A stretch of DNA of 64,000 nt from Thermogutta terrifontis. Its GTDB lineage: Bacteria > Planctomycetota > Planctomycetia > Pirellulales > Thermoguttaceae. Where the stretch lies: positions 1,488,001-1,552,000 of the forward strand of contig NZ_CP018477.1 in assembly GCF_002277955.1 (NCBI RefSeq). Reading direction: 5' to 3'. The position numbers and the translations under genes are program-made. The notes under the pieces were generated by a model. It saw only the letters and a program-made list of their open reading frames with translations, searched no databases and was not told the origin of the DNA. Below are positions 1 to 64,000 of the stretch, piece after piece (the stretch's first letter is position 1; the number at the start of each line of letters is the position of its first letter).

Positions 1-817
1 CCGGCGAAATGACACCCGCCACAACGCGTTTGACTTCTTCGCTGTCCCGCCCGGGGATGACATCCTGCCACACTTCTCCCTTAGCCAGGCGGTCCCAGTT
101 GGACCGGAAGACATCTACCGGAACGTGATAATTCATCGTGGTGGGACCGGCAATTCTGCTGTGAATACCCACCACCTTGCCCGTTAAATCCACCAGGGGC
201 CCACCCGAATCGCCACCTACCAGGGGACAATCCGTACGAATAAAGGTGTCTCGATTGCGAAGGACTCGGCCGAGTCGGGCGACGGGCGGCCTCCCCGAAA
301 TGTAACCCAATGGATGGCCCAGCGCTGCCACCCACGCTCCTTCGGGCAGTTCTCTGCTCACCCCCATTTCAGCGTGGGGCCACGGACCGGCCTCCGTAAT
401 TTTGATCAGTCCCGCGTCAGCATCCTGGTATCGCCCAAGGGTTTCTCCCTTGACACGCTTTCCATCAGCAAAAATGAGTTCACAGCTCTGATGTGGTTCG
501 CCAACCACATGCCCGGCGGTGAGGGCATATCCGTCCTCGGTCACGATCACCCCACTCCCCTGGGTGTTGCCGATCCGAACCGCGACGATGCACGGTTTGA
601 GCTTTTCAATCAATTCCGCCACTTGCCTTTGCAGGTCCCGCAACTGGCCGACATCTTTGGGGGCCTCGGCCACCGGCACGGCAGATTCAGCCCGAACAAA
701 AACGGCGACCTGCACCGGTGGAGATACAGTCATCGCACACAGTGCGATTGCAAGCCACACCCGTGGGAGTATGCTCGAATAGCGGCGGAGGAGAACGAAA
801 AGTTGAGATCCCGTCAT
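1..817 (-). CDS. Trypsin-like serine protease (HtrA/S1C type), 3' end cut by window edge
   Basis: Reading from ATG 817 to the window edge gives 272 residues without a stop. A hydrophobic stretch at residues 20-42 looks like an export signal or anchor. A chymotrypsin-fold protease domain follows: the catalytic His is in TAGHVV (H103), the Asp in DADAGLIKI (D134) and the Ser in GGDSGGP (S204), so all three catalytic residues are present. HtrA-family enzymes degrade or process misfolded exported proteins; any PDZ domain would lie beyond the edge. AGGAG sits 10 bases before the ATG. The gene is alone on its strand, about 540 bases downstream of the PL11 lyase gene. Seen: triad and signal. Inferred: periplasmic location. 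Whether it is a DegP-like quality-control protease or a specialised one cannot be told without the C-terminus. Confidence 0.88.
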   Translation of the reverse strand, partial: MTGSQLFVLLRRYSSILPRVWLAIALCAMTVSPPVQVAVFVRAESAVPVAEAPKDVGQLRDLQRQVAELIEKLKPCIVAVRIGNTQGSGVIVTEDGYALTAGHVVGEPHQSCELIFADGKRVKGETLGRYQDADAGLIKITEAGPWPHAEMGVSRELPEGAWVAALGHPLGYISGRPPVARLGRVLRNRDTFIRTDCPLVGGDSGGPLVDLTGKVVGIHSRIAGPTTMNYHVPVDVFRSNWDRLAKGEVWQDVIPGRDSEEVKRVVAGVISP

Positions 818-980
818 AACACTGTCACTCCTGTCCCGATGAATGGACGCCTTCCAAGCCCTACTTTTCCCCTATTGTTGGCAGGCCATTGTCCCGAAGC
901 AACACGGAAACCACCTGGCCCATCCCACCGGTGGAAACGCGAACATCCACAGGAATTCGCTTGGAAGCGAGATTCGATCC

Positions 981-1062
981 GGAGGGACGTGCTTGTCACG
1001 CCCGCTTTCCAACGCTGGATCACGCATTGTCTTTCGCCGGGCACGACAAGCGTGCCCCTCCG
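981..1062. repeat. Two copies of the GCTTGTC-type palindromic repeat
   Basis: Copy one (981-1004) is GGAGGGACGTGCTTGTCACG plus CCCG. Copy two (1038-1062) is its relative in the opposite orientation, GGGCACGACAAGCGTGCCCC followed by TCCG. Each is an imperfect palindrome around ACAAG/CTTGT with a GGAGGG tail. Confidence 0.75.
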
Positions 1063-1203
1063 TGTTCGACGGACGGCGCGCAAGGCGTCTCTCCAGCCCT
1101 CGAAGGCGTCGCTTAAATAGCCCCGGGACCCACGCCGAGCGTCCCGGATGCATCCAAATCATGCGAGAGCCTGGTGGACCCAGTTTACCCGGGCCACGCC
1201 ACT

Positions 1204-1230
1204 GGTAGGGGCAATCCATGAATGGCCCTT
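1204..1230. repeat. GTAGGGGC-ATTCATGAAT-GCCCCTAC-type palindrome, diverged copy
   Basis: GGTAGGGGCAATCCATGAAT continues with GGCCCTT. It is a diverged member of the palindrome whose perfect form lies at 36833-36862. Confidence 0.65.
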
Positions 1231-1353
1231 AAACACATTGTGCTTGTGGCGTGGCGTTAGATTTTGATAAACGTGGGAATGAGTCAGGGAAACTGCAGTC
1301 CATGAGGCGATCGTGGGGAGCCTTTGGGCCAAAGAATCGAGAGTGCGCCTGGG

Positions 1354-3225
1354 TTATGGCTGGCCTTTGACAAGCCGTATTGACGGCCGTTTTGGTGGCT
1401 CCATGCCCTCTCCCAGGTAAAACCCCGGATGAGCCGGTTGATTGTAACCCACGTTTTGCCAGGCAACGGCAAGCCGATAGACAGGATCGTGCATGAGCGT
1501 CACAAACCGATACTTGGTGGGTTCGGGGGTTGTGAAGAGATATAAAGCGCGACCGTCCCGCGTTCGCCACAGAATTTCCTCCCGCCAATCGCCAAGGATA
1601 TCTGCACAGAGACAGGGATTGGCCTTTGTCCCATTGTTGGAGGCGCATCCATATTGAGACGCGTCGAGAAGCGTCACCGTGCTTTCGGTTTCAGGGACCC
1701 ACTTTTCAATGCGGGTGCCGCTGAGGAGTTCTCGGAGCAGATCGCCATCCCACCACACACCCATGTTGCACGATCGCGGAGCGCGCTGCGCGATGCTTTC
1801 GCCACGACAGTTGTACAATCCCTGGAGTCCCTGACCGATGGCCCAGCATTCCAAACCACGGTAGCGCGGGTCGATGTCCAGTGCCAGCCCGCGGGCTACA
1901 TCAGGCGAAGCCAATCCCCACAAGATCTTGCCCGTCGCAGCGTGGCGCAGATTCGCACCATAGGGGTGGGAGGGGCGTTCGTGGATTTCGAAGACCTCGA
2001 GACCCGGCCTGTCGGGATCAATGTCCGTAACATGCAGGGCGTCACCGTGCCCGAGCCCCGTGGAATAAAGTCCCTGGCCGTTATGATCGATGGCGCAGGC
2101 ACCGTAGATGATTTCGTCACAGCCGTCCCCGTCCACATCCGCAACAGCCAGATTGTGATTGCCCTGACCCCGATAAGCGCGGTTGGACTCCGGGCCCACG
2201 TCACTGTCGAAGACCCACAACAGTTGAAGGCGGTTATGACGATAGTTCCAGGCTGCCAGGACTGTTCGCGTGTAGTATCCCCGACACATGACCACACTGG
2301 GATGCTCGCCGTCAAGATAAGCGACACAAGCGAGAAACCGGTCGGAGCGATTCCCGTAATCATCGCCCCAGTCCTGCACGCGACCGCGTGGTGGAACATA
2401 GGGGACGGTCGTCACGGCTCGCCCGGTTTGGCCTTCAAAGACGGTCAAATACTCCGGCCCGGTGAGGATCAGCCCCTGGCTGTCGCGGTACCGAGCGCTC
2501 GGGGATCCAATCACATGTCCCACCCCATCCACGGTGCCGTCCGCGGTTCGGCAAACGACTTCCGCGCGTCCGTCACCGTCCAGGTCATAAACGATGAAGG
2601 GGGTATAGTGCGCCCCTTCGCGGATGTTGGGACCGAGATTGATTCGCCAGAGGAATTTACCATCCAGGGTATAGGCCTCTAATTTTGTCTCTCCGGTTGG
2701 TCCACGCTGTGAATTGTCCCGCGGGCGCATTTCCTGCTTCACGACGATTTCGTATCTGCCGTCGCCGTCGAGGTCCCCGACGGATGCGTCATTCGGAGTG
2801 TGGCCCGGTAAAGTTTGAAGCGGGATGACCAGGTACTTTTGCCCCAATTCGACCTTGACAATAGTTGGCGGCTCAAGCTCGCGGCCGTCGGCCACGGCCG
2901 TCACCCGATAGGTTCGGGGAAACGGCGCCGTGCGGTCGCCGTCAATCCAATGGGTCGTCGTTCGCAAGGGAGAGGACGTGAGTCTGTGCCAAACGCCCGT
3001 GGACTCCTGCCGATCAACATGAAATCCGATGTCCTCGGGATCATTCGCCAGCAACCGCCAGCTAATCATGACGGTCTGGTCACCGCGGTCGATCGCAACA
3101 CATCCCCGGTCGAGGAGTTCCATCTGGCGCTCGGCCCCGAAACCCTCTAAGCCCAAGAAGATAAACCAACCCACGAGAAGACCCAGTAGCAGACCTTTCG
3201 TCGGGCAAATTGTTGGATGCAACAT
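1354..3225 (-). CDS. Secreted rhamnogalacturonan lyase, polysaccharide lyase family 11
   Basis: A 623-residue exported protein. A signal peptide (residues 11-31, cleavage near GFGAE) is followed by a fibronectin-like domain (about 35-120) and a beta-propeller with repeated calcium-loop motifs DLDGDGR (151-157, again near 213) and DVDGDG near 365. This order and these loops are typical of PL11 enzymes such as YesW, which cut rhamnogalacturonan I, the rhamnose-galacturonate backbone of pectin, by beta-elimination. The longer frame starts at TTG 3261, but ATG 3225 begins directly before the signal peptide and is preferred; neither has a strong Shine-Dalgarno site. It stands alone. The GH28 gene at 37.2 kb would act on the same polymer class. 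The family is a confident call; endo or exo mode is not decided. Confidence 0.88.
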   Translation of the reverse strand: MLHPTICPTKGLLLGLLVGWFIFLGLEGFGAERQMELLDRGCVAIDRGDQTVMISWRLLANDPEDIGFHVDRQESTGVWHRLTSSPLRTTTHWIDGDRTAPFPRTYRVTAVADGRELEPPTIVKVELGQKYLVIPLQTLPGHTPNDASVGDLDGDGRYEIVVKQEMRPRDNSQRGPTGETKLEAYTLDGKFLWRINLGPNIREGAHYTPFIVYDLDGDGRAEVVCRTADGTVDGVGHVIGSPSARYRDSQGLILTGPEYLTVFEGQTGRAVTTVPYVPPRGRVQDWGDDYGNRSDRFLACVAYLDGEHPSVVMCRGYYTRTVLAAWNYRHNRLQLLWVFDSDVGPESNRAYRGQGNHNLAVADVDGDGCDEIIYGACAIDHNGQGLYSTGLGHGDALHVTDIDPDRPGLEVFEIHERPSHPYGANLRHAATGKILWGLASPDVARGLALDIDPRYRGLECWAIGQGLQGLYNCRGESIAQRAPRSCNMGVWWDGDLLRELLSGTRIEKWVPETESTVTLLDASQYGCASNNGTKANPCLCADILGDWREEILWRTRDGRALYLFTTPEPTKYRFVTLMHDPVYRLAVAWQNVGYNQPAHPGFYLGEGMEPPKRPSIRLVKGQP

Positions 3226-3640
3226 GGCGGGATTTCGATGACTGAATGAAACAGAATACAAGATTCTGTCTGACTCTTCCCAATTTTAATAGCGTTTTTG
3301 TCAAATGTGCGACGAGTTCATCCTGAAATACTTCGTCTCCATCGCGGGCATCAGTTACCAATTCTTGTTGGTAATAAATAACAGGCGACGAGCGAGTTGT
3401 TCGCAGCACACAGCGATTACCCGGTGGTCATCAAAGTTAGACAAACACGTCGATGAACACGGCATCGGTCGTCGTGGCTTAGGTTTCGCGGCGTGCTCAA
3501 ATTCCGCTAGATCTTGTTTGCTGATCGACAAGACCAGGGATCGATCATCATCGTCTGCTGGCTGATATAATACGGCAAAGCTGTAGATACTTGAGTTGAA
3601 CCGACTGATGCAAATATGACGAGTTAGGGGAGGTGTCTGT
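3226..3640. other. Divergent intergenic region
   Basis: Separates the PL11 lyase (minus) from the PhoD-like phosphatase (plus). Short frames here have no family resemblance. The only signal seen is an extended -10 element at 3563-3571. Confidence 0.6.
3563..3571 (+). promoter_or_regulatory. Candidate extended -10 promoter (TGnTATAAT)
   Basis: TGATATAAT matches an extended sigma-70 -10 element exactly and lies about 70 bases before the phosphatase ATG at 3641. No good -35 hexamer is seen, which is usual for extended -10 promoters. Confidence 0.4.
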
Positions 3641-5131
3641 ATGGTGAGTTTCAAGTCGTCTTGCATATTACCGGCAGCGGCTGCCATGGTCGTTTGCGCC
3701 GCTGGTTTGTCAGCACAGTCACAGGAAAAGCCGGAACATCAGCAACTGAGTCGTGGTGACCTCGCGACGACCCTCGCGATCTTCAACCTGTGGGGCGAGC
3801 AGCCTCGCGAAAAACAGGAGGTGGTCAGGTTCGCTTATGAATTCCTCCAGCAACGTCCGCGGGGCACGGTGGCCGAGCTTGTGGACCAGCCGGAGTTTCA
3901 ACGTCTTTGCCGCGAGGCGGGCTTGACCCATCTCGGTGGCCCCATGTTGGGTTGCGTGGCTCGCGATGGCGTCCGGGTATGGCTCCGCACTCTGGGGCCC
4001 GCTGAGGTCGTTGTGGAAATGGAAGTGGACGGCCAGCTTCGACGGTTCGGGCCGGTGGCAGCGACGCGGGAAACGGAATTCACTGCGGTGGTGCCAGTGA
4101 CGGGCTTGCCACCAGGGCGGGTTCTGCCCTACCGCGTGCTCATTAATGGCAAACCCGCAAAAATTCCCGAAACAGCGGTCATCCGAACCCTTTCGGAGGA
4201 TGCCAAACGCCTGCGGATTGCCTTCGGTAGTTGCATGCACCGGTGGGGGCTGGGCAATCCCCAGTTGAGTGCCCAAATTCGGAGTCGAGAGCCGGCGGCC
4301 CTCCTGCTGATTGGTGATACGGCGGCTCAGGATCGGGATAATCACCTTGGTCTGCATCGGGTGGATTACCTGGTTCGTGATCTGACGCCAGCGTGGCAGC
4401 AGTTGGTTGCGGAGGTCCCGGTTTACGTGACCTGGGATGATCACGACTACTTCAACAACGATAAATGGGGCGTGCCGAAAGGCTTTTCCGACGCGGATCG
4501 GCAGGGCGTTTGGGAGGTGTTCCGTCAGTGCTGGAACAATCCCGCCTATGGCCTGGGCCGGGGAGGGGTCTTCCTGAGCACGCGGATTGGGCCGTGCGAC
4601 ATCATCATGACCGATAACCGCTTCTTTCGAGAAAAGGGCAATTTTCTTGGGAAGGAGCAGATGGCCTGGCTTAAAGAACAGTTGCATGCCGCCAAAGGCC
4701 CGTTCGTAATTCTCTCCTGCGGAACGATGTGGAGCGATTATGTCTCAAATGGAAAGGATTCCTGGGGAGTTTTTGATCCAGAAGGACGGGAAGAGATTTT
4801 CCGCTTTGTCGAAGAGAATCGCATCGGTGGCGTTCTCTTGATTTCCGGCGATCGACACGGAGCACGCGGATTCACGATCCCGCGACCCAACGGGTTCCAA
4901 TTTTACGAATTTGAAGGTGCCAGCCTGGGGGGCCGAAGTGGCCCACCTGCCCGTCAGCCAAATTGGTCGACGCAGCTATACGGAATTTCAGGGGTATACG
5001 CGTTCAGCGAGTTCGATTTCGATGCCACCAAGGCTGATCCGGAAGTGACGTTCCGTTTGTTCAGCGAAACGGGAAAGCTTCTTTACGAACTGACCCTGCC
5101 CCGTAGCCAACTGACACCACCGGCCAGGTAA
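3641..5131 (+). CDS. PhoD-like secreted metallophosphatase
   Basis: A 496-residue exported protein. A signal peptide (residues 1-25, AGLSA/QSQ) and an Ig-like PhoD N-domain (about 95-185) precede the metallophosphoesterase domain. Metal and active-site motifs are FGSC (195-198, the Cys being typical of PhoD), GDTAAQD (225-231), TWDDHDY (264-270) and SGDRHGARG near 400. PhoD enzymes are Ca/Fe-dependent periplasmic phosphodiesterases/alkaline phosphatases that release phosphate from organic esters and wall teichoic acids. GGGGAGG lies 7 bases before ATG 3641. The MarC-like gene follows after 12 bases, so the two are probably co-transcribed. Substrate unknown; no PHO box was identified. Confidence 0.87.
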   Translation: MVSFKSSCILPAAAAMVVCAAGLSAQSQEKPEHQQLSRGDLATTLAIFNLWGEQPREKQEVVRFAYEFLQQRPRGTVAELVDQPEFQRLCREAGLTHLGGPMLGCVARDGVRVWLRTLGPAEVVVEMEVDGQLRRFGPVAATRETEFTAVVPVTGLPPGRVLPYRVLINGKPAKIPETAVIRTLSEDAKRLRIAFGSCMHRWGLGNPQLSAQIRSREPAALLLIGDTAAQDRDNHLGLHRVDYLVRDLTPAWQQLVAEVPVYVTWDDHDYFNNDKWGVPKGFSDADRQGVWEVFRQCWNNPAYGLGRGGVFLSTRIGPCDIIMTDNRFFREKGNFLGKEQMAWLKEQLHAAKGPFVILSCGTMWSDYVSNGKDSWGVFDPEGREEIFRFVEENRIGGVLLISGDRHGARGFTIPRPNGFQFYEFEGASLGGRSGPPARQPNWSTQLYGISGVYAFSEFDFDATKADPEVTFRLFSETGKLLYELTLPRSQLTPPAR

Positions 5132-5143
5132 ATTCGGACGCCC

Positions 5144-5761
5144 ATGTTCAATGAGATTGCCGACTTTCTTTATCGATTCGCCCTCTGTTTTGTCCCCCTG
5201 TTTGCCGCTGTGGACGCGGTGGGGTTGCTCCCCCTGTTTCTGAGTTTGACAGAGGGTTTAACGCCCACCGTCAAACAGCGCGTGCTGTGGCAGATGGTTC
5301 TCACGGCAAGCTCTGTCGTGATTGTGTTTGTCGTGGTAGGACAAGTTGTTCTCCAATTCCTGGGCATTACCATAGCCGATTTCATGGTGGCGGGCGGGAC
5401 CATGCTTTTCATCGTGGCCATGAACGACCTTTTCGCCACAGATAAAGGGCGACCCCATCTGGATGCAGAATCCCTGGGGGCTGTTCCGCTGGGGGTTCCT
5501 CTCACGGTGGGACCGGCTGTACTGACGACCGTACTTCTGCTCGCCAACCAGTATGGGAAGCTACCGGCCCTCTCTGCCGCGCTGGCTAATGTGGTTTTGG
5601 CTGCGGCGCTGTTCTCGGTGGCCGCCAGGATTGAGAGATTTCTCGGTCGGGACGGCGTGCGAACAATGTCAAAAATCGCTTCCCTGCTGATGGCCTCGAT
5701 TGCCGTGATGATGATCCGTAAGGGAATCCTCGGAATTTTGCACGACGCGCACGTTCTTTAG
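5144..5761 (+). CDS. MarC family integral membrane protein
   Basis: 205 residues with six predicted membrane helices. Family signatures include an N-terminal helix with FAAVDAVGLLPLFL and the loop GAVPLGVPLTVGPAVLTTVLLL (about 115-136), which matches the MarC pattern of PLxxPxxxGPGxI in the fourth helix. MarC proteins are transporter-like inner-membrane proteins of unsettled substrate; the name comes from the multiple antibiotic resistance locus, but they do not give resistance themselves. It begins 12 bases after the phosphatase stop. Length is normal for the family (about 200). Confidence 0.88.
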   Translation: MFNEIADFLYRFALCFVPLFAAVDAVGLLPLFLSLTEGLTPTVKQRVLWQMVLTASSVVIVFVVVGQVVLQFLGITIADFMVAGGTMLFIVAMNDLFATDKGRPHLDAESLGAVPLGVPLTVGPAVLTTVLLLANQYGKLPALSAALANVVLAAALFSVAARIERFLGRDGVRTMSKIASLLMASIAVMMIRKGILGILHDAHVL

Positions 5762-5917
5762 AGAAAAATGCACCCCCGATGCATCCAGGCGGGTGTGCAT
5801 TCTGAGCATTTGACGAGCGTGAAAGTGCCGTCTGCTGCTTGCAGGTCCGCCAACTCACGCAGCCGACACATTGCCACTTTTCCTTGGCCGCGGGATTCAA
5901 CCCGGAGTGACCTGACA

Positions 5918-5945
5918 GTAGGGACAATTCACGAATTGCCCCTAC
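5918..5945. repeat. GTAGGGAC-AATTC-GAATT-GCCCCTAC palindrome
   Basis: A 28-base near-palindrome after the MarC-like gene, of the same family as the copies at 1204, 9034, 36774, 36833, 42520, 44383, 55133 and 55195. Confidence 0.75.
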
Positions 5946-6001
5946 AAAGAATTGCGACCATGCCATCTCAGCGGTATTTGCAAAAGCGGGGATAGATCAT
6001 C

Positions 6002-6205
6002 TCACGCAGAGCTTGCCACAGGTTCGGAAACCAGACTGCGAATCCGCTCGATCAACCGCCCGATCATATCCTTCTTTTGCTTGAGGAGTTCTCGTACGTC
6101 GTAGAACCGGGCATGGCGGATTTCGCAGTGGAGATCGGCCTCTTCACGCTCCAGCAATTCAAGAATGAGTTCCCACTCTTCGCGCGACAAGAGTTCTGCA
6201 TTCAT
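6002..6205 (-). CDS. Small hypothetical helical protein
   Basis: 67 residues beginning MNAELLSREEWELILELLER, rich in Glu, Leu, Arg and Lys and predicted to be two or three amphipathic helices. Short proteins with a very similar SREEWELLLELLERE start are common in planctomycetes as far as I recall, but no function is known. It is 92 bases downstream of the symporter gene on the same strand and could share its transcript. No signal peptide or membrane segment. Real-gene status rests on the frame, composition and recurrence of the family. Confidence 0.65.
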   Translation of the reverse strand: MNAELLSREEWELILELLEREEADLHCEIRHARFYDVRELLKQKKDMIGRLIERIRSLVSEPVASSA

Positions 6206-6297
6206 GGCCGCACCTCCGCTCTGAAAGGTTTCTGGTTTCTTCCAGACCCGCAGTTATGGTAGCGCGGGGACAGCCAGCAGACAAGCTGATAGACGCG

Positions 6298-8652
6298 TCA
6301 ACCGGCCGCCTTGCCAGGTGGCAGAAGTGCGGCGGCACGCTGGGTTCGCAGGCTCAGCCGTTGTAACCTTTCGTGTGGGGATGCCACGACGGAAAGATGT
6401 GCTCCCTCCGCCCAAATAGAATCCTGGGTGATGTCGGGTGCCCGCCGCAATTCGACATGGGCACTGACCGGAACCACGACGCGATGTTCGCCCTGGGCGT
6501 CGCGCCATGTGAATTTCCGCTGCCCGCCCTCTTCTTTTTCTTCCACGTGCGTGCCGTGCGGAATTGCGGCCAGGATAGTACTTTTCTCCTCGGGCTGGTC
6601 ACCGTTGGTTTTCTGAACCACCTCAACGAGATAATCCCACACGGGTCGAACAACGACCACCCGCAACGCCGTCTTATCCGGGGCACCGCCCGCGCGCAGG
6701 GTGCTGCCGTAGGTGAAAATACCGTTTTGGTCCGTGATCAGCCTTTCATCGAGATGATCGTCCTCGGCATCGAGGAAGATTTCCAGTCCCACGGCCGGTT
6801 GCCCATCCACTTCAAGCTGACCGCGGATGGGATAATATGCGTGCGGGCTCGTGAATGCCCAGTAGAGTCCGACCATGGTCGCGAATAATAGAGCCGCAAA
6901 AACCCGGTAATCGAGAAGACCTCGCCAGGCATTCTCACCTCGCAGGGCATGCCAGGGTTTTTCCCACACGAGGGCCAGACTTTCCGGCGTGTGCTTGTGA
7001 GGAAGTAAAAGGGACAGAATGACAATGAGAACAGATTCGATGCAGAACAAAATGAACGCCATAAACAAACTGTTGATTTTGAGAATTCCCATCCAGGTGA
7101 GAATGAACACACCAACCCCCAGGAGTGAACCTCCCACCAGGATGATAAAAGCGGCCCAGGCCGACGTCCTTCGCCAAAAAACCCCCCAGAGAAAGACCAC
7201 CGCGGTGGGTGGTGCCACGACCGGGAATACGTCGACCATCGCTTGAAAGATCGTCGTGTCCCGCCGACCAAGGGCCATGGTCCACGCCACGGCAATGCAC
7301 ATGGCGACAAAGGTGGCGATTCGCCCGACCCATACCAAATGCCGGTCCGATACTTCTCCCCGCCAGCGTTTGTAGATGTCGTAGCTGAAAAGCGTGGCAA
7401 TGGAATTGAGAGCACCCGACACCGTGCTCATCAACGCTGCCAGGAGGGCAGCGATGACGATTCCGCGATAGCCGGGGGCCAGCAGGAGATTGATCATGTG
7501 GGTGTATGTTTTTTGCGTATCGGGTGATCCGTCGATGGTGGTTGGCAGCGGGGGTAACTTGCCCGTGTTAACAAGTCCCAGACAAATCACGCCCGGCAGC
7601 ACGAACAAAAACACCGGCAAAATCTTGAGGAAGCCGGCAAATAGAGGCCCGATACGGGCATGGTTTTCATCGCGGGCGCCCAAAACGCGCTGCACGATCG
7701 TCTGGTCCGTGCACCAGTACCATACCCCCAGCACCGGATAGCCCAGGAAGACAGCGTACCATGTGACGCCCGTGGGATCAGCGCTGGAGCGGAGAATGCT
7801 CAGATTGACGGGGTGCACCGCTTCTTTCAGACCGTGCCATCCACCGATCATATTCATACCAATCCAGGTGATGCACGCCGCACCAGTCAAGAGCACTATT
7901 GTCTGAATGGTTTCCGTCCAAACCACAGCCAGCAAACCGCCGACAATGGTGTAAATCGCCGTCGCGCCGCACATTCCCAAGACGGTCCAGAACCGATATT
8001 GTTCGGGATTCCCGTTAACAAAGGCGGGAAGGATCGTTCCTTCGAGCACGATCGCGCCCGTAAGAAGCGAGAAACCAATGTGGACCACGACGGCGGAGAA
8101 TATGGAAAGGATCGCAAGATAATCGCGGCACGCCCGGTTGTAGCGACGTTCCAAAAAATCAGGCAGCGTTGCGACATTGGCCCGTAAGTAAAACGGAGCA
8201 AAGAAAAGGGAAAGAATGATCAAGGTGAAAGCGGCCATCCACTCATAATTGCCGTAAGTCAGGCCGGATGTAAAACCATTTTGAGCAAAACTGACCAGGT
8301 GGATCGTGGAGATATTCGTCGCGAAGAGGGCCATCCCAATCATCGGCCAGGGGAGTGACCTGCTTGCCAGAAAATAATCTGTTCCTCGCACGCCCTGGCG
8401 TCTCAATCCAGCCAGACACCCCAGCAAAATGATGCCAATCAGGTATCCAAAAATGATCGTCAAATCCAACCAGGAAAGGGTAACGCGGCTAAACTGACTG
8501 ATCGTTCCGCCAGGCTCTGCCGCAAGAGCGTGGGGACCGAAAAACACGCTCGTACCGACAGCCAGGAGGGCAGCAGCGGTTTGTGTGCTACGTTGGCCGG
8601 CCTGCGGCATGCACAGGTTCGATAGGAATTGGCGCCAACTCATCCGAATCAT
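6298..8652 (-). CDS. Sodium:solute symporter (SSS/SGLT family) with extra C-terminal domain
   Basis: 784 residues from ATG 8652, chosen over the upstream TTG 8709 because GGAAGAG sits 6 bases before it. A short hydrophobic N-terminal stretch is followed by about 14 membrane helices with SSS features: DYFLASRSLPW, the helix GMALFATNISTIHLVSFAQNG and VVWTETIQTIVLL. The family couples Na+ entry to uptake of sugars, carboxylates or other solutes; closest in style are SGLT-like sugar transporters next to planctomycete hydrolases. Beyond about residue 610 a soluble domain of roughly 170 residues begins YPIRGQLEVDGQPAVGLEIF, resembling a carboxypeptidase-regulatory/Ig-like fold. Substrate not known; carbohydrate is an inference from the neighbourhood. 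Confidence 0.87.
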   Translation of the reverse strand: MIRMSWRQFLSNLCMPQAGQRSTQTAAALLAVGTSVFFGPHALAAEPGGTISQFSRVTLSWLDLTIIFGYLIGIILLGCLAGLRRQGVRGTDYFLASRSLPWPMIGMALFATNISTIHLVSFAQNGFTSGLTYGNYEWMAAFTLIILSLFFAPFYLRANVATLPDFLERRYNRACRDYLAILSIFSAVVVHIGFSLLTGAIVLEGTILPAFVNGNPEQYRFWTVLGMCGATAIYTIVGGLLAVVWTETIQTIVLLTGAACITWIGMNMIGGWHGLKEAVHPVNLSILRSSADPTGVTWYAVFLGYPVLGVWYWCTDQTIVQRVLGARDENHARIGPLFAGFLKILPVFLFVLPGVICLGLVNTGKLPPLPTTIDGSPDTQKTYTHMINLLLAPGYRGIVIAALLAALMSTVSGALNSIATLFSYDIYKRWRGEVSDRHLVWVGRIATFVAMCIAVAWTMALGRRDTTIFQAMVDVFPVVAPPTAVVFLWGVFWRRTSAWAAFIILVGGSLLGVGVFILTWMGILKINSLFMAFILFCIESVLIVILSLLLPHKHTPESLALVWEKPWHALRGENAWRGLLDYRVFAALLFATMVGLYWAFTSPHAYYPIRGQLEVDGQPAVGLEIFLDAEDDHLDERLITDQNGIFTYGSTLRAGGAPDKTALRVVVVRPVWDYLVEVVQKTNGDQPEEKSTILAAIPHGTHVEEKEEGGQRKFTWRDAQGEHRVVVPVSAHVELRRAPDITQDSIWAEGAHLSVVASPHERLQRLSLRTQRAAALLPPGKAAG

Positions 8653-9284
8653 AGTCGTCTCTTCCGTGTTTGAGCGGGTTGGATACAAGTTCCCCGATCG
8701 ATTACACAATTTCCAGAAATAACCAAGACGTGACGGCGACAGCCGCTAATCGTCGATCCCCTGCCGAGATTGAAAGCCACGTCGGCTCACACCGGGTCTC
8801 GGTTCCCCAGTGTCCGCACGGTGTCGTTGTCCTTGGGGCGAGTCACCGATCAAAAACGCCAATTTAGTCACGGGCTGGGCGTGCTGCAAGGTTGACGGCC
8901 TCCGAAGTTCACTCACCGTCAACTGATAACCGCGAGGGGAAAATGAAAAAGGTGAGGATCCTGGCGGCAGTATGGAAAAAATGGCAAGGCATTCGCTGCG
9001 ATCTGCTTCGTGCCCACGATGGCCAATCCCAACGGTACGGGCAATTCATGCACTGCCCCCACCGAAGTCCGACTGGTTCATTGCCCTCGGCAGGGGAAGG
9101 ACTGCCTTTCTGCATATCCGACCCAACTTCGCGCTCAACGCCTACTGCGAGAGTAGTTGAGCCCGAGTCACTGCCCGTTTGCGTTTCAAGAGCAGGGGAA
9201 ACTCGCCGAATACGGGTCAGCACGCTATGATGGACGGCGTTTCAACGTTGCAGTCACTTCGTTTGTGTTGAAAGGAGGTGCTTC
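8653..9284. other. Divergent intergenic region, 632 bases
   Basis: Lies between the symporter (minus) and the TIM-barrel gene (plus) and must hold both promoters. Apart from the palindrome at 9034-9062 I see no conserved element; small frames are not convincing as genes. Confidence 0.6.
9034..9062. repeat. GGTACGGGCAATTCATG-type palindrome, diverged
   Basis: GGTACGGGCAATTCATG followed by CACTGCCCCCACC. A mismatched member of the GTAGGGGC palindrome family. Confidence 0.65.
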
Positions 9285-10922
9285 ATGTGCTTGCGCAACA
9301 GCTTCAGCCGACTGGGCGGGTGGATATTTCGGGTCGTGGGGATTCTTTTGCTGCTGCTTTGTACCGAGCGCATGGTATGGGGAGAATTGCCGCCGATTGA
9401 AAAGGTGGAGACTGGTCCCGACCGAGCCCTGCATGTCAACGGCAAGCCGTTCCTGCCGATCATGGCGTGGCTGCAAAACCCCTCGAATTTTTCTCTGGTC
9501 AAGAAATGCGGCATGAACACGGTGGCTGGATACTGGCCCCGAGCTGGGGGGACACAAAATGTGGCCGAGTATCTCGAGCTGGTTAAGGCGGCGGGACTGT
9601 ATGGGGTGATGCCCTACGATCCAGCGATTAAAGGCCATCCTGCCTTGCTTGGCTACATTCACGACGACGAACCTGACCTGCCCCACCAGGAGAGTTCTGC
9701 CGACGTTCAGCCGGGCCCCGGTTTGCGGCTGAATGCGAAAACTCCGCTGTGGCGAATGGTTGACGGAGACGAATCATCCTGGTCGGTTCTCGATCCACTT
9801 GAAAACGCGGAATGGACGATTCGGCTGGAATCACCGGCAACTGTCGGCCGGGTGGCTTTCTGGCTTACGGTATCGCCCGGATTGAGCGTCGCCACAGAGA
9901 TTGCACTTTTGGACGGGGATCGCGAAGTCGGTCGTTTCAAATTGGAGGCCAAACGCGGCAAACAGGAGTTCACCTTGCCGCAGCCGCTGACAGCGAGGGA
10001 GTTTCGGTTTCGCGTCGTCCGCGTTCAGACAGGACAAAACGAATGGGGTTCCATCAGCGAAGTGGCAGGATATGACGCAACGGGCCGAAACGTCTTTCTC
10101 TCTCCGCCCAGACTGGTCCCCCGACAATGGCCAGAAAGGACGAAGGAAGTTTACCAAAAGATCAAATCAGCCGATCCGTCCCGGCCGGTGTTCATGACCT
10201 TCACCGGTTATTTCCATCCCCATTTCAGCAAATGGAGCGAGCAGGAACGCCGGTCCCTGTATCCCGCGTACATCGAGGCAACTGATGTGGTGGGCTTCGA
10301 TATTTACCCCATTTATGGATGGAATAAGCCGGAATGGATCCATCTTGTTTACGAGGCCACAGCCCAGCTTACTGGGATGGCGGGAGAGCGTCCTGTCTAT
10401 GCCTGGATCGAAACAAGTAAAGGAGGGCAATACACCGGTCCATTAGAAAATCAGAAGGAAGTGACAGGTCGCCATATCCGCGCCGAAGTTTGGATGGCGC
10501 TCTGCGGGGGCGCGACCGCCATCGGGTATTTCACCCATGTCTGGAAGCCAGCCTACAGTCAGTTTGGAGTCCCCGAGGAAAACCAGCAGGCTCTCAAGGA
10601 GATCAACGATCAACTTACTCGATTGGCACCGGCCATTCTCGCCACGCGAGAGACTGAGAAGCTCCGTGTGGAAGTGCCTAAGAAAGCGCGATTGGCTGCC
10701 TTCCTCACCACACATGAGGGATTCGCGTATATCTTCGCGGTAAACTACGATCCCGAGGAGAATCCGGTCACGGCGAAATTCATTCTTTCAGGTCTTGCTG
10801 ACTCGATGTCTGGACCTGTGGAAGTGGTGGACGAAGACAGGTCGCTACCCCTGAGCGATCGGCAGTTCGTCGATAACTTTGGCCCCCTGGGGGTCCATAT
10901 TTACCGAATTCGCCTAAAGTAA
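9285..10922 (+). CDS. Secreted TIM-barrel glycoside-hydrolase-like protein with inserted discoidin-like domain
   Basis: 545 residues. AAAGGAGG lies 6 bases before ATG 9285. A signal peptide occupies residues 1-33. A barrel starts with LHVNGKPFLPIMAWLQNP, the usual opening of beta-galactosidase-like enzymes, and reaches GYIHDDEPD (about 122-130), where acidic residues are candidate catalytic acids. There the barrel is interrupted by about 130 residues resembling an F5/8 type C (discoidin) carbohydrate-binding fold (WSVLDPLENAEWTIRLESPA). The barrel then resumes (RPVFMTFTGYFHP, DVVGFDIYPIYGWNKPEW, RPVYAWIETS) and ends in a beta-sandwich. No exact GH family is assigned. Likely periplasmic or outer-surface and acting on plant or algal polysaccharide. 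Confidence 0.75.
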   Translation: MCLRNSFSRLGGWIFRVVGILLLLLCTERMVWGELPPIEKVETGPDRALHVNGKPFLPIMAWLQNPSNFSLVKKCGMNTVAGYWPRAGGTQNVAEYLELVKAAGLYGVMPYDPAIKGHPALLGYIHDDEPDLPHQESSADVQPGPGLRLNAKTPLWRMVDGDESSWSVLDPLENAEWTIRLESPATVGRVAFWLTVSPGLSVATEIALLDGDREVGRFKLEAKRGKQEFTLPQPLTAREFRFRVVRVQTGQNEWGSISEVAGYDATGRNVFLSPPRLVPRQWPERTKEVYQKIKSADPSRPVFMTFTGYFHPHFSKWSEQERRSLYPAYIEATDVVGFDIYPIYGWNKPEWIHLVYEATAQLTGMAGERPVYAWIETSKGGQYTGPLENQKEVTGRHIRAEVWMALCGGATAIGYFTHVWKPAYSQFGVPEENQQALKEINDQLTRLAPAILATRETEKLRVEVPKKARLAAFLTTHEGFAYIFAVNYDPEENPVTAKFILSGLADSMSGPVEVVDEDRSLPLSDRQFVDNFGPLGVHIYRIRLK

Positions 10923-11322
10923 GTTCAGTTAAGGCCTTGCACACCCCGAGATAATCGGCGAGAAACCGACGTGCCGAACTTGGGAATCTCGCCGTGTTCG
11001 CAGCGCGAATTTTCGGCTGCCGGCGCGAAATGCGCCGAGCAATTCCATTGAAGGTCTCGGGTGGTGACATCCCGGTGCGAAACGGTGCTTATTCCCCGCG
11101 TGCCTCCGCGTGCCCGTTGATTGCCAACGGGTAAACCAACCGTTATGATAGGGGCCAGCGTGTTTCGGGTGGGGAGTCAACCCCCAACAGAAGAGTTCGT
11201 GTCAGCCCGTGGCTCCGGGAGGAGTATTCACGGCCGGCCAGCTCTCAGTGGCTTGTTTTTTGTTAGGAAAGAACACGTTTGCCGATCTTTTCCAACCAGT
11301 GCAAAACGTTAGGAGGTGACTT
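10923..11322. other. Intergenic region, 400 bases, nothing recognised
   Basis: Between two plus-strand secreted-protein genes. No repeat of the local families, no RNA gene and no convincing small frame is seen; it should contain the promoter of the SMP-30 gene. Confidence 0.55.
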
Positions 11323-12390
11323 ATGCGGAAGCTTCTCGGTTCCAGCGCGATCCACGTTCTTTCTCGGCGAACTGGTTATGGGATGTATTTCCTGATTCTC
11401 GCTTTGGGTGTAGCGACGCAGGTCGTGTTCGGAGCAGAGCCGTCCCAAAACCCATCCGAAAAGGTTGCTTGGATCGAACGCGCGGATCCCGGGCTGGACG
11501 ATCTGATTGCTCCGGATGCCCAGGTAGAAGTCCTCGCCGAGGGGTTCGAGTGGTCCGAGGGACCGGTTTGGATTCCCGAGGGTGGATATCTTCTGTTTTC
11601 GGATGTCCCGAAGAACACGATCTACCGATGGAAAGAAGGGCAGGGGATTGACATATTTTTGAAACCCTCGGGCTATACGGGTTTTAGAGAGAGGGGCGGT
11701 GAGTCCGGATCCAACGGTTTGGCACTGGATCGTCAGGGACGCCTGCTCCTCTGCCAGCATGGGGATCGCCGTGTCGCCCGGTGGGAAAAAGGATGCTTCA
11801 TCACGTTGGCCGACCAGTACGAGGGCAAGCCCCTCAACAGTCCGAACGATCTGGTCGTCAAATCGAACGGAGACATTTATTTCACCGACCCTCCCTACGG
11901 AATGACGCCGGAGGCCCAGCGAGATCCCAACGCGCTGGGGTTCTGCGGGGTTTACCGCATTTCAGCAGATGGCAAACTGACGCTCCTGGTCCGGGATATG
12001 ACCCGACCAAATGGGATTGCCTTTTCACCGGATGAGAAGACTCTCTATGTCGCGCAGTCGGATCCCCAGCGACCCTTGTGGATGGCGTTTCCGGTGCGTG
12101 AAGATGGAACGCTGGGCGAGGGTAAAGTGTTCTTCGACGCAAAACCGTGGCAACAATCCGGGTTGCCAGGATTGCCTGACGGGATGAAAGTTGATCAGAA
12201 AGGCAATCTCTTTGCGACCGGACCAGGGGGGGTTAACATTTTTCGTCCGGATGGTACGTTTCTCGGTCGCATCCGCGTGAAGGTTCCCACGGCGAATTGC
12301 GCTTTTGGCGATGATGGGTCTACTCTCTACATCACAGCCGACATGTACTTGTTGCGCGTCAAAACGAAAACGAAGGGGTTGGGTTTCTGA
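11323..12390 (+). CDS. Secreted SMP-30/gluconolactonase-like protein
   Basis: 355 residues. TAGGAGGTGA lies 4 bases before ATG 11323. A signal peptide ends near VVFGAEP (residue 38). A six-bladed propeller follows with the metal-site motifs of the SMP-30/LRE family: EWSEGPVW (Glu ligand), SPNDLVVKSNGDIYFTDPPYG (Asn ligand and Asp) and FSPDEKTLYVAQS (Asp ligand). Members hydrolyse sugar lactones such as gluconolactone or galactonolactone using Ca2+ or Zn2+. Export of such a lactonase is common in planctomycetes. It could open lactones made outside the cytoplasm from pectin sugars, but the substrate is not shown. Confidence 0.87.
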   Translation: MRKLLGSSAIHVLSRRTGYGMYFLILALGVATQVVFGAEPSQNPSEKVAWIERADPGLDDLIAPDAQVEVLAEGFEWSEGPVWIPEGGYLLFSDVPKNTIYRWKEGQGIDIFLKPSGYTGFRERGGESGSNGLALDRQGRLLLCQHGDRRVARWEKGCFITLADQYEGKPLNSPNDLVVKSNGDIYFTDPPYGMTPEAQRDPNALGFCGVYRISADGKLTLLVRDMTRPNGIAFSPDEKTLYVAQSDPQRPLWMAFPVREDGTLGEGKVFFDAKPWQQSGLPGLPDGMKVDQKGNLFATGPGGVNIFRPDGTFLGRIRVKVPTANCAFGDDGSTLYITADMYLLRVKTKTKGLGF

Positions 12391-12485
12391 ACTTGTCATC
12401 ATGAACTGGCCAAGAAAGGCGAAGGAGGCTGTCGCGGGTGACAGCTTGGACCCCTAAAAACCGTTTTGAGAGGAGTGAGGACGCC

Positions 12486-12848
12486 ATGCACCGGAAGGAG
12501 ATCCTGGCAAAACTTGCGGCGGGCGAGATCACGTTGGAAGAGGCGGATCGGCTGCTGGCTGAACTGGGACCGGAGTTGCCCCCACTGACGTGCAAAGTCA
12601 GTCCCAAGGGAGCCGTGAGTGTTTATGGGTTGCAAAGGATGCCGGTGACTTTGTATGCCGACCAGTGGTTCCGCCTATTGGAATTCGGCGATGAGATCCG
12701 AGCATTTATCGAACGGCATCGCGCCGAACTTCGCTGGCGCGAAAAAGGTGAAATGGCGGACAAGTTAGCGTCGCCCGACCCCGATGCCGACACCCCGGCG
12801 GCAAGCAGTGCTGCCAGCGATCCGCATGAGACATCCGACGGCGCATGA
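12486..12848 (+). CDS. Small protein with SHOCT-like N-terminal helical motif
   Basis: 120 residues from ATG 12486, preceded by AGGAG about 10 bases away; the frame extends to GTG 12438 but without such a site. The N-terminus MHRKEILAKLAAGEITLEEA resembles the short helical motif (SHOCT/YvlB-like) found at the N-terminus of anti-sigma and regulatory proteins (xILxLLaxGeITxEEAxxLL). The middle has a basic amphipathic helix and the C-terminus is a low-complexity Asp/Ala/Ser tail. No membrane segment. Function unknown. It lies 96 bases after the SMP-30 gene and converges with the DUF4159 gene. Confidence 0.68.
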   Translation: MHRKEILAKLAAGEITLEEADRLLAELGPELPPLTCKVSPKGAVSVYGLQRMPVTLYADQWFRLLEFGDEIRAFIERHRAELRWREKGEMADKLASPDPDADTPAASSAASDPHETSDGA

Positions 12849-12971
12849 GCCGAAGCGGGAAATCACACGCAACCGGAGGCTCTGGCGACGCGAAGGAAAA
12901 CTCCCTTTCAGTTTACAGGTGTGGGGTCTCGGCAGCGCTGGCGGCCTCAAGAAAAGCCGGGAAATGACCGG

Positions 12972-15434
12972 TTACTGCTGGAGCGAATACAGGAGGATAT
13001 TGATTCCAAGCCGGGCGGCATCTTCGGGGATGTAGCCCCGACATCCCACGGTCTGCTGACGCTCGAGAGCACAACTGAGATCATAAGGCGAAAAGATCAC
13101 CGCCCAGCGGTCGTCAAGGCGGATGCCCTCCAATTCCGGTGGAACGCGTCGCATCGCCTCTGCGGCGGGACTGTCCGGACCAACGGGTTGAGGGTCCCGA
13201 CGCGAAACAAACCGCACGTCAAACCCGCCGTATGCCGTGGTGTAAATGGGATCGTCGGGAGGGATGGGCTGAAGGGGATGCTCAGGTATCAGTGTGCCGA
13301 ATTCCCGGCGAAATGACTCCGCAAACGCCCGATTGGCACACACGGCATCGGCGAGGATCATGCCGCCGCGTTCCAGATAAAGCCGAAGTTGCTGCCGCTC
13401 ATCTTCAGTCAGCCGAAAGGCGTTTCTTCCGTGCATGAACGCGAGGTGGAAGTTGAACAGGGCCGGGTCAGTGATGTTGATTTCGTACTTTGCTAGATCG
13501 ACACGCAGACGCAGTTGTTGGGCGGCCGCTTCCAGCAGGTTGTTGAGGGCTCGGGGAGCCACATGGCATCCCCCGGGATGAAGTAACTGGGCCACGGCGA
13601 TTCTGTCCCGGGCGACTGTATCCTGGGCAGCCACCAGGGATGGACGTTCGAAGAATTCGTACTTGTATTTAAGCTGTCGGTTGGTTGCGTAAGCCAGAAT
13701 ATTGACCCCCAAATTGACGCCCGCTTTGACTTCTTCGGCCACAGCGGGGGCGAGCGTTACTCCCCGACCCAACCGATGGAGTTCCCAGAGGCAGGAAAGA
13801 GACGGCAGAAAACGTCCGTCTTTTCCCGCCACGGCAGGTGCATAAACGACGCTCGTTCGGCAGCCGAACTCGATTCCCAGAAGCGGTCGGAGAAACTGTG
13901 GAGGGATAGCCTCTTCGGCCCGCCAAATGGGGTGCTCCGGGGGAAGCATTTGCAAAGCATACTCCGGCTCAGGAAATGCCATCGCCATCAGCTGGCGAAA
14001 ACCTTTATCGAAGGTTCCCTGAGGGCAGGTAGCCTCCGCCAAAAGAAATCCCCCGCGATCGACGTAGTCCCTGATCTTCTGGGCCAGTTGTTTCTGGGCG
14101 GCGGGGTCACTCGGAAGGGGACTATCCACGCCCCCGAGATAGAGAACCGGGGATTGGAGCAGATCTTCCACACTTGCGGCGGCAATGTCCACGATCTGCC
14201 ATCCGAGGTCCATCTTCCATCGACTCTCCGTGTATGTCGTCAGGTTGTACACGTCGTTAGGATGGCTGTTCCAGCTTCCCTCTGGTCCCAGGCGAACCTT
14301 GCTGAGCAGGATCGGCCGCCGTCCTTTGGCAAGGAACAGTAGGGCGAACGAGGTTGCCAGGAGCGGATCGCTCTCCATATTGGGCCCCACCCAGTAATCG
14401 GTGGGAACGCCCCCGGCTGCGACGGTAGCCTTTAGCTCCAGAAGAAACGCAGAACCTTCCCGGTACCAATCATGCTGGCCGATGAACCGCAACGCGCTGA
14501 GCCGTCCCACCCGCTCTAAACCGTAGAGATAATAAAAAACCCAGATGTTTCCGCCCTGAGGATTCTGACGGACCGTGAAGTGCCGGGCCAGCCAGTTCAA
14601 GCCCCGCTGAATGCGATCGATTCCTCCGGGAGCGGGCTGACAGCAGTTGATGCGGTTCTGGTCGTCTACCTGAGCGGCCGGTTGACGCACAACGTCATAG
14701 ATGATGATGAGCGACGTGATGCCAGCGCAGGTCATGCTGCCGGTTCCGGGTTGGCCTTGACGGTAACCCCAGGAACCGTCTGGATTCTGGCCGCTCTCCC
14801 AGTATTGTCGAGCTGCGGTCCAAACGGCATCAGGGATGCGAGCGCCTGCCCTCTCGGCTTCGTACAGCGCCAGTACCGCAAACTGACTGTTGGAATTGTC
14901 GGCATTGGAGCCGGGATAGGACCATCCGCCCCGATCCGCACCTCCCTGAATCTGGGTTTTTGCCAGCCATTGCACATTTTCCTGAATCTGTGGCAGATAT
15001 CGGCTGGGATCGGCCCGGCAGTAAACCATCGTTTGCAGCGCGATGGGATATGTCTTGTTGATGTCTTCGGGCGAGTGCTCCAGAAGGTATCGAAGCGCCC
15101 TCGCCACGGCCGGATCGTCCGAGGGAACACCGGCACTGAGAAGGGCCAGGGTGCACAGCGACGTCATTCCGCACGGCATATTGACGGGGTCGGGCCAGGA
15201 GCCGTCGGCTTGCTGGGAACGCTTGAGAAACTCGATCGCCCGATTGATCGATTCTTCCAGGGCTGCCGCTAACTTTTCTCCGGGCACCTGAGCTTCGACC
15301 ATCGGGCAAAACGTTCCCAGCAGCAAACAGCCCAGGATGGAGGCGATTAACTTGAGGAGGTTCGCATTCGCGGTCAAGCGACGTGGCCTAGCCGGACAGG
15401 CCGATTCCCACGTTTGCCAGGTGTTACCCATCAT
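12972..15434 (-). CDS. Exported alpha/alpha-toroid (squalene cyclase-like) plus DUF4159 protein
   Basis: 820 residues. A basic N-region and hydrophobic core (27-49) form a signal or anchor. Residues about 55-400 contain prenyltransferase/squalene-oxidase-type toroid repeats, recognisable by QxxDGSW motifs (SQQADGSWPDP, QNPDGSWGY). The second half contains two copies of a DUF4159-like domain, each with a DxxxRGGFLLAEA/LERGGMILADAVC strand and an FGTLIPEHPLQ or AMAFPEPEY segment; DUF4159 resembles class I glutamine-amidotransferase-like folds. This architecture is a planctomycete trademark and sits beside MoxR/DUF58/BatA/VWA genes, here divergently. Role probably in envelope assembly or surveillance with that module; no enzymatic activity is established. 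Confidence 0.82.
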   Translation of the reverse strand: MMGNTWQTWESACPARPRRLTANANLLKLIASILGCLLLGTFCPMVEAQVPGEKLAAALEESINRAIEFLKRSQQADGSWPDPVNMPCGMTSLCTLALLSAGVPSDDPAVARALRYLLEHSPEDINKTYPIALQTMVYCRADPSRYLPQIQENVQWLAKTQIQGGADRGGWSYPGSNADNSNSQFAVLALYEAERAGARIPDAVWTAARQYWESGQNPDGSWGYRQGQPGTGSMTCAGITSLIIIYDVVRQPAAQVDDQNRINCCQPAPGGIDRIQRGLNWLARHFTVRQNPQGGNIWVFYYLYGLERVGRLSALRFIGQHDWYREGSAFLLELKATVAAGGVPTDYWVGPNMESDPLLATSFALLFLAKGRRPILLSKVRLGPEGSWNSHPNDVYNLTTYTESRWKMDLGWQIVDIAAASVEDLLQSPVLYLGGVDSPLPSDPAAQKQLAQKIRDYVDRGGFLLAEATCPQGTFDKGFRQLMAMAFPEPEYALQMLPPEHPIWRAEEAIPPQFLRPLLGIEFGCRTSVVYAPAVAGKDGRFLPSLSCLWELHRLGRGVTLAPAVAEEVKAGVNLGVNILAYATNRQLKYKYEFFERPSLVAAQDTVARDRIAVAQLLHPGGCHVAPRALNNLLEAAAQQLRLRVDLAKYEINITDPALFNFHLAFMHGRNAFRLTEDERQQLRLYLERGGMILADAVCANRAFAESFRREFGTLIPEHPLQPIPPDDPIYTTAYGGFDVRFVSRRDPQPVGPDSPAAEAMRRVPPELEGIRLDDRWAVIFSPYDLSCALERQQTVGCRGYIPEDAARLGINILLYSLQQ

Positions 15435-15955
15435 CCGTCCATGCCCTCATGCTCTTCAGCCGTGCTCTGAACTCTCCCTGATTGCCAGCAGGTGCACTGG
15501 ATCTCTCTTGTCATGTGAAAAATAGAGAAAGTTTGACGGTTCGTGCCGCGAGTTGTCTCCTGGCCCAACTCGGATGGCTCCCCGTTGCGTCATATAATCA
15601 AAGAAGGCGACTGTCATTTCCGGAAGCCCGAACGGCAACTCGCTTTAGGCACAGTGAATTGCAAGCGCTTTCCACGGAAATGGTTGCCCATTGATCGTTA
15701 GGTTTAGCTTTCATGATACCAGTCGATCGCGGCCTGGGATACCAGCACGGCTGGGAATAATCCGTCGGTGGGGTGAGACGAAAACGCGATGGGGCATCGG
15801 GAATACGAACAAGGAATGAAGTCTCTTTGCGGCTGATGGAGCGGTGTCGGAATCCGGCGAAGTTTGATGACCTTTGAGGCATCGCAGCGCGGGTGGGAAG
15901 TTGGCCCAGGCAAGGGGTCTTTCACAAGGAACTTTTGTATCGATGAGGTGATACG
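15435..15955. other. Divergent promoter region of the DUF4159/MoxR module
   Basis: 521 bases between divergent genes of one functional module, so shared regulation is plausible. I found no clear hexamers, palindrome or repeat, and its small frames look random. Confidence 0.5.
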
Positions 15956-17020
15956 TTGTCCACCGGAAAACCTCGCACCTTGGGAGATGTGCTGCAGGAG
16001 TTCAGTTCCTACCGCCGTTTGATGGTGGAGGAACTCCAGAAAGTCATCGTGGGGCAGACGGAGGTTATTGAGCAGCTTTTGGCCGCCGTCTTCACCCGGG
16101 GACATTGTCTTCTTGTCGGCGTGCCGGGGTTGGCTAAGACGCTGATGGTCAACACGCTGGCGCGCATTCTCGACGTTCAATTCAAACGGATTCAATTCAC
16201 TCCCGACCTGATGCCCTCCGACATCACGGGGACGAACGTTCTGGAGGAGGACGAACACGGAAAACGCTATTTCCGGTTTGTGGAGGGACCCATTTTCACA
16301 AATATTTTGCTGGCGGATGAAATCAACCGCACCCCTCCGAAGACGCAGGCCGCTTTGCTCCAGGCGATGCAAGAACGGGAAGTGACGGTCGGCCAGCAGA
16401 CGTATCCGCTCCCTGAGCCGTTCTTAACGATTGCTACTCAGAACCCCATCGAGCAGGAGGGAACCTATCCTCTTCCCGAGGCGCAGCTTGACCGCTTCAT
16501 GTTCAACATCAAGGTGGATTACCCGTCGCTGGAGGAAGAGGAACGGATCCTCGCCATGACAACGCGGAACGAGAAAGTCGAAGTCCGCAAGATACTTTCC
16601 GGCAAAGCTATTTTGAATTTACAAAGATTGGTGAATTCGGTGGCAGTCAGTCCTTACATCGTCCAGTATGTGGCTCGACTTGTCCGCGCCACTCGCCCCC
16701 GAGACCCCTCGGCACCGCAGTTTATCCGCGATTTCATCGATTGGGGGGCCGGACCGCGTGCCGGGCAGTTTTTGATTCAGGGAGGAAAGGCCCTGGCTGC
16801 GATGGACGGCCGATTCGCTGTCTCCATCGAAGATGTGCGAAAACTCGCCATTCCTGTGTTGCGGCATCGGATCAGCGTCAATTTTCAGGCTCAGGCGGAG
16901 GGACTCACCACCGATGACATTATCGAGCGGCTGGTAAAAGAGGTGCCCGCCCCGGCAATTCCGAAGTTCGAGCAGCCGGCGCCGCAGGTCAGCCCGGATG
17001 TGCTGCGTCCGCTTTCCTGA
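15956..17020 (+). CDS. MoxR family AAA+ ATPase
   Basis: 354 residues. It starts at TTG 15956: GATGAGGTG lies 4 bases upstream and the nearby ATG 15943 is closed at once by a stop. Walker A is GVPGLAKT (55-62), Walker B LLADEINR (118-125) and sensor 1 TIATQNP, followed by EQEGTYPLPEAQLDRF, all typical of MoxR. MoxR ATPases act as chaperones that, with DUF58 and von Willebrand factor A partners, mature or insert metal cofactors or remodel envelope complexes. It heads the plus-strand series MoxR-DUF58-BatA-VWA; the next gene begins 71 bases on. Confidence 0.93.
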   Translation: MSTGKPRTLGDVLQEFSSYRRLMVEELQKVIVGQTEVIEQLLAAVFTRGHCLLVGVPGLAKTLMVNTLARILDVQFKRIQFTPDLMPSDITGTNVLEEDEHGKRYFRFVEGPIFTNILLADEINRTPPKTQAALLQAMQEREVTVGQQTYPLPEPFLTIATQNPIEQEGTYPLPEAQLDRFMFNIKVDYPSLEEEERILAMTTRNEKVEVRKILSGKAILNLQRLVNSVAVSPYIVQYVARLVRATRPRDPSAPQFIRDFIDWGAGPRAGQFLIQGGKALAAMDGRFAVSIEDVRKLAIPVLRHRISVNFQAQAEGLTTDDIIERLVKEVPAPAIPKFEQPAPQVSPDVLRPLS

Positions 17021-17091
17021 TATTTCCAGGCTTTAAAAGCCGCGGCGGCATTTTCCAGACCGGGAAAGAGGCGAGACGTTTACAGTAAATT

Positions 17092-17988
17092 ATGGCGAAT
17101 ATTCAAAAGTATTTGAAACCTGAAGTCGCTCGGCAGATCAAACGGCTCGACCTCCGCGCTCAGTTTATTGTCAAAGGATTTTTGCACGGTTTGCACGCCA
17201 GTCCTTTCCACGGCTTTTCCGTGGAGTTCAGTGAACACCGGCGTTACGTCCCGGGCGACGATCCCATGGACATCGACTGGCTGGTCTATGCCAAAACCGA
17301 CCGCTATTACGTGAAGAAGTTTGAGGCCGAGACGAACATTACCGGCTACCTTGTGGTGGATGCCAGTCGCTCCATGGGCTACACGTACCGCCAGGAAATG
17401 ACCAAATTTGATTACGCCATTTGTCTGGCCGCCGCTTTGTGCTATTTGATGATCCATCAGCAGGACCCGGTGGGATTGTGGGTGTTTGATGAAAAAATCC
17501 GCCATTCGTTACCACCAAAATCGAGACGCAATCATTTAGGCACGGTTCTTTCGATCCTTGCGAAATTGCAGCCGTCGGGCGAGACCAACATCGCGCAGTG
17601 CCTTGCCCAGATCGCGGCCTTTCTTCGTCGGGCAAGCCTGATCATGATTTTTTCCGACCTGCTCGCCGATCCCGAGCCCGTCATTCACGGTCTGCATCGG
17701 CTCAAGCATCGCGGGCATGACATCATCGTCTTCCATATTCTCGATGAAGCGGAAGTGTATTTTCCTTTTAAAGGACTGGTGGAGCTGGAAGAACCAGAAT
17801 CGGGCCAGAAACTGGAAGTTGACGCAGCGGCTTATCGCGCCGACTATCTGGAGGCCCTCAATAAATTCAGGGAGAAATATCGGCAGGAATGCTTTCGGGC
17901 AGGAATCGACTATTTACCGCTGGACACCAGCATGGCCTTTGATAAGGCCTTGTTTGAATACCTGATGCGACGCAAAGCTCGGTTTTGA
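17092..17988 (+). CDS. DUF58 domain protein (VWA-like partner of MoxR)
   Basis: 298 residues with the DUF58 signature GDDPMDIDWLVYAKTDRYYV (about 62-81) followed by a von Willebrand A-type fold whose MIDAS-like motif is DASRSM (residues about 90-95). It is cytoplasmic, without signal or membrane segments. DUF58 proteins nearly always follow a MoxR ATPase and are thought to recruit it to client proteins. The order here, with BatA- and VWA-type membrane proteins downstream, is the normal planctomycete arrangement. No strong Shine-Dalgarno site precedes ATG 17092. It is 71 bases after moxR and 56 bases before the BatA-like gene. Confidence 0.9.
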   Translation: MANIQKYLKPEVARQIKRLDLRAQFIVKGFLHGLHASPFHGFSVEFSEHRRYVPGDDPMDIDWLVYAKTDRYYVKKFEAETNITGYLVVDASRSMGYTYRQEMTKFDYAICLAAALCYLMIHQQDPVGLWVFDEKIRHSLPPKSRRNHLGTVLSILAKLQPSGETNIAQCLAQIAAFLRRASLIMIFSDLLADPEPVIHGLHRLKHRGHDIIVFHILDEAEVYFPFKGLVELEEPESGQKLEVDAAAYRADYLEALNKFREKYRQECFRAGIDYLPLDTSMAFDKALFEYLMRRKARF

Positions 17989-18044
17989 ATTCGCTTCCGC
18001 GGGATACGCTTCGCGTTGTGGAAAGCTGCTGACTGAAGAATCGT

Positions 18045-20276
18045 ATGGGATTTGTCACCCCGTTGTTTTTCTGGGTCGGTTTGGGATTGATCGGAATTCC
18101 GGTCATCCTCCATCTCATTTTCCGGCAGCGGGGTAAAACTGTCGTCTTTCCGGCCCTTCGGCTTCTCCAACAGCGGTACGAGGTTCGCAAGCGACGACTG
18201 CGTCTTCAGCATCTTCTTCTGCTTCTGTTGCGGGCACTGGTGCTGTTCCTCTTGGGGATGGCGCTAGCCCGGCCCACCATCAACTTTGGCGAGGGACTCC
18301 CCAGTGAGGAAGCTCCGGTGGCTGCGGTGCTTATTTTCGATACATCGCCGCGGATGGCGTACCGATTCCAGAACCAGACGCGGTTGCAGGCCGCCCAGTC
18401 GCTGGGGTTGTGGCTGCTGCGAGAGCTTCCTCGGGACAGCGATATTGCGGTCCTCGAGACGCGACCGATGCCACCCCGTTTCGCCGTGGACCGGGGAGCC
18501 GCCAAGACTCAAATTGAACGACTCCAATTTTCCGCCCTGACGGAATCCATTCCAAAGGCGCTCGAGAAAGCAATCAACCTGTTGGAGACAAGCGATAAAA
18601 CCCATCGCGAGGTCTATTTTTTCACCGATCTCACCACCTCTGCCTGGCCGGAAGAAAGCCTTGGAGCACTCCGGGAGCGGCTGAAGGCTGCCCGCGGGAT
18701 CTCCTACTACATCTTTGACGTGGGAATCCAGAATCCGGCGGATAGTGGCATCGTGCATGCACAACTTGCCAGCGAAGTGATGGTGGACGCGATGCCGGCC
18801 AGTTTTGAAATTCAATGCCGCCGCTGGGGACCGGCCGAGACACGAGCGCTTGTTGGATATCTTTCGGGTCCACTGGGAAAGGCCGAGTCCAATGCGCAAA
18901 CAGAGCCGGTAAAACGAGTGCAGGAAACCGTGGAGTTTGCCCAGAATGGCACAGCGACTCTTAATGTGCGGATTGGGGGGCTCACCCAGGGCGTGTATCA
19001 GGGGTATTTCCAATTGGAAGGGGATTCACCTCTGGGAGTGAATGATCGCTGGTATTTCACCATCCAGGTGCGCCCCGCTTTCCGCGTTCTCATTGCGGCT
19101 CCCCAGCCTGCGGGACAGCACGCGGTGTATCTTTCTCAGGCACTCGCCCCGGAAACGCTTCGGCGTGCCGGCATTTCGCGTTATCAGTGCGACGTGGTCT
19201 CCTACGAAGAATTGCAAAAACAAGATCTGTCACCGTATGCAGCGTACTTTCTGCTGGATCCGCCGCCTTTGCCGGACTCGTTCTGGACGAAGCTTCGCGA
19301 CCTGGTCCGTACGGGAAAAGGAGTGGCCTTGTTTCTCGGGCGTTCTCTGGGGTCAATTGAGAAATGGAATGCGGGGCCTGTTCAGGACCTTCTGGCCGGT
19401 CAAATTCTCGTCCAGGCCCGCGATCCGGGTGGAGAGCTCCACCTTCGACCGTCCCTTTATGACCACTACCTTTTAACGCCGTTCCGCTCCGTGGCCGGAT
19501 CGGTTCCGTGGGACATGTTTCCCGTCTATCGATACTGGGTGCTTGACCCACTGGCAAGCGACGCGTACGTGATCGTTCCATTAAGCAACGGGCATCCCGC
19601 TATTGTGGAAAGGTCGGTTCAAAAAGGTCGGGCGATTACTGTGGCCACCGCAATTTCCGACCTCCCGGAGGAATCGCCGTGGAGTATGCTGACGATGGGG
19701 CAGGCTTGGCCGTTTGTGATTTTGGCCAATCAGATGGCCCTGTATCTTGCCGGGGCTGGAGATTTGCGGAGTAACTACTTCGTGGGTGAGCCTGTGCGAT
19801 TGGAGCTGGACCCCGAGTTGCGACTCACGTCGGTCCTCCTGGAACCGCCTCCAGATGTGCTCAATTCGGATACAAAGGAAGCCACACTGCCGGTGCGCGT
19901 CAACGTGGATCCTGAAAGCCACGAGATTTTGATCAGTGCCACGGACCAGATCGGCAACTTCCGTGTGGTGGCTCGGGAAGCTGGTGTTGATTTTCACTCG
20001 GGATTCAGCGTCAATTGCCCGAGCCACATCATGAATCTCGACCGCGTTTCCGCGGGGCTGTTGGAACAAACGTTTGCGGATGTGCCAATGCAAATCGCCC
20101 GCGATAAGGAGCATTTGCTCCGCCAGGTGACGGCGGGAAGAACCGGGCTTGAAATCACACCGTATTTGCTTGGTTTGCTGGCCCTGATCATGGCCCTGGA
20201 ACAGGTCCTGGCCAATCGGTTTTATCGATCATCACCGGCAGCGCCTTCCACACAGAGTAAAACCGCGCCGGCGTAG
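18045..20276 (+). CDS. BatA-domain membrane protein with VWA region
   Basis: 743 residues. The N-terminus (residues 1-80) is the BatA domain: helix 5-27, the conserved ILHLIFRQRGKTVVFPALRLL, then a second helix 56-75 ending ALARP. A VWA-type domain follows with VLIFDTSPRM in place of a full DxSxS MIDAS, so its metal site looks incomplete. The middle (about 350-560) resembles a glutamine-amidotransferase-like fold, and a last helix lies near 700. The protein would be anchored in the inner membrane with its large domain in the periplasm, working with MoxR and DUF58. It is separated from the next gene by 106 bases that contain a tandem duplication. Confidence 0.85.
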   Translation: MGFVTPLFFWVGLGLIGIPVILHLIFRQRGKTVVFPALRLLQQRYEVRKRRLRLQHLLLLLLRALVLFLLGMALARPTINFGEGLPSEEAPVAAVLIFDTSPRMAYRFQNQTRLQAAQSLGLWLLRELPRDSDIAVLETRPMPPRFAVDRGAAKTQIERLQFSALTESIPKALEKAINLLETSDKTHREVYFFTDLTTSAWPEESLGALRERLKAARGISYYIFDVGIQNPADSGIVHAQLASEVMVDAMPASFEIQCRRWGPAETRALVGYLSGPLGKAESNAQTEPVKRVQETVEFAQNGTATLNVRIGGLTQGVYQGYFQLEGDSPLGVNDRWYFTIQVRPAFRVLIAAPQPAGQHAVYLSQALAPETLRRAGISRYQCDVVSYEELQKQDLSPYAAYFLLDPPPLPDSFWTKLRDLVRTGKGVALFLGRSLGSIEKWNAGPVQDLLAGQILVQARDPGGELHLRPSLYDHYLLTPFRSVAGSVPWDMFPVYRYWVLDPLASDAYVIVPLSNGHPAIVERSVQKGRAITVATAISDLPEESPWSMLTMGQAWPFVILANQMALYLAGAGDLRSNYFVGEPVRLELDPELRLTSVLLEPPPDVLNSDTKEATLPVRVNVDPESHEILISATDQIGNFRVVAREAGVDFHSGFSVNCPSHIMNLDRVSAGLLEQTFADVPMQIARDKEHLLRQVTAGRTGLEITPYLLGLLALIMALEQVLANRFYRSSPAAPSTQSKTAPA

Positions 20277-20353
20277 CGCAGCGGACAGGGGCCGGACAAA
20301 CCGTGAATTTGCTGACGAACGTAGCGGGTCAAAGGTGGAAATTTCCCGAGAAA

Positions 20354-20391
20354 TTGCAGGATATTGATTTCCTTGCAGGACATTGACTCCC
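20354..20391 (+). repeat. 19-base tandem duplication over the start site of the next gene
   Basis: Units TTGCAGGATATTGATTTCC (20354-20372) and TTGCAGGACATTGACTCCC (20373-20391) match at 16 of 19 positions, and all three differences are T/C. Each carries a GCAGGA Shine-Dalgarno-like core, and the second contains the probable TTG start of the VWA gene. Confidence 0.75.
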
Positions 20392-22641
20392 TCGATTAAC
20401 TTTCAGCCCATTGCCGACAGCTACTACCTGGTGGCAGGAGTTCTCCTGCTGCTCCTGCTGCTATGGCGTCTCGCACCCATCAGCAGCGAATTGTCGCCTT
20501 CACGCCGAAGAAGCCTCTTGATCGTCAGGATTTTGATCTTCCTTGTCCTTGGTTTCATTCTCCTGCGACCGACGCTCGTTTTTTTCAGCCGTCTCAAGCA
20601 GGCGGGGACGGTTGTCCTTCTTATCGATCAATCACGGAGTATGGCGGTGCCGGACGAGATTCGCGGTGTCAGTCGCTTCGAGGCCCTTCGGCAAACCCTC
20701 CAGAAGAATCAAAATGCACTGGGGAAACTGGCCAGGGATGTGGATCTCAAAGTCTACGCGTTCGATGCTCAATTGCATCCGCTCGCTATAAAGGACGGCC
20801 GGATCGAGCTCCCCTCGGAACCCGCGGGAGATCAAACGGCCATTGGTGCCGCATTGGAAGACATTCTGAGGGAAACCAGCGGTGAGCGGTTGCTGGCCGT
20901 GATCCTCTTGAGTGATGGTGCCCAACGGGCTCTCTACCCCCGGGATTTACCGCCTCAGCCGGTGGCCCAGCGGATGCGTTCTCTGGATCAACCTCTCTTC
21001 GCAGTGCGCTTTGGCAAATCCCGAACGGCTGCCGAATCGCGCGATTTGGCCCTTGAGGACCTGATCGTTCCCGATCGGATATTTGTTAAAAACGAGCTCA
21101 AAATTACCTCCCATCTTCACGCCATGGGATACACCAATCAGAAGATCAGGGTGGAGCTGTGGTTCGAGACCAAGCCCAATCAGTTAGAAGTCGTCAGCGC
21201 TCAAGAGATTACCATCGAAACGGCTGATGAGCGGATCCCGGTTCGCTTCAGTTACATTCCGGAGGTGACGGGCGAGCGGAAGGTGAGCGTCGTCGTGGAG
21301 CCGATTCCCGGTGAAGCCCTCACCACAAATAACGAGCAAAACGGCCTTGTACGCGTGATTGCTGGTGGTATCCGGGTTTTGTATCTGGAGGGTGCCCTCC
21401 GGGTCGAGCAGCGGTTTTTGCGCCGGTCCCTCGATGCCGCTACCGATATCCACGTGGACTACGTTCGCATCGATCCCAATCGACCCGAGTCACGTCCGGC
21501 CGATCTTGAAAAACGTCTGAGTCCAGAAAGTTACGACGTCTTCATTCTGGGAGATATTGACTCGTCGTTTTTCCGCCCTGGTGAACTGAAACGCCTTGCT
21601 GACACGGTGGCCGACGGTGCAGGCCTGCTCATGATTGGCGGGCTGCAGAGCTTCGGAGCAGGTGGTTACGCGGAAACGCCCCTGGCGGATGTCCTGCCCA
21701 TTCGTATGGACCGCTTGGAACGGCAACCCTTGGGAGAGGCAATTCGGCCTGACCTGCATTATCCGGGACCGTTACGGATGGTGCCCACCTCAATCGGCCT
21801 GTCGCACTTTGCCATGGCCCTTGCCCCGTCGCCACAGGAAAACCAGCGGATTTGGGAATCTCTGCCGCCTCTCGATGGAGCCAATCGGTGGTCGGGCTTA
21901 AAGCCGGGGGCGATCGTGCTTGCCGAAGACGCCCAGGGCCATCCCCTCTTGGTTGTGCAATTTTACGGGGTCGGTCGGGTGGCTGCCTTCGCAGGTGATT
22001 CCACATGGCGCTGGTGTCTTCATGGATATGAAAATGCCCACAAAAAATTCTGGCGGCAGCTTGTCCTGTGGTTGGCCAAAAAGGAAGAGACCCAGCAAAA
22101 CCCTGTGTGGGTGAAATTGGCACAGCGTCGTGTGCCCATGGGAGAGAAACTCCAGTTCGAGGTAGGTGCCGGGGATCCGCTGGGAGAACCCATACCCGGG
22201 GTCACGTGGAAGGTCACCGTCGTGACGCCCAGCAAGAGCCGGATTCCGGTCAGTGTTCAGCCGCGTCAGCAAAACTGGGTGGGGGAATTCCAGCAAACGC
22301 TGGAAGCTGGTGATTACCAGGTAGAAGTGGAAGCCTTCCAGGGGAGCCACCTGATCGGTCGGGAGACTGCCCGCTTTCTGGTGATGAAGCGTGATCTCGA
22401 GATGGATCAGCCCGCCGCCGATATCGCTCTCCTTTCGGCACTCGCCAGGACATCCGGTGGCGAATGTGTCACTGCGGAAGATTTTCCGCGGATTATCAAA
22501 GAAATTGAAAAAAGGACCCAATCGCTCGAAGTACCCGTGGCCACCCGTCGCAGTTTGTGGGATACCTGGCCTACACTTCTGCTTTTTGCTTTCCTCAATA
22601 CACTGGAATGGTATCTGAGAAAGCGGTGGGGCCTTGTGTGA
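20383..22641 (+). CDS. Membrane-anchored VWA / glutamine-amidotransferase-like protein
   Basis: 752 residues. The first start possible after the in-frame TGA at 20365 is TTG 20383, inside a tandem duplication, with GCAGGA only 2 bases before it, so the exact start is uncertain. Helices at about 13-28 and 47-66 anchor the N-terminus; a VWA domain with an intact MIDAS DQSRS (LLIDQSRSM, about 86-94) follows. Residues about 330-570 form a class I glutamine-amidotransferase-like domain (VLYLEGALR, LLMIGGLQSFGAGGY) as found in many planctomycete VWA proteins, and a C-terminal helix lies near 735. It belongs to the MoxR module and would face the periplasm. Confidence 0.85.
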   Translation: MTPSINFQPIADSYYLVAGVLLLLLLLWRLAPISSELSPSRRRSLLIVRILIFLVLGFILLRPTLVFFSRLKQAGTVVLLIDQSRSMAVPDEIRGVSRFEALRQTLQKNQNALGKLARDVDLKVYAFDAQLHPLAIKDGRIELPSEPAGDQTAIGAALEDILRETSGERLLAVILLSDGAQRALYPRDLPPQPVAQRMRSLDQPLFAVRFGKSRTAAESRDLALEDLIVPDRIFVKNELKITSHLHAMGYTNQKIRVELWFETKPNQLEVVSAQEITIETADERIPVRFSYIPEVTGERKVSVVVEPIPGEALTTNNEQNGLVRVIAGGIRVLYLEGALRVEQRFLRRSLDAATDIHVDYVRIDPNRPESRPADLEKRLSPESYDVFILGDIDSSFFRPGELKRLADTVADGAGLLMIGGLQSFGAGGYAETPLADVLPIRMDRLERQPLGEAIRPDLHYPGPLRMVPTSIGLSHFAMALAPSPQENQRIWESLPPLDGANRWSGLKPGAIVLAEDAQGHPLLVVQFYGVGRVAAFAGDSTWRWCLHGYENAHKKFWRQLVLWLAKKEETQQNPVWVKLAQRRVPMGEKLQFEVGAGDPLGEPIPGVTWKVTVVTPSKSRIPVSVQPRQQNWVGEFQQTLEAGDYQVEVEAFQGSHLIGRETARFLVMKRDLEMDQPAADIALLSALARTSGGECVTAEDFPRIIKEIEKRTQSLEVPVATRRSLWDTWPTLLLFAFLNTLEWYLRKRWGLV

Positions 22642-22784
22642 AGCGGTCTGACCGCGATCATCCCCATGGTTTTTGACACCTCATGATACCTGGGTGTGTG
22701 CTCCATCTATTTGAGAATTTCGACAAACCGGGCAGGGTAGCATGCTTTGGGAAGGGCCATCAATTCAGCAGGTGAGGAGATTGC

Positions 22785-23987
22785 ATGACAGGCATCGATC
22801 AGCCGGATTCGCCGTTGGCCGGGATCAAAATCCTGTTGCTGGGAAGTCCGGCAGCGATGAATTCCTGGGAGTTCCGGCGAGAGGTGACGGCAAGAGGATT
22901 GAAGCTGGCATCCTCTGATGAGCCGGCGGATTGGATCGTCATTGGTGAGCAGTCGCTGTTTTCGGTCGAGGAGAGCGAACTGCAGAAGCTCGCGGAGGAA
23001 CTTGCTCAAAATCAAAGAGGATCGCACGCCGAGATTCTGTGGGAGTCGGAGTTCTGGCGAAGGCTGGGACTGGTGGAACAGACGCCGGGTGTCCGCAGTC
23101 TGTACACCCCTGGTTTGATAGCCCGGCTGGTCAATGTGCCCGTGTCAACCATTCGGCAGTGGCAACGGTTCGGGCTACTGGTGCCTTCCCAAATCGTTCG
23201 CCGCCTGGCCTATTTTGATTACCAGGCCGTGATCCGGGCGAAAAACCTGGCCGAACTTACCAAAGCCGGTGTCTCAGTTCGACGGATTCTCGGACGATGG
23301 CGGAATTTGGCGCAGCGATCACCTTTTCTGCGAGAGGCGCTGGAACGCTGGCCCCTCGTCGTCCGGTGGCAGCAGGCGTTTTTCCGGTACGGCGACAAAC
23401 TTGTTGACCCAACCGGCCAGTTCCATTTTGACTTTTCCGAGGCCAGCACGGGGGATTGTTTTTCCGAAACGGCCATCATTTCCTTGGAGAAATCGCTCGC
23501 ACACGGCTTTGCAGCAGACAGTTGCAGCAGGGAGGAGTTGCTATCGATCGCGGAAGTGTGTGAAGAGACCAACCGGCTAGCCGATGCCATTGAGGCTTAC
23601 CGGCTCATTCTGGCCAAAGGCGGACCGCAGGCCGAGGTCTGCTTTCGCCTGGCTGACTTGCTCTATCGGGCAGGTGATCTTTCCGGTGCCAGGGAGCGAT
23701 ACTTCATGACGATTGAGCTGGATCCGGAATATCTGGAAGCTTATCTGAATCTCGGTTCGGTCCTTGTGGAACTGGGTGACCGAGAACTGGCGATGGCAGC
23801 ATTTGAAGGTGCGCTCCAGCTTCATCCAAACTTTCCCGACGCGCATTTCCTCCTGGCCCAACTCCTGGAAGAAATAGGACAACATCAGGAAGCGGCAAAG
23901 CATTGGCAGAGGTTTCTCGAGTTGGTGCCTGATGGCCCGTGGTGCGAACTCGCCCGAAGCCATCTTCCATTGGAAAAAGAGAATTAA
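22785..23987 (+). CDS. BRCT-like / MerR-type HTH / TPR protein
   Basis: 400 residues; GAGGAG lies 6 bases before ATG 22785. Residues about 12-60 resemble a BRCT fold (GIKILLLGSP, then ADWIVIGEQSL). Residues about 105-160 form a MerR-type winged helix: LYTPGLIARLVNVPVSTIRQ, WQRFGLLVPS, YFDYQAVIRAKNLAEL. Residues about 245-395 hold four TPR units. Similar three-part proteins occur widely in planctomycetes. The MerR part suggests DNA binding, TPR suggests protein partners, and BRCT could recognise phosphoprotein or DNA ends; the actual target is unknown. It stands alone after the VWA gene (143-base gap). Confidence 0.8.
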   Translation: MTGIDQPDSPLAGIKILLLGSPAAMNSWEFRREVTARGLKLASSDEPADWIVIGEQSLFSVEESELQKLAEELAQNQRGSHAEILWESEFWRRLGLVEQTPGVRSLYTPGLIARLVNVPVSTIRQWQRFGLLVPSQIVRRLAYFDYQAVIRAKNLAELTKAGVSVRRILGRWRNLAQRSPFLREALERWPLVVRWQQAFFRYGDKLVDPTGQFHFDFSEASTGDCFSETAIISLEKSLAHGFAADSCSREELLSIAEVCEETNRLADAIEAYRLILAKGGPQAEVCFRLADLLYRAGDLSGARERYFMTIELDPEYLEAYLNLGSVLVELGDRELAMAAFEGALQLHPNFPDAHFLLAQLLEEIGQHQEAAKHWQRFLELVPDGPWCELARSHLPLEKEN

Positions 23988-24246
23988 CAGGATTAAACGG
24001 CCATGTAACCAATACTTCAAATTCCGGTACGCAAGTTGTGCTGGTCCAATGGGTGCAAAATGACCACCGGATTGTGTCGCGGATTAGTAAGACACCATCG
24101 CATTTGTACAAAAGTCGTCCCAGGCGTGATCACCGCTTCAGTATTTCGATTCCGTCGTTTAATCTGTGCTTCTCTAATGTCTCTGAGCAAGCTTGTTCGG
24201 TGTGAAATGTGAAGAAAAGGCCGACCGTGGTCCGAAGTTTGTTCAG

Positions 24247-24867
24247 TTAGTCGGACACTTGTGATGGCGGGCTCAGATTGTGACACGCTGATGGATGGAG
24301 GACATCCCGCATCCATTCAACGGTGGCACGCAGACTGGATGTCTGATGATTCTGGAGCTTCTCCACCAAGGAAGAAAGCACCGGTAAAAGGTAGTGAACA
24401 GCAAGATCGTCGCGAAGATGGATGAAAGACAAAAACTCGTTCTGTCGCTGGTTTGCCACCATGTAAGCCGCCCGAAGTGATAAAAAAGCATAGAAATCCG
24501 CTAGCACGGCAAGGTGATCAGGAGGTTCTTCCGTGCTATTCCGATAGCCCATGCGATCGTAGAGCTCCTCGAGCGTGGCAAGCATTTCCCCCGGCGAAAC
24601 GAGCGGTAAATAGCTGACCGCGCGGAGGGAGACCTGGCCACCGGGATAAACGATTCGAAAATACTCCTCCGTCGTCGGATCGCTGCACCAATTTTCAGCG
24701 ATTCTAAATAGAGCGGGATCCTGAATCTCCCGAAGGAGACTCTGAATTTCGCACTTTCTGCTGGCGGACGGCGGCAGAAGGAGGAGGGCGGCCAGGTGCC
24801 ATTGCGCCGCGTCACGAATCAATTCAAAAAACGACTGCTCAGACATTTGTTGCATGTCCATGTTCAT
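24247..24867 (-). CDS. TorD/NarJ-like molybdoenzyme assembly chaperone
   Basis: 206 residues from ATG 24867, which overlaps the stop of the gamma-subunit gene as ATGA, pointing to translational coupling; a longer frame reaches 24897. It is all-helical and cytoplasmic. It has TorD-family features: an N-terminal helix pair, an FRIVYPGGQVSLRAVSYLPL segment (a P-G-G before a strand-like stretch), then DHLAVLADFYAFLSLRAAYM, matching the family's ExPDHLxxELEFMxxL signature. Such chaperones bind the Tat signal and apo-catalytic subunit while the molybdopterin cofactor is loaded, here presumably that of the NarG-like protein. It is the last gene of the operon. Confidence 0.85.
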   Translation of the reverse strand: MNMDMQQMSEQSFFELIRDAAQWHLAALLLLPPSASRKCEIQSLLREIQDPALFRIAENWCSDPTTEEYFRIVYPGGQVSLRAVSYLPLVSPGEMLATLEELYDRMGYRNSTEEPPDHLAVLADFYAFLSLRAAYMVANQRQNEFLSFIHLRDDLAVHYLLPVLSSLVEKLQNHQTSSLRATVEWMRDVLHPSACHNLSPPSQVSD

Positions 24868-25724
24868 TGGTTGGAAACGACTCGCAGAGGAATCCATGCT
24901 GACCGCATCTTTCGTGAACCGATTTCCTGGTGGGCGCCGTCCCAGATGGCGAAAGCCACATGGGTTCCGCTATCGGGAGAGAATCCCTCGGGCGGATCCC
25001 GGACAATCACCACGGCCCAACCCCGGGGAGTGCGGACAGCCTGCGCCTGCGAATTTTTTTGGACAGGGGTGATGGTGCCGGGGCCTTCCGCCACGATATC
25101 CTGAGCGCCTTTTTCAGGAACTGACGCCACATCATTGCCCAACCGTCGTGCAGGGGCGTACCGGAGAGCCATTTCTTCCTGTGCGGTGGATCCGGGAACC
25201 AGTGACGCTGCCTGAAAGGGATAGTGGCCGACCGCCGCATTCGGATACACGGCTTGAATGCCTTTCTCAAAGAGTGGCCCTTTTTTCCAGACCGCTTTCC
25301 AGAGAGTGATTTGCACCGGATGGCCTTTCTCGCCCATCTGCGGAGCTGGCAAGACGGCCTCCACTTTTTGCGGAAGCTGCACGGCGCAGGCGTCGGAGAA
25401 GGCCGCTATGCCGGGATCCGCATTTTCGGTGGCGTCTTCCCATTCCAGACGAAATGCCAGCCGGTGCCCGTCGTACAGCGCGCGGACCGCGACGTAAGGC
25501 GTGGAAGGCTGCAGTAATCGCGGCTCGACAAGATCCTGTAGAAGAAGCGGAATATGCAATTCCTGAGTCTGGCCCCAGATAGAATCGGTGGGATCGGTGG
25601 GCAGTTCCTTCACCATCAGAACCTGGATCTCCTGTGGCGGAGGCGCCACAGCCTGTCGCCGGCATCCCCCTGCCACGATCGCCGCACCGACCAACACGGT
25701 CAAAGGTAGCCGTAATTTCCACAT
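24864..25724 (-). CDS. Lipoprotein, ethylbenzene-dehydrogenase gamma-like (heme b) subunit
   Basis: 286 residues from ATG 25724, with GGAG 9 bases upstream. A lipoprotein signal runs through VGAAIVAGGC, giving a lipidated Cys at 21. The body is beta-rich with the EB_dh pattern: repeated strands, PYVAVRALYDGHRLAFRLEW near 80-100, and ARRLGNDVASVPEKGAQ, RTPRGWAVVIVRDP and GTHVAFAIWDGAHQEIGSRK near the end. In type II DMSO-reductase enzymes this subunit binds a heme b and passes electrons between the Fe-S beta subunit and a cytochrome. Here the acceptor or donor would be the seven-heme cytochrome of the same operon. Heme ligands (Met/Lys in EbdC) were not assigned with certainty. Confidence 0.8.
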   Translation of the reverse strand: MWKLRLPLTVLVGAAIVAGGCRRQAVAPPPQEIQVLMVKELPTDPTDSIWGQTQELHIPLLLQDLVEPRLLQPSTPYVAVRALYDGHRLAFRLEWEDATENADPGIAAFSDACAVQLPQKVEAVLPAPQMGEKGHPVQITLWKAVWKKGPLFEKGIQAVYPNAAVGHYPFQAASLVPGSTAQEEMALRYAPARRLGNDVASVPEKGAQDIVAEGPGTITPVQKNSQAQAVRTPRGWAVVIVRDPPEGFSPDSGTHVAFAIWDGAHQEIGSRKMRSAWIPLRVVSNQ

Positions 25725-25738
25725 GGTTAGATGCTCCG

Positions 25739-26866
25739 TCAGGGACAGTTGTGCCGAGCCACCTGAAAACGTTCGTCGAACAAAGGTCGCTCGAAAACGG
25801 GTTCCCGCAGTGGGACACGGACAATTTCTGCGCCGTCTTCTTCCATTCCGATGATCCAATCGTTTTGCCGCTTCCATCGGGGGACAATTTTCTCTGCACA
25901 GCCAAAGAGTTGGATCAATCCCGCCAGATCAGGATCATCCTTGGCGTTCAGGTATGTTTGGACTGCCGTCTGGACATGGGGACCAAAAAGCTGTTCCAGG
26001 AATCGCACCGGCACATGTACCGGCGGAATGTAGTAAACGTTGGGCTCAAGGCCTAATTGAGGTAAAAGGGGCAGGGCCACCTTGCGCACGTGAACGAGGT
26101 AGTCGATGGGATTGTCCGGGTTCGCAGATTCCGGGACAGAAATGTAGCCCGCCAGGCGGATTTTCCCGATGCAGTTGACAAAACACTGCGGTTGCAACCC
26201 CTGTTCGCGTTTGGGGAAGCAGAAGATACACTTTTCGGAGGTTCCCGTGAGAGGATTGAAAAACACTTTCTTGTACGGGCAGGCTTTCACGCACTCCCGG
26301 TAGCCCCGACAGCGTCCCTGATCCAGCAGCACGATCCCATCTTCCGGACGTTTATAGATGGAGCCTCGTGGGCACGCTGCCAGGCATGCCGGATAGGTAC
26401 AGTGATTGCAGATCCGGGGAAGATAAAAGAACCACACGGCGTGCGGCAGGTTCAAAGCCAACCCGCGCTCTACTTGGCCGGCGCAATCATCTTCCCCTGT
26501 GTTGGGGAATGCGTAATCATAATCATCCGGCCGCCATCCCAGCACGCGTTCTCCAGCGGGAGCAGCTTCAAAGATCGTGCGCCCCAGATATTTTCCGTCC
26601 TTCCATGTTTGTGGGCCGAGCATTTCAAGTAGTTTGCTATCCCATGCGAGGGGATAACTGCCGTACGGTTTGCTTTCCACGTTATTCCACAGCATGTATT
26701 CCTGGCCTTTTCCTGAGGTCCAGGTCGTTTTACAGGCCAGTGTGCAGCTCTGGCAGGCAATGCACTTATTAAGATCGAACACCGCGGCGTACTGTCGCTG
26801 AGGGCGGTGTTCCGGATACCAGTAGGACATGGTGCGTCCCAGTTGCCAGTTGTAAACGATTGCCAT
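25739..26866 (-). CDS. NarH-like Fe-S beta subunit of type II DMSO-reductase family
   Basis: 375 residues with four cysteine clusters: C35-C38-C41-C45; C153-C156-C161-C165; C186-C192-C196; and C213-C216-C228-C232. The third lacks one Cys: [15 protein letters not shown] carries Tyr189 where NarH has Trp (CRGWRxC), so it should bind a 3Fe-4S centre as in NarH while the others bind 4Fe-4S. No signal peptide: it would leave the cell attached to the Tat-exported alpha subunit. It lies 15 bases after the alpha gene. The chain would carry electrons between the Mo centre and the gamma heme. Confidence 0.92.
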
Positions 26867-26881
26867 GGTTCCGCATCCTTC

Positions 26882-29800
26882 TCATGAAGAACGATTAGGG
26901 GTTTCAATCCGCACAAACTCGCCGGCAAGGTAGCGTTGGAGGGCCGGTGACTCATAGGTCGGACGGAGCCCCAGTTGCGCCACACGCCACAACCCCTGGC
27001 CATTCAAGCCGCCCGGTTCCGCCCAGGTGATTTTCACGATGGCTTCTCGCGGAGCACCTGTGGGACAATGCACGTCGGGAGCAAAACCGGTCGAGATAGC
27101 TTGCCCGAAGATCTCCTTACGCACCAGTGAGTCTGTCATCCAGGTCGGCTTGAGCCAGCCTCGGGTAGCCGATTGATGCGACCCGGAGCGGAACATGGCC
27201 TGGTAGTTGGTACGGGGATTTTTGGCGAGGCCATCCGCCCTGGTGCGCTGCCCTTCCTGGGATCCTGGTGTGGCTCCGTACATGTTAAACCACATGCGGG
27301 TTACCCCCCGCGGGGTTCCCGGATAATACCGGGCACGGCAAAGAAGGCGTGCGAATTGATAGTCGCGAGAATTGTGCTGCCAGCCCCGGAAGGGACGATC
27401 TTCGGGGTCCCCGTCTATCCACACATAGTCTCCATCCTCGATTCCCAGTTCTTTGGCATCAGCCGGATTGATGTCCACGTATCCCTCGGCCACGAATGGT
27501 GCCCGCCTGTCATGACGATAAATATCGCCGAACGGGCCAAAGAGGATGGCGATCATGTCAGTATCGATCGGGGTGGTATGGGCGCCATGCCGATATTTGG
27601 GCGTGTGGAAGATGAAGCGATATCCCTTGGCGAGCAGGGGATGCTGATGTTTTTCAGCCACTTCCCAAGGAAGGACGACGTTGCGCCCGCACCGCAAATC
27701 ACAAGACAAGTCTGTGCTTTCGACTCCGTAGTCCTCCGGCCCTGCGGGCCGAATGGCCTCATGTGAAGCCGCCACGATGATGTTCGGCTCGTAGAAGGTG
27801 GAGTCCACCGGCTCGCGGTGGACCGGAAGATTCTCTCCCGCCTCAATGAACTCGGGCTCTTCTCGGTAAAATTCCAAACGTCCGGTTTTCGTGTACCACG
27901 GTCGCGAATCAGTGATCTGTTCATAGCCCACTACCTTGGGCGTGGTACGACTTTGAAGAATGACCGGAATACCCTGGCGGGCTTTCTCTTCTATTTCTGT
28001 AAATCGATATCCCTTTGTATTGGAGCTCGCATCAAGAATTCTTTGGAGATAGACGTCCGTGCGTCCTTCCCGCACGAATTTCCAGTAATCTTCAAAGCGT
28101 GTGTCACCGGTCAATTTTGCCAATTTGGAGGCCACAAGCGCGAAAACCTCAATGTCACCGAGAGTAAGGAAGATTCTCTTGAGCGGAGTCCGCGGAAAGA
28201 CGGACAGGAAGGGATTCGTGACGGAGGCCGTCATGTCGGGATGTTTCAATTCCGCCCAGGAATCCACGCCAAAGACGACATCCGCCCATTCGCAGGAGCC
28301 GGACCACCACCACTCATTGACGCAGATCATCTCGATCTTGGGCAGCACATTCACCACGGTGTTATAGTGCCATTTCACGTTTCCCAGGATCGAGTTGGCG
28401 TTGGCGAACCAGAGGGATTTGGTGGGGGTGGGAATATGCGTTTTCCCGGTCAGCAGACGCTTGCCCACGCGCAGGGGGCGGTCCTCATGATTGTAATAGT
28501 GGGCGGATTCCGGCTTCCAGTATTGGCGAACCACGGCGGGTTTGTCCTGATCCAGTTGTATATTGAAGGGATCCTCACTGATGTACTGCGGAGAACCGTT
28601 AAACAGTGCCACGCGATAGTTTCCGGCGTACGACCCGACGTTGCCGCCAATCCGACCTACATTTCCGGTCAGTGCAGCGACCAGGAATACTGTGCGGTCT
28701 TTGTTGTCATTGTTGAAGAACTGATTGGGGCCCATGCCCAGGGCAAAAAGCGTTGTTCCCGGCTCCGCCGCGATGTGCCGCGCCAGGGTTTCTACCGCTT
28801 CGGCCGGTGCCCACGTGATTTTCTCTACAGTTTTGGGATCAAAATGGAGCAGATATTCGCGGATGAGATCGAAGATCGGCCGGCACGTGACGACCGTTCC
28901 ATCGCGAAGCTTGACCTGCACGGAGCCTTCCAGAAGGGCGTTATTGATGTTGTTGAATTTCCCCACCTGGTCGCGAGTAGTGAGGCGGGGAGCTCCCTTT
29001 TCAGCATCCCACCAGACACTGTCGCCCCACTCCTCTCGGAGTTTTTCGGGAATCAGCATCTCGACCTGCTGTCCCGGGGGCGGGGCTTTTTCGCCGGAGG
29101 CAAGCACCCTGGTCGCATTCGATAATTGGGAAGGGGGATCCCCGAAAACATCACGCGCCCGGAGACGTTGAAGAGTATCCATCCGGACCAGGAGGGGGAG
29201 ATCGGTCCATTGTTTGATATAGTCAGTGTCATAGAGCTTGTTCTTGACGATGACATGGGCGAGTCCCAGAGCGAGTGCCGGTGTCGTGCCGGGGCGAACC
29301 ACAATAACATTGTCGCCCTTGGAAGCCGTCGCTGAATATTCGCAGGCGATCACTACCACCCGCACGCCCTTGAGTCGCGCCTCGGTTAGCCAGTGCGCGT
29401 CAGGCATCTTGGTGGTGATCCAATTCATGCCCCACACGATGAGCGTCTTGCAGTGTTCAACGGCAGAGAGATCAAATTCAACCGTTTGCTGCCCAGTGAC
29501 CATGGGATGACCGGGCGGCAAATCGGTGTGCCAACTGTAGTTGTCGAAACCGCGACCACCGAGGGCCTTTTCCGGTGGCACTTTACGGATGGCCGCATCA
29601 AGCAGCGCAAGAGAGTTAGCAAACCGATACATTCCAAAGACGCGGGTGATGCCCAGCAAGGGCATGCCGCCTCGAAATTTGAGCACCTGGGTTCCCGCCC
29701 CCTGGGTGGCCTCGACGGTGACCGGATCGTAGCCCTGGGCTGTCAGCAGCTTCTGACCCTTTTCGCCGGAATAGGTCTCCGCTATGTTCTGCAGCGCTGC

Positions 29801-30340
29801 CGCCACAATGGTGGCCGCCTCCTCGTGCGACATACGGATCCAGTTGTCACGGCCGCGCTGAAAATATTCCGCCGGGGGACGTCCATCTTCCCCGCGTGGA
29901 AATCCAGCCTCGTACCAGCGCTTGAATCCCTCCCGCACCATGCATTGAGTGATTCGGCGATCACCATAAAAGCGTCGGGGCAGCGCCAATCCCTTCTGGC
30001 AGATCCGCGGATCCCAGCGATGAGTTGTCCGGCGGCCGTCGAGATCTTCGGCTTCGCCGTATCGCATGGTCGGACCAATTCGCACAATTACCCCGGACCG
30101 AACAAACGCCCGGAGGAGACAATTATGCGTATCATTCGGCGCGCAGGTAAAAGTAAATGATTCGTCAAACCGCCAGAGATCGCGATAAGCATCCTCCCAT
30201 TTTCTGTTCGGATAATTCGCCAGCGGATTATCCAGTGCTTCCAGTTGCCACGCCCGGCTGATGGAGTGGGCAAAAGCGGCAAATCCGGCTCCAGAAAGAA
30301 TAGAAAGGAAATCACGACGCGATAATTCTCGACTATTCAT
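26882..30340 (-). CDS. NarG-like Tat-exported molybdopterin oxidoreductase alpha subunit
   Basis: 1152 residues from ATG 30340, which overlaps the cytochrome stop as ATGA. A twin-arginine signal ([18 protein letters not shown], residues 7-24) sends it out of the cytoplasm. The NarG-type Mo ligand Asp is D273 in HTDLPPGHP, matching the NarG CDLPPASP segment, so it is a type II DMSO-reductase-family enzyme. The N-terminal Fe-S motif is C66-x3-D70-x3-C74 with C114 following: Asp stands where NarG has Cys. Later segments such as [24 protein letters not shown] align with NarG. It probably reduces nitrate or another oxyanion on the outer face, as in archaeal-type nitrate reductases; nitrite oxidation or another substrate cannot be excluded. 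Confidence 0.9.
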
Positions 30341-32001
30341 TTCGCGGTCTCCCATGTGCGAATATAGGCGACAATCGCTTCGATCTCCTGATCAGGAAGT
30401 ACAGGGTGGTTGAGGGACGGCAAAGCAAAACCTTCCATATTTGTGCCGCGTCTGCCTCGGCGGATCGTTTCTACGAGAAAGTCGTCACTTGCCGTCTTCA
30501 GTAGATTGGGATGATTGAGTGCTGGGGCCTCCGGGCCGCTCCCGTCCTTGCCGTGACAGCCGGCACACCACCGTTCGAAAAGTGCCTGTCCGCGGGTGGG
30601 GTCTGCCAAAACCCAGCGCCGCTCCGAATGCAGGGGCTGGGGCGGGGCAACGCCACTTCGTCTTCGCAAGTATTCCACAACAGAATTGATTTCCTCGGGA
30701 TGCAGTCCAACCTCGGCATCGGAGAAGGCCGGCATCCGCCGTCCCGGGCGTCCCTCTCGAATCGTGGCCAGTAAAAAGGCGTTGTCGGCTACAGCGAGGA
30801 AGTCGGGATTGCCCAAGGCTGGCGCGGGCGGCTGGCCGGGAAATCGCCGTCCTTCTCCCTGAGGACCGTGACAACTCGAACAAAACGCGGCAAAGAGCGT
30901 TTCGCCATCGGTTGCAAATTCCCGGCGCTGCATGCGTTCAACAAGTGTCCGGTCGATAGGCTCCGCCCGCTTGTTGGAAGGATCTCTTCGCAGAGAGAGC
31001 AAATAGTACGTCAGCGATTCCACCTGCTCGTCGGAAAGGAAGAATTTCGGCATTTTCGAACCCGGCACGATCCTGGCAGGATCCCGCGTATGGGCGGAGA
31101 GCCAACTGGCGAGCGTGTGGGGGCCTGGAACGTTGGTAAAGTCCAGCCGGGCGGGATCTCGAAGGCCGATCGAGGTCAGATCGGGGCCCTCGGTCCCTCC
31201 GACGCCGGAAACTTTGTGACACCCCCGACAGCCCAGCGAATGAAAGAGCGCCTGACCCGCCACCACGCTCGGCGTTCCCACGCGGGTTTGCAAATATTCT
31301 TCAAGGAGCTGGCGTTCGTCGGGCGACAGGTCGGGAATGCAATCGCGCCAAACCGGGTCCTTGTTCTCCCGTGCCCGTTGCCGATGGACTTCGTACCAGT
31401 CCGAGGCGAACCCTCGTCGTCCAACGACAGACAAGTCGGGGCCCTCCATGCCGCCGATACCCGCCGGCCGGATTGTTCCGCCGCGTCCGTCCAGACGGTG
31501 ACAGCTCAAACAATCAGAACGTTCCAGAACTGCCTGACCCTGAGCCAGACGTTCCAGTGTCGGGACGCCCACTTGCGTATGACAGGTTCCGCAGCCAGCT
31601 TCGACAAATCGGAGTGGGATCATGGGTTCCGGCCAGAATGGCACGTCGCCATGGGCGTCAGCACTCTCCGTGGCTCGTCCCTGTCCACCGTGGCAGACGG
31701 TGCATCCAAACTCTCCAAGATCGTGGGGAACGGGTGGATGGGGACGCGCCAGCCGATGCAGACCCGTCAGACGTTCGGCGGGATCCATCCCTACGTGACA
31801 GGTGGTACAGCGGTCGATGGTAGCGGTGGTGGTTCCCACGATCTGCCGAATCCCGGTTGAAAAAGGTCCATCCGAGGCCGCCACTTCCGCCTGAAGGCGT
31901 CGCCACTGGCGCAGCACATTTTCCTCCAGGGCAGCTGCCAGTAGGACCACCACGACCCCCAGACTGGACCACAACAGCAGGTGTTTATTCTTTGTCTCCA
32001 T
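30337..32001 (-). CDS. Membrane-anchored seven-heme cytochrome c
   Basis: 554 residues. An N-terminal helix (8-27) anchors it; the rest faces the periplasm. Seven CxxCH heme sites are seen in order: CTTCH (65-69), CTVCH, CGTCH, CLSCH, CRGCH, CSSCH and CAGCH. The last three lie in mono-heme cytochrome c domains of the c-oxidase III type (GxxLFxxxCxxCH ... [18 protein letters not shown]). It sits between cytochrome b and the molybdoenzyme gene and overlaps the latter by 4 bases. It would be the electron bridge from the Rieske/cytochrome b complex to the gamma heme subunit, replacing cytochrome c1. The gene starts 6 bases after cytochrome b. Confidence 0.92.
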
Positions 32002-32007
32002 AGGCGA

Positions 32008-33555
32008 TCAATGCTTCGGCCAGTCCGCCGGGGACCAGTAAAATCCCCAGTTTGGTCCACGAAAATGAACACCAATGATCGTCAGCACGACAAATCCACA
32101 GAGAAAGCAAGTGAAAAGTGCCACCGCACCGGCTCGGGCAGAACGATAGCGATGGACTATTCCCAGCGAGAATATGGCATAAACAACGACCAACAGCGTG
32201 CCCGGATTGACGAACGTGATAATCAATTGGGGAATATCCGGGAACCACTGCCGCAGCCAGCCAAACTGAATGGCGAAGGCTTCAATAGCGATGACAGAAA
32301 GCAATCCGAAGACCGCGGACACGAGAACGAGACGCTGGCCGCCTGGGCCACCGAACCATCTTCCCGTTCCCTCGGTTTCGCGGTCCAGGAATGGAATCAG
32401 TCCCAGACCGATGATGACGATCAGGGGAATTCCAGCACCTCCCATGAATGCGGAATGAGATACGAGCTCCTGTACCCCCAGAAAATACCAGGGGGCCTTT
32501 GCCGGATTCTCCGGGACCGCCGGGTTGGCGATTTCTTTGAGCGGAGCGTTCCAGAAGATGGCAGCCAGGACGGTAAGGAAAACCGTCAACATGAAGACGG
32601 CACATTCGGCATAGAACAGATGAGGCATGGAAGGAATTGTATTCTCCGGCCCTCTGTTCACTGCGGGTGAGCGACCTCGAACGATCGCGGCCAGGTGATA
32701 CGTTTTGGTGGGAACGTCCGTGAAAACCGGGTAAAGGTCGCGGGGAGGTCCCAGCAGCGCATCGGCATCTTCAGGCCGTGCCAGCCCTCCGTCTTTGCGA
32801 ATTCGCCAGAAATGAACGCCCATCAAAATGACCAACGCCAGCGGGAGAACAGCCACGTGCAGCACGTAAAAACGGATCAGCGATTCATCTCCCACCTCGG
32901 GCCCGCCCAGCAGGAGCGTTTTCATCCAGCCGCCTGGATCGAAGTAGGGCGTGATCCCGAGGGCATCTGTCAGTTCCCGCGGCGACTGAGCGATATTCGC
33001 ACCGATGGTGATCGCCCAATAGGCCAGTTGATCCCAGGGCAGCAAGTAACCTGTGAAAGATAGTCCGAGTGTCAGCACAAGAAGTCCCAGTCCCACCAGC
33101 CAGTTGAACTCCCGCGGGTAACGATAAGCACCGGTGTAAAAGACGCGTGCCATGTGGAGGAATACGGTGACCACCATTAGGTTGGCTGCCCAGCGGTGGA
33201 TATTGCGAATAAATCGTCCCGTAGGGACGACATAGTGAATATCTTTAATCGATTGATAGGCGACATCCGGATAGGGCTTGTAATAAAGCATCAATAACAC
33301 GCCCGTGATGAGCGTCAGCAGAAACGCCGCAGTCACGGCCACTCCAAGTCCCCAGGTTGTGCGCCACCGGAGACTCCAGCGGTGCACACGAACAGGATGA
33401 ATATGAAGAAACAGATTGTTGAAAACGAATTCTGAACGCGCCCGATCGGTCACAGGCGGTCCGGAACGGAAGGCGGATTCCTTGAACCGCCGGGGCGCTT
33501 CCCGCAAATGGGACCACAATTCCTTGAGGGGGGCTTGTCTGGGCTCCATACGCAT
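32008..33555 (-). CDS. Cytochrome b of a bc-type quinol oxidising complex
   Basis: 515 residues from ATG 33555, which shares its A with the Rieske stop (TGATG). Full-length cytochrome b: N-terminal four-helix part with heme ligands H120 and H134 on one helix and H233 and H248 on another; the 14-residue gap in the second pair is of the b6 type. The C-terminal part carries APWYFLGVQEL, corresponding to the PEWY quinol-site motif with Glu replaced, as in several bacterial complexes. About eight or more helices. With the Rieske protein and multiheme cytochrome it forms a quinol:cytochrome c oxidoreductase feeding the Nar-type enzyme and moving protons. Confidence 0.93.
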   Translation of the reverse strand: MRMEPRQAPLKELWSHLREAPRRFKESAFRSGPPVTDRARSEFVFNNLFLHIHPVRVHRWSLRWRTTWGLGVAVTAAFLLTLITGVLLMLYYKPYPDVAYQSIKDIHYVVPTGRFIRNIHRWAANLMVVTVFLHMARVFYTGAYRYPREFNWLVGLGLLVLTLGLSFTGYLLPWDQLAYWAITIGANIAQSPRELTDALGITPYFDPGGWMKTLLLGGPEVGDESLIRFYVLHVAVLPLALVILMGVHFWRIRKDGGLARPEDADALLGPPRDLYPVFTDVPTKTYHLAAIVRGRSPAVNRGPENTIPSMPHLFYAECAVFMLTVFLTVLAAIFWNAPLKEIANPAVPENPAKAPWYFLGVQELVSHSAFMGGAGIPLIVIIGLGLIPFLDRETEGTGRWFGGPGGQRLVLVSAVFGLLSVIAIEAFAIQFGWLRQWFPDIPQLIITFVNPGTLLVVVYAIFSLGIVHRYRSARAGAVALFTCFLCGFVVLTIIGVHFRGPNWGFYWSPADWPKH

Positions 33556-34040
33556 CAACCTCGTGCCTTAGTCCCGGGTTGAACGGTCACATTGCCATCC
33601 ACCCACACTTCGTTACCCTCAAGCGAAACTGCCAGCCAGGGAAGAGGCTTGGGAGCAGGCCCTCCGATCACATGCCCGTCGGGCGCAAAGCGCGAGCCGT
33701 GACAGGGACACTCGAAACCATTCGGGCTGGGTTTCACGATGCATCCCAGATGGGTGCATACCAGCGAGATGGCATACACACCTTCGGAATCGCGGAACAA
33801 AACAACATTGCGACCGGGAGGCACGAAGGGCTCACCTGGCTGGAGTGACTCGGGTAACTGCACGCGAAATTTGCGCGATGGGGACGCCGATACGACAACC
33901 CGGGGCAATCGGATGATACCCAAAAATGCCAGAAACAGCGCGGTGACAAAGGCTCCCAGGGCCGACAAACCAAGAAAATCCCTGCGTGGTACCGGCTCAG
34001 GAGCAAGCCGCGCGAGCACCGTCGTGTGATCGTCTTTCAT
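33555..34040 (-). CDS. Rieske 2Fe-2S protein
   Basis: 161 residues from ATG 34040, overlapping the preceding stop as ATGA. A Tat-type signal anchor (RRDFLGLSALGAFVTALFLAF, residues 19-39) is followed by the Rieske fold. Cluster-binding motifs are CTHLGC (C95, H97) and CPCHGS (C111, H114), with C100 and C113 able to form the usual disulphide; GGPAPKPLP is the proline loop. It oxidises quinol at the cytochrome b Qo site and passes one electron to the heme protein. The next gene, cytochrome b, starts on its stop codon. Confidence 0.94.
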   Translation of the reverse strand: MKDDHTTVLARLAPEPVPRRDFLGLSALGAFVTALFLAFLGIIRLPRVVVSASPSRKFRVQLPESLQPGEPFVPPGRNVVLFRDSEGVYAISLVCTHLGCIVKPSPNGFECPCHGSRFAPDGHVIGGPAPKPLPWLAVSLEGNEVWVDGNVTVQPGTKARG

Positions 34041-35953
34041 AGCGTCTTCCACTCCACGTGATGACAGACCCTTTCCATCGTGATCGCGTCAGCCGGACAC
34101 CGGGCCGCGCACAGCCCGCAACGGATGCAGCGGTCCTCATCTTTGAGGATCGCGCTTTGCTGGGTCCAATCGATTCCTTCACCGAGCAGTGCCGCCACAA
34201 GTTTTTCCAGTTCTTCGTTGCGCTCCATGGCCTGAAGAGGGACCAGTTTGAGACACCGGGTGGGACATACGTCCGCACAACCACCGCAGAGGATGCAGCG
34301 TGATCCGTCGAAAACCGGGGAAACGGCACAATCCAGACAGCGTGATGCTTCCCGCCTGGCGAGAGTGGCGTCGTATCCTGTTTCCACCAGCACGTCCCAC
34401 CCCTTCAGCCTTTCTGTAACCGGAGTGGTGGGGATCGGCTGTCGTCGCACTCCCTCGTAGCCGCGTTCTCGCCGATAGCGTTTCTCCTCCAAGAACACGG
34501 TTGTCGCTTCGGGGACCAGGCGACGGCCGGTCAGATACTCGTACACCGACCGGGCAGCACGTTTCCCCGAGGCAACTGCATCAATGAGAAGTTTTGTCCC
34601 ATGCGCAAGGTCGCCCGCCACAAAAACCCCCGGTGCGGTTGTGGCGAGGGTCTCCGGATCCACAACCGGCCAGCCTGGGCGATGCTGCTTGATGTCTTCC
34701 CCACCTTCTGCAAGAAAGTCGAGGCTGGTCGTCTGGCCCACCGCAAGAAGAACTGTATCGCACGGGATGCGTATCCGATCGTTATCGTCAAAAAGAGGTG
34801 CAAAGCGACGGTTTTCATCGTAAACTCGCAAACATCGCCGAAAGACGACCGCGGTGACTTCGCCGTTGGCGCCGCGCTCGATCTCAAAAGGACCCCATCC
34901 CCCCAAACGTTCGATCCCTTCCTCGTCGCCCTCCAGGATTTCCTGCGTATCCGCCGGCATTTCTTCGAGAGTTTCCAGCGACACCAGCTTGACTCCGGTG
35001 CCGGGTTCCATCCGTGCGGCTGTTCGTGCGGTATCCCAGGCAACCTGTCTCAGGACAGTTCTCGCCACATCGTAAGCCACATTGCCACCCCCAATGACCA
35101 CGACGTGGCGACCGATCTGAAAGGGTTCTCCCAGTGCCACCGCGCGCAACAGATCAACGCCGCCATACACGCCAGGACCGTTTTCGCCGGGGATTCCCAA
35201 TCGTCGGGCGCGCTTGGCTCCCACGGCCAGGATAACAGCCGCGTACTCGCGCCGCAGGTGAGCGAAGGAAACATGCTCCCCGACGCTCTGCCCGCATCGC
35301 AGCTCTGCACCCAGGGCTTCAATCACCGAAATTTCCCAGCGGATGAGTTCCCGCGGCAAACGATAGGCGGGCACTCCCAGTGCCAGCATGCCCCCCGGAA
35401 TGCGTTCGGCTTCGAAGATGACCGGCCGAAAACCCATCAACGCCAGATCGTGAGCGGCAGCCAGTCCGGCAGGGCCGCCGCCGACGATGGCCACGGGTTG
35501 ACCGGCGGCCTTCTCGACCCGGCCCGCCGCCTCCGCTTTGATCCACGCGGCCAGTTCCTCGGCATCCATCGCAATCGGTGGGGCTGCCTGACGAAGATTC
35601 TTCCAGTAATCCACTGGATCTCGCTTTTCCCAACCGCCCGACTCACAGGCAAATCGTTTGAGCGCACGAATTGCAAGGGGGCGGTCCTCGGCCACAAAAT
35701 GACCATCGGCGTCTACTCGCGGAACACGTCCGCGTCGACAGGCCGCCTCGCACGGCGCCCCGCAGATCCGCCCGCAAATCGAAGCGAGCGGATTCGGACC
35801 TCGAGCGATGAGATATGCCTCTTCATAACGTCCCTCGGCAATGGCGCGGACATATCCCCGGGCATCGGTATGGACCGGGCAGGCCACCTGACACGCGATG
35901 AGTTGCCGGTGGTAGTCGGTACCCGGTACGGAAACGGCGAGTGTTGGCTGCAA
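34037..35953 (-). CDS. GltD/NfnB-like FAD-dependent Fe-S oxidoreductase
   Basis: 638 residues if it starts at TTG 35953. AGGAGGTG lies 7 bases before that TTG and overlaps the Rrf2 stop; the open frame reaches 36241, but only by running through the Rrf2 gene. An N-terminal GltD-type cysteine set (C21, C25, C60, C64, C68, C72) is followed by an FAD site VAIVGGGPAGLAAAH, an NAD(P) site HVVVIGGGNVAYDVAR and FVAGDLAHG. Two C-terminal ferredoxin clusters are CILCGGCADVCP and CIRCGLCAARCP. It probably moves electrons between NAD(P)H and a ferredoxin-like or membrane partner; its place first in the respiratory operon suggests an input or redox-sensing role. Not a true glutamate synthase: no large subunit is near. 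Confidence 0.87.
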   Translation of the reverse strand: MQPTLAVSVPGTDYHRQLIACQVACPVHTDARGYVRAIAEGRYEEAYLIARGPNPLASICGRICGAPCEAACRRGRVPRVDADGHFVAEDRPLAIRALKRFACESGGWEKRDPVDYWKNLRQAAPPIAMDAEELAAWIKAEAAGRVEKAAGQPVAIVGGGPAGLAAAHDLALMGFRPVIFEAERIPGGMLALGVPAYRLPRELIRWEISVIEALGAELRCGQSVGEHVSFAHLRREYAAVILAVGAKRARRLGIPGENGPGVYGGVDLLRAVALGEPFQIGRHVVVIGGGNVAYDVARTVLRQVAWDTARTAARMEPGTGVKLVSLETLEEMPADTQEILEGDEEGIERLGGWGPFEIERGANGEVTAVVFRRCLRVYDENRRFAPLFDDNDRIRIPCDTVLLAVGQTTSLDFLAEGGEDIKQHRPGWPVVDPETLATTAPGVFVAGDLAHGTKLLIDAVASGKRAARSVYEYLTGRRLVPEATTVFLEEKRYRRERGYEGVRRQPIPTTPVTERLKGWDVLVETGYDATLARREASRCLDCAVSPVFDGSRCILCGGCADVCPTRCLKLVPLQAMERNEELEKLVAALLGEGIDWTQQSAILKDEDRCIRCGLCAARCPADAITMERVCHHVEWKTL

Positions 35954-35955
35954 GG

Positions 35956-36510
35956 CTACACCTCCTGTCCCCGCGCTTCTCCAGCCTTCGTCATCCGACC
36001 GGGACGAGATCGCGAAGGCGTCGACGGCCACTCTTTCTTTTCCGGTGGCACGAGCTCCACTATCTCGATGCCAGGCCATAACCAGCATTTCTCCCTCTCG
36101 GGGAGCGACGGGTCGGGGCAGGGCCGTTTGATCATGTCGGCCAGCGTCCACCGCGAAAGAACGCCCACAATGGCCCGGTGAAGTTCGGCGGCCGCTTGAT
36201 GAAACGCGCATGTACGCGAGAGGTCGTCGGTTTCCCGGCAAAAGTCGCCAAGAATCACGCCCTGACAGGCCTCAACGATGCTGAGAAGCGAGATCTGTTC
36301 TGGCGAACGATTCAAGGAAACTCCCCCGGCCACTCCTCGTTGGGCCTTGAGTATCCCCGCTTTGACCAACTGGCGGAGCACCTTCGCCAAATAGGTGGGA
36401 GACTCTCCGAACGCCTGGGCGATCACCCGCGGAGAGACTGGTTGGTGATCTGGGTGGAGTCCCAGAAACACCAGTGCTTTCAAGCCGGAGATGGTGGTTT
36501 TTGTCAACAT
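35956..36510 (-). CDS. Rrf2 family transcriptional regulator, probable Fe-S sensor
   Basis: 184 residues from ATG 36510. The frame opens at TTG 36549, but the predicted transcript start lies downstream of that codon, so ATG 36510 is preferred. The winged helix is typical of Rrf2: SGLKALVFLGLHP, VSPRVIAQAFGESPTYLAKVLRQLVKAGILKAQRG, GGVSLNRSPEQISLL. Three cysteines, C82, C91 and C101 (ACQG, DFCRE, RTCAFH), occupy the region where IscR/NsrR/RsrR bind an Fe-S cluster. It is the first gene of the operon and probably controls it in response to NO, redox or Fe-S status. The C-terminal tail (about 145-184) is a longer, Arg/Pro/Glu-rich extension. Confidence 0.9.
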   Translation of the reverse strand: MLTKTTISGLKALVFLGLHPDHQPVSPRVIAQAFGESPTYLAKVLRQLVKAGILKAQRGVAGGVSLNRSPEQISLLSIVEACQGVILGDFCRETDDLSRTCAFHQAAAELHRAIVGVLSRWTLADMIKRPCPDPSLPEREKCWLWPGIEIVELVPPEKKEWPSTPSRSRPGRMTKAGEARGQEV

Positions 36511-36521
36511 ACCCAAATCCC

Positions 36522-36574
36522 GGATAAATCGGATAAGCGATATCCACAATATCCGTAATTCGCTCCCCTGTCAA
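36522..36574 (-). promoter_or_regulatory. Promoter and symmetric four-half-site operator of the respiratory operon
   Basis: On the minus strand a perfect -35 TTGACA (36569-36574) is followed by a 17-base spacer and -10 TATTGT (36546-36551), 4 of 6 matches. On the plus strand the half-sites GGATA (36522-36526), GGATA (36531-36535), TATCC (36541-36545) and TATCC (36550-36554) form a nested inverted repeat: GGATA-n4-GGATA-n5-TATCC-n4-TATCC. Its centre, 36538, lies within a base or two of the expected transcription start. A protein dimer pair bound here would cover the -10 and block RNA polymerase; Rrf2 from the first gene is the obvious candidate. Confidence 0.65.
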
Positions 36575-36649
36575 GACGCGGACGGACCTTATTGCTTACG
36601 TATCTGCTGAGCTATTTGGTCCGCCAATCTTCCGGACTCCGTCGAACAC

Positions 36650-36862
36650 GGAGGGGCACGCTTGTCGTGCCCGCCAGGACGAAGACGAAATCGATAATCC
36701 AGCTTGGGAGAAACGGACCTGACAAGCAGGTCCCTCCAAAAGGCGGACCTGACAAGCAGGTCCCTCCATATGCGGTAGGGGCGATTCATGAATCGCCCCC
36801 AAAGCGCATCCACCAGGGCTAAACAACGTGTCGGTAGGGGCCATTCATGAATGGCCCCTACC
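36650..36862. repeat. Cluster of palindromic repeats including a perfect 30-base palindrome
   Basis: Units: GGAGGGGCACGCTTGTCGTG + CCCG (36650-36673); two tandem copies of GGACCTGACAAGCAGGTCCC + TCC at 36715-36737 and 36745-36767; GGTAGGGGCGATTCA/TGAATCGCCCCC (36774-36800); and a perfect palindrome of half GGTAGGGGCCATTCA (36833-36862). The cluster fills most of the gap between the operon promoter and the GH28 gene (36575-37196), which otherwise shows no gene. Confidence 0.85.
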
Positions 36863-37196
36863 GATGGTTCGCTTTTCAACCGTCCTGCACCTCCTGCGGG
36901 GAATGCCTTTTCCAGAGCCTTCCTGAGTCCAGTGACTTACGCTAGATGGCAACAACGCAAAGGGCGGGCTCGGCAGGGGTTCAGGGGAGATGCTGTGCAT
37001 CTGGGCGCGCTTTGTTCAGGAACGGTGAGCACCCGGATGAGGTGAGGGCGGAGGAATTCGCCTTCCGCCCAGGTGCGAACCGCTCTTGGCCCGCATAGAA
37101 TGGGGGGGCAATCCTGAAACACGTCCTCGATGATGAAAGCTCTGCATTTGTCCCCGGCAGCGTTTTCGCCTGAAACGCTTCACAAGGAGCCAGTCC

Positions 37197-38558
37197 ATGG
37201 GTGCATCTCAGAATCGCTTTACGGGCGTCTTTCTTGTAATAACGTGGATCCTCGCAGGATGGGCTCAGGCGGACGTCTTCAACGTGAAGGACTACCAGGC
37301 CAAGGGTGATGGGCAGACACTCGATACGTCGGCCATTCAGCGGGCCATTGATGCCTGCGCTCAGGCTGGGGGCGGAACGGTACTTGTTCCGCGCGGCGAA
37401 TACCTGTGCGGTACCCTTCACCTTGCAAGCCATGTGACGTTGCACCTCGACACGGGGGCCGTGATTCGGCAAAGCCGGCGTCCCGAGGATCATCCCAGGG
37501 CGCGGTATTTGATCATTGCCCAGGATGCTGAACAGGTGGCCATCACGGGCGAAGGCACACTTCGCGGGATCGGTGACGGTGATTTGGGACGCCGGGCCGA
37601 CCGCAGCGATGCCAAAATGCCCGAATTCCGCGCGGGCCTTGTCCTCTTTCAGAACTGTCGGGACGTGACCGTCCGACAGATTAGTTGTGTTCTGAGCGAC
37701 ACATGGACACTGACGTTCCGCTTCTGTGAGAACGTCACGGTTGAAGATGTCACAATTCGCAATCACTATTTTCATACCAATTCCGATGGCATTGACCCCG
37801 TCTCCTGCAAGCATGTGCGAATTGCCCGGTGTCGCATCTCAGCGGGCGACGATTGCATTGTCTGCAAAACGGCTGATGGTAAGCCGTGCGAAGATGTGAA
37901 GGTCCGCGATTGCGAGCTGGAGTCCATCGCCACGGCTATCAAATTGGGGACGGAGTCGTCGGGCGATTTCCGGGATATGGAGTTCACAGATTGTATTGTG
38001 CGCAACAGTACTGTAGGGATCGGGATTTATGTCAAAGATGGTGCGACTGTCGAACATATCCGGTTTGCCAATATCTCGCTGGAAAACTACAAACCGACAG
38101 GCGCGAGCAATGTCGAAGGGGCGATGTTTCCGATTTTCATGGACATTGAAAAACGCCATGCCGATTCGCCGCTCGGTCATATTCGCGATATCACGCTGGA
38201 AAACATCACCGTTACAAGCGGATTTGGTGCCCTCGTGCAGGGGACACCCGAGAATCCCATCGAACGATTGACGGTCAAGAACCTTGTGTTCCATGTCCGC
38301 GATCCGGAGGATTGGAGCAATCGCCGAAAGCACATTGGGGGGCGTCGCACGGTCTCCGGACAGCGCGATACGGAGTTTGCCCGTCTGCCCGGTTGGTTTG
38401 TGGCCGCCCATGTTCGCGGGTTCACGCTGGACGGTTTCACACTGGTCCTTCCCCCGGGTGTGAAAGAAGACCCTGGCAAGGAACCGGTAATCCTGCGCGA
38501 TGCCTTAGACAGCGTTATCCGCGATCTGGTTGTCAAGAAATCGGAGAACTCCCCGTGA
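37197..38558 (+). CDS. Secreted GH28-like polygalacturonase family protein
   Basis: 453 residues. AAGGAG lies 8 bases before ATG 37197. A signal peptide (7-25, AGWAQA/D) is followed by a right-handed parallel beta-helix that opens VFNVKDYQAKGDGQTLDTSA, the pectin-lyase-fold start of GH28. Catalytic-region motifs are NSDGID (195-200) and GDDC (217-220), giving three Asp. The usual GHG histidine motif is replaced by ATAIKLGTESSGDF (245-258). Many bacterial GH28-like proteins have this form. It probably hydrolyses alpha-galacturonide or rhamnogalacturonide bonds, in line with the PL11 lyase at 1.4-3.2 kb, but activity with the His missing is open. The BNR-type gene follows 125 bases on. Confidence 0.85.
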   Translation: MGASQNRFTGVFLVITWILAGWAQADVFNVKDYQAKGDGQTLDTSAIQRAIDACAQAGGGTVLVPRGEYLCGTLHLASHVTLHLDTGAVIRQSRRPEDHPRARYLIIAQDAEQVAITGEGTLRGIGDGDLGRRADRSDAKMPEFRAGLVLFQNCRDVTVRQISCVLSDTWTLTFRFCENVTVEDVTIRNHYFHTNSDGIDPVSCKHVRIARCRISAGDDCIVCKTADGKPCEDVKVRDCELESIATAIKLGTESSGDFRDMEFTDCIVRNSTVGIGIYVKDGATVEHIRFANISLENYKPTGASNVEGAMFPIFMDIEKRHADSPLGHIRDITLENITVTSGFGALVQGTPENPIERLTVKNLVFHVRDPEDWSNRRKHIGGRRTVSGQRDTEFARLPGWFVAAHVRGFTLDGFTLVLPPGVKEDPGKEPVILRDALDSVIRDLVVKKSENSP

Positions 38559-38683
38559 CGAGAAGGTGTGGAATCTTTTGGGAATTGGTGTGATAAGGAC
38601 CGCACCAAAAAGATTCCTTGGCCGCACAAGAATGCCCTCCGCTCAGGTTTCTTGCCAGTGTTTCAAAGCCAAGGAGGAATGTC

Positions 38684-41155
38684 ATGCGATCGGGTTTTTG
38701 TGTCTGGTGTTGTCTCGCAGGTCTGACCTGTCTGTTTTGTTTTGGTGAATGTTTCGCCATCGCAGAGTCGACGGTGACGGTCTTGCCCGAGGAAGAGGTT
38801 ACCTGGGCCGTCGGCGGGGCTGGGGGGGCGTATTTCTTTGCCACCGAGGGGACATTGACCATCGAAGTTTACAAACGTGACCTCCACCGTTACAACCGCG
38901 TAACGGAGCTTCGGGCGATTCTGGTGAGTCCCGATCGTCGGGTACTGGACGAGGCACGAATTCCGGACGACGGTTTACCGACGGGAAAGGGTTTGGGCCC
39001 TTTTCAAATGGTGCGGTTAGAAACAAAGGTGGACCGTCCTGGTGTCTATGGCCTGAATATCACAATTTCTCAGGATCGTTATGGGGAGGAGATTGCCTGG
39101 GGTTTCCGCACGAATTGCCCGCACTATGTGGTTGAAACAGCGCGGGGTCATCGGGATGAAGCCCACCGCGAGCCGATTGTCCTGCTTCATCCCGAAAAAC
39201 CGGGCGACGTGGTCTTTTTGCCGCGCCCTGGGGAGTTCGGCCTTGAGGCCACCGGTTTGGCTCGTGATACGAAGGCCTTGCAGGTGTTCGACGGACGGGG
39301 GCAGCTTCTGGCTGAAATTCCAGTGACCGCCGAGGGCACAGCCAGCCACCGTTTCCCGGCGAAGGTTTCTCGGGATGCCGTGCCCTGGCGTATTCATTTC
39401 CCCAGGCAACAGGGCATTCTGCACATTGATGGTGTGACTCAATGGGAATCGGGTGATCGTTATCGCGATCTGACGGTCTGGACACCTCAACCGAGCGCAT
39501 GGTTCGATTGGCTTCCCAATCGTTGGCTGATCACTCCCTATCGCCGTGTTGTGTATGGTGGACCAGGTGAGAACGGGACGATGGTTTTCCGGGTCCACAA
39601 CAATGCACCAAAGGCACGGGCTTTTCTGGTGAGTCTGGAGTTTCCGCAGGAATCCTGGCCGGCAAGCCTCGAAGGCCCGGATTCCCTTGAGTTGAAGCCT
39701 GGCGAGGCGAGGAGCATTTCGGTCCGCTATCAGGTTGGTCCTGCGGGCCAAAACCGTACCTGTTTCATCCGGGTTCGTCCGAAAGATGAGTCGGGCATCA
39801 CAACTTACGCGAGTTTCACGGTTGTAGCAGGTGAAGCGCCTGCCGCAAAGCCTTTGGCGCTGCCGTTGATCCTCCGTCCTTACGAACACGAAAACGAGCA
39901 GTTGGGGTATTTGCCGGATTACCCGGTGGAAAACCAGGTCTATTTCGACATGGAAAACCGGCCTTATGTTTGTTCCGGCGGGAGACTGTATGTTTGGGAC
40001 GGTCAGCGATGGGACGCGCGTGATCTGTCGGCCATTGTCCGGTGGGCCGCTGGCGGAACGACTGTTCGTTCCGTGAGTGCCCTCACGCCCAAAATCGCCT
40101 TTGATCGAAACAACAGGGTGTATCTTGTGGCCCAGGTGGATGGACAACCGTCTCTGCTCGTTTCCCACGACGGGGCACGGACATTCTCAGCGCATGAACT
40201 ACCTTCAGGCCAGGGGGACGGTCGCACATTTGATATGGAGGTTTTCACCGGGCATAACGTCCTGGATGGGCCGCCACCGATCCTGCGATACACGTTCTTG
40301 CAGGCAGACCCCAAGCTCTTTTGGCGACGCCTTTACCGGTTGGAGCTGATCCTGCCGGAGTTGCGTGGGGAAGAGATCACGTTTGCGCCGCCAATCGTGA
40401 TTTCAGAGAATGTGCTGGGACATTCTGCACATTCAGGAAGCCCTTCGTGCGTCGTTTCTCGGGAAGGTCGCGTGCACGTGATCTGGTCCGAGGCGACTGA
40501 TCCGGCAGAAAAGGTGCCCGGCGCACCGACCTATGTCGTGACGTATGATCGCGCAAAAGGTGAACTTGGTCCGCGGGCATTCGTTGGATATGGTCCGCCT
40601 GCCAACGACATCCATAACACCCCCAGCATCACTATGGATAGTCGGGGATATTTGCACACCCTTGGGGGGACGCACGGGGCACCATTTCCGTACGCTCGAT
40701 CGCTGGTCCCCAATGACGCAGGCGGTGGTTGGACCGAACCAGCGATCCTGGGTGAGGGGTTACGGCAGACCTATATTGGGTTAGTCTGCGGACCGGATGA
40801 CACCCTTCATACGGTGTTTCGTCTCTGGAAGTCTCAAGAGCCTCCGCATCCCTTGAGTATTTTCGCCACGCTTTCGCATCAACAAAAACCATCCGGGCAA
40901 AACTGGCAGTCCCCGCAGGTCCTTATCATTCCGCCGTTTTCGGAATACAGCGTTTTTTACCACCGACTAACCATTGACCGGCTGGGGCGGCTGTTCCTGT
41001 CGTACGATTGCTGGTCCACCTACTGGTTCTATCGCAACGATTACCCGGGCACGCGGCGGGCTTTGCTCGTGTCGCCCGATGGCGGGCGGACGTGGAAACT
41101 CGCCTCTCAGGCTGATTTAACCCAGCTTGTGCCTCTCAACTCGCGCGGAAATTGA
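38684..41155 (+). CDS. Secreted BNR_4-type beta-propeller protein
   Basis: 823 residues from ATG 38684, fixed by AAGGAGGA 5 bases upstream; the frame is open to 38618. Signal peptide 1-27 (FGECFAIAES). The N-terminal half (to about 400) is beta-sandwich material. The second half is a propeller with BNR-like blades: LLVSHDGARTFSAHELP, VVSREGRVHVIWSEA, DSRGYLHTLGGTHGAPFPYARS and RRALLVSPDGGRTWKLAS. BNR_4 propellers occur in polysaccharide lyases and rhamnosidase-like enzymes acting on uronic-acid polymers. With GH28 immediately upstream on the same strand, a role on pectin or related acidic glycans is likely; no catalytic residues are assigned. Confidence 0.78.
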   Translation: MRSGFCVWCCLAGLTCLFCFGECFAIAESTVTVLPEEEVTWAVGGAGGAYFFATEGTLTIEVYKRDLHRYNRVTELRAILVSPDRRVLDEARIPDDGLPTGKGLGPFQMVRLETKVDRPGVYGLNITISQDRYGEEIAWGFRTNCPHYVVETARGHRDEAHREPIVLLHPEKPGDVVFLPRPGEFGLEATGLARDTKALQVFDGRGQLLAEIPVTAEGTASHRFPAKVSRDAVPWRIHFPRQQGILHIDGVTQWESGDRYRDLTVWTPQPSAWFDWLPNRWLITPYRRVVYGGPGENGTMVFRVHNNAPKARAFLVSLEFPQESWPASLEGPDSLELKPGEARSISVRYQVGPAGQNRTCFIRVRPKDESGITTYASFTVVAGEAPAAKPLALPLILRPYEHENEQLGYLPDYPVENQVYFDMENRPYVCSGGRLYVWDGQRWDARDLSAIVRWAAGGTTVRSVSALTPKIAFDRNNRVYLVAQVDGQPSLLVSHDGARTFSAHELPSGQGDGRTFDMEVFTGHNVLDGPPPILRYTFLQADPKLFWRRLYRLELILPELRGEEITFAPPIVISENVLGHSAHSGSPSCVVSREGRVHVIWSEATDPAEKVPGAPTYVVTYDRAKGELGPRAFVGYGPPANDIHNTPSITMDSRGYLHTLGGTHGAPFPYARSLVPNDAGGGWTEPAILGEGLRQTYIGLVCGPDDTLHTVFRLWKSQEPPHPLSIFATLSHQQKPSGQNWQSPQVLIIPPFSEYSVFYHRLTIDRLGRLFLSYDCWSTYWFYRNDYPGTRRALLVSPDGGRTWKLASQADLTQLVPLNSRGN

Positions 41156-41639
41156 AAAGTCCGAAGGGTCGTTATGCCGAATCTCAATATTCCCCCACGC
41201 ACTCACCTCTCGGTGAAGTTGACGAGATTGCAAATAAATACTACTAAATACTACAGCCCAATATTGATCTTTTATAAATCGGTGAATTTAAAGAATCTAT
41301 TTGGAAATCTACGTTCCATTGCCGCTGTTAAGGAGGCCAGGGCATGGATGCGGATCAGGTTCGCCGGTTGTGGCCGCAGTTTCGGAGGGACCTGCTCGTC
41401 AGGTCCGCCGTGCAACGTTCGATGATCCATCCCTACCGTCGGGTGCGACAAGCGTGCCCCTCCGTGCGCGACGGATGCCGTGGAAGGCGTCCCTCCAATA
41501 GACGCCACTTCCACTCCGACCGATCGCGCTGGCAACGTCCGAATCCTGAGAAGCGCTCGAATGTCCATAACCACTGGCGGGCCCGGTTCTACCCGTGCCA
41601 CGCGCTAGCGCTCCTTCCAGTTGAAGAGTTTCGCGCGTG
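41156..41639. other. Gene-free stretch with repeats
   Basis: Starts AT-rich with a short 10-base-period duplication (AAATACTACT near 41235), then carries palindromic units of the GCTTGTC type at 41384-41407 and 41441-41463 and a GGCGTCCCTCCA element near 41485 whose reverse copy is at about 44703. No gene recognised. Confidence 0.65.
41384..41495. repeat. GCTTGTC-type palindromic units
   Basis: GGAGGGACCTGCTCGTCAGG + TCCG at 41384-41407, GGGTGCGACAAGCGTGCCCC + TCC at 41441-41463, and GCCGTGGAAGGCGTCCCTCC near 41473-41492. All belong to families seen elsewhere in this window. Confidence 0.75.
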
Positions 41640-42270
41640 TTAGGCTGCTGCACGGCGGGTGGATGGGGCGTTTCTCCGGAGGGACGAACGCCAGGGCTCG
41701 ACGGCTATCGCGCGGCGGCCGTTGCGCCAAGCCAAATACCTGCGGATGGCTTGCTCCTGTTCTTCATGACTCCGATAGTCGCTATTGTCCTGGGCAAACT
41801 TCTTCAGCCCCGTGAACTGGCACTCGATCCGATTCAGCCATGACGCATTGGACGGGGTAAGGTAAAACTTCACATTGTTCGCCCGGACCCACGCCCAGAC
41901 CTCTTCCTTCAGATGGGGACTGTAGTTGTCCATCACGATGTGTAACGTTTCGCTCTGCGGGTAACGCCGCCGGAGCCACCGGAGAAATCGCAAGAACTCG
42001 ATCCAGGTTTTCCGGCTGTAGAACTGACCCAACAACGTGCCCGTTTCCAGGTCGTAGGCCGCCAGGAAATGGCGAACTCCACCAGTGCGGCGGTAGGTGG
42101 CTCGCAGGGGCTCGACCCGCTTGGGCAATTTCGCGGTTGCGAACCCCGCCGGCGGAAAGCAGCTCAGTCCGTGCGTGACGGCTATTGACATGATTGAACA
42201 ATTGTCGTTTCACTCTATGGAGCTCTTGTCGGTCGCAGCAGGTGATCGGGCGAACATCAAGCTTGTCCAT
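41640..42270 (-). mobile_element. IS630-family transposase remnant with internal deletion
   Basis: The first part, from ATG 42270 to about 42125, encodes a start typical of IS630 (HARTELLSAGGVRNREIAQ, the beginning of its helix-turn-helix). It then switches frame near 42120 into the C-terminal half, which runs to 41640 and includes RHFLAAYDLETGTLLGQFY, HIVMDNYSPHLKEEV (second Asp of DDE) and LTPSNASWLNRIECQFTGLK (Glu). The rest of the HTH and the first catalytic Asp are missing, so it cannot be active. It is about 180 residues in the C-terminal frame against about 340 normally. It lies inside a zone of palindromic repeats. Confidence 0.82.
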
Positions 42271-42276
42271 TTTTCG

Positions 42277-42322
42277 GTCTCCACGTCATTGAGAGTCCTC
42301 TTGAGCAACGTGACGTGGAGAC
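42277..42322. other. 12-base perfect inverted repeat next to IS630 remnant
   Basis: GTCTCCACGTCA (42277-42288) and TGACGTGGAGAC (42311-42322) are perfect arms around a 22-base loop, followed on the plus strand by TCTTTTTG. It could be a terminator-like hairpin or an end structure of the IS, whose ATG is 7 bases away. Confidence 0.6.
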
Positions 42323-42432
42323 TCTTTTTGTCTAAACTCCCGAAATTCTCCAAGACCAATTCTTGCCCCTACCAAAAACGCGAAACTCCCGAACTGGAAG
42401 GGGCATTAGCAGGTCCCTCCGAGAAGTCGTTC

Positions 42433-42756
42433 GGAGGGGCACGCTTGTCGTGCCCGATGAGGAGGCATGGGCGATCAATTGGTGGTCATCGGACCCGATC
42501 AGCGGGTCCCTCCGACGTTGTAGGGGCCGTTCATGAATTGCCCCTACCGGCGAGCGCTTACCGTGGTTGCGGCAAATGACCGCAAACGGCAAGGTTGTGA
42601 AGGCTAAAGCCTTCACCAAAAAAGCGGCGATGAATCGCCGCACTCCATATGGAGTGCGGGGCTTTAGCCCCGCTTTCGACGAGGGACTTCAGTCCCCGGC
42701 GAAAGGCAATGGATGATCGAACGTTGAATGACGGACGTGACAAGCACGTCCCTCCG
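42433..42756. repeat. Palindromic repeat cluster with composite block in reverse orientation
   Basis: GGAGGGGCACGCTTGTCGTG (42433), GGACCCGATCAGCGGGTCCC (42491) and a GTAGGGGC palindrome (42520-42547) are followed by a composite block 42597-42756: hairpins TGAAGGCTAAAGCCTTCA, GGCGATGAATCGCC, CACTCCATATGGAGTG, GGGGCTTTAGCCCC and GGGACTTCAGTCCC, then a GATCGAACGTT spacer and a GACAAGC unit. The same series occurs in the opposite orientation at 44476-44640. The following 42757-43033 shows nothing recognisable. Confidence 0.85.
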
Positions 42757-43033
42757 AATTTTGACCTGGCAAGTAGGTCCCTCCGAGACTTTTCGGAGCC
42801 GAATGGGCCTTGCGAGAGGACGCTCCGCGCGGAGATAACGTTATAAGCCCACAAAACGCTCAACCGAGTCGTTTTTTCCTTCCATCTTCCTACCCCTGAA
42901 ACGCCACCTTTTCCCGCCTCCCTGCCTTACGCGATCACTTGGCCCTTCCGCTGTGAGTCTTCGTGAGTTATCCAGTTTCAATCTCTTGACCCACTCACTA
43001 CCCAACAGAGTTTGCAACGCAAACGGCTCTGCG

Positions 43034-44146
43034 TCACTCGGGGATTTGAAAACGACTCTTTAAGCGGTTGACTGTGTAAACCCATCTCTTGCTCCGTGGT
43101 TTCGCAGCAGAGTTCTGGTTGGCGAAGAACCCTCTCTCCCAAATTGCTTGGTCGACTGGGACAGTTTTGATCCACTCCACTCGCACAAGATACTCCTCTG
43201 TTCCCGGTGGATCGTCTGCCGGTCGCGTCAAATTCCCCTTCAAAGGAGCCTGCGTGATCGGGACTTCCTGTCCGGCTTCGTTGCGAACAAGAAACTCATT
43301 GGCGAGAACGGGCCCATTGATAACCTTTCCGACGCCGACATAACCTCGGCCGGGGATGTACACCCAAATCCGGCCGCCTGGTTCAAGCAGCTTAAGCGTG
43401 CGAACATACCAGTCGCCCCCGCCAGCCGAAACGAACCCGTACTTCCGTGCGTCCTCCCAGTGGCGGCTGCTCCCATTATCCTTGTGCCCGAAGGAAACGT
43501 AGTACTCGTTGTTCCACGGAAGCTTCGTTCGTTTCTCTTCAACCTTGATGTCCACGTCCCCAGGGTCAATCAGCCACGCACGGCTCAGGTACTCGCGTTC
43601 TCCATCACGAAAATACCGAAAGAACACGGCGTTGATGGCCACGCCATATTCGTCCGCCAAATAAGTGATGATTCGCTCGGTGCTCGCGTCCAGTTCACTG
43701 GCAACCAACATGAGTTCGTGCGATTCATTGATGCCTTCCGGCATCTCCTCCACATGGAAGCGCTCGCAGAACGCTGATTCCAGGGATGTGTTAGCATTTT
43801 GCGGATAGTACTTCGTCAGGAAGTCGCTGAAGATCCCGGCAACATCATCCACATTCAGTGTCCGCACCCAGGAGCCGTAGTCCAACAACTGGGCGACGAC
43901 TTCCCGTGGCGTACGATCGCGTTTCAGCTCAATGACCACAAGATTGCCATCGGAATCGATTGCCAGAAGGTCAATGAAATGACCATAGGGCGTGGGAACC
44001 TGCCGCCCGATGAGCAGCAAGTTCGGATCCAGGATTGAGATATTGTCAGCAAGAAGCTGTTCCAGACGGCTTTCGCTGTCGATTGACAAGAAGCCGACTG
44101 GGCTGGGTTTCTCGTCCAGCCGCCAAATCGCGACTTCCACTGGCAT
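43034..44146 (-). CDS. NucS-like (PD-(D/E)xK) endonuclease-domain protein
   Basis: 370 residues from ATG 44146, fixed by GGAGGAGAGG a few bases upstream (the open frame reaches 44206). An N-terminal region of about 25-115 has the NucS/DUF91 nuclease pattern: LLADNISILDPNLLLIGRQV, then FIDLLAIDSDGNLVVIELKR, where Asp and the E-x-K of VIELK form the metal site, then REVVAQLLDYGSWV. The remaining two thirds are unassigned and may recognise DNA or a partner. NucS proteins cut mismatched or flap DNA; stand-alone relatives also occur in defence and mobile regions. The gene is isolated between inverted copies of a composite repeat block, which suggests acquired DNA. Confidence 0.75.
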   Translation of the reverse strand: MPVEVAIWRLDEKPSPVGFLSIDSESRLEQLLADNISILDPNLLLIGRQVPTPYGHFIDLLAIDSDGNLVVIELKRDRTPREVVAQLLDYGSWVRTLNVDDVAGIFSDFLTKYYPQNANTSLESAFCERFHVEEMPEGINESHELMLVASELDASTERIITYLADEYGVAINAVFFRYFRDGEREYLSRAWLIDPGDVDIKVEEKRTKLPWNNEYYVSFGHKDNGSSRHWEDARKYGFVSAGGGDWYVRTLKLLEPGGRIWVYIPGRGYVGVGKVINGPVLANEFLVRNEAGQEVPITQAPLKGNLTRPADDPPGTEEYLVRVEWIKTVPVDQAIWERGFFANQNSAAKPRSKRWVYTVNRLKSRFQIPE

Positions 44147-44382
44147 GGATCCCTCTCCTCCAAAGCGTGTTGAGTCCCTGCTTTGAAGCCACGTCTTTTG
44201 CGCCATAATAACACTTTACTTTTGTCGGCGACCGGACGCAATTTCTTCGGGACTCATGGGAGCCGTTTGCGTTGTTCCCATATGGCGGCAGTGATGGGAC
44301 TTAAAAATGGGCTGAAAAGACCGTTCCCCGCCACGACGTGCGGGAGAGCAAAAAGGGAACAGCTTTATTTTCGGGACCTCCG

Positions 44383-44640
44383 GGTAGGGGCAATTCATGA
44401 ATAGCCCCTACCAAGGCCTGTCACTTCACTTGGCCGAGTAACATCGGGCACGACAAGCGTGCCCCTCCATGTTTCGGAGGGACCCGCTTGTCGGGTCCGT
44501 TTATCAACGTTCGATGTTCGATCATGAATTCCATTTCAGCGGGGACTGAAGTCCCGCGCTGAAAGCGGGGCTAAAGCCCCGCACTCCATGGAGTGCAGCG
44601 ATTCATCGCCGCTTTTCGGTGAAGGCTTTAGCCTTTACAA
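44383..44640. repeat. Palindromic repeat cluster with composite block in forward orientation
   Basis: A GGTAGGGGCAATTCATGAAT palindrome (44383-44412), GGGCACGACAAGCGTGCCCC (44446-44468) and GGAGGGACCCGCTTGTCGGG + TCCG (44476-44499) lead into AACGTTCGATGTTCGATCAT and hairpins GGGACTGAAGTCCC, GCGGGGCTAAAGCCCCGC, ACTCCATGGAGT, GCGATTCATCGC and GTGAAGGCTTTAGCC (to 44640). It is the reverse partner of 42597-42756, and its first 85 bases recur at 55405-55482. Confidence 0.85.
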
Positions 44641-44969
44641 ACTTGCCGTCCCCCCTGGCACGACCATGACCAGCCGGGCTGGAACCCGACCCTCCATCCG
44701 TCCCTGGAGGGACGCCTTCCACGGCAGCCGGTGGCTCTGATCATCGGAACCCACCTCTCTGATCTGCGCAATGGGCCCATAAACGAACGTTTGTTCGAGC
44801 AAAAGAGCAACATGGCGCTGCTGTCGAACGACGGACAAAACCGTTGTAAAAGCGGCGGATATGTACTCTTGCGGCTCATACTCTCCGGCAAAAAGAGGGC
44901 ATTTTGTTCTACACAAAGGATACATATTCGCGCGTTAGTCGCAGACTACAAATATCCCCCATACTGGTT

Positions 44970-44997
44970 ATTGACACGGATAGTCGTGCCATTAAAT
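44970..44997 (+). promoter_or_regulatory. Candidate sigma-70 promoter of the Hdr-Etf operon
   Basis: TTGACA (44970-44975), a 16-base spacer and TAAATT (44992-44997) lie about 95 bases before the HdrCB-like ATG 45092. The -35 is perfect and the -10 is partial. The rest of 44641-45091 has a short GGAGGGACGCCTTCC element near 44703 and no gene. Confidence 0.45.
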
Positions 44998-45091
44998 TTA
45001 TGGGTGAAAATTGTTCTTTGGGCCAGTAAAGAATCGCCGGCCGTAATAAACCTGGCCTCCGGCAGGCCGTACTCGCACGGGAGGGACGGCG

Positions 45092-46318
45092 ATGAGCGGG
45101 GAAATGGCAGCGGGCTCATCTTCTCGGATTGCCGAGTTTTACGGCATGCTCTTCTCGCCCCCGGAGGGCTCCACGGTTTGGGCGTGCATGCAATGTGGTC
45201 TGTGCGCGAGTTCGTGCCCCCTGGGGGACGCCATGGAGTATACGCCCCGGCGGATCATCGCCGAGGCCTGGAGCGGTACGCTCGAGCGGGTCATTCGGAG
45301 CCCCTCGATTTGGATGTGCGTGGGGTGTTATACGTGCTCTCTCCGCTGCCCCCGCCAGATCGATCTCACAGACACCGTGTGGCCGGCGATGCGGGATTAC
45401 GCCCTCCAGGAGGGTATTCAGCCGCCCTCTGAGCTGCGGACGGCCTTCCAAAACCTCTACCTTTACGGGAACGTGTTTGGACATTCGCCCCGAAAGCGGC
45501 TCGAATGGACGCGGGGGCTGGAAGTAACAGTGCGGGACCTTTCTAAATCCCCGGAGCCGGTCGAGGTCCTTTGGCTGGTCGGGTGTTATCCTTCTTACCA
45601 TCCTCGGAACCAGGTGGTCGCGCGGGAGATGGCCCGCATCCTCACCGCCTTGGGGATCCGCTGGGGGATCTTGGGCAAGGAGGAACGGGCGCTGGGGGAT
45701 TGCGACCGCTTGTTCGGCGAGGAAGGCCTTTTTGAAATGCTGGTGGAAAGCAACCGGCGTCTGTTTGAACGATTCCAGTTCGAAAAGATCGTCCTTCTCG
45801 ATCCCCATGCCTTTCGAGCATTGGAGAAGTTTTATCCCCGTTTTGGGGCGGTGTTTCCGGCCGAGCATTACACGACTTTTCTAGCCTCCCGGTTGGAACA
45901 GCTTCGCCCCTGGCTGGTCAAACGGATCAACGCTCGGGTCACCTACCACGACAATTGCTGTGTTGGCCGGCGGTGCCGATGTTTCGATGCTCCGCGGAAG
46001 CTTTTGACCGCTATTCCGGGCATCGAACTGGTGGAGATGGAGAGGAACCGGGAGCACGCCCTCTGTTGTGGTGGGGGTGGTGGCGGGATGTGGCTGGATG
46101 CCTTCATCACACAGCATGGGGGGCGGCGGCTTTCCGACGTGCGGGTCCAGCATGCGCTCAAGACAGGCGCGGAGATTCTGGCGGTTTCTTGTCCCTTCGA
46201 ATTGTCCCGCTTCGAGGACGCGGTGAAAGTGGCTGGGGCAGAAGACAGGCTCAGGGTGCGCGACATCCTTGAGCTGCTGGCGGAATCCATGGGACTGAGT
46301 GAAGGAGGTGGTCCATGA
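45092..46318 (+). CDS. Soluble HdrCB-like Fe-S oxidoreductase (2x4Fe-4S plus CCG domains)
   Basis: 408 residues. GGAGGGACGGCG precedes ATG 45092. Two classical 4Fe-4S motifs come first, CMQCGLCASSCP (C32, C35, C38, C42) and CVGCYTCSLRCP (C76, C79, C82, C86), as in HdrC. Two CCG-type domains as in HdrB/HdrD/GlcF follow. The first is degenerate (LWLVGCYPSYHPRN); the second is VTYHDNCCVGRR ... HALCCGGGGGGMW. No membrane helix. It resembles the Fe-S subunits that link flavoprotein dehydrogenases to other carriers, and overlaps etfB as ATGA. It probably passes electrons between EtfAB, HdrA and an unidentified dehydrogenase. Confidence 0.87.
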   Translation: MSGEMAAGSSSRIAEFYGMLFSPPEGSTVWACMQCGLCASSCPLGDAMEYTPRRIIAEAWSGTLERVIRSPSIWMCVGCYTCSLRCPRQIDLTDTVWPAMRDYALQEGIQPPSELRTAFQNLYLYGNVFGHSPRKRLEWTRGLEVTVRDLSKSPEPVEVLWLVGCYPSYHPRNQVVAREMARILTALGIRWGILGKEERALGDCDRLFGEEGLFEMLVESNRRLFERFQFEKIVLLDPHAFRALEKFYPRFGAVFPAEHYTTFLASRLEQLRPWLVKRINARVTYHDNCCVGRRCRCFDAPRKLLTAIPGIELVEMERNREHALCCGGGGGGMWLDAFITQHGGRRLSDVRVQHALKTGAEILAVSCPFELSRFEDAVKVAGAEDRLRVRDILELLAESMGLSEGGGP

Positions 46319-47088
46319 ACGTGCTGGTTACGGTGCGGCTCGTGCCGGACCTGGTGGAACCCCTGGTCGTCACCCCGCAGGAGGACAACCTTGACTGGGA
46401 AGAGACCTCGCTGGTCCTCAATGAGAGTGATGACCACGCTTTGGAGGAGGCCCTCCTGCTGAAGGAGAAGCATCGGGCCCGGATCATGGTAACAGCCTTC
46501 GATTTTGGTGAGATCGACCAGGTCCTTTACATGGCGGCAGCCAAGGGGGTTGATCGGATCATCAAGATTTCGTGGCCTCATCGAGAGCCACCCAACAGCT
46601 TGGAGATCGTAGAGACCCTTGCCCGCCTCGTACCGGCGTTGGGGATTGATCTGGTACTCATGGGATGTCAGTCTCCAACGGAGTTCTTGGGGATGGCAGC
46701 GCCGCAGCTTGCGGCTACACTCGGCTGGAGTTATGTGGGCGTGGTGCGGGGGGTCGAGGGCTCTGGTCGTTCTGAGGCATGGAGGGCCTTCAAGGAATAT
46801 CCAGGAGCCATCCTGGCGGAAATGGAAGTCCGGTTGCCAGCGGTCGTGGGGATCCTCACGGCCAGTCAACCCCCGCGGTATGTGCCGGTAAGCCGGATCC
46901 GCGCAGCGGCCCAGCAGGTGCAGTTCGAGACTATAGAGGGGCCCGATGAACTGAAGGAACCACCGGCTGCGATCCGACGGGTGTATCTTACCCCAGTCAC
47001 AGCCCATGCCACTATGCTTCGAGGTTCGGAAGAAGAAGTCGCCCGTCAACTGGTCGAACTCTTGCTGGAGAAAGGAATTCTGAAATGA
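46315..47088 (+). CDS. etfB: Electron transfer flavoprotein beta subunit
   Basis: 257 residues, starting on the ATGA overlap with the HdrCB-like gene. Beta-subunit features: MNVLVTVRLVPD start, LVLNESDDHALEEALLLKEKH (equivalent of INPFDEYALEEAL), DQVLYMAAAKGVDRIIKI and the AMP/FAD-binding-type stretch DLVLMGCQSPTEFLGMAAPQLAATLGW. EtfAB holds one FAD and an AMP, or a second FAD in bifurcating types, and collects electrons from acyl-CoA or 2-hydroxyacid dehydrogenases. Which type applies was not decided. It is coupled to etfA by another 4-base overlap. Confidence 0.9.
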   Translation: MNVLVTVRLVPDLVEPLVVTPQEDNLDWEETSLVLNESDDHALEEALLLKEKHRARIMVTAFDFGEIDQVLYMAAAKGVDRIIKISWPHREPPNSLEIVETLARLVPALGIDLVLMGCQSPTEFLGMAAPQLAATLGWSYVGVVRGVEGSGRSEAWRAFKEYPGAILAEMEVRLPAVVGILTASQPPRYVPVSRIRAAAQQVQFETIEGPDELKEPPAAIRRVYLTPVTAHATMLRGSEEEVARQLVELLLEKGILK

Positions 47089-48068
47089 GCCGCCGCATTG
47101 CTGTCCCGGTGGAAGCTTACCAGGGAAAGATCACCGATTTGACGCGGGAGTGTCTGATTGCTGCACGCCTCCTGGCTGGTGACCAGGACGAGGTGGTGGC
47201 CTACATGTTTGGTGAAATCCCGGCCGAGGGGAATTCAGTGCTCCAGCTTGCGGATCGAATTATTACATTCGAGGATGGCCAGGTCGGCCAGCCGGTCGCT
47301 TTGGCCCAGGCCAAGCTTCTTTGCTCGAAGCTGGATCGGGCGGAAGTCGAGCTGGTCCTCGTGGGTAGCAGTTCGTGGGGGCTGGATTTGGGCCCCTTGA
47401 TGGCGGCTTACTGGGGTGTGCCACTTGTCGCCAATTGCCAGTGGTTGGAACGGCGGGAAAACTCGTTATGGGCCACCTGTCGGATCTGCGCTGGGAAACT
47501 CATGGTGGATGTGGAGGTCGAGGCCCGGCCGGCTGTGGTCCTGCTGTTGCCGGGCAGCTTTCTCCGCAAAGAAGTGGCCCCCCGGAACAAGCAGCCTGTG
47601 ATCGAAAGAGAGACGGTCGCGCCGGAGGAATGGGACGATCGGGTCCGTTTCCAGCGGTGGATTGAGCCGCAGCGAGAAGATGTGGACATCACCCAGGCGG
47701 AGATTCTGGTGGCCGTAGGCCGGGGAATTGAGCGGCGAGAAAACCTGGAGGTCGCGGAGGAGTTGGCAGAGGTCCTGGGAGGCGTCGTGTGCGGTTCCCG
47801 GCCGGTGGTCGATCAGGGCTGGCTACCACCTACGCGACAAGTGGGTAAATCGGGGATGATCGTCAAACCGAAACTTTACCTGGCGCTGGGGATCAGTGGG
47901 GCCCCAGAACACGTGGAGGGAATGAAAGACGCCGATCTGATTGTGGCGATCAATCGCGACGAACAGGCGCCCATCTTTCATGTGGCTGATTACGGAATCG
48001 CTGCGGATTTGTTCGATGTGGTTCCTGCCTTGAAAGAGGCTCTTATTGCGCGACGTCAGGAGACCTGA
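47085..48068 (+). CDS. etfA: Electron transfer flavoprotein alpha subunit
   Basis: 327 residues, starting on the ATGA overlap with etfB. The C-terminal FAD-binding region is complete: VVCGSRPVVDQGWLPPTRQV, GKSGMIVKPKLYLALGISGA and NRDEQAPIFHVADYGIAADLF. There is no N-terminal ferredoxin domain. In this operon the natural acceptor is the membrane Fe-S protein encoded directly downstream (stop and ATG are adjacent), giving a route from EtfAB to quinone without the usual ETF-QO flavoprotein. Confidence 0.92.
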   Translation: MSRRIAVPVEAYQGKITDLTRECLIAARLLAGDQDEVVAYMFGEIPAEGNSVLQLADRIITFEDGQVGQPVALAQAKLLCSKLDRAEVELVLVGSSSWGLDLGPLMAAYWGVPLVANCQWLERRENSLWATCRICAGKLMVDVEVEARPAVVLLLPGSFLRKEVAPRNKQPVIERETVAPEEWDDRVRFQRWIEPQREDVDITQAEILVAVGRGIERRENLEVAEELAEVLGGVVCGSRPVVDQGWLPPTRQVGKSGMIVKPKLYLALGISGAPEHVEGMKDADLIVAINRDEQAPIFHVADYGIAADLFDVVPALKEALIARRQET

Positions 48069-50360
48069 ATGGTACCGGTCCGCCCCACATTCTGGAACAT
48101 TCCGGAATGGAGCGAAGCACTCCAATATGTTCTCGGATTGGCGGTGATGCTCGTTCTTGTGTGGGGCATTGTGAGCCACGTTCGGTCGTGGCGGCGCGGG
48201 GCTTCCGAACACGGCGTCCCATGGACCTGGCAAACTTGGAGATCGACGGTTGACCGATTGCTCCGTTACGTCGTTCTTCCGGAACGGCTTCACAGCGACC
48301 CGTTCGCGCTCATCACGCACAGCCTCCTGCTTTGGGGCATGGTCATGTTGGCGATCGGGACTGCTTTGGCCACGATCGATTGGGATGTATTTCACCTCAT
48401 TTGGGGATGGCGACTTCTTTCGGGAGTGACCTATCAGATATTTGAACTGGTCCTCGATCTGGCAGGGGTCGCCCTGGTGATAGGAGCCGGATTGGCGCTT
48501 TATCGGCGATACATCTTGCGGCCGCCTCGACTGTCCAGGCCGCGTTCTTCCCGGGACGCTTGGCAATCTCCCGTTTTGGTGGGGCTCCTTCTGTTTATTG
48601 GAATTACCGGATTTGCTCTGGAGGGACTCCGGATCGAAGGCGGCCGACTCCTCAGCCCAACGTTTGCAAATGACAGCGAGGTACGAGCAACGGCCTCCAG
48701 TGAACACCCGAGGGATCAGACAGCCGTGGCCGCCGCGACCATCGCTCGATGGTCGCCCATTGGCAATGGCTTTGCGGCTTTGTTCGGAGGCCTGTCCCTC
48801 TCTGCAATTCGAGGCACGCACCTGATCGTCTGGTGGCTCCACGCTCTGGCGGCCTTCGCGTTCCTCATCTTAATTCCCTTCACCAAAGCGATCCATCTTG
48901 TCGCTGGGTTGGCCCATGTGGTCTTGCCCCGCTCTGATGAATGGCCGGTGGCCTCGGAAAACGGACCGACTTCGTCCCCAGGGATTTCCCTCCCGGCTCT
49001 GACCTGGCGGCAAAGGATGGAGATTACCGCCTGTACGGCGTGCGGAAAGTGTCAGGAACTTTGCCCGGCCTATGTCCTGGGTCAGCCGTTGACTCCTAAA
49101 GGACTCGTGTGGGCAGCCCAGGGGCAGCTTTTGGCAGAACTCCGCTGGCTGCCACTTGTTCCGCGTATTCCTTCGGAAGAACGCGAATGGCTACGTCAGG
49201 AGGCCATTTGGTCCTGCTACACGTGCCGCTTGTGTGAAGAGGTGTGTCCAGTCCTGATTCGACATACCGGGCTGGTCGGCGCTTACCGCAGAGCCCTCGT
49301 GGATTCCGGGAGACTGGGGAGCGGACTCGAGGAAGTCTTCATCAATCTCCAGCGGTACGGAAATTCCTTCGGGCAATCCCCGCGCAAACGGGGAGATTGG
49401 ACCAAAGGGCTTGGCTTTCCTGTCAAAAACGCTTGCAAGGAACCGGTTGAATACCTGTGGTTTGTGGGGGATTACGCATCCTACGATCCGCGGGTTCAAA
49501 GCGCTACCCAGGCCGCTGCACGGCTTCTCCATCTCGCTGGGGTTGATTTCGGGATCCTCTTTGACAAGGAGAAGAACAGCGGCAATGACGCTCGCCGAGC
49601 AGGTGAGGAAGGGCTTTTCGAATATCTTCGGGAAGAAAACATTGCCAGCTTCCGGCAAGCCAGTTTCCGCGCCATCATCACAGGAGACCCGCATAGTTAC
49701 CACGCCCTGCGGAACGAGTACGGCCTTGAGCAAGCGGGATTGGCACGGCAAAAAGGCCCGAGTTCGGCGAGGGAATGGCAGCCTGTGGAATCATCCAGCA
49801 CGAAGGGCGCATCAGGACCAGCCTTATCGAGGAAGTCCCACTCGAGCAGTTCTGGCACAATCAATTCAAGCGCTCCTGGCCTGGTACGCCCATTGGTGGA
49901 GCTTTTTTGGGAACTCCTCCAGGAAGGTCGTCTTAAGGTGGTGAGAAGAATAAAGCGGCGGGTAACCTACCACGACCCGTGTTACCTGGGACGGTACAAC
50001 GGGATTTACGATGCCCCAAGAGCGATCCTCGAAGCAATCGGATGCACTCTTGTGGAGATGCCTCGGCATGGCCGGCACAGTTTCTGTTGCGGGGCTGGCG
50101 GAGGCCGGATCTGGATGAAAGATCGTCCTGATACCCGGGAGCGTCCCGCGGAGAACCGAATTCGAGAGGCCATCAATCTCGTCGGCGTGCAAGACCTGGT
50201 GGTGGCGTGTCCAAAAGACCTCGTCATGTTCCAGGACGCTGTTAAATCTCTTGGCTACGAGCAAAAACTCCGCGTCGTGGATATCACCGTGCTTTTGGGA
50301 GAGGCGGTCTTGGGAAAGTCCCCTTCTGATCCGGACGAGCCAACCGTTTTCGAAGCGTAA
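48069..50360 (+). CDS. Membrane-bound HdrDE/EMO-like ETF:quinone Fe-S oxidoreductase
   Basis: 763 residues. The N-terminal half is a NarI-type cytochrome b with helices at about 17-36, 80-101, 122-145, 168-185 and 250-283; H84, H251, H258 and H276 are candidate heme ligands. Two 4Fe-4S motifs follow (CTACGKCQELCP, 322-333, and CYTCRLCEEVCP), then CCG domains, the second with VTYHDPCYLGRYNGIYDAPR and SFCCGAGGGR. This NarI-HdrD fusion matches the ETF:menaquinone oxidoreductase (EMO, DUF224) of syntrophs. It is paralogous to the soluble HdrCB-like protein: GNSFGQSPRKRGDWTKGL here versus GNVFGHSPRKRLEWTRGL there. A Ser/Gly-rich linker (about 575-605) is unusual. Confidence 0.88.
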   Translation: MVPVRPTFWNIPEWSEALQYVLGLAVMLVLVWGIVSHVRSWRRGASEHGVPWTWQTWRSTVDRLLRYVVLPERLHSDPFALITHSLLLWGMVMLAIGTALATIDWDVFHLIWGWRLLSGVTYQIFELVLDLAGVALVIGAGLALYRRYILRPPRLSRPRSSRDAWQSPVLVGLLLFIGITGFALEGLRIEGGRLLSPTFANDSEVRATASSEHPRDQTAVAAATIARWSPIGNGFAALFGGLSLSAIRGTHLIVWWLHALAAFAFLILIPFTKAIHLVAGLAHVVLPRSDEWPVASENGPTSSPGISLPALTWRQRMEITACTACGKCQELCPAYVLGQPLTPKGLVWAAQGQLLAELRWLPLVPRIPSEEREWLRQEAIWSCYTCRLCEEVCPVLIRHTGLVGAYRRALVDSGRLGSGLEEVFINLQRYGNSFGQSPRKRGDWTKGLGFPVKNACKEPVEYLWFVGDYASYDPRVQSATQAAARLLHLAGVDFGILFDKEKNSGNDARRAGEEGLFEYLREENIASFRQASFRAIITGDPHSYHALRNEYGLEQAGLARQKGPSSAREWQPVESSSTKGASGPALSRKSHSSSSGTINSSAPGLVRPLVELFWELLQEGRLKVVRRIKRRVTYHDPCYLGRYNGIYDAPRAILEAIGCTLVEMPRHGRHSFCCGAGGGRIWMKDRPDTRERPAENRIREAINLVGVQDLVVACPKDLVMFQDAVKSLGYEQKLRVVDITVLLGEAVLGKSPSDPDEPTVFEA

Positions 50361-50395
50361 ACATCACAAAAATACCTGGCGGCGGAGGTGGGACG

Positions 50396-52384
50396 ATGGT
50401 GCAGGCCACGGGCGAAATCCGAGTAGGTGTGTACGTGTGCCACTGCGGCACCAATATCGCCGCAACCCTCGATGTGGCCGAGCTGGCCCAGTACGCCAGC
50501 ACTCTGGCCCACGTGCAGGTGGCCCGGGACTACAAATATATGTGCTCCGAACCCGGTCAGGATCTCATCAAAGAGGATGTGGCGAGGTATGGTCTCAACC
50601 GTGTGGTGGTGGCGGCCTGCTCTCCCCATCTCCATGAAAGCACGTTCCGCCGCGTCCTCCGGGAGGCTGGGGTTAACCCCTATCTTCTTGCCATAGCCAA
50701 TATTCGCGAACACGTCGCGTGGACGGCTCCAGCGGGACCGGTTGCGCAGACCCGGGCTCGCGCTCAGATCGCTGCGGCGGTGGCCCGAGTGGCGGTGCAA
50801 AAGCCGCTCACTCCGCGGTCGTATCCCGTCGTGCCCCGAGTGTTGGTTATCGGCGGCGGGATTGCTGGGATCCAGGCGGCGCTCACCCTGGCCGACGCCG
50901 GCAAGGAAGTCATCCTCGTGGAAAGGGAACCCACCATCGGCGGACACATGGCGAAATTTGACAAGACCTTCCCCACCCTAGACTGTGCTGCCTGCATTCT
51001 GACCCCCAAGATGTCGGCCGTTAAAGACCATCCTAATATCAAATTGCTCACTTTTTCAGAAATTCAGGAAGTGACGGGCTCGGTGGGCCGCTTCCTGGTG
51101 AGGGTTCTTCGGAAACCCCGTTACATCCGCGAGGATCTGTGCGTCGGGTGCCTCCAGTGCATCGAGGCCTGCCTCTTTAAGGCCCTCAAGATTCCCAACG
51201 AATTCGATCTGGGCCTGTCCAAGCGAAAACCCATTTATCTGCCCTTTCCCCAGGCTGTGCCGCGCCTCCCCGTTATCGACCCCCAAACGTGCCTGCGACT
51301 GCGAACCGGAAAATGCAAGCAAACCTGCCTGGAAGCCTGCACGGATCGCAAGGCTATCGACTTCGAACAACAGGAGTGGGTGGAAGAATACGAGGTTGGA
51401 GCGATCATCGTAGCCACGGGTTTTCGCACGTTTGATCCCACGCCCCTTGCATACTACGGCTACGGCCGGTTTCCCGAGGTGTACACGGCACTGGAAGTGG
51501 AACGACTTCTTAACGCAGCTGGCCCCACCGGGGGCGAGGTCTTGCTTCGGGACGGTGCGAAGCCCCAGGCGGTGGGTATCGTCCACTGTGTGGGCAGCCG
51601 CGACCGCAACGCTCATCCGTATTGCTCCCGTGTGTGCTGCATGTACGCCATTAAACTGGCGCACCTCATTCGGGAACGGACAGGAGCAGACGTCTTTAAC
51701 TTCTACATTGACATTCGTGCTCCCGGCAAAGGATTCGAAGAGTTCTACGAGAGGGTACAGAAGGAAGGTGTTCACTTTGTGCGGGGAAAAGTGGGCGAAG
51801 TGGAACGTCTGGCGGACAACGGCGATAGGCGGCGGCTGCTCGTGACGGTCGAGGACACTCTGGTGGGACGCGTTCGCAAGATTCCCGTGGATATGCTCAT
51901 TCTGGCAGTAGCCCTGGAACCGGCGGAAGGGGCCGAGGAGCTCAGGAAGCTCTTGCATCTGTCCTGTTCTTCGGAAGGCTTTTTCCTGGAAAAGCACCCC
52001 AAACTTGCCCCGGTCAATACGGCCAGCGATGGGATTTTTGTGGCCGGCGCCTGCCAGGGGCCCAAGGACATTCCTGATACGGTGGCGCAGGCCGACGCTG
52101 CCGCCGCGCAGGCTCTCGCCCTCATCGACCACGGAGTGGTGGAAACGGAGCCCAACATCGCCTGGGTTAACGAAGGAGTGTGTTCCGGATGCCGCGTTTG
52201 CGTTTCCCTGTGCCCGTTTGGGGCAATCACTCCCGATGAGGAAAAACAGGTGGCGGTCATCGATCCCGCCCTCTGCAAAGGATGCGGGACGTGTGTGGCC
52301 GCTTGCCCGTCCGGAGCAGCCCAGCAGGACCTGTTCTCCACCGCGGAGATCCTGGCGGAAATCGAAGGGATTCTTTCTGTGTAA
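50396..52384 (+). CDS. HdrA-like flavin Fe-S subunit of heterodisulfide-reductase family
   Basis: 662 residues, normal HdrA length. N-terminal VYVCHCGTNI (C15, C17) and CSEPGQDLI with VVAACSPHLHESTFR are HdrA-type. The FAD site is VLVIGGGIAGIQAAL (149-163), followed by the diagnostic DCAACILTPKM (C197, C200). One central 4Fe-4S motif (CVGCLQCIEAC) and two C-terminal ones (CSGCRVCVSLCP, CKGCGTCVAACP) are present. HdrA is the bifurcating flavoprotein of Hdr complexes; in bacteria it works with HdrBC-like proteins and hydrogenase, formate or NADH modules. Here it is 35 bases after the EMO-like gene, and its HdrBC partner may be the first gene of the operon. No MvhD/Flox genes are seen. Confidence 0.9.
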   Translation: MVQATGEIRVGVYVCHCGTNIAATLDVAELAQYASTLAHVQVARDYKYMCSEPGQDLIKEDVARYGLNRVVVAACSPHLHESTFRRVLREAGVNPYLLAIANIREHVAWTAPAGPVAQTRARAQIAAAVARVAVQKPLTPRSYPVVPRVLVIGGGIAGIQAALTLADAGKEVILVEREPTIGGHMAKFDKTFPTLDCAACILTPKMSAVKDHPNIKLLTFSEIQEVTGSVGRFLVRVLRKPRYIREDLCVGCLQCIEACLFKALKIPNEFDLGLSKRKPIYLPFPQAVPRLPVIDPQTCLRLRTGKCKQTCLEACTDRKAIDFEQQEWVEEYEVGAIIVATGFRTFDPTPLAYYGYGRFPEVYTALEVERLLNAAGPTGGEVLLRDGAKPQAVGIVHCVGSRDRNAHPYCSRVCCMYAIKLAHLIRERTGADVFNFYIDIRAPGKGFEEFYERVQKEGVHFVRGKVGEVERLADNGDRRRLLVTVEDTLVGRVRKIPVDMLILAVALEPAEGAEELRKLLHLSCSSEGFFLEKHPKLAPVNTASDGIFVAGACQGPKDIPDTVAQADAAAAQALALIDHGVVETEPNIAWVNEGVCSGCRVCVSLCPFGAITPDEEKQVAVIDPALCKGCGTCVAACPSGAAQQDLFSTAEILAEIEGILSV

Positions 52385-52543
52385 AAGCATATCCATAGCC
52401 ATCGTCCACAACGGCGTTCCATTGGTTGTGCCTGACCTTCGACCGGGCAATGGGACGCGGTCCGTGGCCTTCGTTGCCTCTCACGCGCGGCCAAAAGTTT
52501 ACCTATTTTCGCCGGGGCGCGCGATGGCGGCTTATTTCGTTAA

Positions 52544-53206
52544 AATAAGCAAGCTCGTACTTGCCACGTCGCCCCGAGCTGCGAGTATTTCCGACCGGAG
52601 ACCGCTCGCGATCAAAAAAAACAGTGGCTCGGCATTCCGCCGGGCCGATTCGTGTTGGGATATGTGGGGCGACTTTCTCCAGAAAAGAATCTCTCGATGT
52701 TACTCGATGCGGCGCGGGAACTCCCTGGGCAAGGGCACGCTGTGCACGTCCTGCTGGTGGGAGATGGGCCGGCATGCCAGGCTCTTCGTACCCATGCCGA
52801 GCGGCTCGGCACTGCGGATCACGTCACATTGGCAGGTTACGCCGCCGATCCTTGCCCCTGTTACTCCGCGATGGATGCCTTTGTCCTGCTGAGTCGCAGC
52901 GAAGGGCTGCCCAATGTCCTTTTTAAGGCCATGGCCATGGAGGTCCCGGCCATTTGCACGCCGGTCGGTGGCATTCCGGCGGTCATTGAGCCAGAACACA
53001 ATGGGCTGCTCGTACCCCTGCATAATGTCCAGGCGACTGTGCCGGCTGTCCGGCGTCTGATCGATGATCGCGCGTTGGCGTCACCTCTGGGTCAGGCCGG
53101 GCGCGAACACGTCGAGCGCCATCACAGCTTCGACCGCCGCACGGAACGTTTATGTGAGACCTACAGGCGACTCATGGGCCCGGAAATCGCCCGACCGTCT
53201 CGTTGA
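52544..53206 (+). pseudogene. Truncated GT4 glycosyltransferase, C-terminal half only
   Basis: The frame opens after TAA 52541 and runs 220 residues without a plausible start; a GTG at 52652 lies inside the fold. It begins near the inter-domain region (YFRPETARDQKKQWLGIPPG) and contains the GT-B C-terminal domain: VLGYVGRLSPEKNL, VLLVGDGP and VTLAGYAADP. The EX7E motif reads EGLPNVLFK: the second Glu is Lys. The N-terminal acceptor domain is missing. It lies between hdrA and the lactate permease. Probably a dead remnant left by a rearrangement downstream of hdrA. Confidence 0.8.
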
Positions 53207-53305
53207 GAAAGGCCACATCTTCTGGGTATGATGCCTTGGTTGCGGCATCACCGTGGATCCTGGTCCTGCACAATCGCGGACCTTTCTCGATGAAAGAGAA
53301 AGAGA

Positions 53306-54997
53306 ATGGGTAGCTCGGCTGCGCTTCTGGCAATGTTTCCGTTGTTTCTGGTGTTCGTGCTTCTGGTGGGCTGGCAATGGCCTGCGCGACGCACCATGCC
53401 GCTGTGTTACCTTGCCACCCTGCTGATCGGACTGTTTTACTGGCAGATGACCTGGTCGCGGATCCTTGCGGCGACAGTCGAGGGCCTGATCATCGCGGCG
53501 ATGCTGTTGTACATTGTGTTTGGAGCATTGCTTCTGCTGGCGATGTTGAAGCATTCCGGGGCAGTTTCGGCGATTCGTGATGGTTTCCGCAAGATTTCAC
53601 CGGATCCTCGCATTCAGGCCGTGATCGTCGGTTGGGCCTTTGGCAGCTTCATCGAGGGTGCCGCGGGATTTGGGACTCCGGCGGCTGTGGCCGGTCCGCT
53701 CCTGGTGATCTTGGGATTTCCTCCGCTTGCGGCAGCGACCGCCTCTGTGACGATCCAGAGCACTCCCGTTTCTTTCGGCGCAGTGGGGACACCTATCCTG
53801 GTCGGCGTCAATAAGGGCCTTCAGGACCAACCAGCGGTCCTCGACTATCTTGCGGATCACGCCATGACAGGTGGCTTGACGGGATCGGTGGCCTATGAAC
53901 AGTTGCTCTTCGAGATCGGACGGCGCGTCGCGCTGCTTCATGGGGTGATCGGCCTGCTCATCCCGTTTTTTGTCGTTTGCCTGTTGACTCGCTTTTTCGG
54001 CGCCCGACGATCATGGCGGGAAGGCCTGGCGGTGTGGCAGTTCTGCCTGTTTTCCGGACTCGCCTTCTGTATCCCTTATGCGATCTTTGCCTGGACGCTG
54101 GGGCCGAAGTTCCCCTCGCTTCTCGGCGGTCCCGTGGCTCTGGTTTTGAGCACGTTGGCCGCCCGCGCCGGCTGGTTCCAACCGAAGGTCCCCTGGAATT
54201 TTGCCGAGTCAGCTTCGCCCAATTCGGGACAGACCAGAGCAGAGGAAACACCAATGCCCTCTTGGAGCCTGGGGGTTCGCATGGCCTGGCTTCCTTATGC
54301 CGTTGTTGCAGGACTGCTGGTCCTGGAACAATGGGGTCCCCTCAAGAATCTCCTGGCGCGGGCAAACTGGGAATGGACCATCACCTCTGCGGACGTGGCC
54401 AGTCTGGCAATTGTGGCACGCTGGAATGTCCTCACATCACCGGGGACGGCTTTTCTCCTGGCCGTCCTCTTTACCGTGGTGGTGTTCGCGGTTCCACGCC
54501 AGGGGGTTCTGAACGCATTTTCTGAAGCAGGGCAAAAGACACTGGCGGCGGCACTAGCCCTTATCTTTGCCGTCCCGGCAGTGCGGATTTTCATTCATTC
54601 CAATGTCAACGGGGCCGGCCTGGCCGGAATGCCGCAGGAGCTTGCCCTGGCCGTCTCGCAGTGGGTTGGACAGATCTGGCCGGCCTTCGCTGCGGGAATT
54701 GGTGCCCTGGAGGCCTTCATTGCCGGTAGCAATACAATCAGCAACATGACGTTTGCCCTCTTTCAATTTGAAGTTGCCCTGAAGACGGCCCTGGACCCGC
54801 TCTGGATCGTTGCCCTTCAGGCTGTCGGTGGCGCGGCAGGAAATATGGTGTGTGTCCACAACGTCGTGGCTGCCGCGGCAACGGTGGGCCTCGTCGGCCA
54901 GGAAGGAAAGATCATCCGCCAGACAATCATCCCAACGGTCTATTACCTCCTTGCCGCGGGCCTGCTGGGCCTCGCTTTTTGCCACCGAAGAGGTTAA
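53306..54997 (+). CDS. L-lactate permease (LctP family)
   Basis: 563 residues with 12-14 membrane helices. Family signatures: VGWAFGSFIEGAAGFGTPAAVAGPLL (about 109-134), SVTIQSTPVSFGAVGTPILVGV and, near the C-terminus, AGIGALEAFIAGSNTISNMTFALFQF and AVGGAAGNMVCVHNVVAAAATVGL. LctP proteins import L-/D-lactate or glycolate with protons. GAAAGAGAAAG precedes ATG 53306. It follows the Etf-Hdr genes by about 0.9 kb, which invites the idea that lactate oxidation supplies the electrons, though no lactate dehydrogenase is in the window. Confidence 0.92.
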   Translation: MGSSAALLAMFPLFLVFVLLVGWQWPARRTMPLCYLATLLIGLFYWQMTWSRILAATVEGLIIAAMLLYIVFGALLLLAMLKHSGAVSAIRDGFRKISPDPRIQAVIVGWAFGSFIEGAAGFGTPAAVAGPLLVILGFPPLAAATASVTIQSTPVSFGAVGTPILVGVNKGLQDQPAVLDYLADHAMTGGLTGSVAYEQLLFEIGRRVALLHGVIGLLIPFFVVCLLTRFFGARRSWREGLAVWQFCLFSGLAFCIPYAIFAWTLGPKFPSLLGGPVALVLSTLAARAGWFQPKVPWNFAESASPNSGQTRAEETPMPSWSLGVRMAWLPYAVVAGLLVLEQWGPLKNLLARANWEWTITSADVASLAIVARWNVLTSPGTAFLLAVLFTVVVFAVPRQGVLNAFSEAGQKTLAAALALIFAVPAVRIFIHSNVNGAGLAGMPQELALAVSQWVGQIWPAFAAGIGALEAFIAGSNTISNMTFALFQFEVALKTALDPLWIVALQAVGGAAGNMVCVHNVVAAAATVGLVGQEGKIIRQTIIPTVYYLLAAGLLGLAFCHRRG

Positions 54998-55132
54998 CCG
55001 TTCAACGTGATCACACTTCCCCGGAAAACCCCAAGGCGACCATTTGGCAGGTGGCCTCCAGAGTACGCTGAAGTTCACCCAGAATGGCGGCAAATGATAG
55101 CGCGGGAAATCGCAAAAAGGCCAGTCCTCCGA

Positions 55133-55490
55133 GTAGGGACAGTTCATGAACTGCCCCTGCGAAATCCGATCCATTTGGCCATGATCGCCGTATAGTAGGG
55201 GCGATTCACCAATCGCCCGTACCAATGCTTATGACCCTCACATGTCTAAGTGTATTCGGACTCGGGTGGGACCTGCTTCGGAGGAACCTGCTTGTCAGGT
55301 CCGCATATTCGGAGGGACCCGCTCATCGGGTCCGCTCTCGCACGTTCGCTTATCGATCTCATCCCACCGGGCACGACAGGCGTGCCCCTCCGACTCGTTT
55401 TTTCGGAGGGACCCGCTTGTCGGGTCCGTTTATCAACGTTCGATCATGAATTCTGTTTCACCGGGGACTGAAGTCCCGCGCTATCCACGT
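55133..55490. repeat. Palindromic repeat cluster with partial composite block
   Basis: Two GTAGGGGC-type palindromes (55133-55160, 55195-55221), four GCTTGTC/GACAGGC-type units (about 55268-55345 and 55368-55392) and then 55405-55482, which repeats the start of the composite block at 44476-44560: GGAGGGACCCGCTTGTCGGG, AACGTTCGATCATGAATTC, GGGACTGAAGTCCC. The block stops abruptly at 55482 where integrase sequence begins. Confidence 0.85.
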
Positions 55491-56484
55491 GGAGGCGTTG
55501 CTGGCTTCACGGATCAGCGGCTTACCGATACAGCCAGGCACCGGCACTTGGCTGAATACCATCGGCGAGGCCCTCAAAGAGAAACTTGCCAAGGTGGGGC
55601 TGGAGTCCTGGCCCAGGTTGAGGCACAACCTGCGGGCAAGCTGCGAAAGCGACCTGGCCCAGGCCTTCCCGCTGGCCGTGGTTACCAACTGGTTGGAGAA
55701 GACTCCCTCCATCGCGCTACGGCATTATGTGGATCCCACAGATTTGGCATACAAGGTTGCCCTCCAGTGGATTCCCAAGGCCACACAAGACTCGAAAAGT
55801 GTGCATTCGAACACTGCTGGTGTTCAAACGTACAGTGTCACAGAACCCGGTGCACGGGTGGCACAAAATGCGGCAAAGAAGGTTCCCACACCAAGTGGCA
55901 AGCCAGACAAGTTTGAATCGCAAGGGGTATTCAATCACGCCGTTGTGCGGCGCGGCAGACGTCGTAACTTGCGTATAAAAAGTAATTTATTGGGCGATGG
56001 CCGACTCGAAGGTGGTTCTGTAACCTGTGATCAGGAAAGGAGTTGTGGCATGGCGCCATACTCTGGTGGCTCCGTATGCGGCGCTCCGGATTATTGCGTA
56101 CTTGCACCCCGAGTTTCTCCATCGAACGCTCTAGATTGTGACCCTGGACCAAGTGGCGACCACGGGCGTGGTGCTTTGGATTGTCCCGACACTGTACTTG
56201 CTGACTCTGCGGGGAGTGGCCTGGATGATCCCGACACTGTAGTTGCTGACTCTGCCGGTAATGCTTTGGATTGTGGCGGGACTACGTCTAGGGGCTCTGG
56301 ATGCCGTCCCTCGGATTGCGGTGAGGCTCTGCTGGACTGCTGTCCATGCGTCGGCTTGGGACGCAGCATTGCCATGCCCGAAGGGCTGCCGCCCGAGCTC
56401 GTCGCGATTTGGCAGACACTCACTGATGTACAACGCCAAGCCGTTTTGCGGGCCCTCGAAAGCTTGGGATGGCGGTCAGGGTGA
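55489..56484 (+). pseudogene. Tyrosine recombinase (integrase) tail fused to low-complexity repeats
   Basis: One open frame of 331 codons from GTG 55489. Residues about 10-90 are the C-terminal catalytic part of a tyrosine recombinase: WPRLRHNLRASCESDLAQA (HxLR with catalytic Arg), NWLEKTPSIALRHYVDPTD with the nucleophile Tyr. The N-terminal and core-binding domains and first Arg are gone; upstream DNA is repeat block. A Cys/Asp-rich stretch follows, with four to five 15-residue repeats (ALDCPDTVLADSAGS, GLDDPDTVVADSAGN; 45-base units near 56126-56300), then LPPELVAIWQTLTDVQRQAV, like small proteins that follow integrases in planctomycetes. Not a working integrase. Confidence 0.72.
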
Positions 56485-56930
56485 AAGGCCTTCTGGGTTG
56501 TGGTGCAGCAGCCGCCTGCCAGGTCCTCGCAAAATGGCGGCCGGCGGGAAAACTATTTTCAAGCATAGACTGGAAACTGTTGTAGGACATCTTGCACGCC
56601 CCTGAAGACGGTTCCAATCATTTCTATGGACATAAATTGGCTGAATTTAAATATGGCTACTGGGTAAGAATCATTGCTGCGTAGAAAGTTTGACCCCGAG
56701 GACCTTCAGATATGGCATGCGATTAGAGGGAGCGGTGCTTGTCAGTTTTGCTTTTCCTGCGGTCGGTTTTGGCGAAAGTGGCGGGTTATGATAAGGAGAA
56801 CGACTTTGAGCGGCGGACTGCGCGGGGGAAGTCCGCTCCGGGCGGCCGAGTTCGGCGTGTGGTGAATAGCGAAGGCCGACGGTTGAAGGATGGCCGAGAT
56901 GATGGGCGGCTCAGAACCAAGGTGAACGCT
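56485..56930. other. Gene-free stretch, nothing recognised
   Basis: No repeat of the local families and no convincing frame. The open frame of the next gene extends back to 56739 but its upstream part is Arg/Gly-rich and looks non-coding. Confidence 0.5.
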
Positions 56931-57380
56931 ATGCCAAAATCTGACAAAACCCGACAATTGCGAATTGCGCAGCGGAACGCCATTGAACTGCTGCTGGCCG
57001 GTAAGACAGACCAGGAGGTGGCAGAGGCGGTGGGCGTGAGTCGGCAAACCGTGACGGTGTGGCGGAACCGGGACGCCCTTTTTCAGACGGCGCTGGAAGT
57101 CCGGCGGAAGGAAATCTGGGGTGCCCATGTGGAGCGGCTGCGGCAGATTGCCGGTCGGGCAGTGGAGGTGCTGGAGGCTGATCTGCTGCAAGAGGAGGAT
57201 CGCCGGTTGCGGCAGTCAGCGGCGGTCCACGTGCTGAAGTGTGTGGGGCTCTATGGGGCCAATTTGGATCCCAAGACAGAGACGCCTGGTTATCCGTTTT
57301 CACGGTGGTCGGACGAGCAGGTGGAAAAGGCTTTGCGGCGGTATTGGGGAGAGAGGGGGAATCAGCAGGCTGGGGGGTGA
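56931..57380 (+). CDS. Small HTH protein, phage terminase small-subunit-like
   Basis: 149 residues from ATG 56931, with AAGGTG 7 bases upstream. Residues 12-48 form a homeodomain-like helix-turn-helix (RNAIELLLAGKTDQEVAEAV, GVSRQTVTVWRN) as in phBC6A51-type and terminase small-subunit proteins, which bind DNA in phages and integrative elements. A long helix follows (VERLRQIAGRAVEVLEADLL) and the tail is SDEQVEKALRRYWGER. It lies between an integrase tail and an unknown gene on the same strand, so it is probably cargo of a decayed integrative element. Confidence 0.7.
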   Translation: MPKSDKTRQLRIAQRNAIELLLAGKTDQEVAEAVGVSRQTVTVWRNRDALFQTALEVRRKEIWGAHVERLRQIAGRAVEVLEADLLQEEDRRLRQSAAVHVLKCVGLYGANLDPKTETPGYPFSRWSDEQVEKALRRYWGERGNQQAGG

Positions 57381-57754
57381 AGCGACGGAGGAGTTGCCCC
57401 AATCTGGCCGTTGGTCCTGGTTGAATGGGGATCCGTTGAGGACACGGTCAGGCGGCGGCGGGGAGGACTGCACGAGCGCCGGGGTGGGTGGCCGGCACTG
57501 GTACAATTCGGCTCGTAAAAGGGATGAGACCTCGATAGAGGTCAGTTGTCTTTTCCTGATGCTTTTCTGCTGCCCTGTGCGTAGCTTTGCGGCGAGAGGC
57601 GGGTTATAATTCGCCAGCGAAGCGCGTTGGCTTGTTCTTGTGGACGGCAAGAGCGGGTCGGCGGTCGGAGTTTTTCTCTTTGTGCTCATCCAGTGGCGTC
57701 GCGATGGTCCACGCCGAGAGGCGTAAGGGAGCAAGATTAAGGCGAGCGGCGAAA
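57381..57754. other. Gene-free stretch, nothing recognised
   Basis: 374 bases between the HTH gene and the next frame. No repeat or hairpin of note. Confidence 0.45.
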
Positions 57755-58615
57755 ATGGTGAATCGCGAGGAAATCAGCAAGGGGCCAGAGGCTTTTCTGA
57801 GAGCTTTGGAACGTCTCCTGGAGCGGGGGCAGGGGGTCTCTGAGGCGTGGCGGGGCTTTTGGGAAATGGAGCTGCGGAGGCGGATATTGCCTGGAGGGTA
57901 TTTGCTACCGCAATGGAAGCAGTATTATGAGGCGTTTGCGAAAGCCGTGGATGCTTTTTCTGAGACGCTTCTGGAAGTGGAGAAGGCCTGGCCTGAAGAA
58001 AGAGAGTTTCCGCCTTTTGCCCCTTGGGATCCCATGCTGCATCTTCCTAACGCGCTGCCTTATTTACGACGGCGGACGGCCGAGTTGCTGGGTATCTTGG
58101 GAACTGTTGATAGGAATGCGTGGTTTTTTGCGGATTTGGCGTGCGAGATGATCGGCCCGGATTGGGGAACCAGGGGTGAGGATCCGTCTCCCCGGCGCTG
58201 GGATGACGACATGGCGGTTCTGGCCTTTGGCTGGGAGAAATATCGGCAGTGGTGGGGGCAGGAAACTCGTAAGCGATTACGTGCGGCACTTTTGGGAAAA
58301 GCGGGCGGCGACAAGATCGAGTCCAACGCTTCCCATGATGGACGGCCCACGAAGCTTGCCAAAAGGCGTGGACGGCAAGCCTTGAGCGAGTCGCAGCAGG
58401 AGTTGTACCAGAAGATTTACGAGGCCTGGGAATATTATAGGCGGCACACCAACAACTCTCGCAAAGATTTTGTAGAGGAGACCAGAGGGCGGTTTGGCGA
58501 ACTGTACGAAACACACTTTGCGCCGCGGAAGTGGAGTGCGCGAGCTGTGACACGGGCACTGAGTTGGATACGGCGTAGGAGGGCTTTGGAGGAGGGCCGC
58601 GAGAAGGATGCATGA
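57755..58615 (+). CDS. Hypothetical protein of mobile region
   Basis: 286 residues from ATG 57755; starts at 57704 or further upstream are possible and no site has a good Shine-Dalgarno. Not recognised. It is Trp-, Arg- and Glu-rich and mainly helical (GPEAFLRALERLLERGQG, QYYEAFAKAVDAFSETLLEV, PYLRRRTAELLGILG). The basic C-terminus (KRRGRQALSESQQELYQKIY, SARAVTRALSWIRRRRAL) suggests nucleic-acid contact. It follows the HTH protein on the same strand; the pair may travel together. Its codon use does not look random, which favours a real gene. Confidence 0.55.
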   Translation: MVNREEISKGPEAFLRALERLLERGQGVSEAWRGFWEMELRRRILPGGYLLPQWKQYYEAFAKAVDAFSETLLEVEKAWPEEREFPPFAPWDPMLHLPNALPYLRRRTAELLGILGTVDRNAWFFADLACEMIGPDWGTRGEDPSPRRWDDDMAVLAFGWEKYRQWWGQETRKRLRAALLGKAGGDKIESNASHDGRPTKLAKRRGRQALSESQQELYQKIYEAWEYYRRHTNNSRKDFVEETRGRFGELYETHFAPRKWSARAVTRALSWIRRRRALEEGREKDA

Positions 58616-58664
58616 TCAATCAGCCGCTGGGGAGAAGATGACCGTGGGGCTCGGGGATTTCCAC

Positions 58665-59111
58665 CTACTGGAATAGTTCCGGGTTAGATTGGGAAGCGGC
58701 CGGCTTGCCGCTGCAATCAGAACAATACTCGAGCGTCTGCGGCTGGAAGTGGTCGATTGCCTTCGGGGGAAACGGCGACCGCAGGTGCTGTCCGTGTCCC
58801 GCCTGTCTGTCCTTCTTCCGCTTCTTGTCGCCCTTGGGCAACGAGTTCTTGGGGGTGACGATGCCACTTGAGAGCGACCCCCAGGCCGGGGTGGCCTTGT
58901 GTATTGGAGCCAACTGTTGCTCGAAGTGTTCGTTTCGTTCGCACAGTTGCGGGTTTTCTTCGCGCGGGCGTGCTTTCTTGTCCTCCAACGTAGGGATGAG
59001 TTCTATCGCCGCGACCAAGTTTTCCACCAATGCGGCGACATACGTCCCAAACCCGCGGTTCGAAATCGCGGCTGGTTTCTCGCGCCTTCCCGTGGTCGGA
59101 AAATTGTGCAT
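58665..59111 (-). pseudogene. IS66-type transposase N-terminal remnant
   Basis: A 148-codon frame resembling the start of IS66 transposases: a leucine-zipper-like segment with Glu-Asn-x-x-Leu (LEDKKARPREENPQLCERNE), a basic linker (KGDKKRKKDRQAGHGQHLRS, the usual RKPGGQxGHxGxxR) and the zinc-ribbon half YCSDCSG. The DDE catalytic region is absent; the frame stops 50 bases after the unknown gene. Many substitutions (for example lost SSKPPSSD motif) mark it as old. Neither IS end was identified. Confidence 0.6.
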
Positions 59112-59386
59112 AACAAGCTTCTCAGACTAGATCAGCTAACCGGTCTTTGCTCGAGGACTCTGCAGAATTCTTGGGAGGGCTCTTGACAATTCAAGTCCCC
59201 GCTTTAATCTAACCACCGTCGGCCGGTTGCCTGGCTGTCGCGCTGGGTAAAATAGAAATGATGACGCCGTGAAAAATCACGAAGCTCTGACGCGTGACTT
59301 GTCCCCGGATTGCAATATCGGCTCGTAATCAAAGTCTTTAAGGAAGGATATCGGCCAGCATCTAAAAAAGATCGGAGGTGGGCGCA

Positions 59387-60460
59387 ATGATCGCAAGAGT
59401 GCTTCCTGTACCGATCGTATTGGCAACACTGACGGCCCTGGCCCTGATCAGAAATTATGCATGGTGTGATGTAAAGGGAAATGAGAATGGTCCCTTGGAT
59501 ACTATTGGTTGAGATTCTCTGACCGGACTTTCCGAATCTGGACCGATCACCGAAACATCCGGCGTTAGAGACTTGGCCCAGGCCACGGATCATGTACACT
59601 CTCAGCCGCCGAAAAAGAACGCGGACTACTTGAGGCTGGTGAGCGACGGTTATCTCGACCAAATTAGTCCCTCCACGGTCGAAAAAGTGCGTGCGGCTTA
59701 TCCCATTTTGTCCTCCGAGGCAGCTCGCTTTGAAATAGCACGAATGTGCATTCTTTTGAGGGCTGGAAATATCTATAGCAGTATCCTCCGAGATTGCTCA
59801 CCGCCAGCAAAAGAGATCATCCTCAATTCGGGAACAACGCTCGAAGACCTTTCACAGAAGCATCTTCAGCTCTGTGCAAAGGTAGTCCGGTCTTATCTCG
59901 GATCATGTGGAGGATCCGTTATCAGGGCTGTCCATGAGCGCCTCGTCGGCCGTTATGTTGCTCTTAATGGCGCCACAGGCGTTGTTTCGCCGGCTTCTTT
60001 GGTTTACGATGACCTTATGAATGGGCGACCTTTGCGCATCGATTCCCCATCGCAACTCATCAACATCTTGTCCGGATCAGGACTCTCTAGCGATGTCGCA
60101 GCGATCCTGTGCACACAGCGGGAAACCAACGAGCGTTACCTGGTACCGTCCGCGATTATTTCCCTAAGGTGTACACAATACTTTGTGGACTGGGCACCGA
60201 GGACGGGTGCTATTTCGCGAGCCTGGGATCCTATCCTGAGGGAAGGGTTTATTGATAGCATGGCAGCTCAAGCGGGTTATAAAGATTCTCGGGAGCTAAT
60301 GGCTCTTCATTCCCCTGCGGTTACTTCTGAGTTGGTCAGATTGTGGCAGCAGGCAGGAGCGCAAGTTCAAAATTCTAACGACTTGCAGAATATCTCTTGC
60401 GACCGGAATGTCCTTGCACTCGCAGTCTACTATCTGCTGGCTATGAAAGGTTTACGTTAA
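59387..60460 (+). pseudogene. Exported protein gene interrupted by one in-frame TGA
   Basis: ATG 59387 is preceded by CGGAGGTG with ideal spacing and begins a signal-peptide-like stretch (MIARVLPVPIVLATLTALAL). After 41 codons a TGA (59510-59512) appears, and the same frame continues without a further stop to 60460 (DSLTGLSESGPITETSGVRD, then AQATDHVHSQPPKKNADYLR). The continuation has no credible start of its own (TTG 59573 lacks a Shine-Dalgarno). Together they would make a 357-residue exported, mainly helical protein of unknown family. The simplest view is a recent nonsense mutation or sequence error; recoding is possible but unsupported. Confidence 0.65.
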
Positions 60461-60809
60461 TCTTTCAGGAGAATTTGTTTTTGTTTAGGATAAGGTCGAC
60501 TAGCTCCGATGTGGCTCTCCATCTTCTGGAAGGCGAGGTGGGATGAGTTCGAATGGAGCCTTGAAGCAGCAACGCATGTTTGCACAGATCCTCGGCCCAA
60601 AACGCGACTGCTTACATGCCTTCCCTCCCAATGACTGGACAGCCAAGACACGAGTCTTGAAAGTGAACCCTGGGAATGGAGAAAAACCTCTGAAAGTGCC
60701 GCTCTGGTGCTGCGACAGCGCTGAGTAGTGCGCATCTACGCAAGCGAGGGCGAAGACACTCCGATCGACGGTGACACACGCGCTGCACTTCTAAGATCAA
60801 GTTTTATGA
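60461..60809. other. Gene-free stretch before the CRISPR effector genes
   Basis: 349 bases with several stops in all frames. No Cas10 N-terminal sequence, CRISPR repeat or IS end could be recognised. It marks the break that removed the 5' part of the following gene. Confidence 0.5.
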
Positions 60810-62204
60810 AATCTCCAAGAGGGATATCAGCATGAAAATGAAAACGACTGGCCCTCTTTCTTCCACAAGATCGTCGAAGACCGTGCCGACGCGCCTTCAT
60901 GGGGCGCTTTAGACGACGATCAGCGTGCGGCGTGGTTAGCTCATCAACTCTTCCTTAAACTCCCCTCCCCGGGCCGGGTCTATCGCTTCTGGCGGGAGGC
61001 GGAGGAGTTCTTTCGGGATCTCCTGCGAGAGTTCCGCCAAATTGCCGCCCGCTACGACAATCCCTGGCGGGTGCGGCGGCGCGTGCTGGTGCCCAAGGAC
61101 CATAACGGCTGGAAAGATATGGCCCTTTATGATGGCCGCTGGCACGGACGACAGATCAGCCTGGTCTATGTGCGCAGCCTGGGCGGCTTCGTAACCGCGT
61201 CTAATCTGGCGCGTTTGCTCAGACCGGAGGAATCACACGATGCTTTTAAGAATGAGCAGATTACGTTGGAAGAGGAAGACTCTTTTGGCCAGCAGGGGAC
61301 CGTCACTGTAAACCAAGTTCGGGAATTGCAACAACCTTACGCGCATTTGGCCGTCTACCACCCGGTGATCCCAGTGGAAATCTCCCCCTTGCGCTTCCGG
61401 GTGTTGGCGCCACTGGAGGCGGCTTCCGAGTGCGTGGATCTCTCCGTGGCCTGGTGGCGGGATCACTTCGCCCGGCTCTGGGATCGCTTTCCCCTGCACG
61501 TGGGTGTAGTCTCCTTCCCGCGATTAGTCCCTTACCAGGCGGTCGTGGAAGCGGTCAGAAATGTGGAAGATGCCCTGATAGGTAAGGAAGAAACCTGGCA
61601 AGTGCAGGAAGTGGAACGGCGGGCGGGTGTAGTGGCCCTGCGCCTGCGTCGTCGCGATGGCCGCGAAACCATCCGGGTGGTGCCGCTCACCCTACCTGAC
61701 GGCCGGGAGGATGTCTTCTACCCCTACGTGGCCGTGGAGGATCGGGAGGTGCGCTTCCCCCGCGACTTTCAGCATCCCCAAGGTCAGGTTTACCGCCATG
61801 TGGCGAACCTGCGCCCCGGCGATGGGATTAGAGTGTCTCCTGCTCGGGTGAAGACCCTTTTTTTGGACAGCACCGCGGCCCGCTTTGATGCAAAGCGTTC
61901 ACGTTACCTCGAGGATTGGGCACAGATGCGTGAGGTCTGGAGGCTTCTGCAACGGGTGGCGCCGAGCCAGACTGCTCTTCGGCGTCTGCGCAGCGAGCTG
62001 GCGCGGTTAGAAATGGATTGGCAATCGCCGGCTGGAGGCCCGGCGGCTCCACCTGACCTCTGGCGGGACACCCTGTGCGGTGTCCTGGCGAATCATCTGG
62101 AAGTGCAACGTGTAGCGTTGGAGACGCTTACCGAGGCCGCCGTGCAAAGCACTCTCCAATGGGCGCTAGATTGGCACATGACTGCGTTGAAAGAAAGTGT
62201 GTAA
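60810..62204 (+). pseudogene. csx11: 5'-truncated Csx11/Cas10-like large subunit of a type III CRISPR system
   Basis: The frame is open from just after TGA 60807 to 62204 (464 codons). It has no ATG or Shine-Dalgarno at its beginning; the only initiation-like codon early on is GTG 61071, inside conserved sequence. Features fit the C-terminal part of the Csx11 branch of Cas10 proteins, normally more than 900 residues: FHKIVEDRADAPSWGALDDD, PIEISP-like VIPVEISPLRFRVLAPLEAA, FPLHVGVVSFPRLVPYQAVV. The HD nuclease and GGDD cyclase (palm) motifs are not in the remaining part. The downstream RAMP genes are intact and coupled. Truncated, or rearranged so that the N-part lies elsewhere. Confidence 0.7.
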
Positions 62205-62217
62205 AGGAGCCAAAGCC

Positions 62218-63252
62218 ATGGCGAGTTATGAAAGGTTTGTCCAGATCGGCATTGCCCTGGACCCCATCCACGTGGGCACCGGGGTTGCTCGCATTGGTCG
62301 GGTGGACCTGCCCATCGTTCGCGACCCGGTCACCCAAGTGCCCAAAATTCCCGGTTCCAGCCTGGCTGGGGTATACCGCACTTATGTAGCGATGCACTGT
62401 GAAGAAGAGAGGCAGCGCAAGCAGGGAGCGTCTTCCTCCGGTCAACAATCTCAGGGGCGCCGGAAACCCTACTACCCTGACTGCGCCGGATTGGGGTTGG
62501 ATAAGAACCGTGGCCACTGCCGTCAGCCCGATTGCCCCATCTGCACCGTCTTCGGCTTCGCCCGTGGGGCCGGCCAGGAGGGCGGTTTTGCCGGCTTGGC
62601 CGCCTTCACCGACGCCCACGTGCTCCTCTTCCCGGTGCCCACTCGCCAGGGACCGATGTGGGTGAGCTGTCCCATGGCGCTTGACATGATCGGTTTTCCG
62701 GTGAAGGGCGTATGCGACGACGCTGTCTATGTGGAAAATCCGGGAAATTGCCTCAACCTGGGCTGGCTCTTGCTGGAAACGCGAAGTTGCGCCCAGATGC
62801 ACGATATCAAGACGACCTTCCAAAATCTCAAAATCCTCGACTTTATTCAGAACCGCCTGGCTCTCGTGCCCGACCGCCTTTTCGCCCACGTCGTCAACAG
62901 CAACCTGGAGGTGCGCACTTCGGTCTCTATCAATCCGGCTACCGGTGCGGCAGAAGAGCGGGCACTTTTCTCGTATGAGGCTTTACCGCGTGGCACCGTG
63001 CTGGTGTGGGAGATCATCGCCAAGAATCCAGCGCACTTCAGCATAAATGGACAATCCATTACAGCCGTGTCCAGGCTGAATGATGTATACCAGAAGGCGG
63101 CACAGGCCCACGATTATCTCAAGCACCTGGGCATTGGTGGTATGGGCTCACGAGGTATGGGGCGTGTAGATGTGGTGTATGAGAGTCAACCCGTATCGCC
63201 TCGGACTGCCAACTGCAATTCACCTGCGAACCAGGGAGGAGGCCAGCCATGA
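62218..63252 (+). CDS. Cmr4-like Cas7 RAMP protein, type III CRISPR effector backbone
   Basis: 344 residues from ATG 62218, with AAAGGAG 9 bases upstream, 13 bases after the Csx11-like stop. It opens with the Cas7/Cmr4 pattern IALDPIHVGTG ... GRVDLPIVRDP.T..PKIPGSSLAGVYRTY; D30 in RVDLPIV aligns with the Cmr4 Asp that cuts target RNA. A cysteine group C101-C106-C109 (GHCRQPDCPICTVFG) resembles a zinc knuckle. The glycine-rich RAMP loop GIGGMGSRGMGR is near the C-terminus. It forms the filament that holds crRNA and cleaves bound RNA every six bases. Confidence 0.85.
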   Translation: MASYERFVQIGIALDPIHVGTGVARIGRVDLPIVRDPVTQVPKIPGSSLAGVYRTYVAMHCEEERQRKQGASSSGQQSQGRRKPYYPDCAGLGLDKNRGHCRQPDCPICTVFGFARGAGQEGGFAGLAAFTDAHVLLFPVPTRQGPMWVSCPMALDMIGFPVKGVCDDAVYVENPGNCLNLGWLLLETRSCAQMHDIKTTFQNLKILDFIQNRLALVPDRLFAHVVNSNLEVRTSVSINPATGAAEERALFSYEALPRGTVLVWEIIAKNPAHFSINGQSITAVSRLNDVYQKAAQAHDYLKHLGIGGMGSRGMGRVDVVYESQPVSPRTANCNSPANQGGGQP

Positions 63253-63620
63253 GTAGCACTCAGATGACGAACCTGGACATCCGATGCGCCGAACTGGGGC
63301 GTGAGTTGGCGAATATTCCCAACATGGAAGAGAAAATCCTCAATGCGGCGCTCACAGTCCTGGAAGGACAGGGGCCGTATGCCATGTTCCTCTACCTAAA
63401 GGCCAAGCACAGCGCAGTAGCGGACCCAATCAGCGGGAAATCGCTCTCTTTCCTGAAAGATGTTTTCCATAACCGGCTCGACGGTGCAAATGACATCCTA
63501 GACGCCATAAAACGTTTGGCGGAGAACTTGGCCGATCTGCTTTTTGCCCGAGACCTCCTGCGCATGGCCCTTTCCTACGCGCGGTATCACCTGAAAGCGA
63601 GGGGAGATGGCTCATCATGA
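63249..63620 (+). CDS. Cmr5-like small subunit of type III CRISPR effector
   Basis: 123 residues, starting on an ATGA overlap with the Cmr4-like gene. All-helical, with MEEKILNAALTVLEGQGPYAMFLYLKAKHS typical of Cmr5 small subunits and a closing helix LADLLFARDLLRMALSYARY. These proteins line the RNA groove beside the Cas7 backbone. The short length and position between two RAMP genes fit. The next RAMP gene again starts on its stop codon. Confidence 0.8.
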   Translation: MSSTQMTNLDIRCAELGRELANIPNMEEKILNAALTVLEGQGPYAMFLYLKAKHSAVADPISGKSLSFLKDVFHNRLDGANDILDAIKRLAENLADLLFARDLLRMALSYARYHLKARGDGSS

Positions 63621-64000
63621 GTTGGACGATGTATCGCTGGATTTGGCAATTGAGGTCGCCTCTGCACCTTGGATGGCTTCCGGCCGGCGTCCTCAACCGG
63701 ACGCGACTGTATATCCCCGCCCGTGCTCTTTGGGGCGCCTTGACCGCGGAACTGGCACACAGGCAAACTTCTGACCCCCCGGATTACAAGACGGTTGGGG
63801 AAAAACTCCAGCAAGACGCCCGCTTCAGCTATCTGTTCCCCGCCGAGTTGGTGGACGGTGAATGGAAAGTGTGGCTTCCCCAATACCGGCAAGGGAAAGG
63901 GCTCGTGTGGCATCGGGAAGACGGAGAAGCTGAATTAGAAGATCGGCGCCTCCGGACGCTCCTTTTGAGCACTCGTCCGGGTACGGCCATTGCGCCCGAA
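63617..64000 (+). CDS. RAMP-superfamily Cas protein, cut by window edge
   Basis: 128 codons from ATG 63617 (ATGA overlap) to the window edge with no stop. It begins MYRWIWQLRSPLHLGWLPAG and LNRTRLYIPARALWGALTAE, the first strand and helix of RAMP proteins of type III modules (the SPLHxG and PARALWGALT motifs). Which Cmr number applies (Cmr1, Cmr3, Cmr6 or a Csx-type RAMP) cannot be told from the N-terminus. Further cas genes presumably follow on the right. Confidence 0.75.
   Translation, partial: MSWTMYRWIWQLRSPLHLGWLPAGVLNRTRLYIPARALWGALTAELAHRQTSDPPDYKTVGEKLQQDARFSYLFPAELVDGEWKVWLPQYRQGKGLVWHREDGEAELEDRRLRTLLLSTRPGTAIAPE

Follow-up and report, generated by a model that had tools for sequence, protein, structure and literature searches.

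RsrR of Streptomyces venezuelae is an Rrf2-family regulator with non-standard cluster ligands. The consulted excerpts of PMC5015018 describe its site as an 11-3-11 inverted repeat and place its class 1 targets in NAD(P)H and glutamate metabolism. For Escherichia coli IscR, the excerpts of PMC5411485 give a C-x5-C-x5-C cysteine spacing and name C104 and H107 among the ligands. RisR of Myxococcus xanthus, which controls isc and suf, is described in the corresponding passages of PMC9973013 as recognizing the core T(t/g)GAC-N7-GTCC(t/a) between AT-rich flanks, and its action as a repressor has been demonstrated. NsrR operators follow gATGyAT-N5-ATrCATc, with ytfE/dnrN and some denitrification genes as targets (excerpts of PMC1274295). 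In Thermus thermophilus, a cluster for nitrogen-oxide respiration is under a local Rrf2 regulator, NsrR, which has a small RIC-like partner; mutants without the nsrRST cluster lose transcription from two targets (excerpts of PMC5748679). Within Thermogutta, genes arranged in the order found here have been called NarGHI plus cytochrome b/c1, the Nar enzyme has been labelled cytoplasmic and anaerobic growth with nitrate has been described, while the term 'rrf2' is absent from the main text of that paper (PMC5673643).

The locus studied here lies in a 64,000-nucleotide stretch of the Thermogutta terrifontis genome, hereafter the window, and joins a nested palindrome to an Rrf2 gene heading a respiratory operon. 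We consider the palindrome to be the autoregulatory site of the adjacent Rrf2 repressor, a putative binding site controlling the operon from rrf2 to the Mo enzyme, with a probability of about 0.8; this reading draws on the conservation of the layout in two phyla and on the site accompanying the regulator into different operons. The pattern GGATA-n4-GGATA-n5-TATCC-n4-TATCC, which the sequence-only reading had described as symmetric about position 36538, is present exactly in that form, as 33 bases without mismatch at 36522-36554 (GGATA-AATC-GGATA-AGCGA-TATCC-ACAA-TATCC, not assigned to a strand). At up to three mismatches it is unique in the window (none in 100 shuffles) and in the whole genome (4,810,751 bases in one contig; control 0). 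The inner inverted repeat, GGATA-n5-TATCC at 36531-36545, forms a core with Rrf2-type spacing. It is flanked by outer half-sites on the downstream side (36522-36526, TATCC on the minus strand) and on the upstream side (36550-36554), the final two bases of the latter being the first two of the -10 hexamer.

The first gene of the operon (35956-36510, minus strand), reading from an ATG at 36510, encodes a protein of 184 amino acids. Its assignment to Rrf2, made earlier from sequence, was borne out by matches to Pfam PF02082 (94.3 bits, cut-off 30) and TIGR00738 (89.6 bits, cut-off 73.3), which place it in the Rrf2 superfamily. An AlphaFold2 model (pLDDT 82.9) predicts a winged-helix fold with a long dimer helix and matches the Rrf2 chains CymR, RsrR, IscR and NsrR with Z scores of 11.1-16.3; the nearest solved sequences are 4cic (T. 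potens IscR), a Listeria protein, NsrR and RsrR. The regulator scores below the NCBIfam equivalog cut-offs for NsrR (53.8 bits against 182), IscR (40.6 against 207.55), RirA (51 against 193) and CymR (43.5 against 195). The description as a three-cysteine protein did not survive: there are five cysteines (C82, C91, C101, C131, C142), four of them conserved, together with an invariant H104. Among 28 orthologs, C82 and C142 are each found in 26, C91 in 27, and C101 and H104 in all 28, giving a Cys-x8-Cys-x9-Cys-x2-His spacing that differs from the usual C-x5-C-x5-C. Hand alignment to the IscR ligand set C92, C98, C104 and H107 yielded equivalents of C92, C104 and H107 (C91, C101 and H104; in 27, 28 and 28 of 28) and none of C98, which makes an Fe-S cluster uncertain. 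In our reading the protein represents a new Rrf2 subgroup with a probable Fe-S cluster. At the recognition-helix positions of IscR S40, E43 and Q44 it has T, A and K, the same residues as T41, A44 and K45 of ScNsrR as quoted in the literature.

The remaining genes follow on the minus strand, beginning with a GltD-like FAD/4Fe-4S oxidoreductase (34037-35953) with a probable TTG start right after the rrf2 stop. Profile matches then identify a Rieske [2Fe-2S] protein (33555-34052), cytochrome b (32008-33558), a multihaem cytochrome c (30337-32001), an Fe-S beta subunit (25739-26866) and an ethylbenzene-dehydrogenase-type haem gamma subunit (24864-25733, start approximate), while a type II DMSO reductase chaperone-like protein (24247-24897) stays below its cut-off (24.1 bits against 152.3). 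The Mo subunit (26882-30355) belongs to the type II DMSO-reductase family; the Mo enzyme falls below the equivalog cut-offs of both NarG (134.2 against 1084.15 bits) and NarH (187.8 against 524.05). The twin-arginine leader of the alpha subunit (SRRDFL) argues for export and against the published cytoplasmic label, and the genes stand in the order published for T. terrifontis (PMC5673643). At 22 of the 28 orthologous loci the FAD gene follows the regulator gene. When 26 stretches, some shortened or ended by contig limits, were searched for the whole operon, the Rieske, cytochrome b, cytochrome c and Mo genes came after the FAD gene wherever the stretch reached, with one exception. This locus, L087, is one of two Rrf2 loci in its genome (G894) and its best FAD match is partial; neither a Rieske gene nor any of the later ones is seen in the stretch fetched there, and the locus may be a degenerate copy in which the operator has been retained.

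The FAD gene is missing at L007, L008, L037, L038, L039 and L075. The regulator is directly followed by a Mo enzyme gene at L007 (best match DMSO_red_II_alp, below cut-off), and no operon was seen at L008. The distant relatives L037, L038 and L039 (stretches L081, L082 and L083) have enzymes passing both the NarG and the NarH cut-offs. NarI was tested in L082 and also passes; NarK matches in L081 and L082 and a NarJ match in L082 are below cut-off. RIC/YtfE, a gene for the repair of NO damage, passes its cut-off in L083, within the operon, and in L082, where it is divergent from the Rrf2 gene (1137-1811, minus strand) and the operator sits between the two genes, a possible two-way target. At the L075 locus (L095), NapA passes its cut-off and the preceding gene matches RIC below cut-off (23.9 bits). 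The operon there (2513-9217), a further type behind the same operator, comprises this RIC-like, hemerythrin-like gene, NapA, cytochromes, and DsrO-like and DsrP-like subunits; the usual operon is present at two other loci of that genome (G823).

Conservation of the operator layout was assessed by scoring 20 pattern letters over 200 bases upstream and 20 bases of each gene, with 500 dinucleotide shuffles per ortholog. The orthologs came from 101 genomes of the family (the seven best rows, at least 165.8 bits), 392 genomes of the phylum (four rows including the window's own), genome contigs, and 399 genomes of the class of the acidobacterial record L034 (16 genes in 13 genomes). One row with 32% identity (L036) was dropped, and L032, L034 and L060 were removed as repeats of L003, L061 and L037. 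The set consists of 28 different loci, 11 from planctomycetes and 17 from acidobacteria; a further 81 and 16 genomes, searched separately, contributed no new locus. A Thermogutta MAG carries the window's regulator at 98% identity. Orthologs thus occur in a few percent of the searched genomes at the cut-offs used, and the family is patchy. The operator layout is found upstream of 26 of the 28 genes, each with a shuffle p below 0.03, the two without a significant site being L007 (p 0.23) and L008 (p 0.50). Paralogous Rrf2 genes from genomes of the window's family served as a control (rows below 55 bits with loci, L009-L031; of these 23, 17 could be scored and six had no tblastn match), with start codons extrapolated from the match, and the layout preceded 0 of 17 (300 shuffles each). 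The conservation check that had been set for the motif was thereby passed, and the contrast between orthologs and paralogs, with the operons that carry NarG, NarH and NapA, supports the earlier proposal of a new Rrf2-type site that would control Nar-bc respiration.

Genome-wide searches give a similar distribution. TAN4GGATAN5TATCCN4TA without mismatch has four sites in 13 genomes, every one just upstream of an Rrf2 gene, and no site in nine of the 13; when two mismatches were allowed, sites in several of the genomes were no more numerous than in the control. With AAN3GGATAN5TATCCN3TT at up to one mismatch, 19 genomes contain 20 sites, 16 of them at an Rrf2 gene, and the reversed control has none. 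The four away from the studied Rrf2 genes are L112 (G748:C7) and L114 (G491:C657), both within long open frames, and one each in G840:C102 and G823:C102. In the window's own genome, three further sites appear at two mismatches (control 2): 1290918 lies in a frame of 1065 codons, 54279 in two frames just over 100 codons, and 840338 in no open frame of at least 100 codons. Since few sites lie away from Rrf2 genes and those checked are mostly in open frames, we read the regulator as mainly local in action. Elsewhere in the window, a 25-nt repeat holding GGACCTGACAAGCAGGTCC is present in two copies 30 bases apart at 36714-36768, and this 19-mer matches the genome 121 times forward and 110 times in reverse at up to one mismatch (control 0). 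Copies of a near-palindrome, GTAGGGGCnATTCATGAATnGCCCC, at 36773-36866 resemble REP elements; genome-wide there are 197 forward and 186 reverse matches at up to one mismatch (control 0), counts that overlap because the pattern is nearly palindromic.

A minus-strand promoter had been predicted, and its elements were found in the proposed place: TTGACA (36574-36569), a 17-base spacer and TATTGT (36551-36546), the latter within the operator. Such a hexamer pair is weak evidence by itself (one found, 0.3 expected). The hexamers would set the transcription start at 36536-36540, and a start at the operator centre is a prediction that fits only the common planctomycete register. That register is seen in 7 of 11 planctomycete loci: a TTGACA-like hexamer (five of six letters or better) begins 36-37 bases ahead of the centre, the -10 shares bases with the outer unit, and transcription is predicted to start near the centre. 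In the common acidobacterial register, seen in 12 of 17 loci, the hexamer begins 25-26 bases ahead of the centre, and the spacer decides whether the -10 coincides with the inner left unit or with the centre. The -35 is thus about 11 bases, or one helical turn, closer to the operator than in planctomycetes. The remaining nine loci do not follow this division, mostly having weak -35 matches; they include L072, with TTGACA at 44, and the acidobacterial L070, with TGGACA at 36. The operator centre precedes the start codon by 11-57 bases across loci and by 28 bases in the window. In both common registers the operator overlaps the -10 or the start, and either position would be expected to block polymerase.

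From this arrangement a mechanism can be proposed. An Rrf2 dimer would read the inner GGATA-n5-TATCC, with further contacts to the A/T pairs at ±11-12 and to the outer unit, TRTC, at ±12-15. Bound over the -10 and the predicted start, it would keep RNA polymerase from the rrf2-FAD-Rieske-cytochrome b-cytochrome c-Mo enzyme transcript, and a change in its probable Fe-S cluster may release it and switch on nitrate respiration. Judging from the gene neighbours, there is about an even chance that the signal is NO, or nitrite through NO derived from it; O2 or redox state is a somewhat weaker candidate, and some other signal is improbable.

How much of the palindrome is recognized can be judged from 26 aligned sites (all but L003 and L008), placed with the full pattern, which favours outer letters. 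Information is symmetric, with ±3 to ±7 carrying most of it and none at ±16; G-6, A-5, T+5 and C+6 are present in 26/26 sites. Outside the core, A-12 (26/26) and T+12 (25/26), with A-11 and T+11, are the strongest positions, G-15 and C+15 occur in 20/26 and 18/26, and signals beyond ±16 are weak (0.46 bits or less; T at +21 in 17/26). As conservation runs from ±12 to ±15 and is absent at ±16, the outer unit is best written GAYA/TRTC, and the window's fifth outer letter seems fortuitous. The nine-base repeat of half-sites claimed from the window is exact there and weaker in relatives, which have inner GGAYA/TRTCC and outer GAYA/TRTC. Anchoring on the core only, in 25 representatives below 80% identity (without L003, L005 and L074), placed an exact TRTC at +12 on the right in 8/25 and an exact GAYA at -15 on the left in 12/25. 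On the right, exact TRTC was found in 0 of 25 at offsets 4-11 and 13-17, and both sides together gave one case at the remaining offsets 4-17. At offsets 18-20 there were three right and seven left matches, the left ones being the GACA of the -35. This concentration of exact units at the expected offset indicates that the repeat is real though weaker than the core; counting against it, the core-only anchor landed elsewhere than the full pattern at L037, L038 and L039. Single positions covary only weakly across the dyad (p 0.04 at ±2 and ±5, 0.06 at ±7, 1.0 at ±4), which speaks against the operator reading.

One interpretation of these outer units is that they are true recognition-helix half-sites of a four-protomer operator, read by a second dimer, in an alternative register nine bases away or by a dimer of dimers, which would allow cooperative or two-state repression. 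The only block that the inner one resembles lies nine bases further out (3.29 of 5; at most 1.56 at other offsets from 4 to 15), the letters at inner position 4 and outer position 13 coincide in 35/52 halves (shuffled mean 27.7, p 0.004), and the outer left unit lies outside any -10 in the common acidobacterial register. Against this stand the unconserved outermost base at ±16, the fact that one of six inner-outer pairs is below 0.05 in a test inflated by relatedness, and geometry, by which a nine-base offset would put two heavily overlapping dimers on nearly the same face; we hold the interpretation only tentatively. It is possible, if doubtful, that the inner palindrome alone is the operator, the outer units being the -10 hexamer together with A/T flanking sequence whose minor groove the wing would contact. 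The prominence of A-12/T+12 and A-11/T+11, the overlap of the outer left unit with the -10 in the window and the AT-rich flanks in the RisR passages (PMC9973013) would fit, whereas G-15 and C+15 are conserved on both sides (letters that the placement pattern includes) and the core-anchored TRTC at +12 falls where no promoter element is predicted. On a more speculative view, the regulators form a new subgroup with their own Cys-x8-Cys-x9-Cys-x2-His cluster site and a nested operator of phased GATA half-sites, four in number, which more than one dimer would recognize or which would be read in two registers nine bases apart, and the promoter may have slid one helical turn between the phyla with one GATA unit staying within or beside the -10 region.

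An inverted repeat near a start codon might also act as an RNA hairpin, that is an attenuator or a ribosome-access switch. A start near the centre would leave half of the palindrome in the transcript, and in the acidobacterial register the start would probably be still further downstream. The -4/+4 pairs in 26 sites are T-A 16, T-G 7, C-A 3 and C-G 0, with no compensating pair. We rejected the hairpin as extremely improbable for its lack of compensating pairs and the half palindrome in the transcript. Nitrate reductase operons are often controlled by Fnr or Dnr, and the palindrome could be the site of a Crp/Fnr, Fur or similar regulator that stands beside the Rrf2 gene by chance. It tracks the Rrf2 gene across three operon types and two phyla, however, and only four of the 20 sites in 19 genomes are elsewhere, two of these, on inspection, within long open frames; such a regulator is very unlikely. 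The autoregulatory Rrf2 operator remains our preferred reading, and would provide a concrete regulator-operator pair, by putative binding, for nitrate respiration in Planctomycetes and Acidobacteria. No earlier description of the motif or of such a pair was found in the open-access literature searched. The loci also constitute a natural experiment, with one operator in two common promoter registers about one helical turn apart and an altered set of cluster ligands.

The sequence-only reading had set the motif apart from IscR and NsrR sites. This holds for the letters, which differ from those of the IscR type 1 site as well, but not for the geometry, which is ordinary for Rrf2 operators and has the spacing of RisR and NsrR. 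The N5 centre is common to the NsrR operator, whose half-site letters differ, and the RIC/YtfE genes near L082 and L083 recall the NsrR targets (excerpts of PMC1274295). RisR, as described in the passages of PMC9973013, shares TC at +5,+6 and C at +7 and likewise has its site on the promoter hexamers. GA at -6,-5 and TC at +5,+6 are present in 26/26 of our sites at RisR's spacing, whereas the RisR letters GAC-N7-GTC are not matched throughout: C at -4 occurs in 3/26 and G at +4 in 7/26, with A in 19/26. Those passages do not mention an outer nine-base repeat such as is present here. The Thermus NsrR system is alike in its local regulator, respiratory cluster and small RIC-like partner, and unlike in its site, CTTGACCNNGGTCATGG, and in the three cysteines that it shares with NsrR homologs (excerpts of PMC5748679). 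The predicted fold is close to that of RsrR (Z 15.6, 4.0 A over 141 residues), from which the locus differs in site and targets as given in the excerpts of PMC5015018. With respect to IscR, C101-x2-H104 corresponds to C104 and H107, as far as the excerpts of PMC5411485 describe these, and conserved C82 and C142 are additional. Compared with these systems, the locus is set apart, as deduced from the sequences, by its outer repeat, its ligand set and its target.
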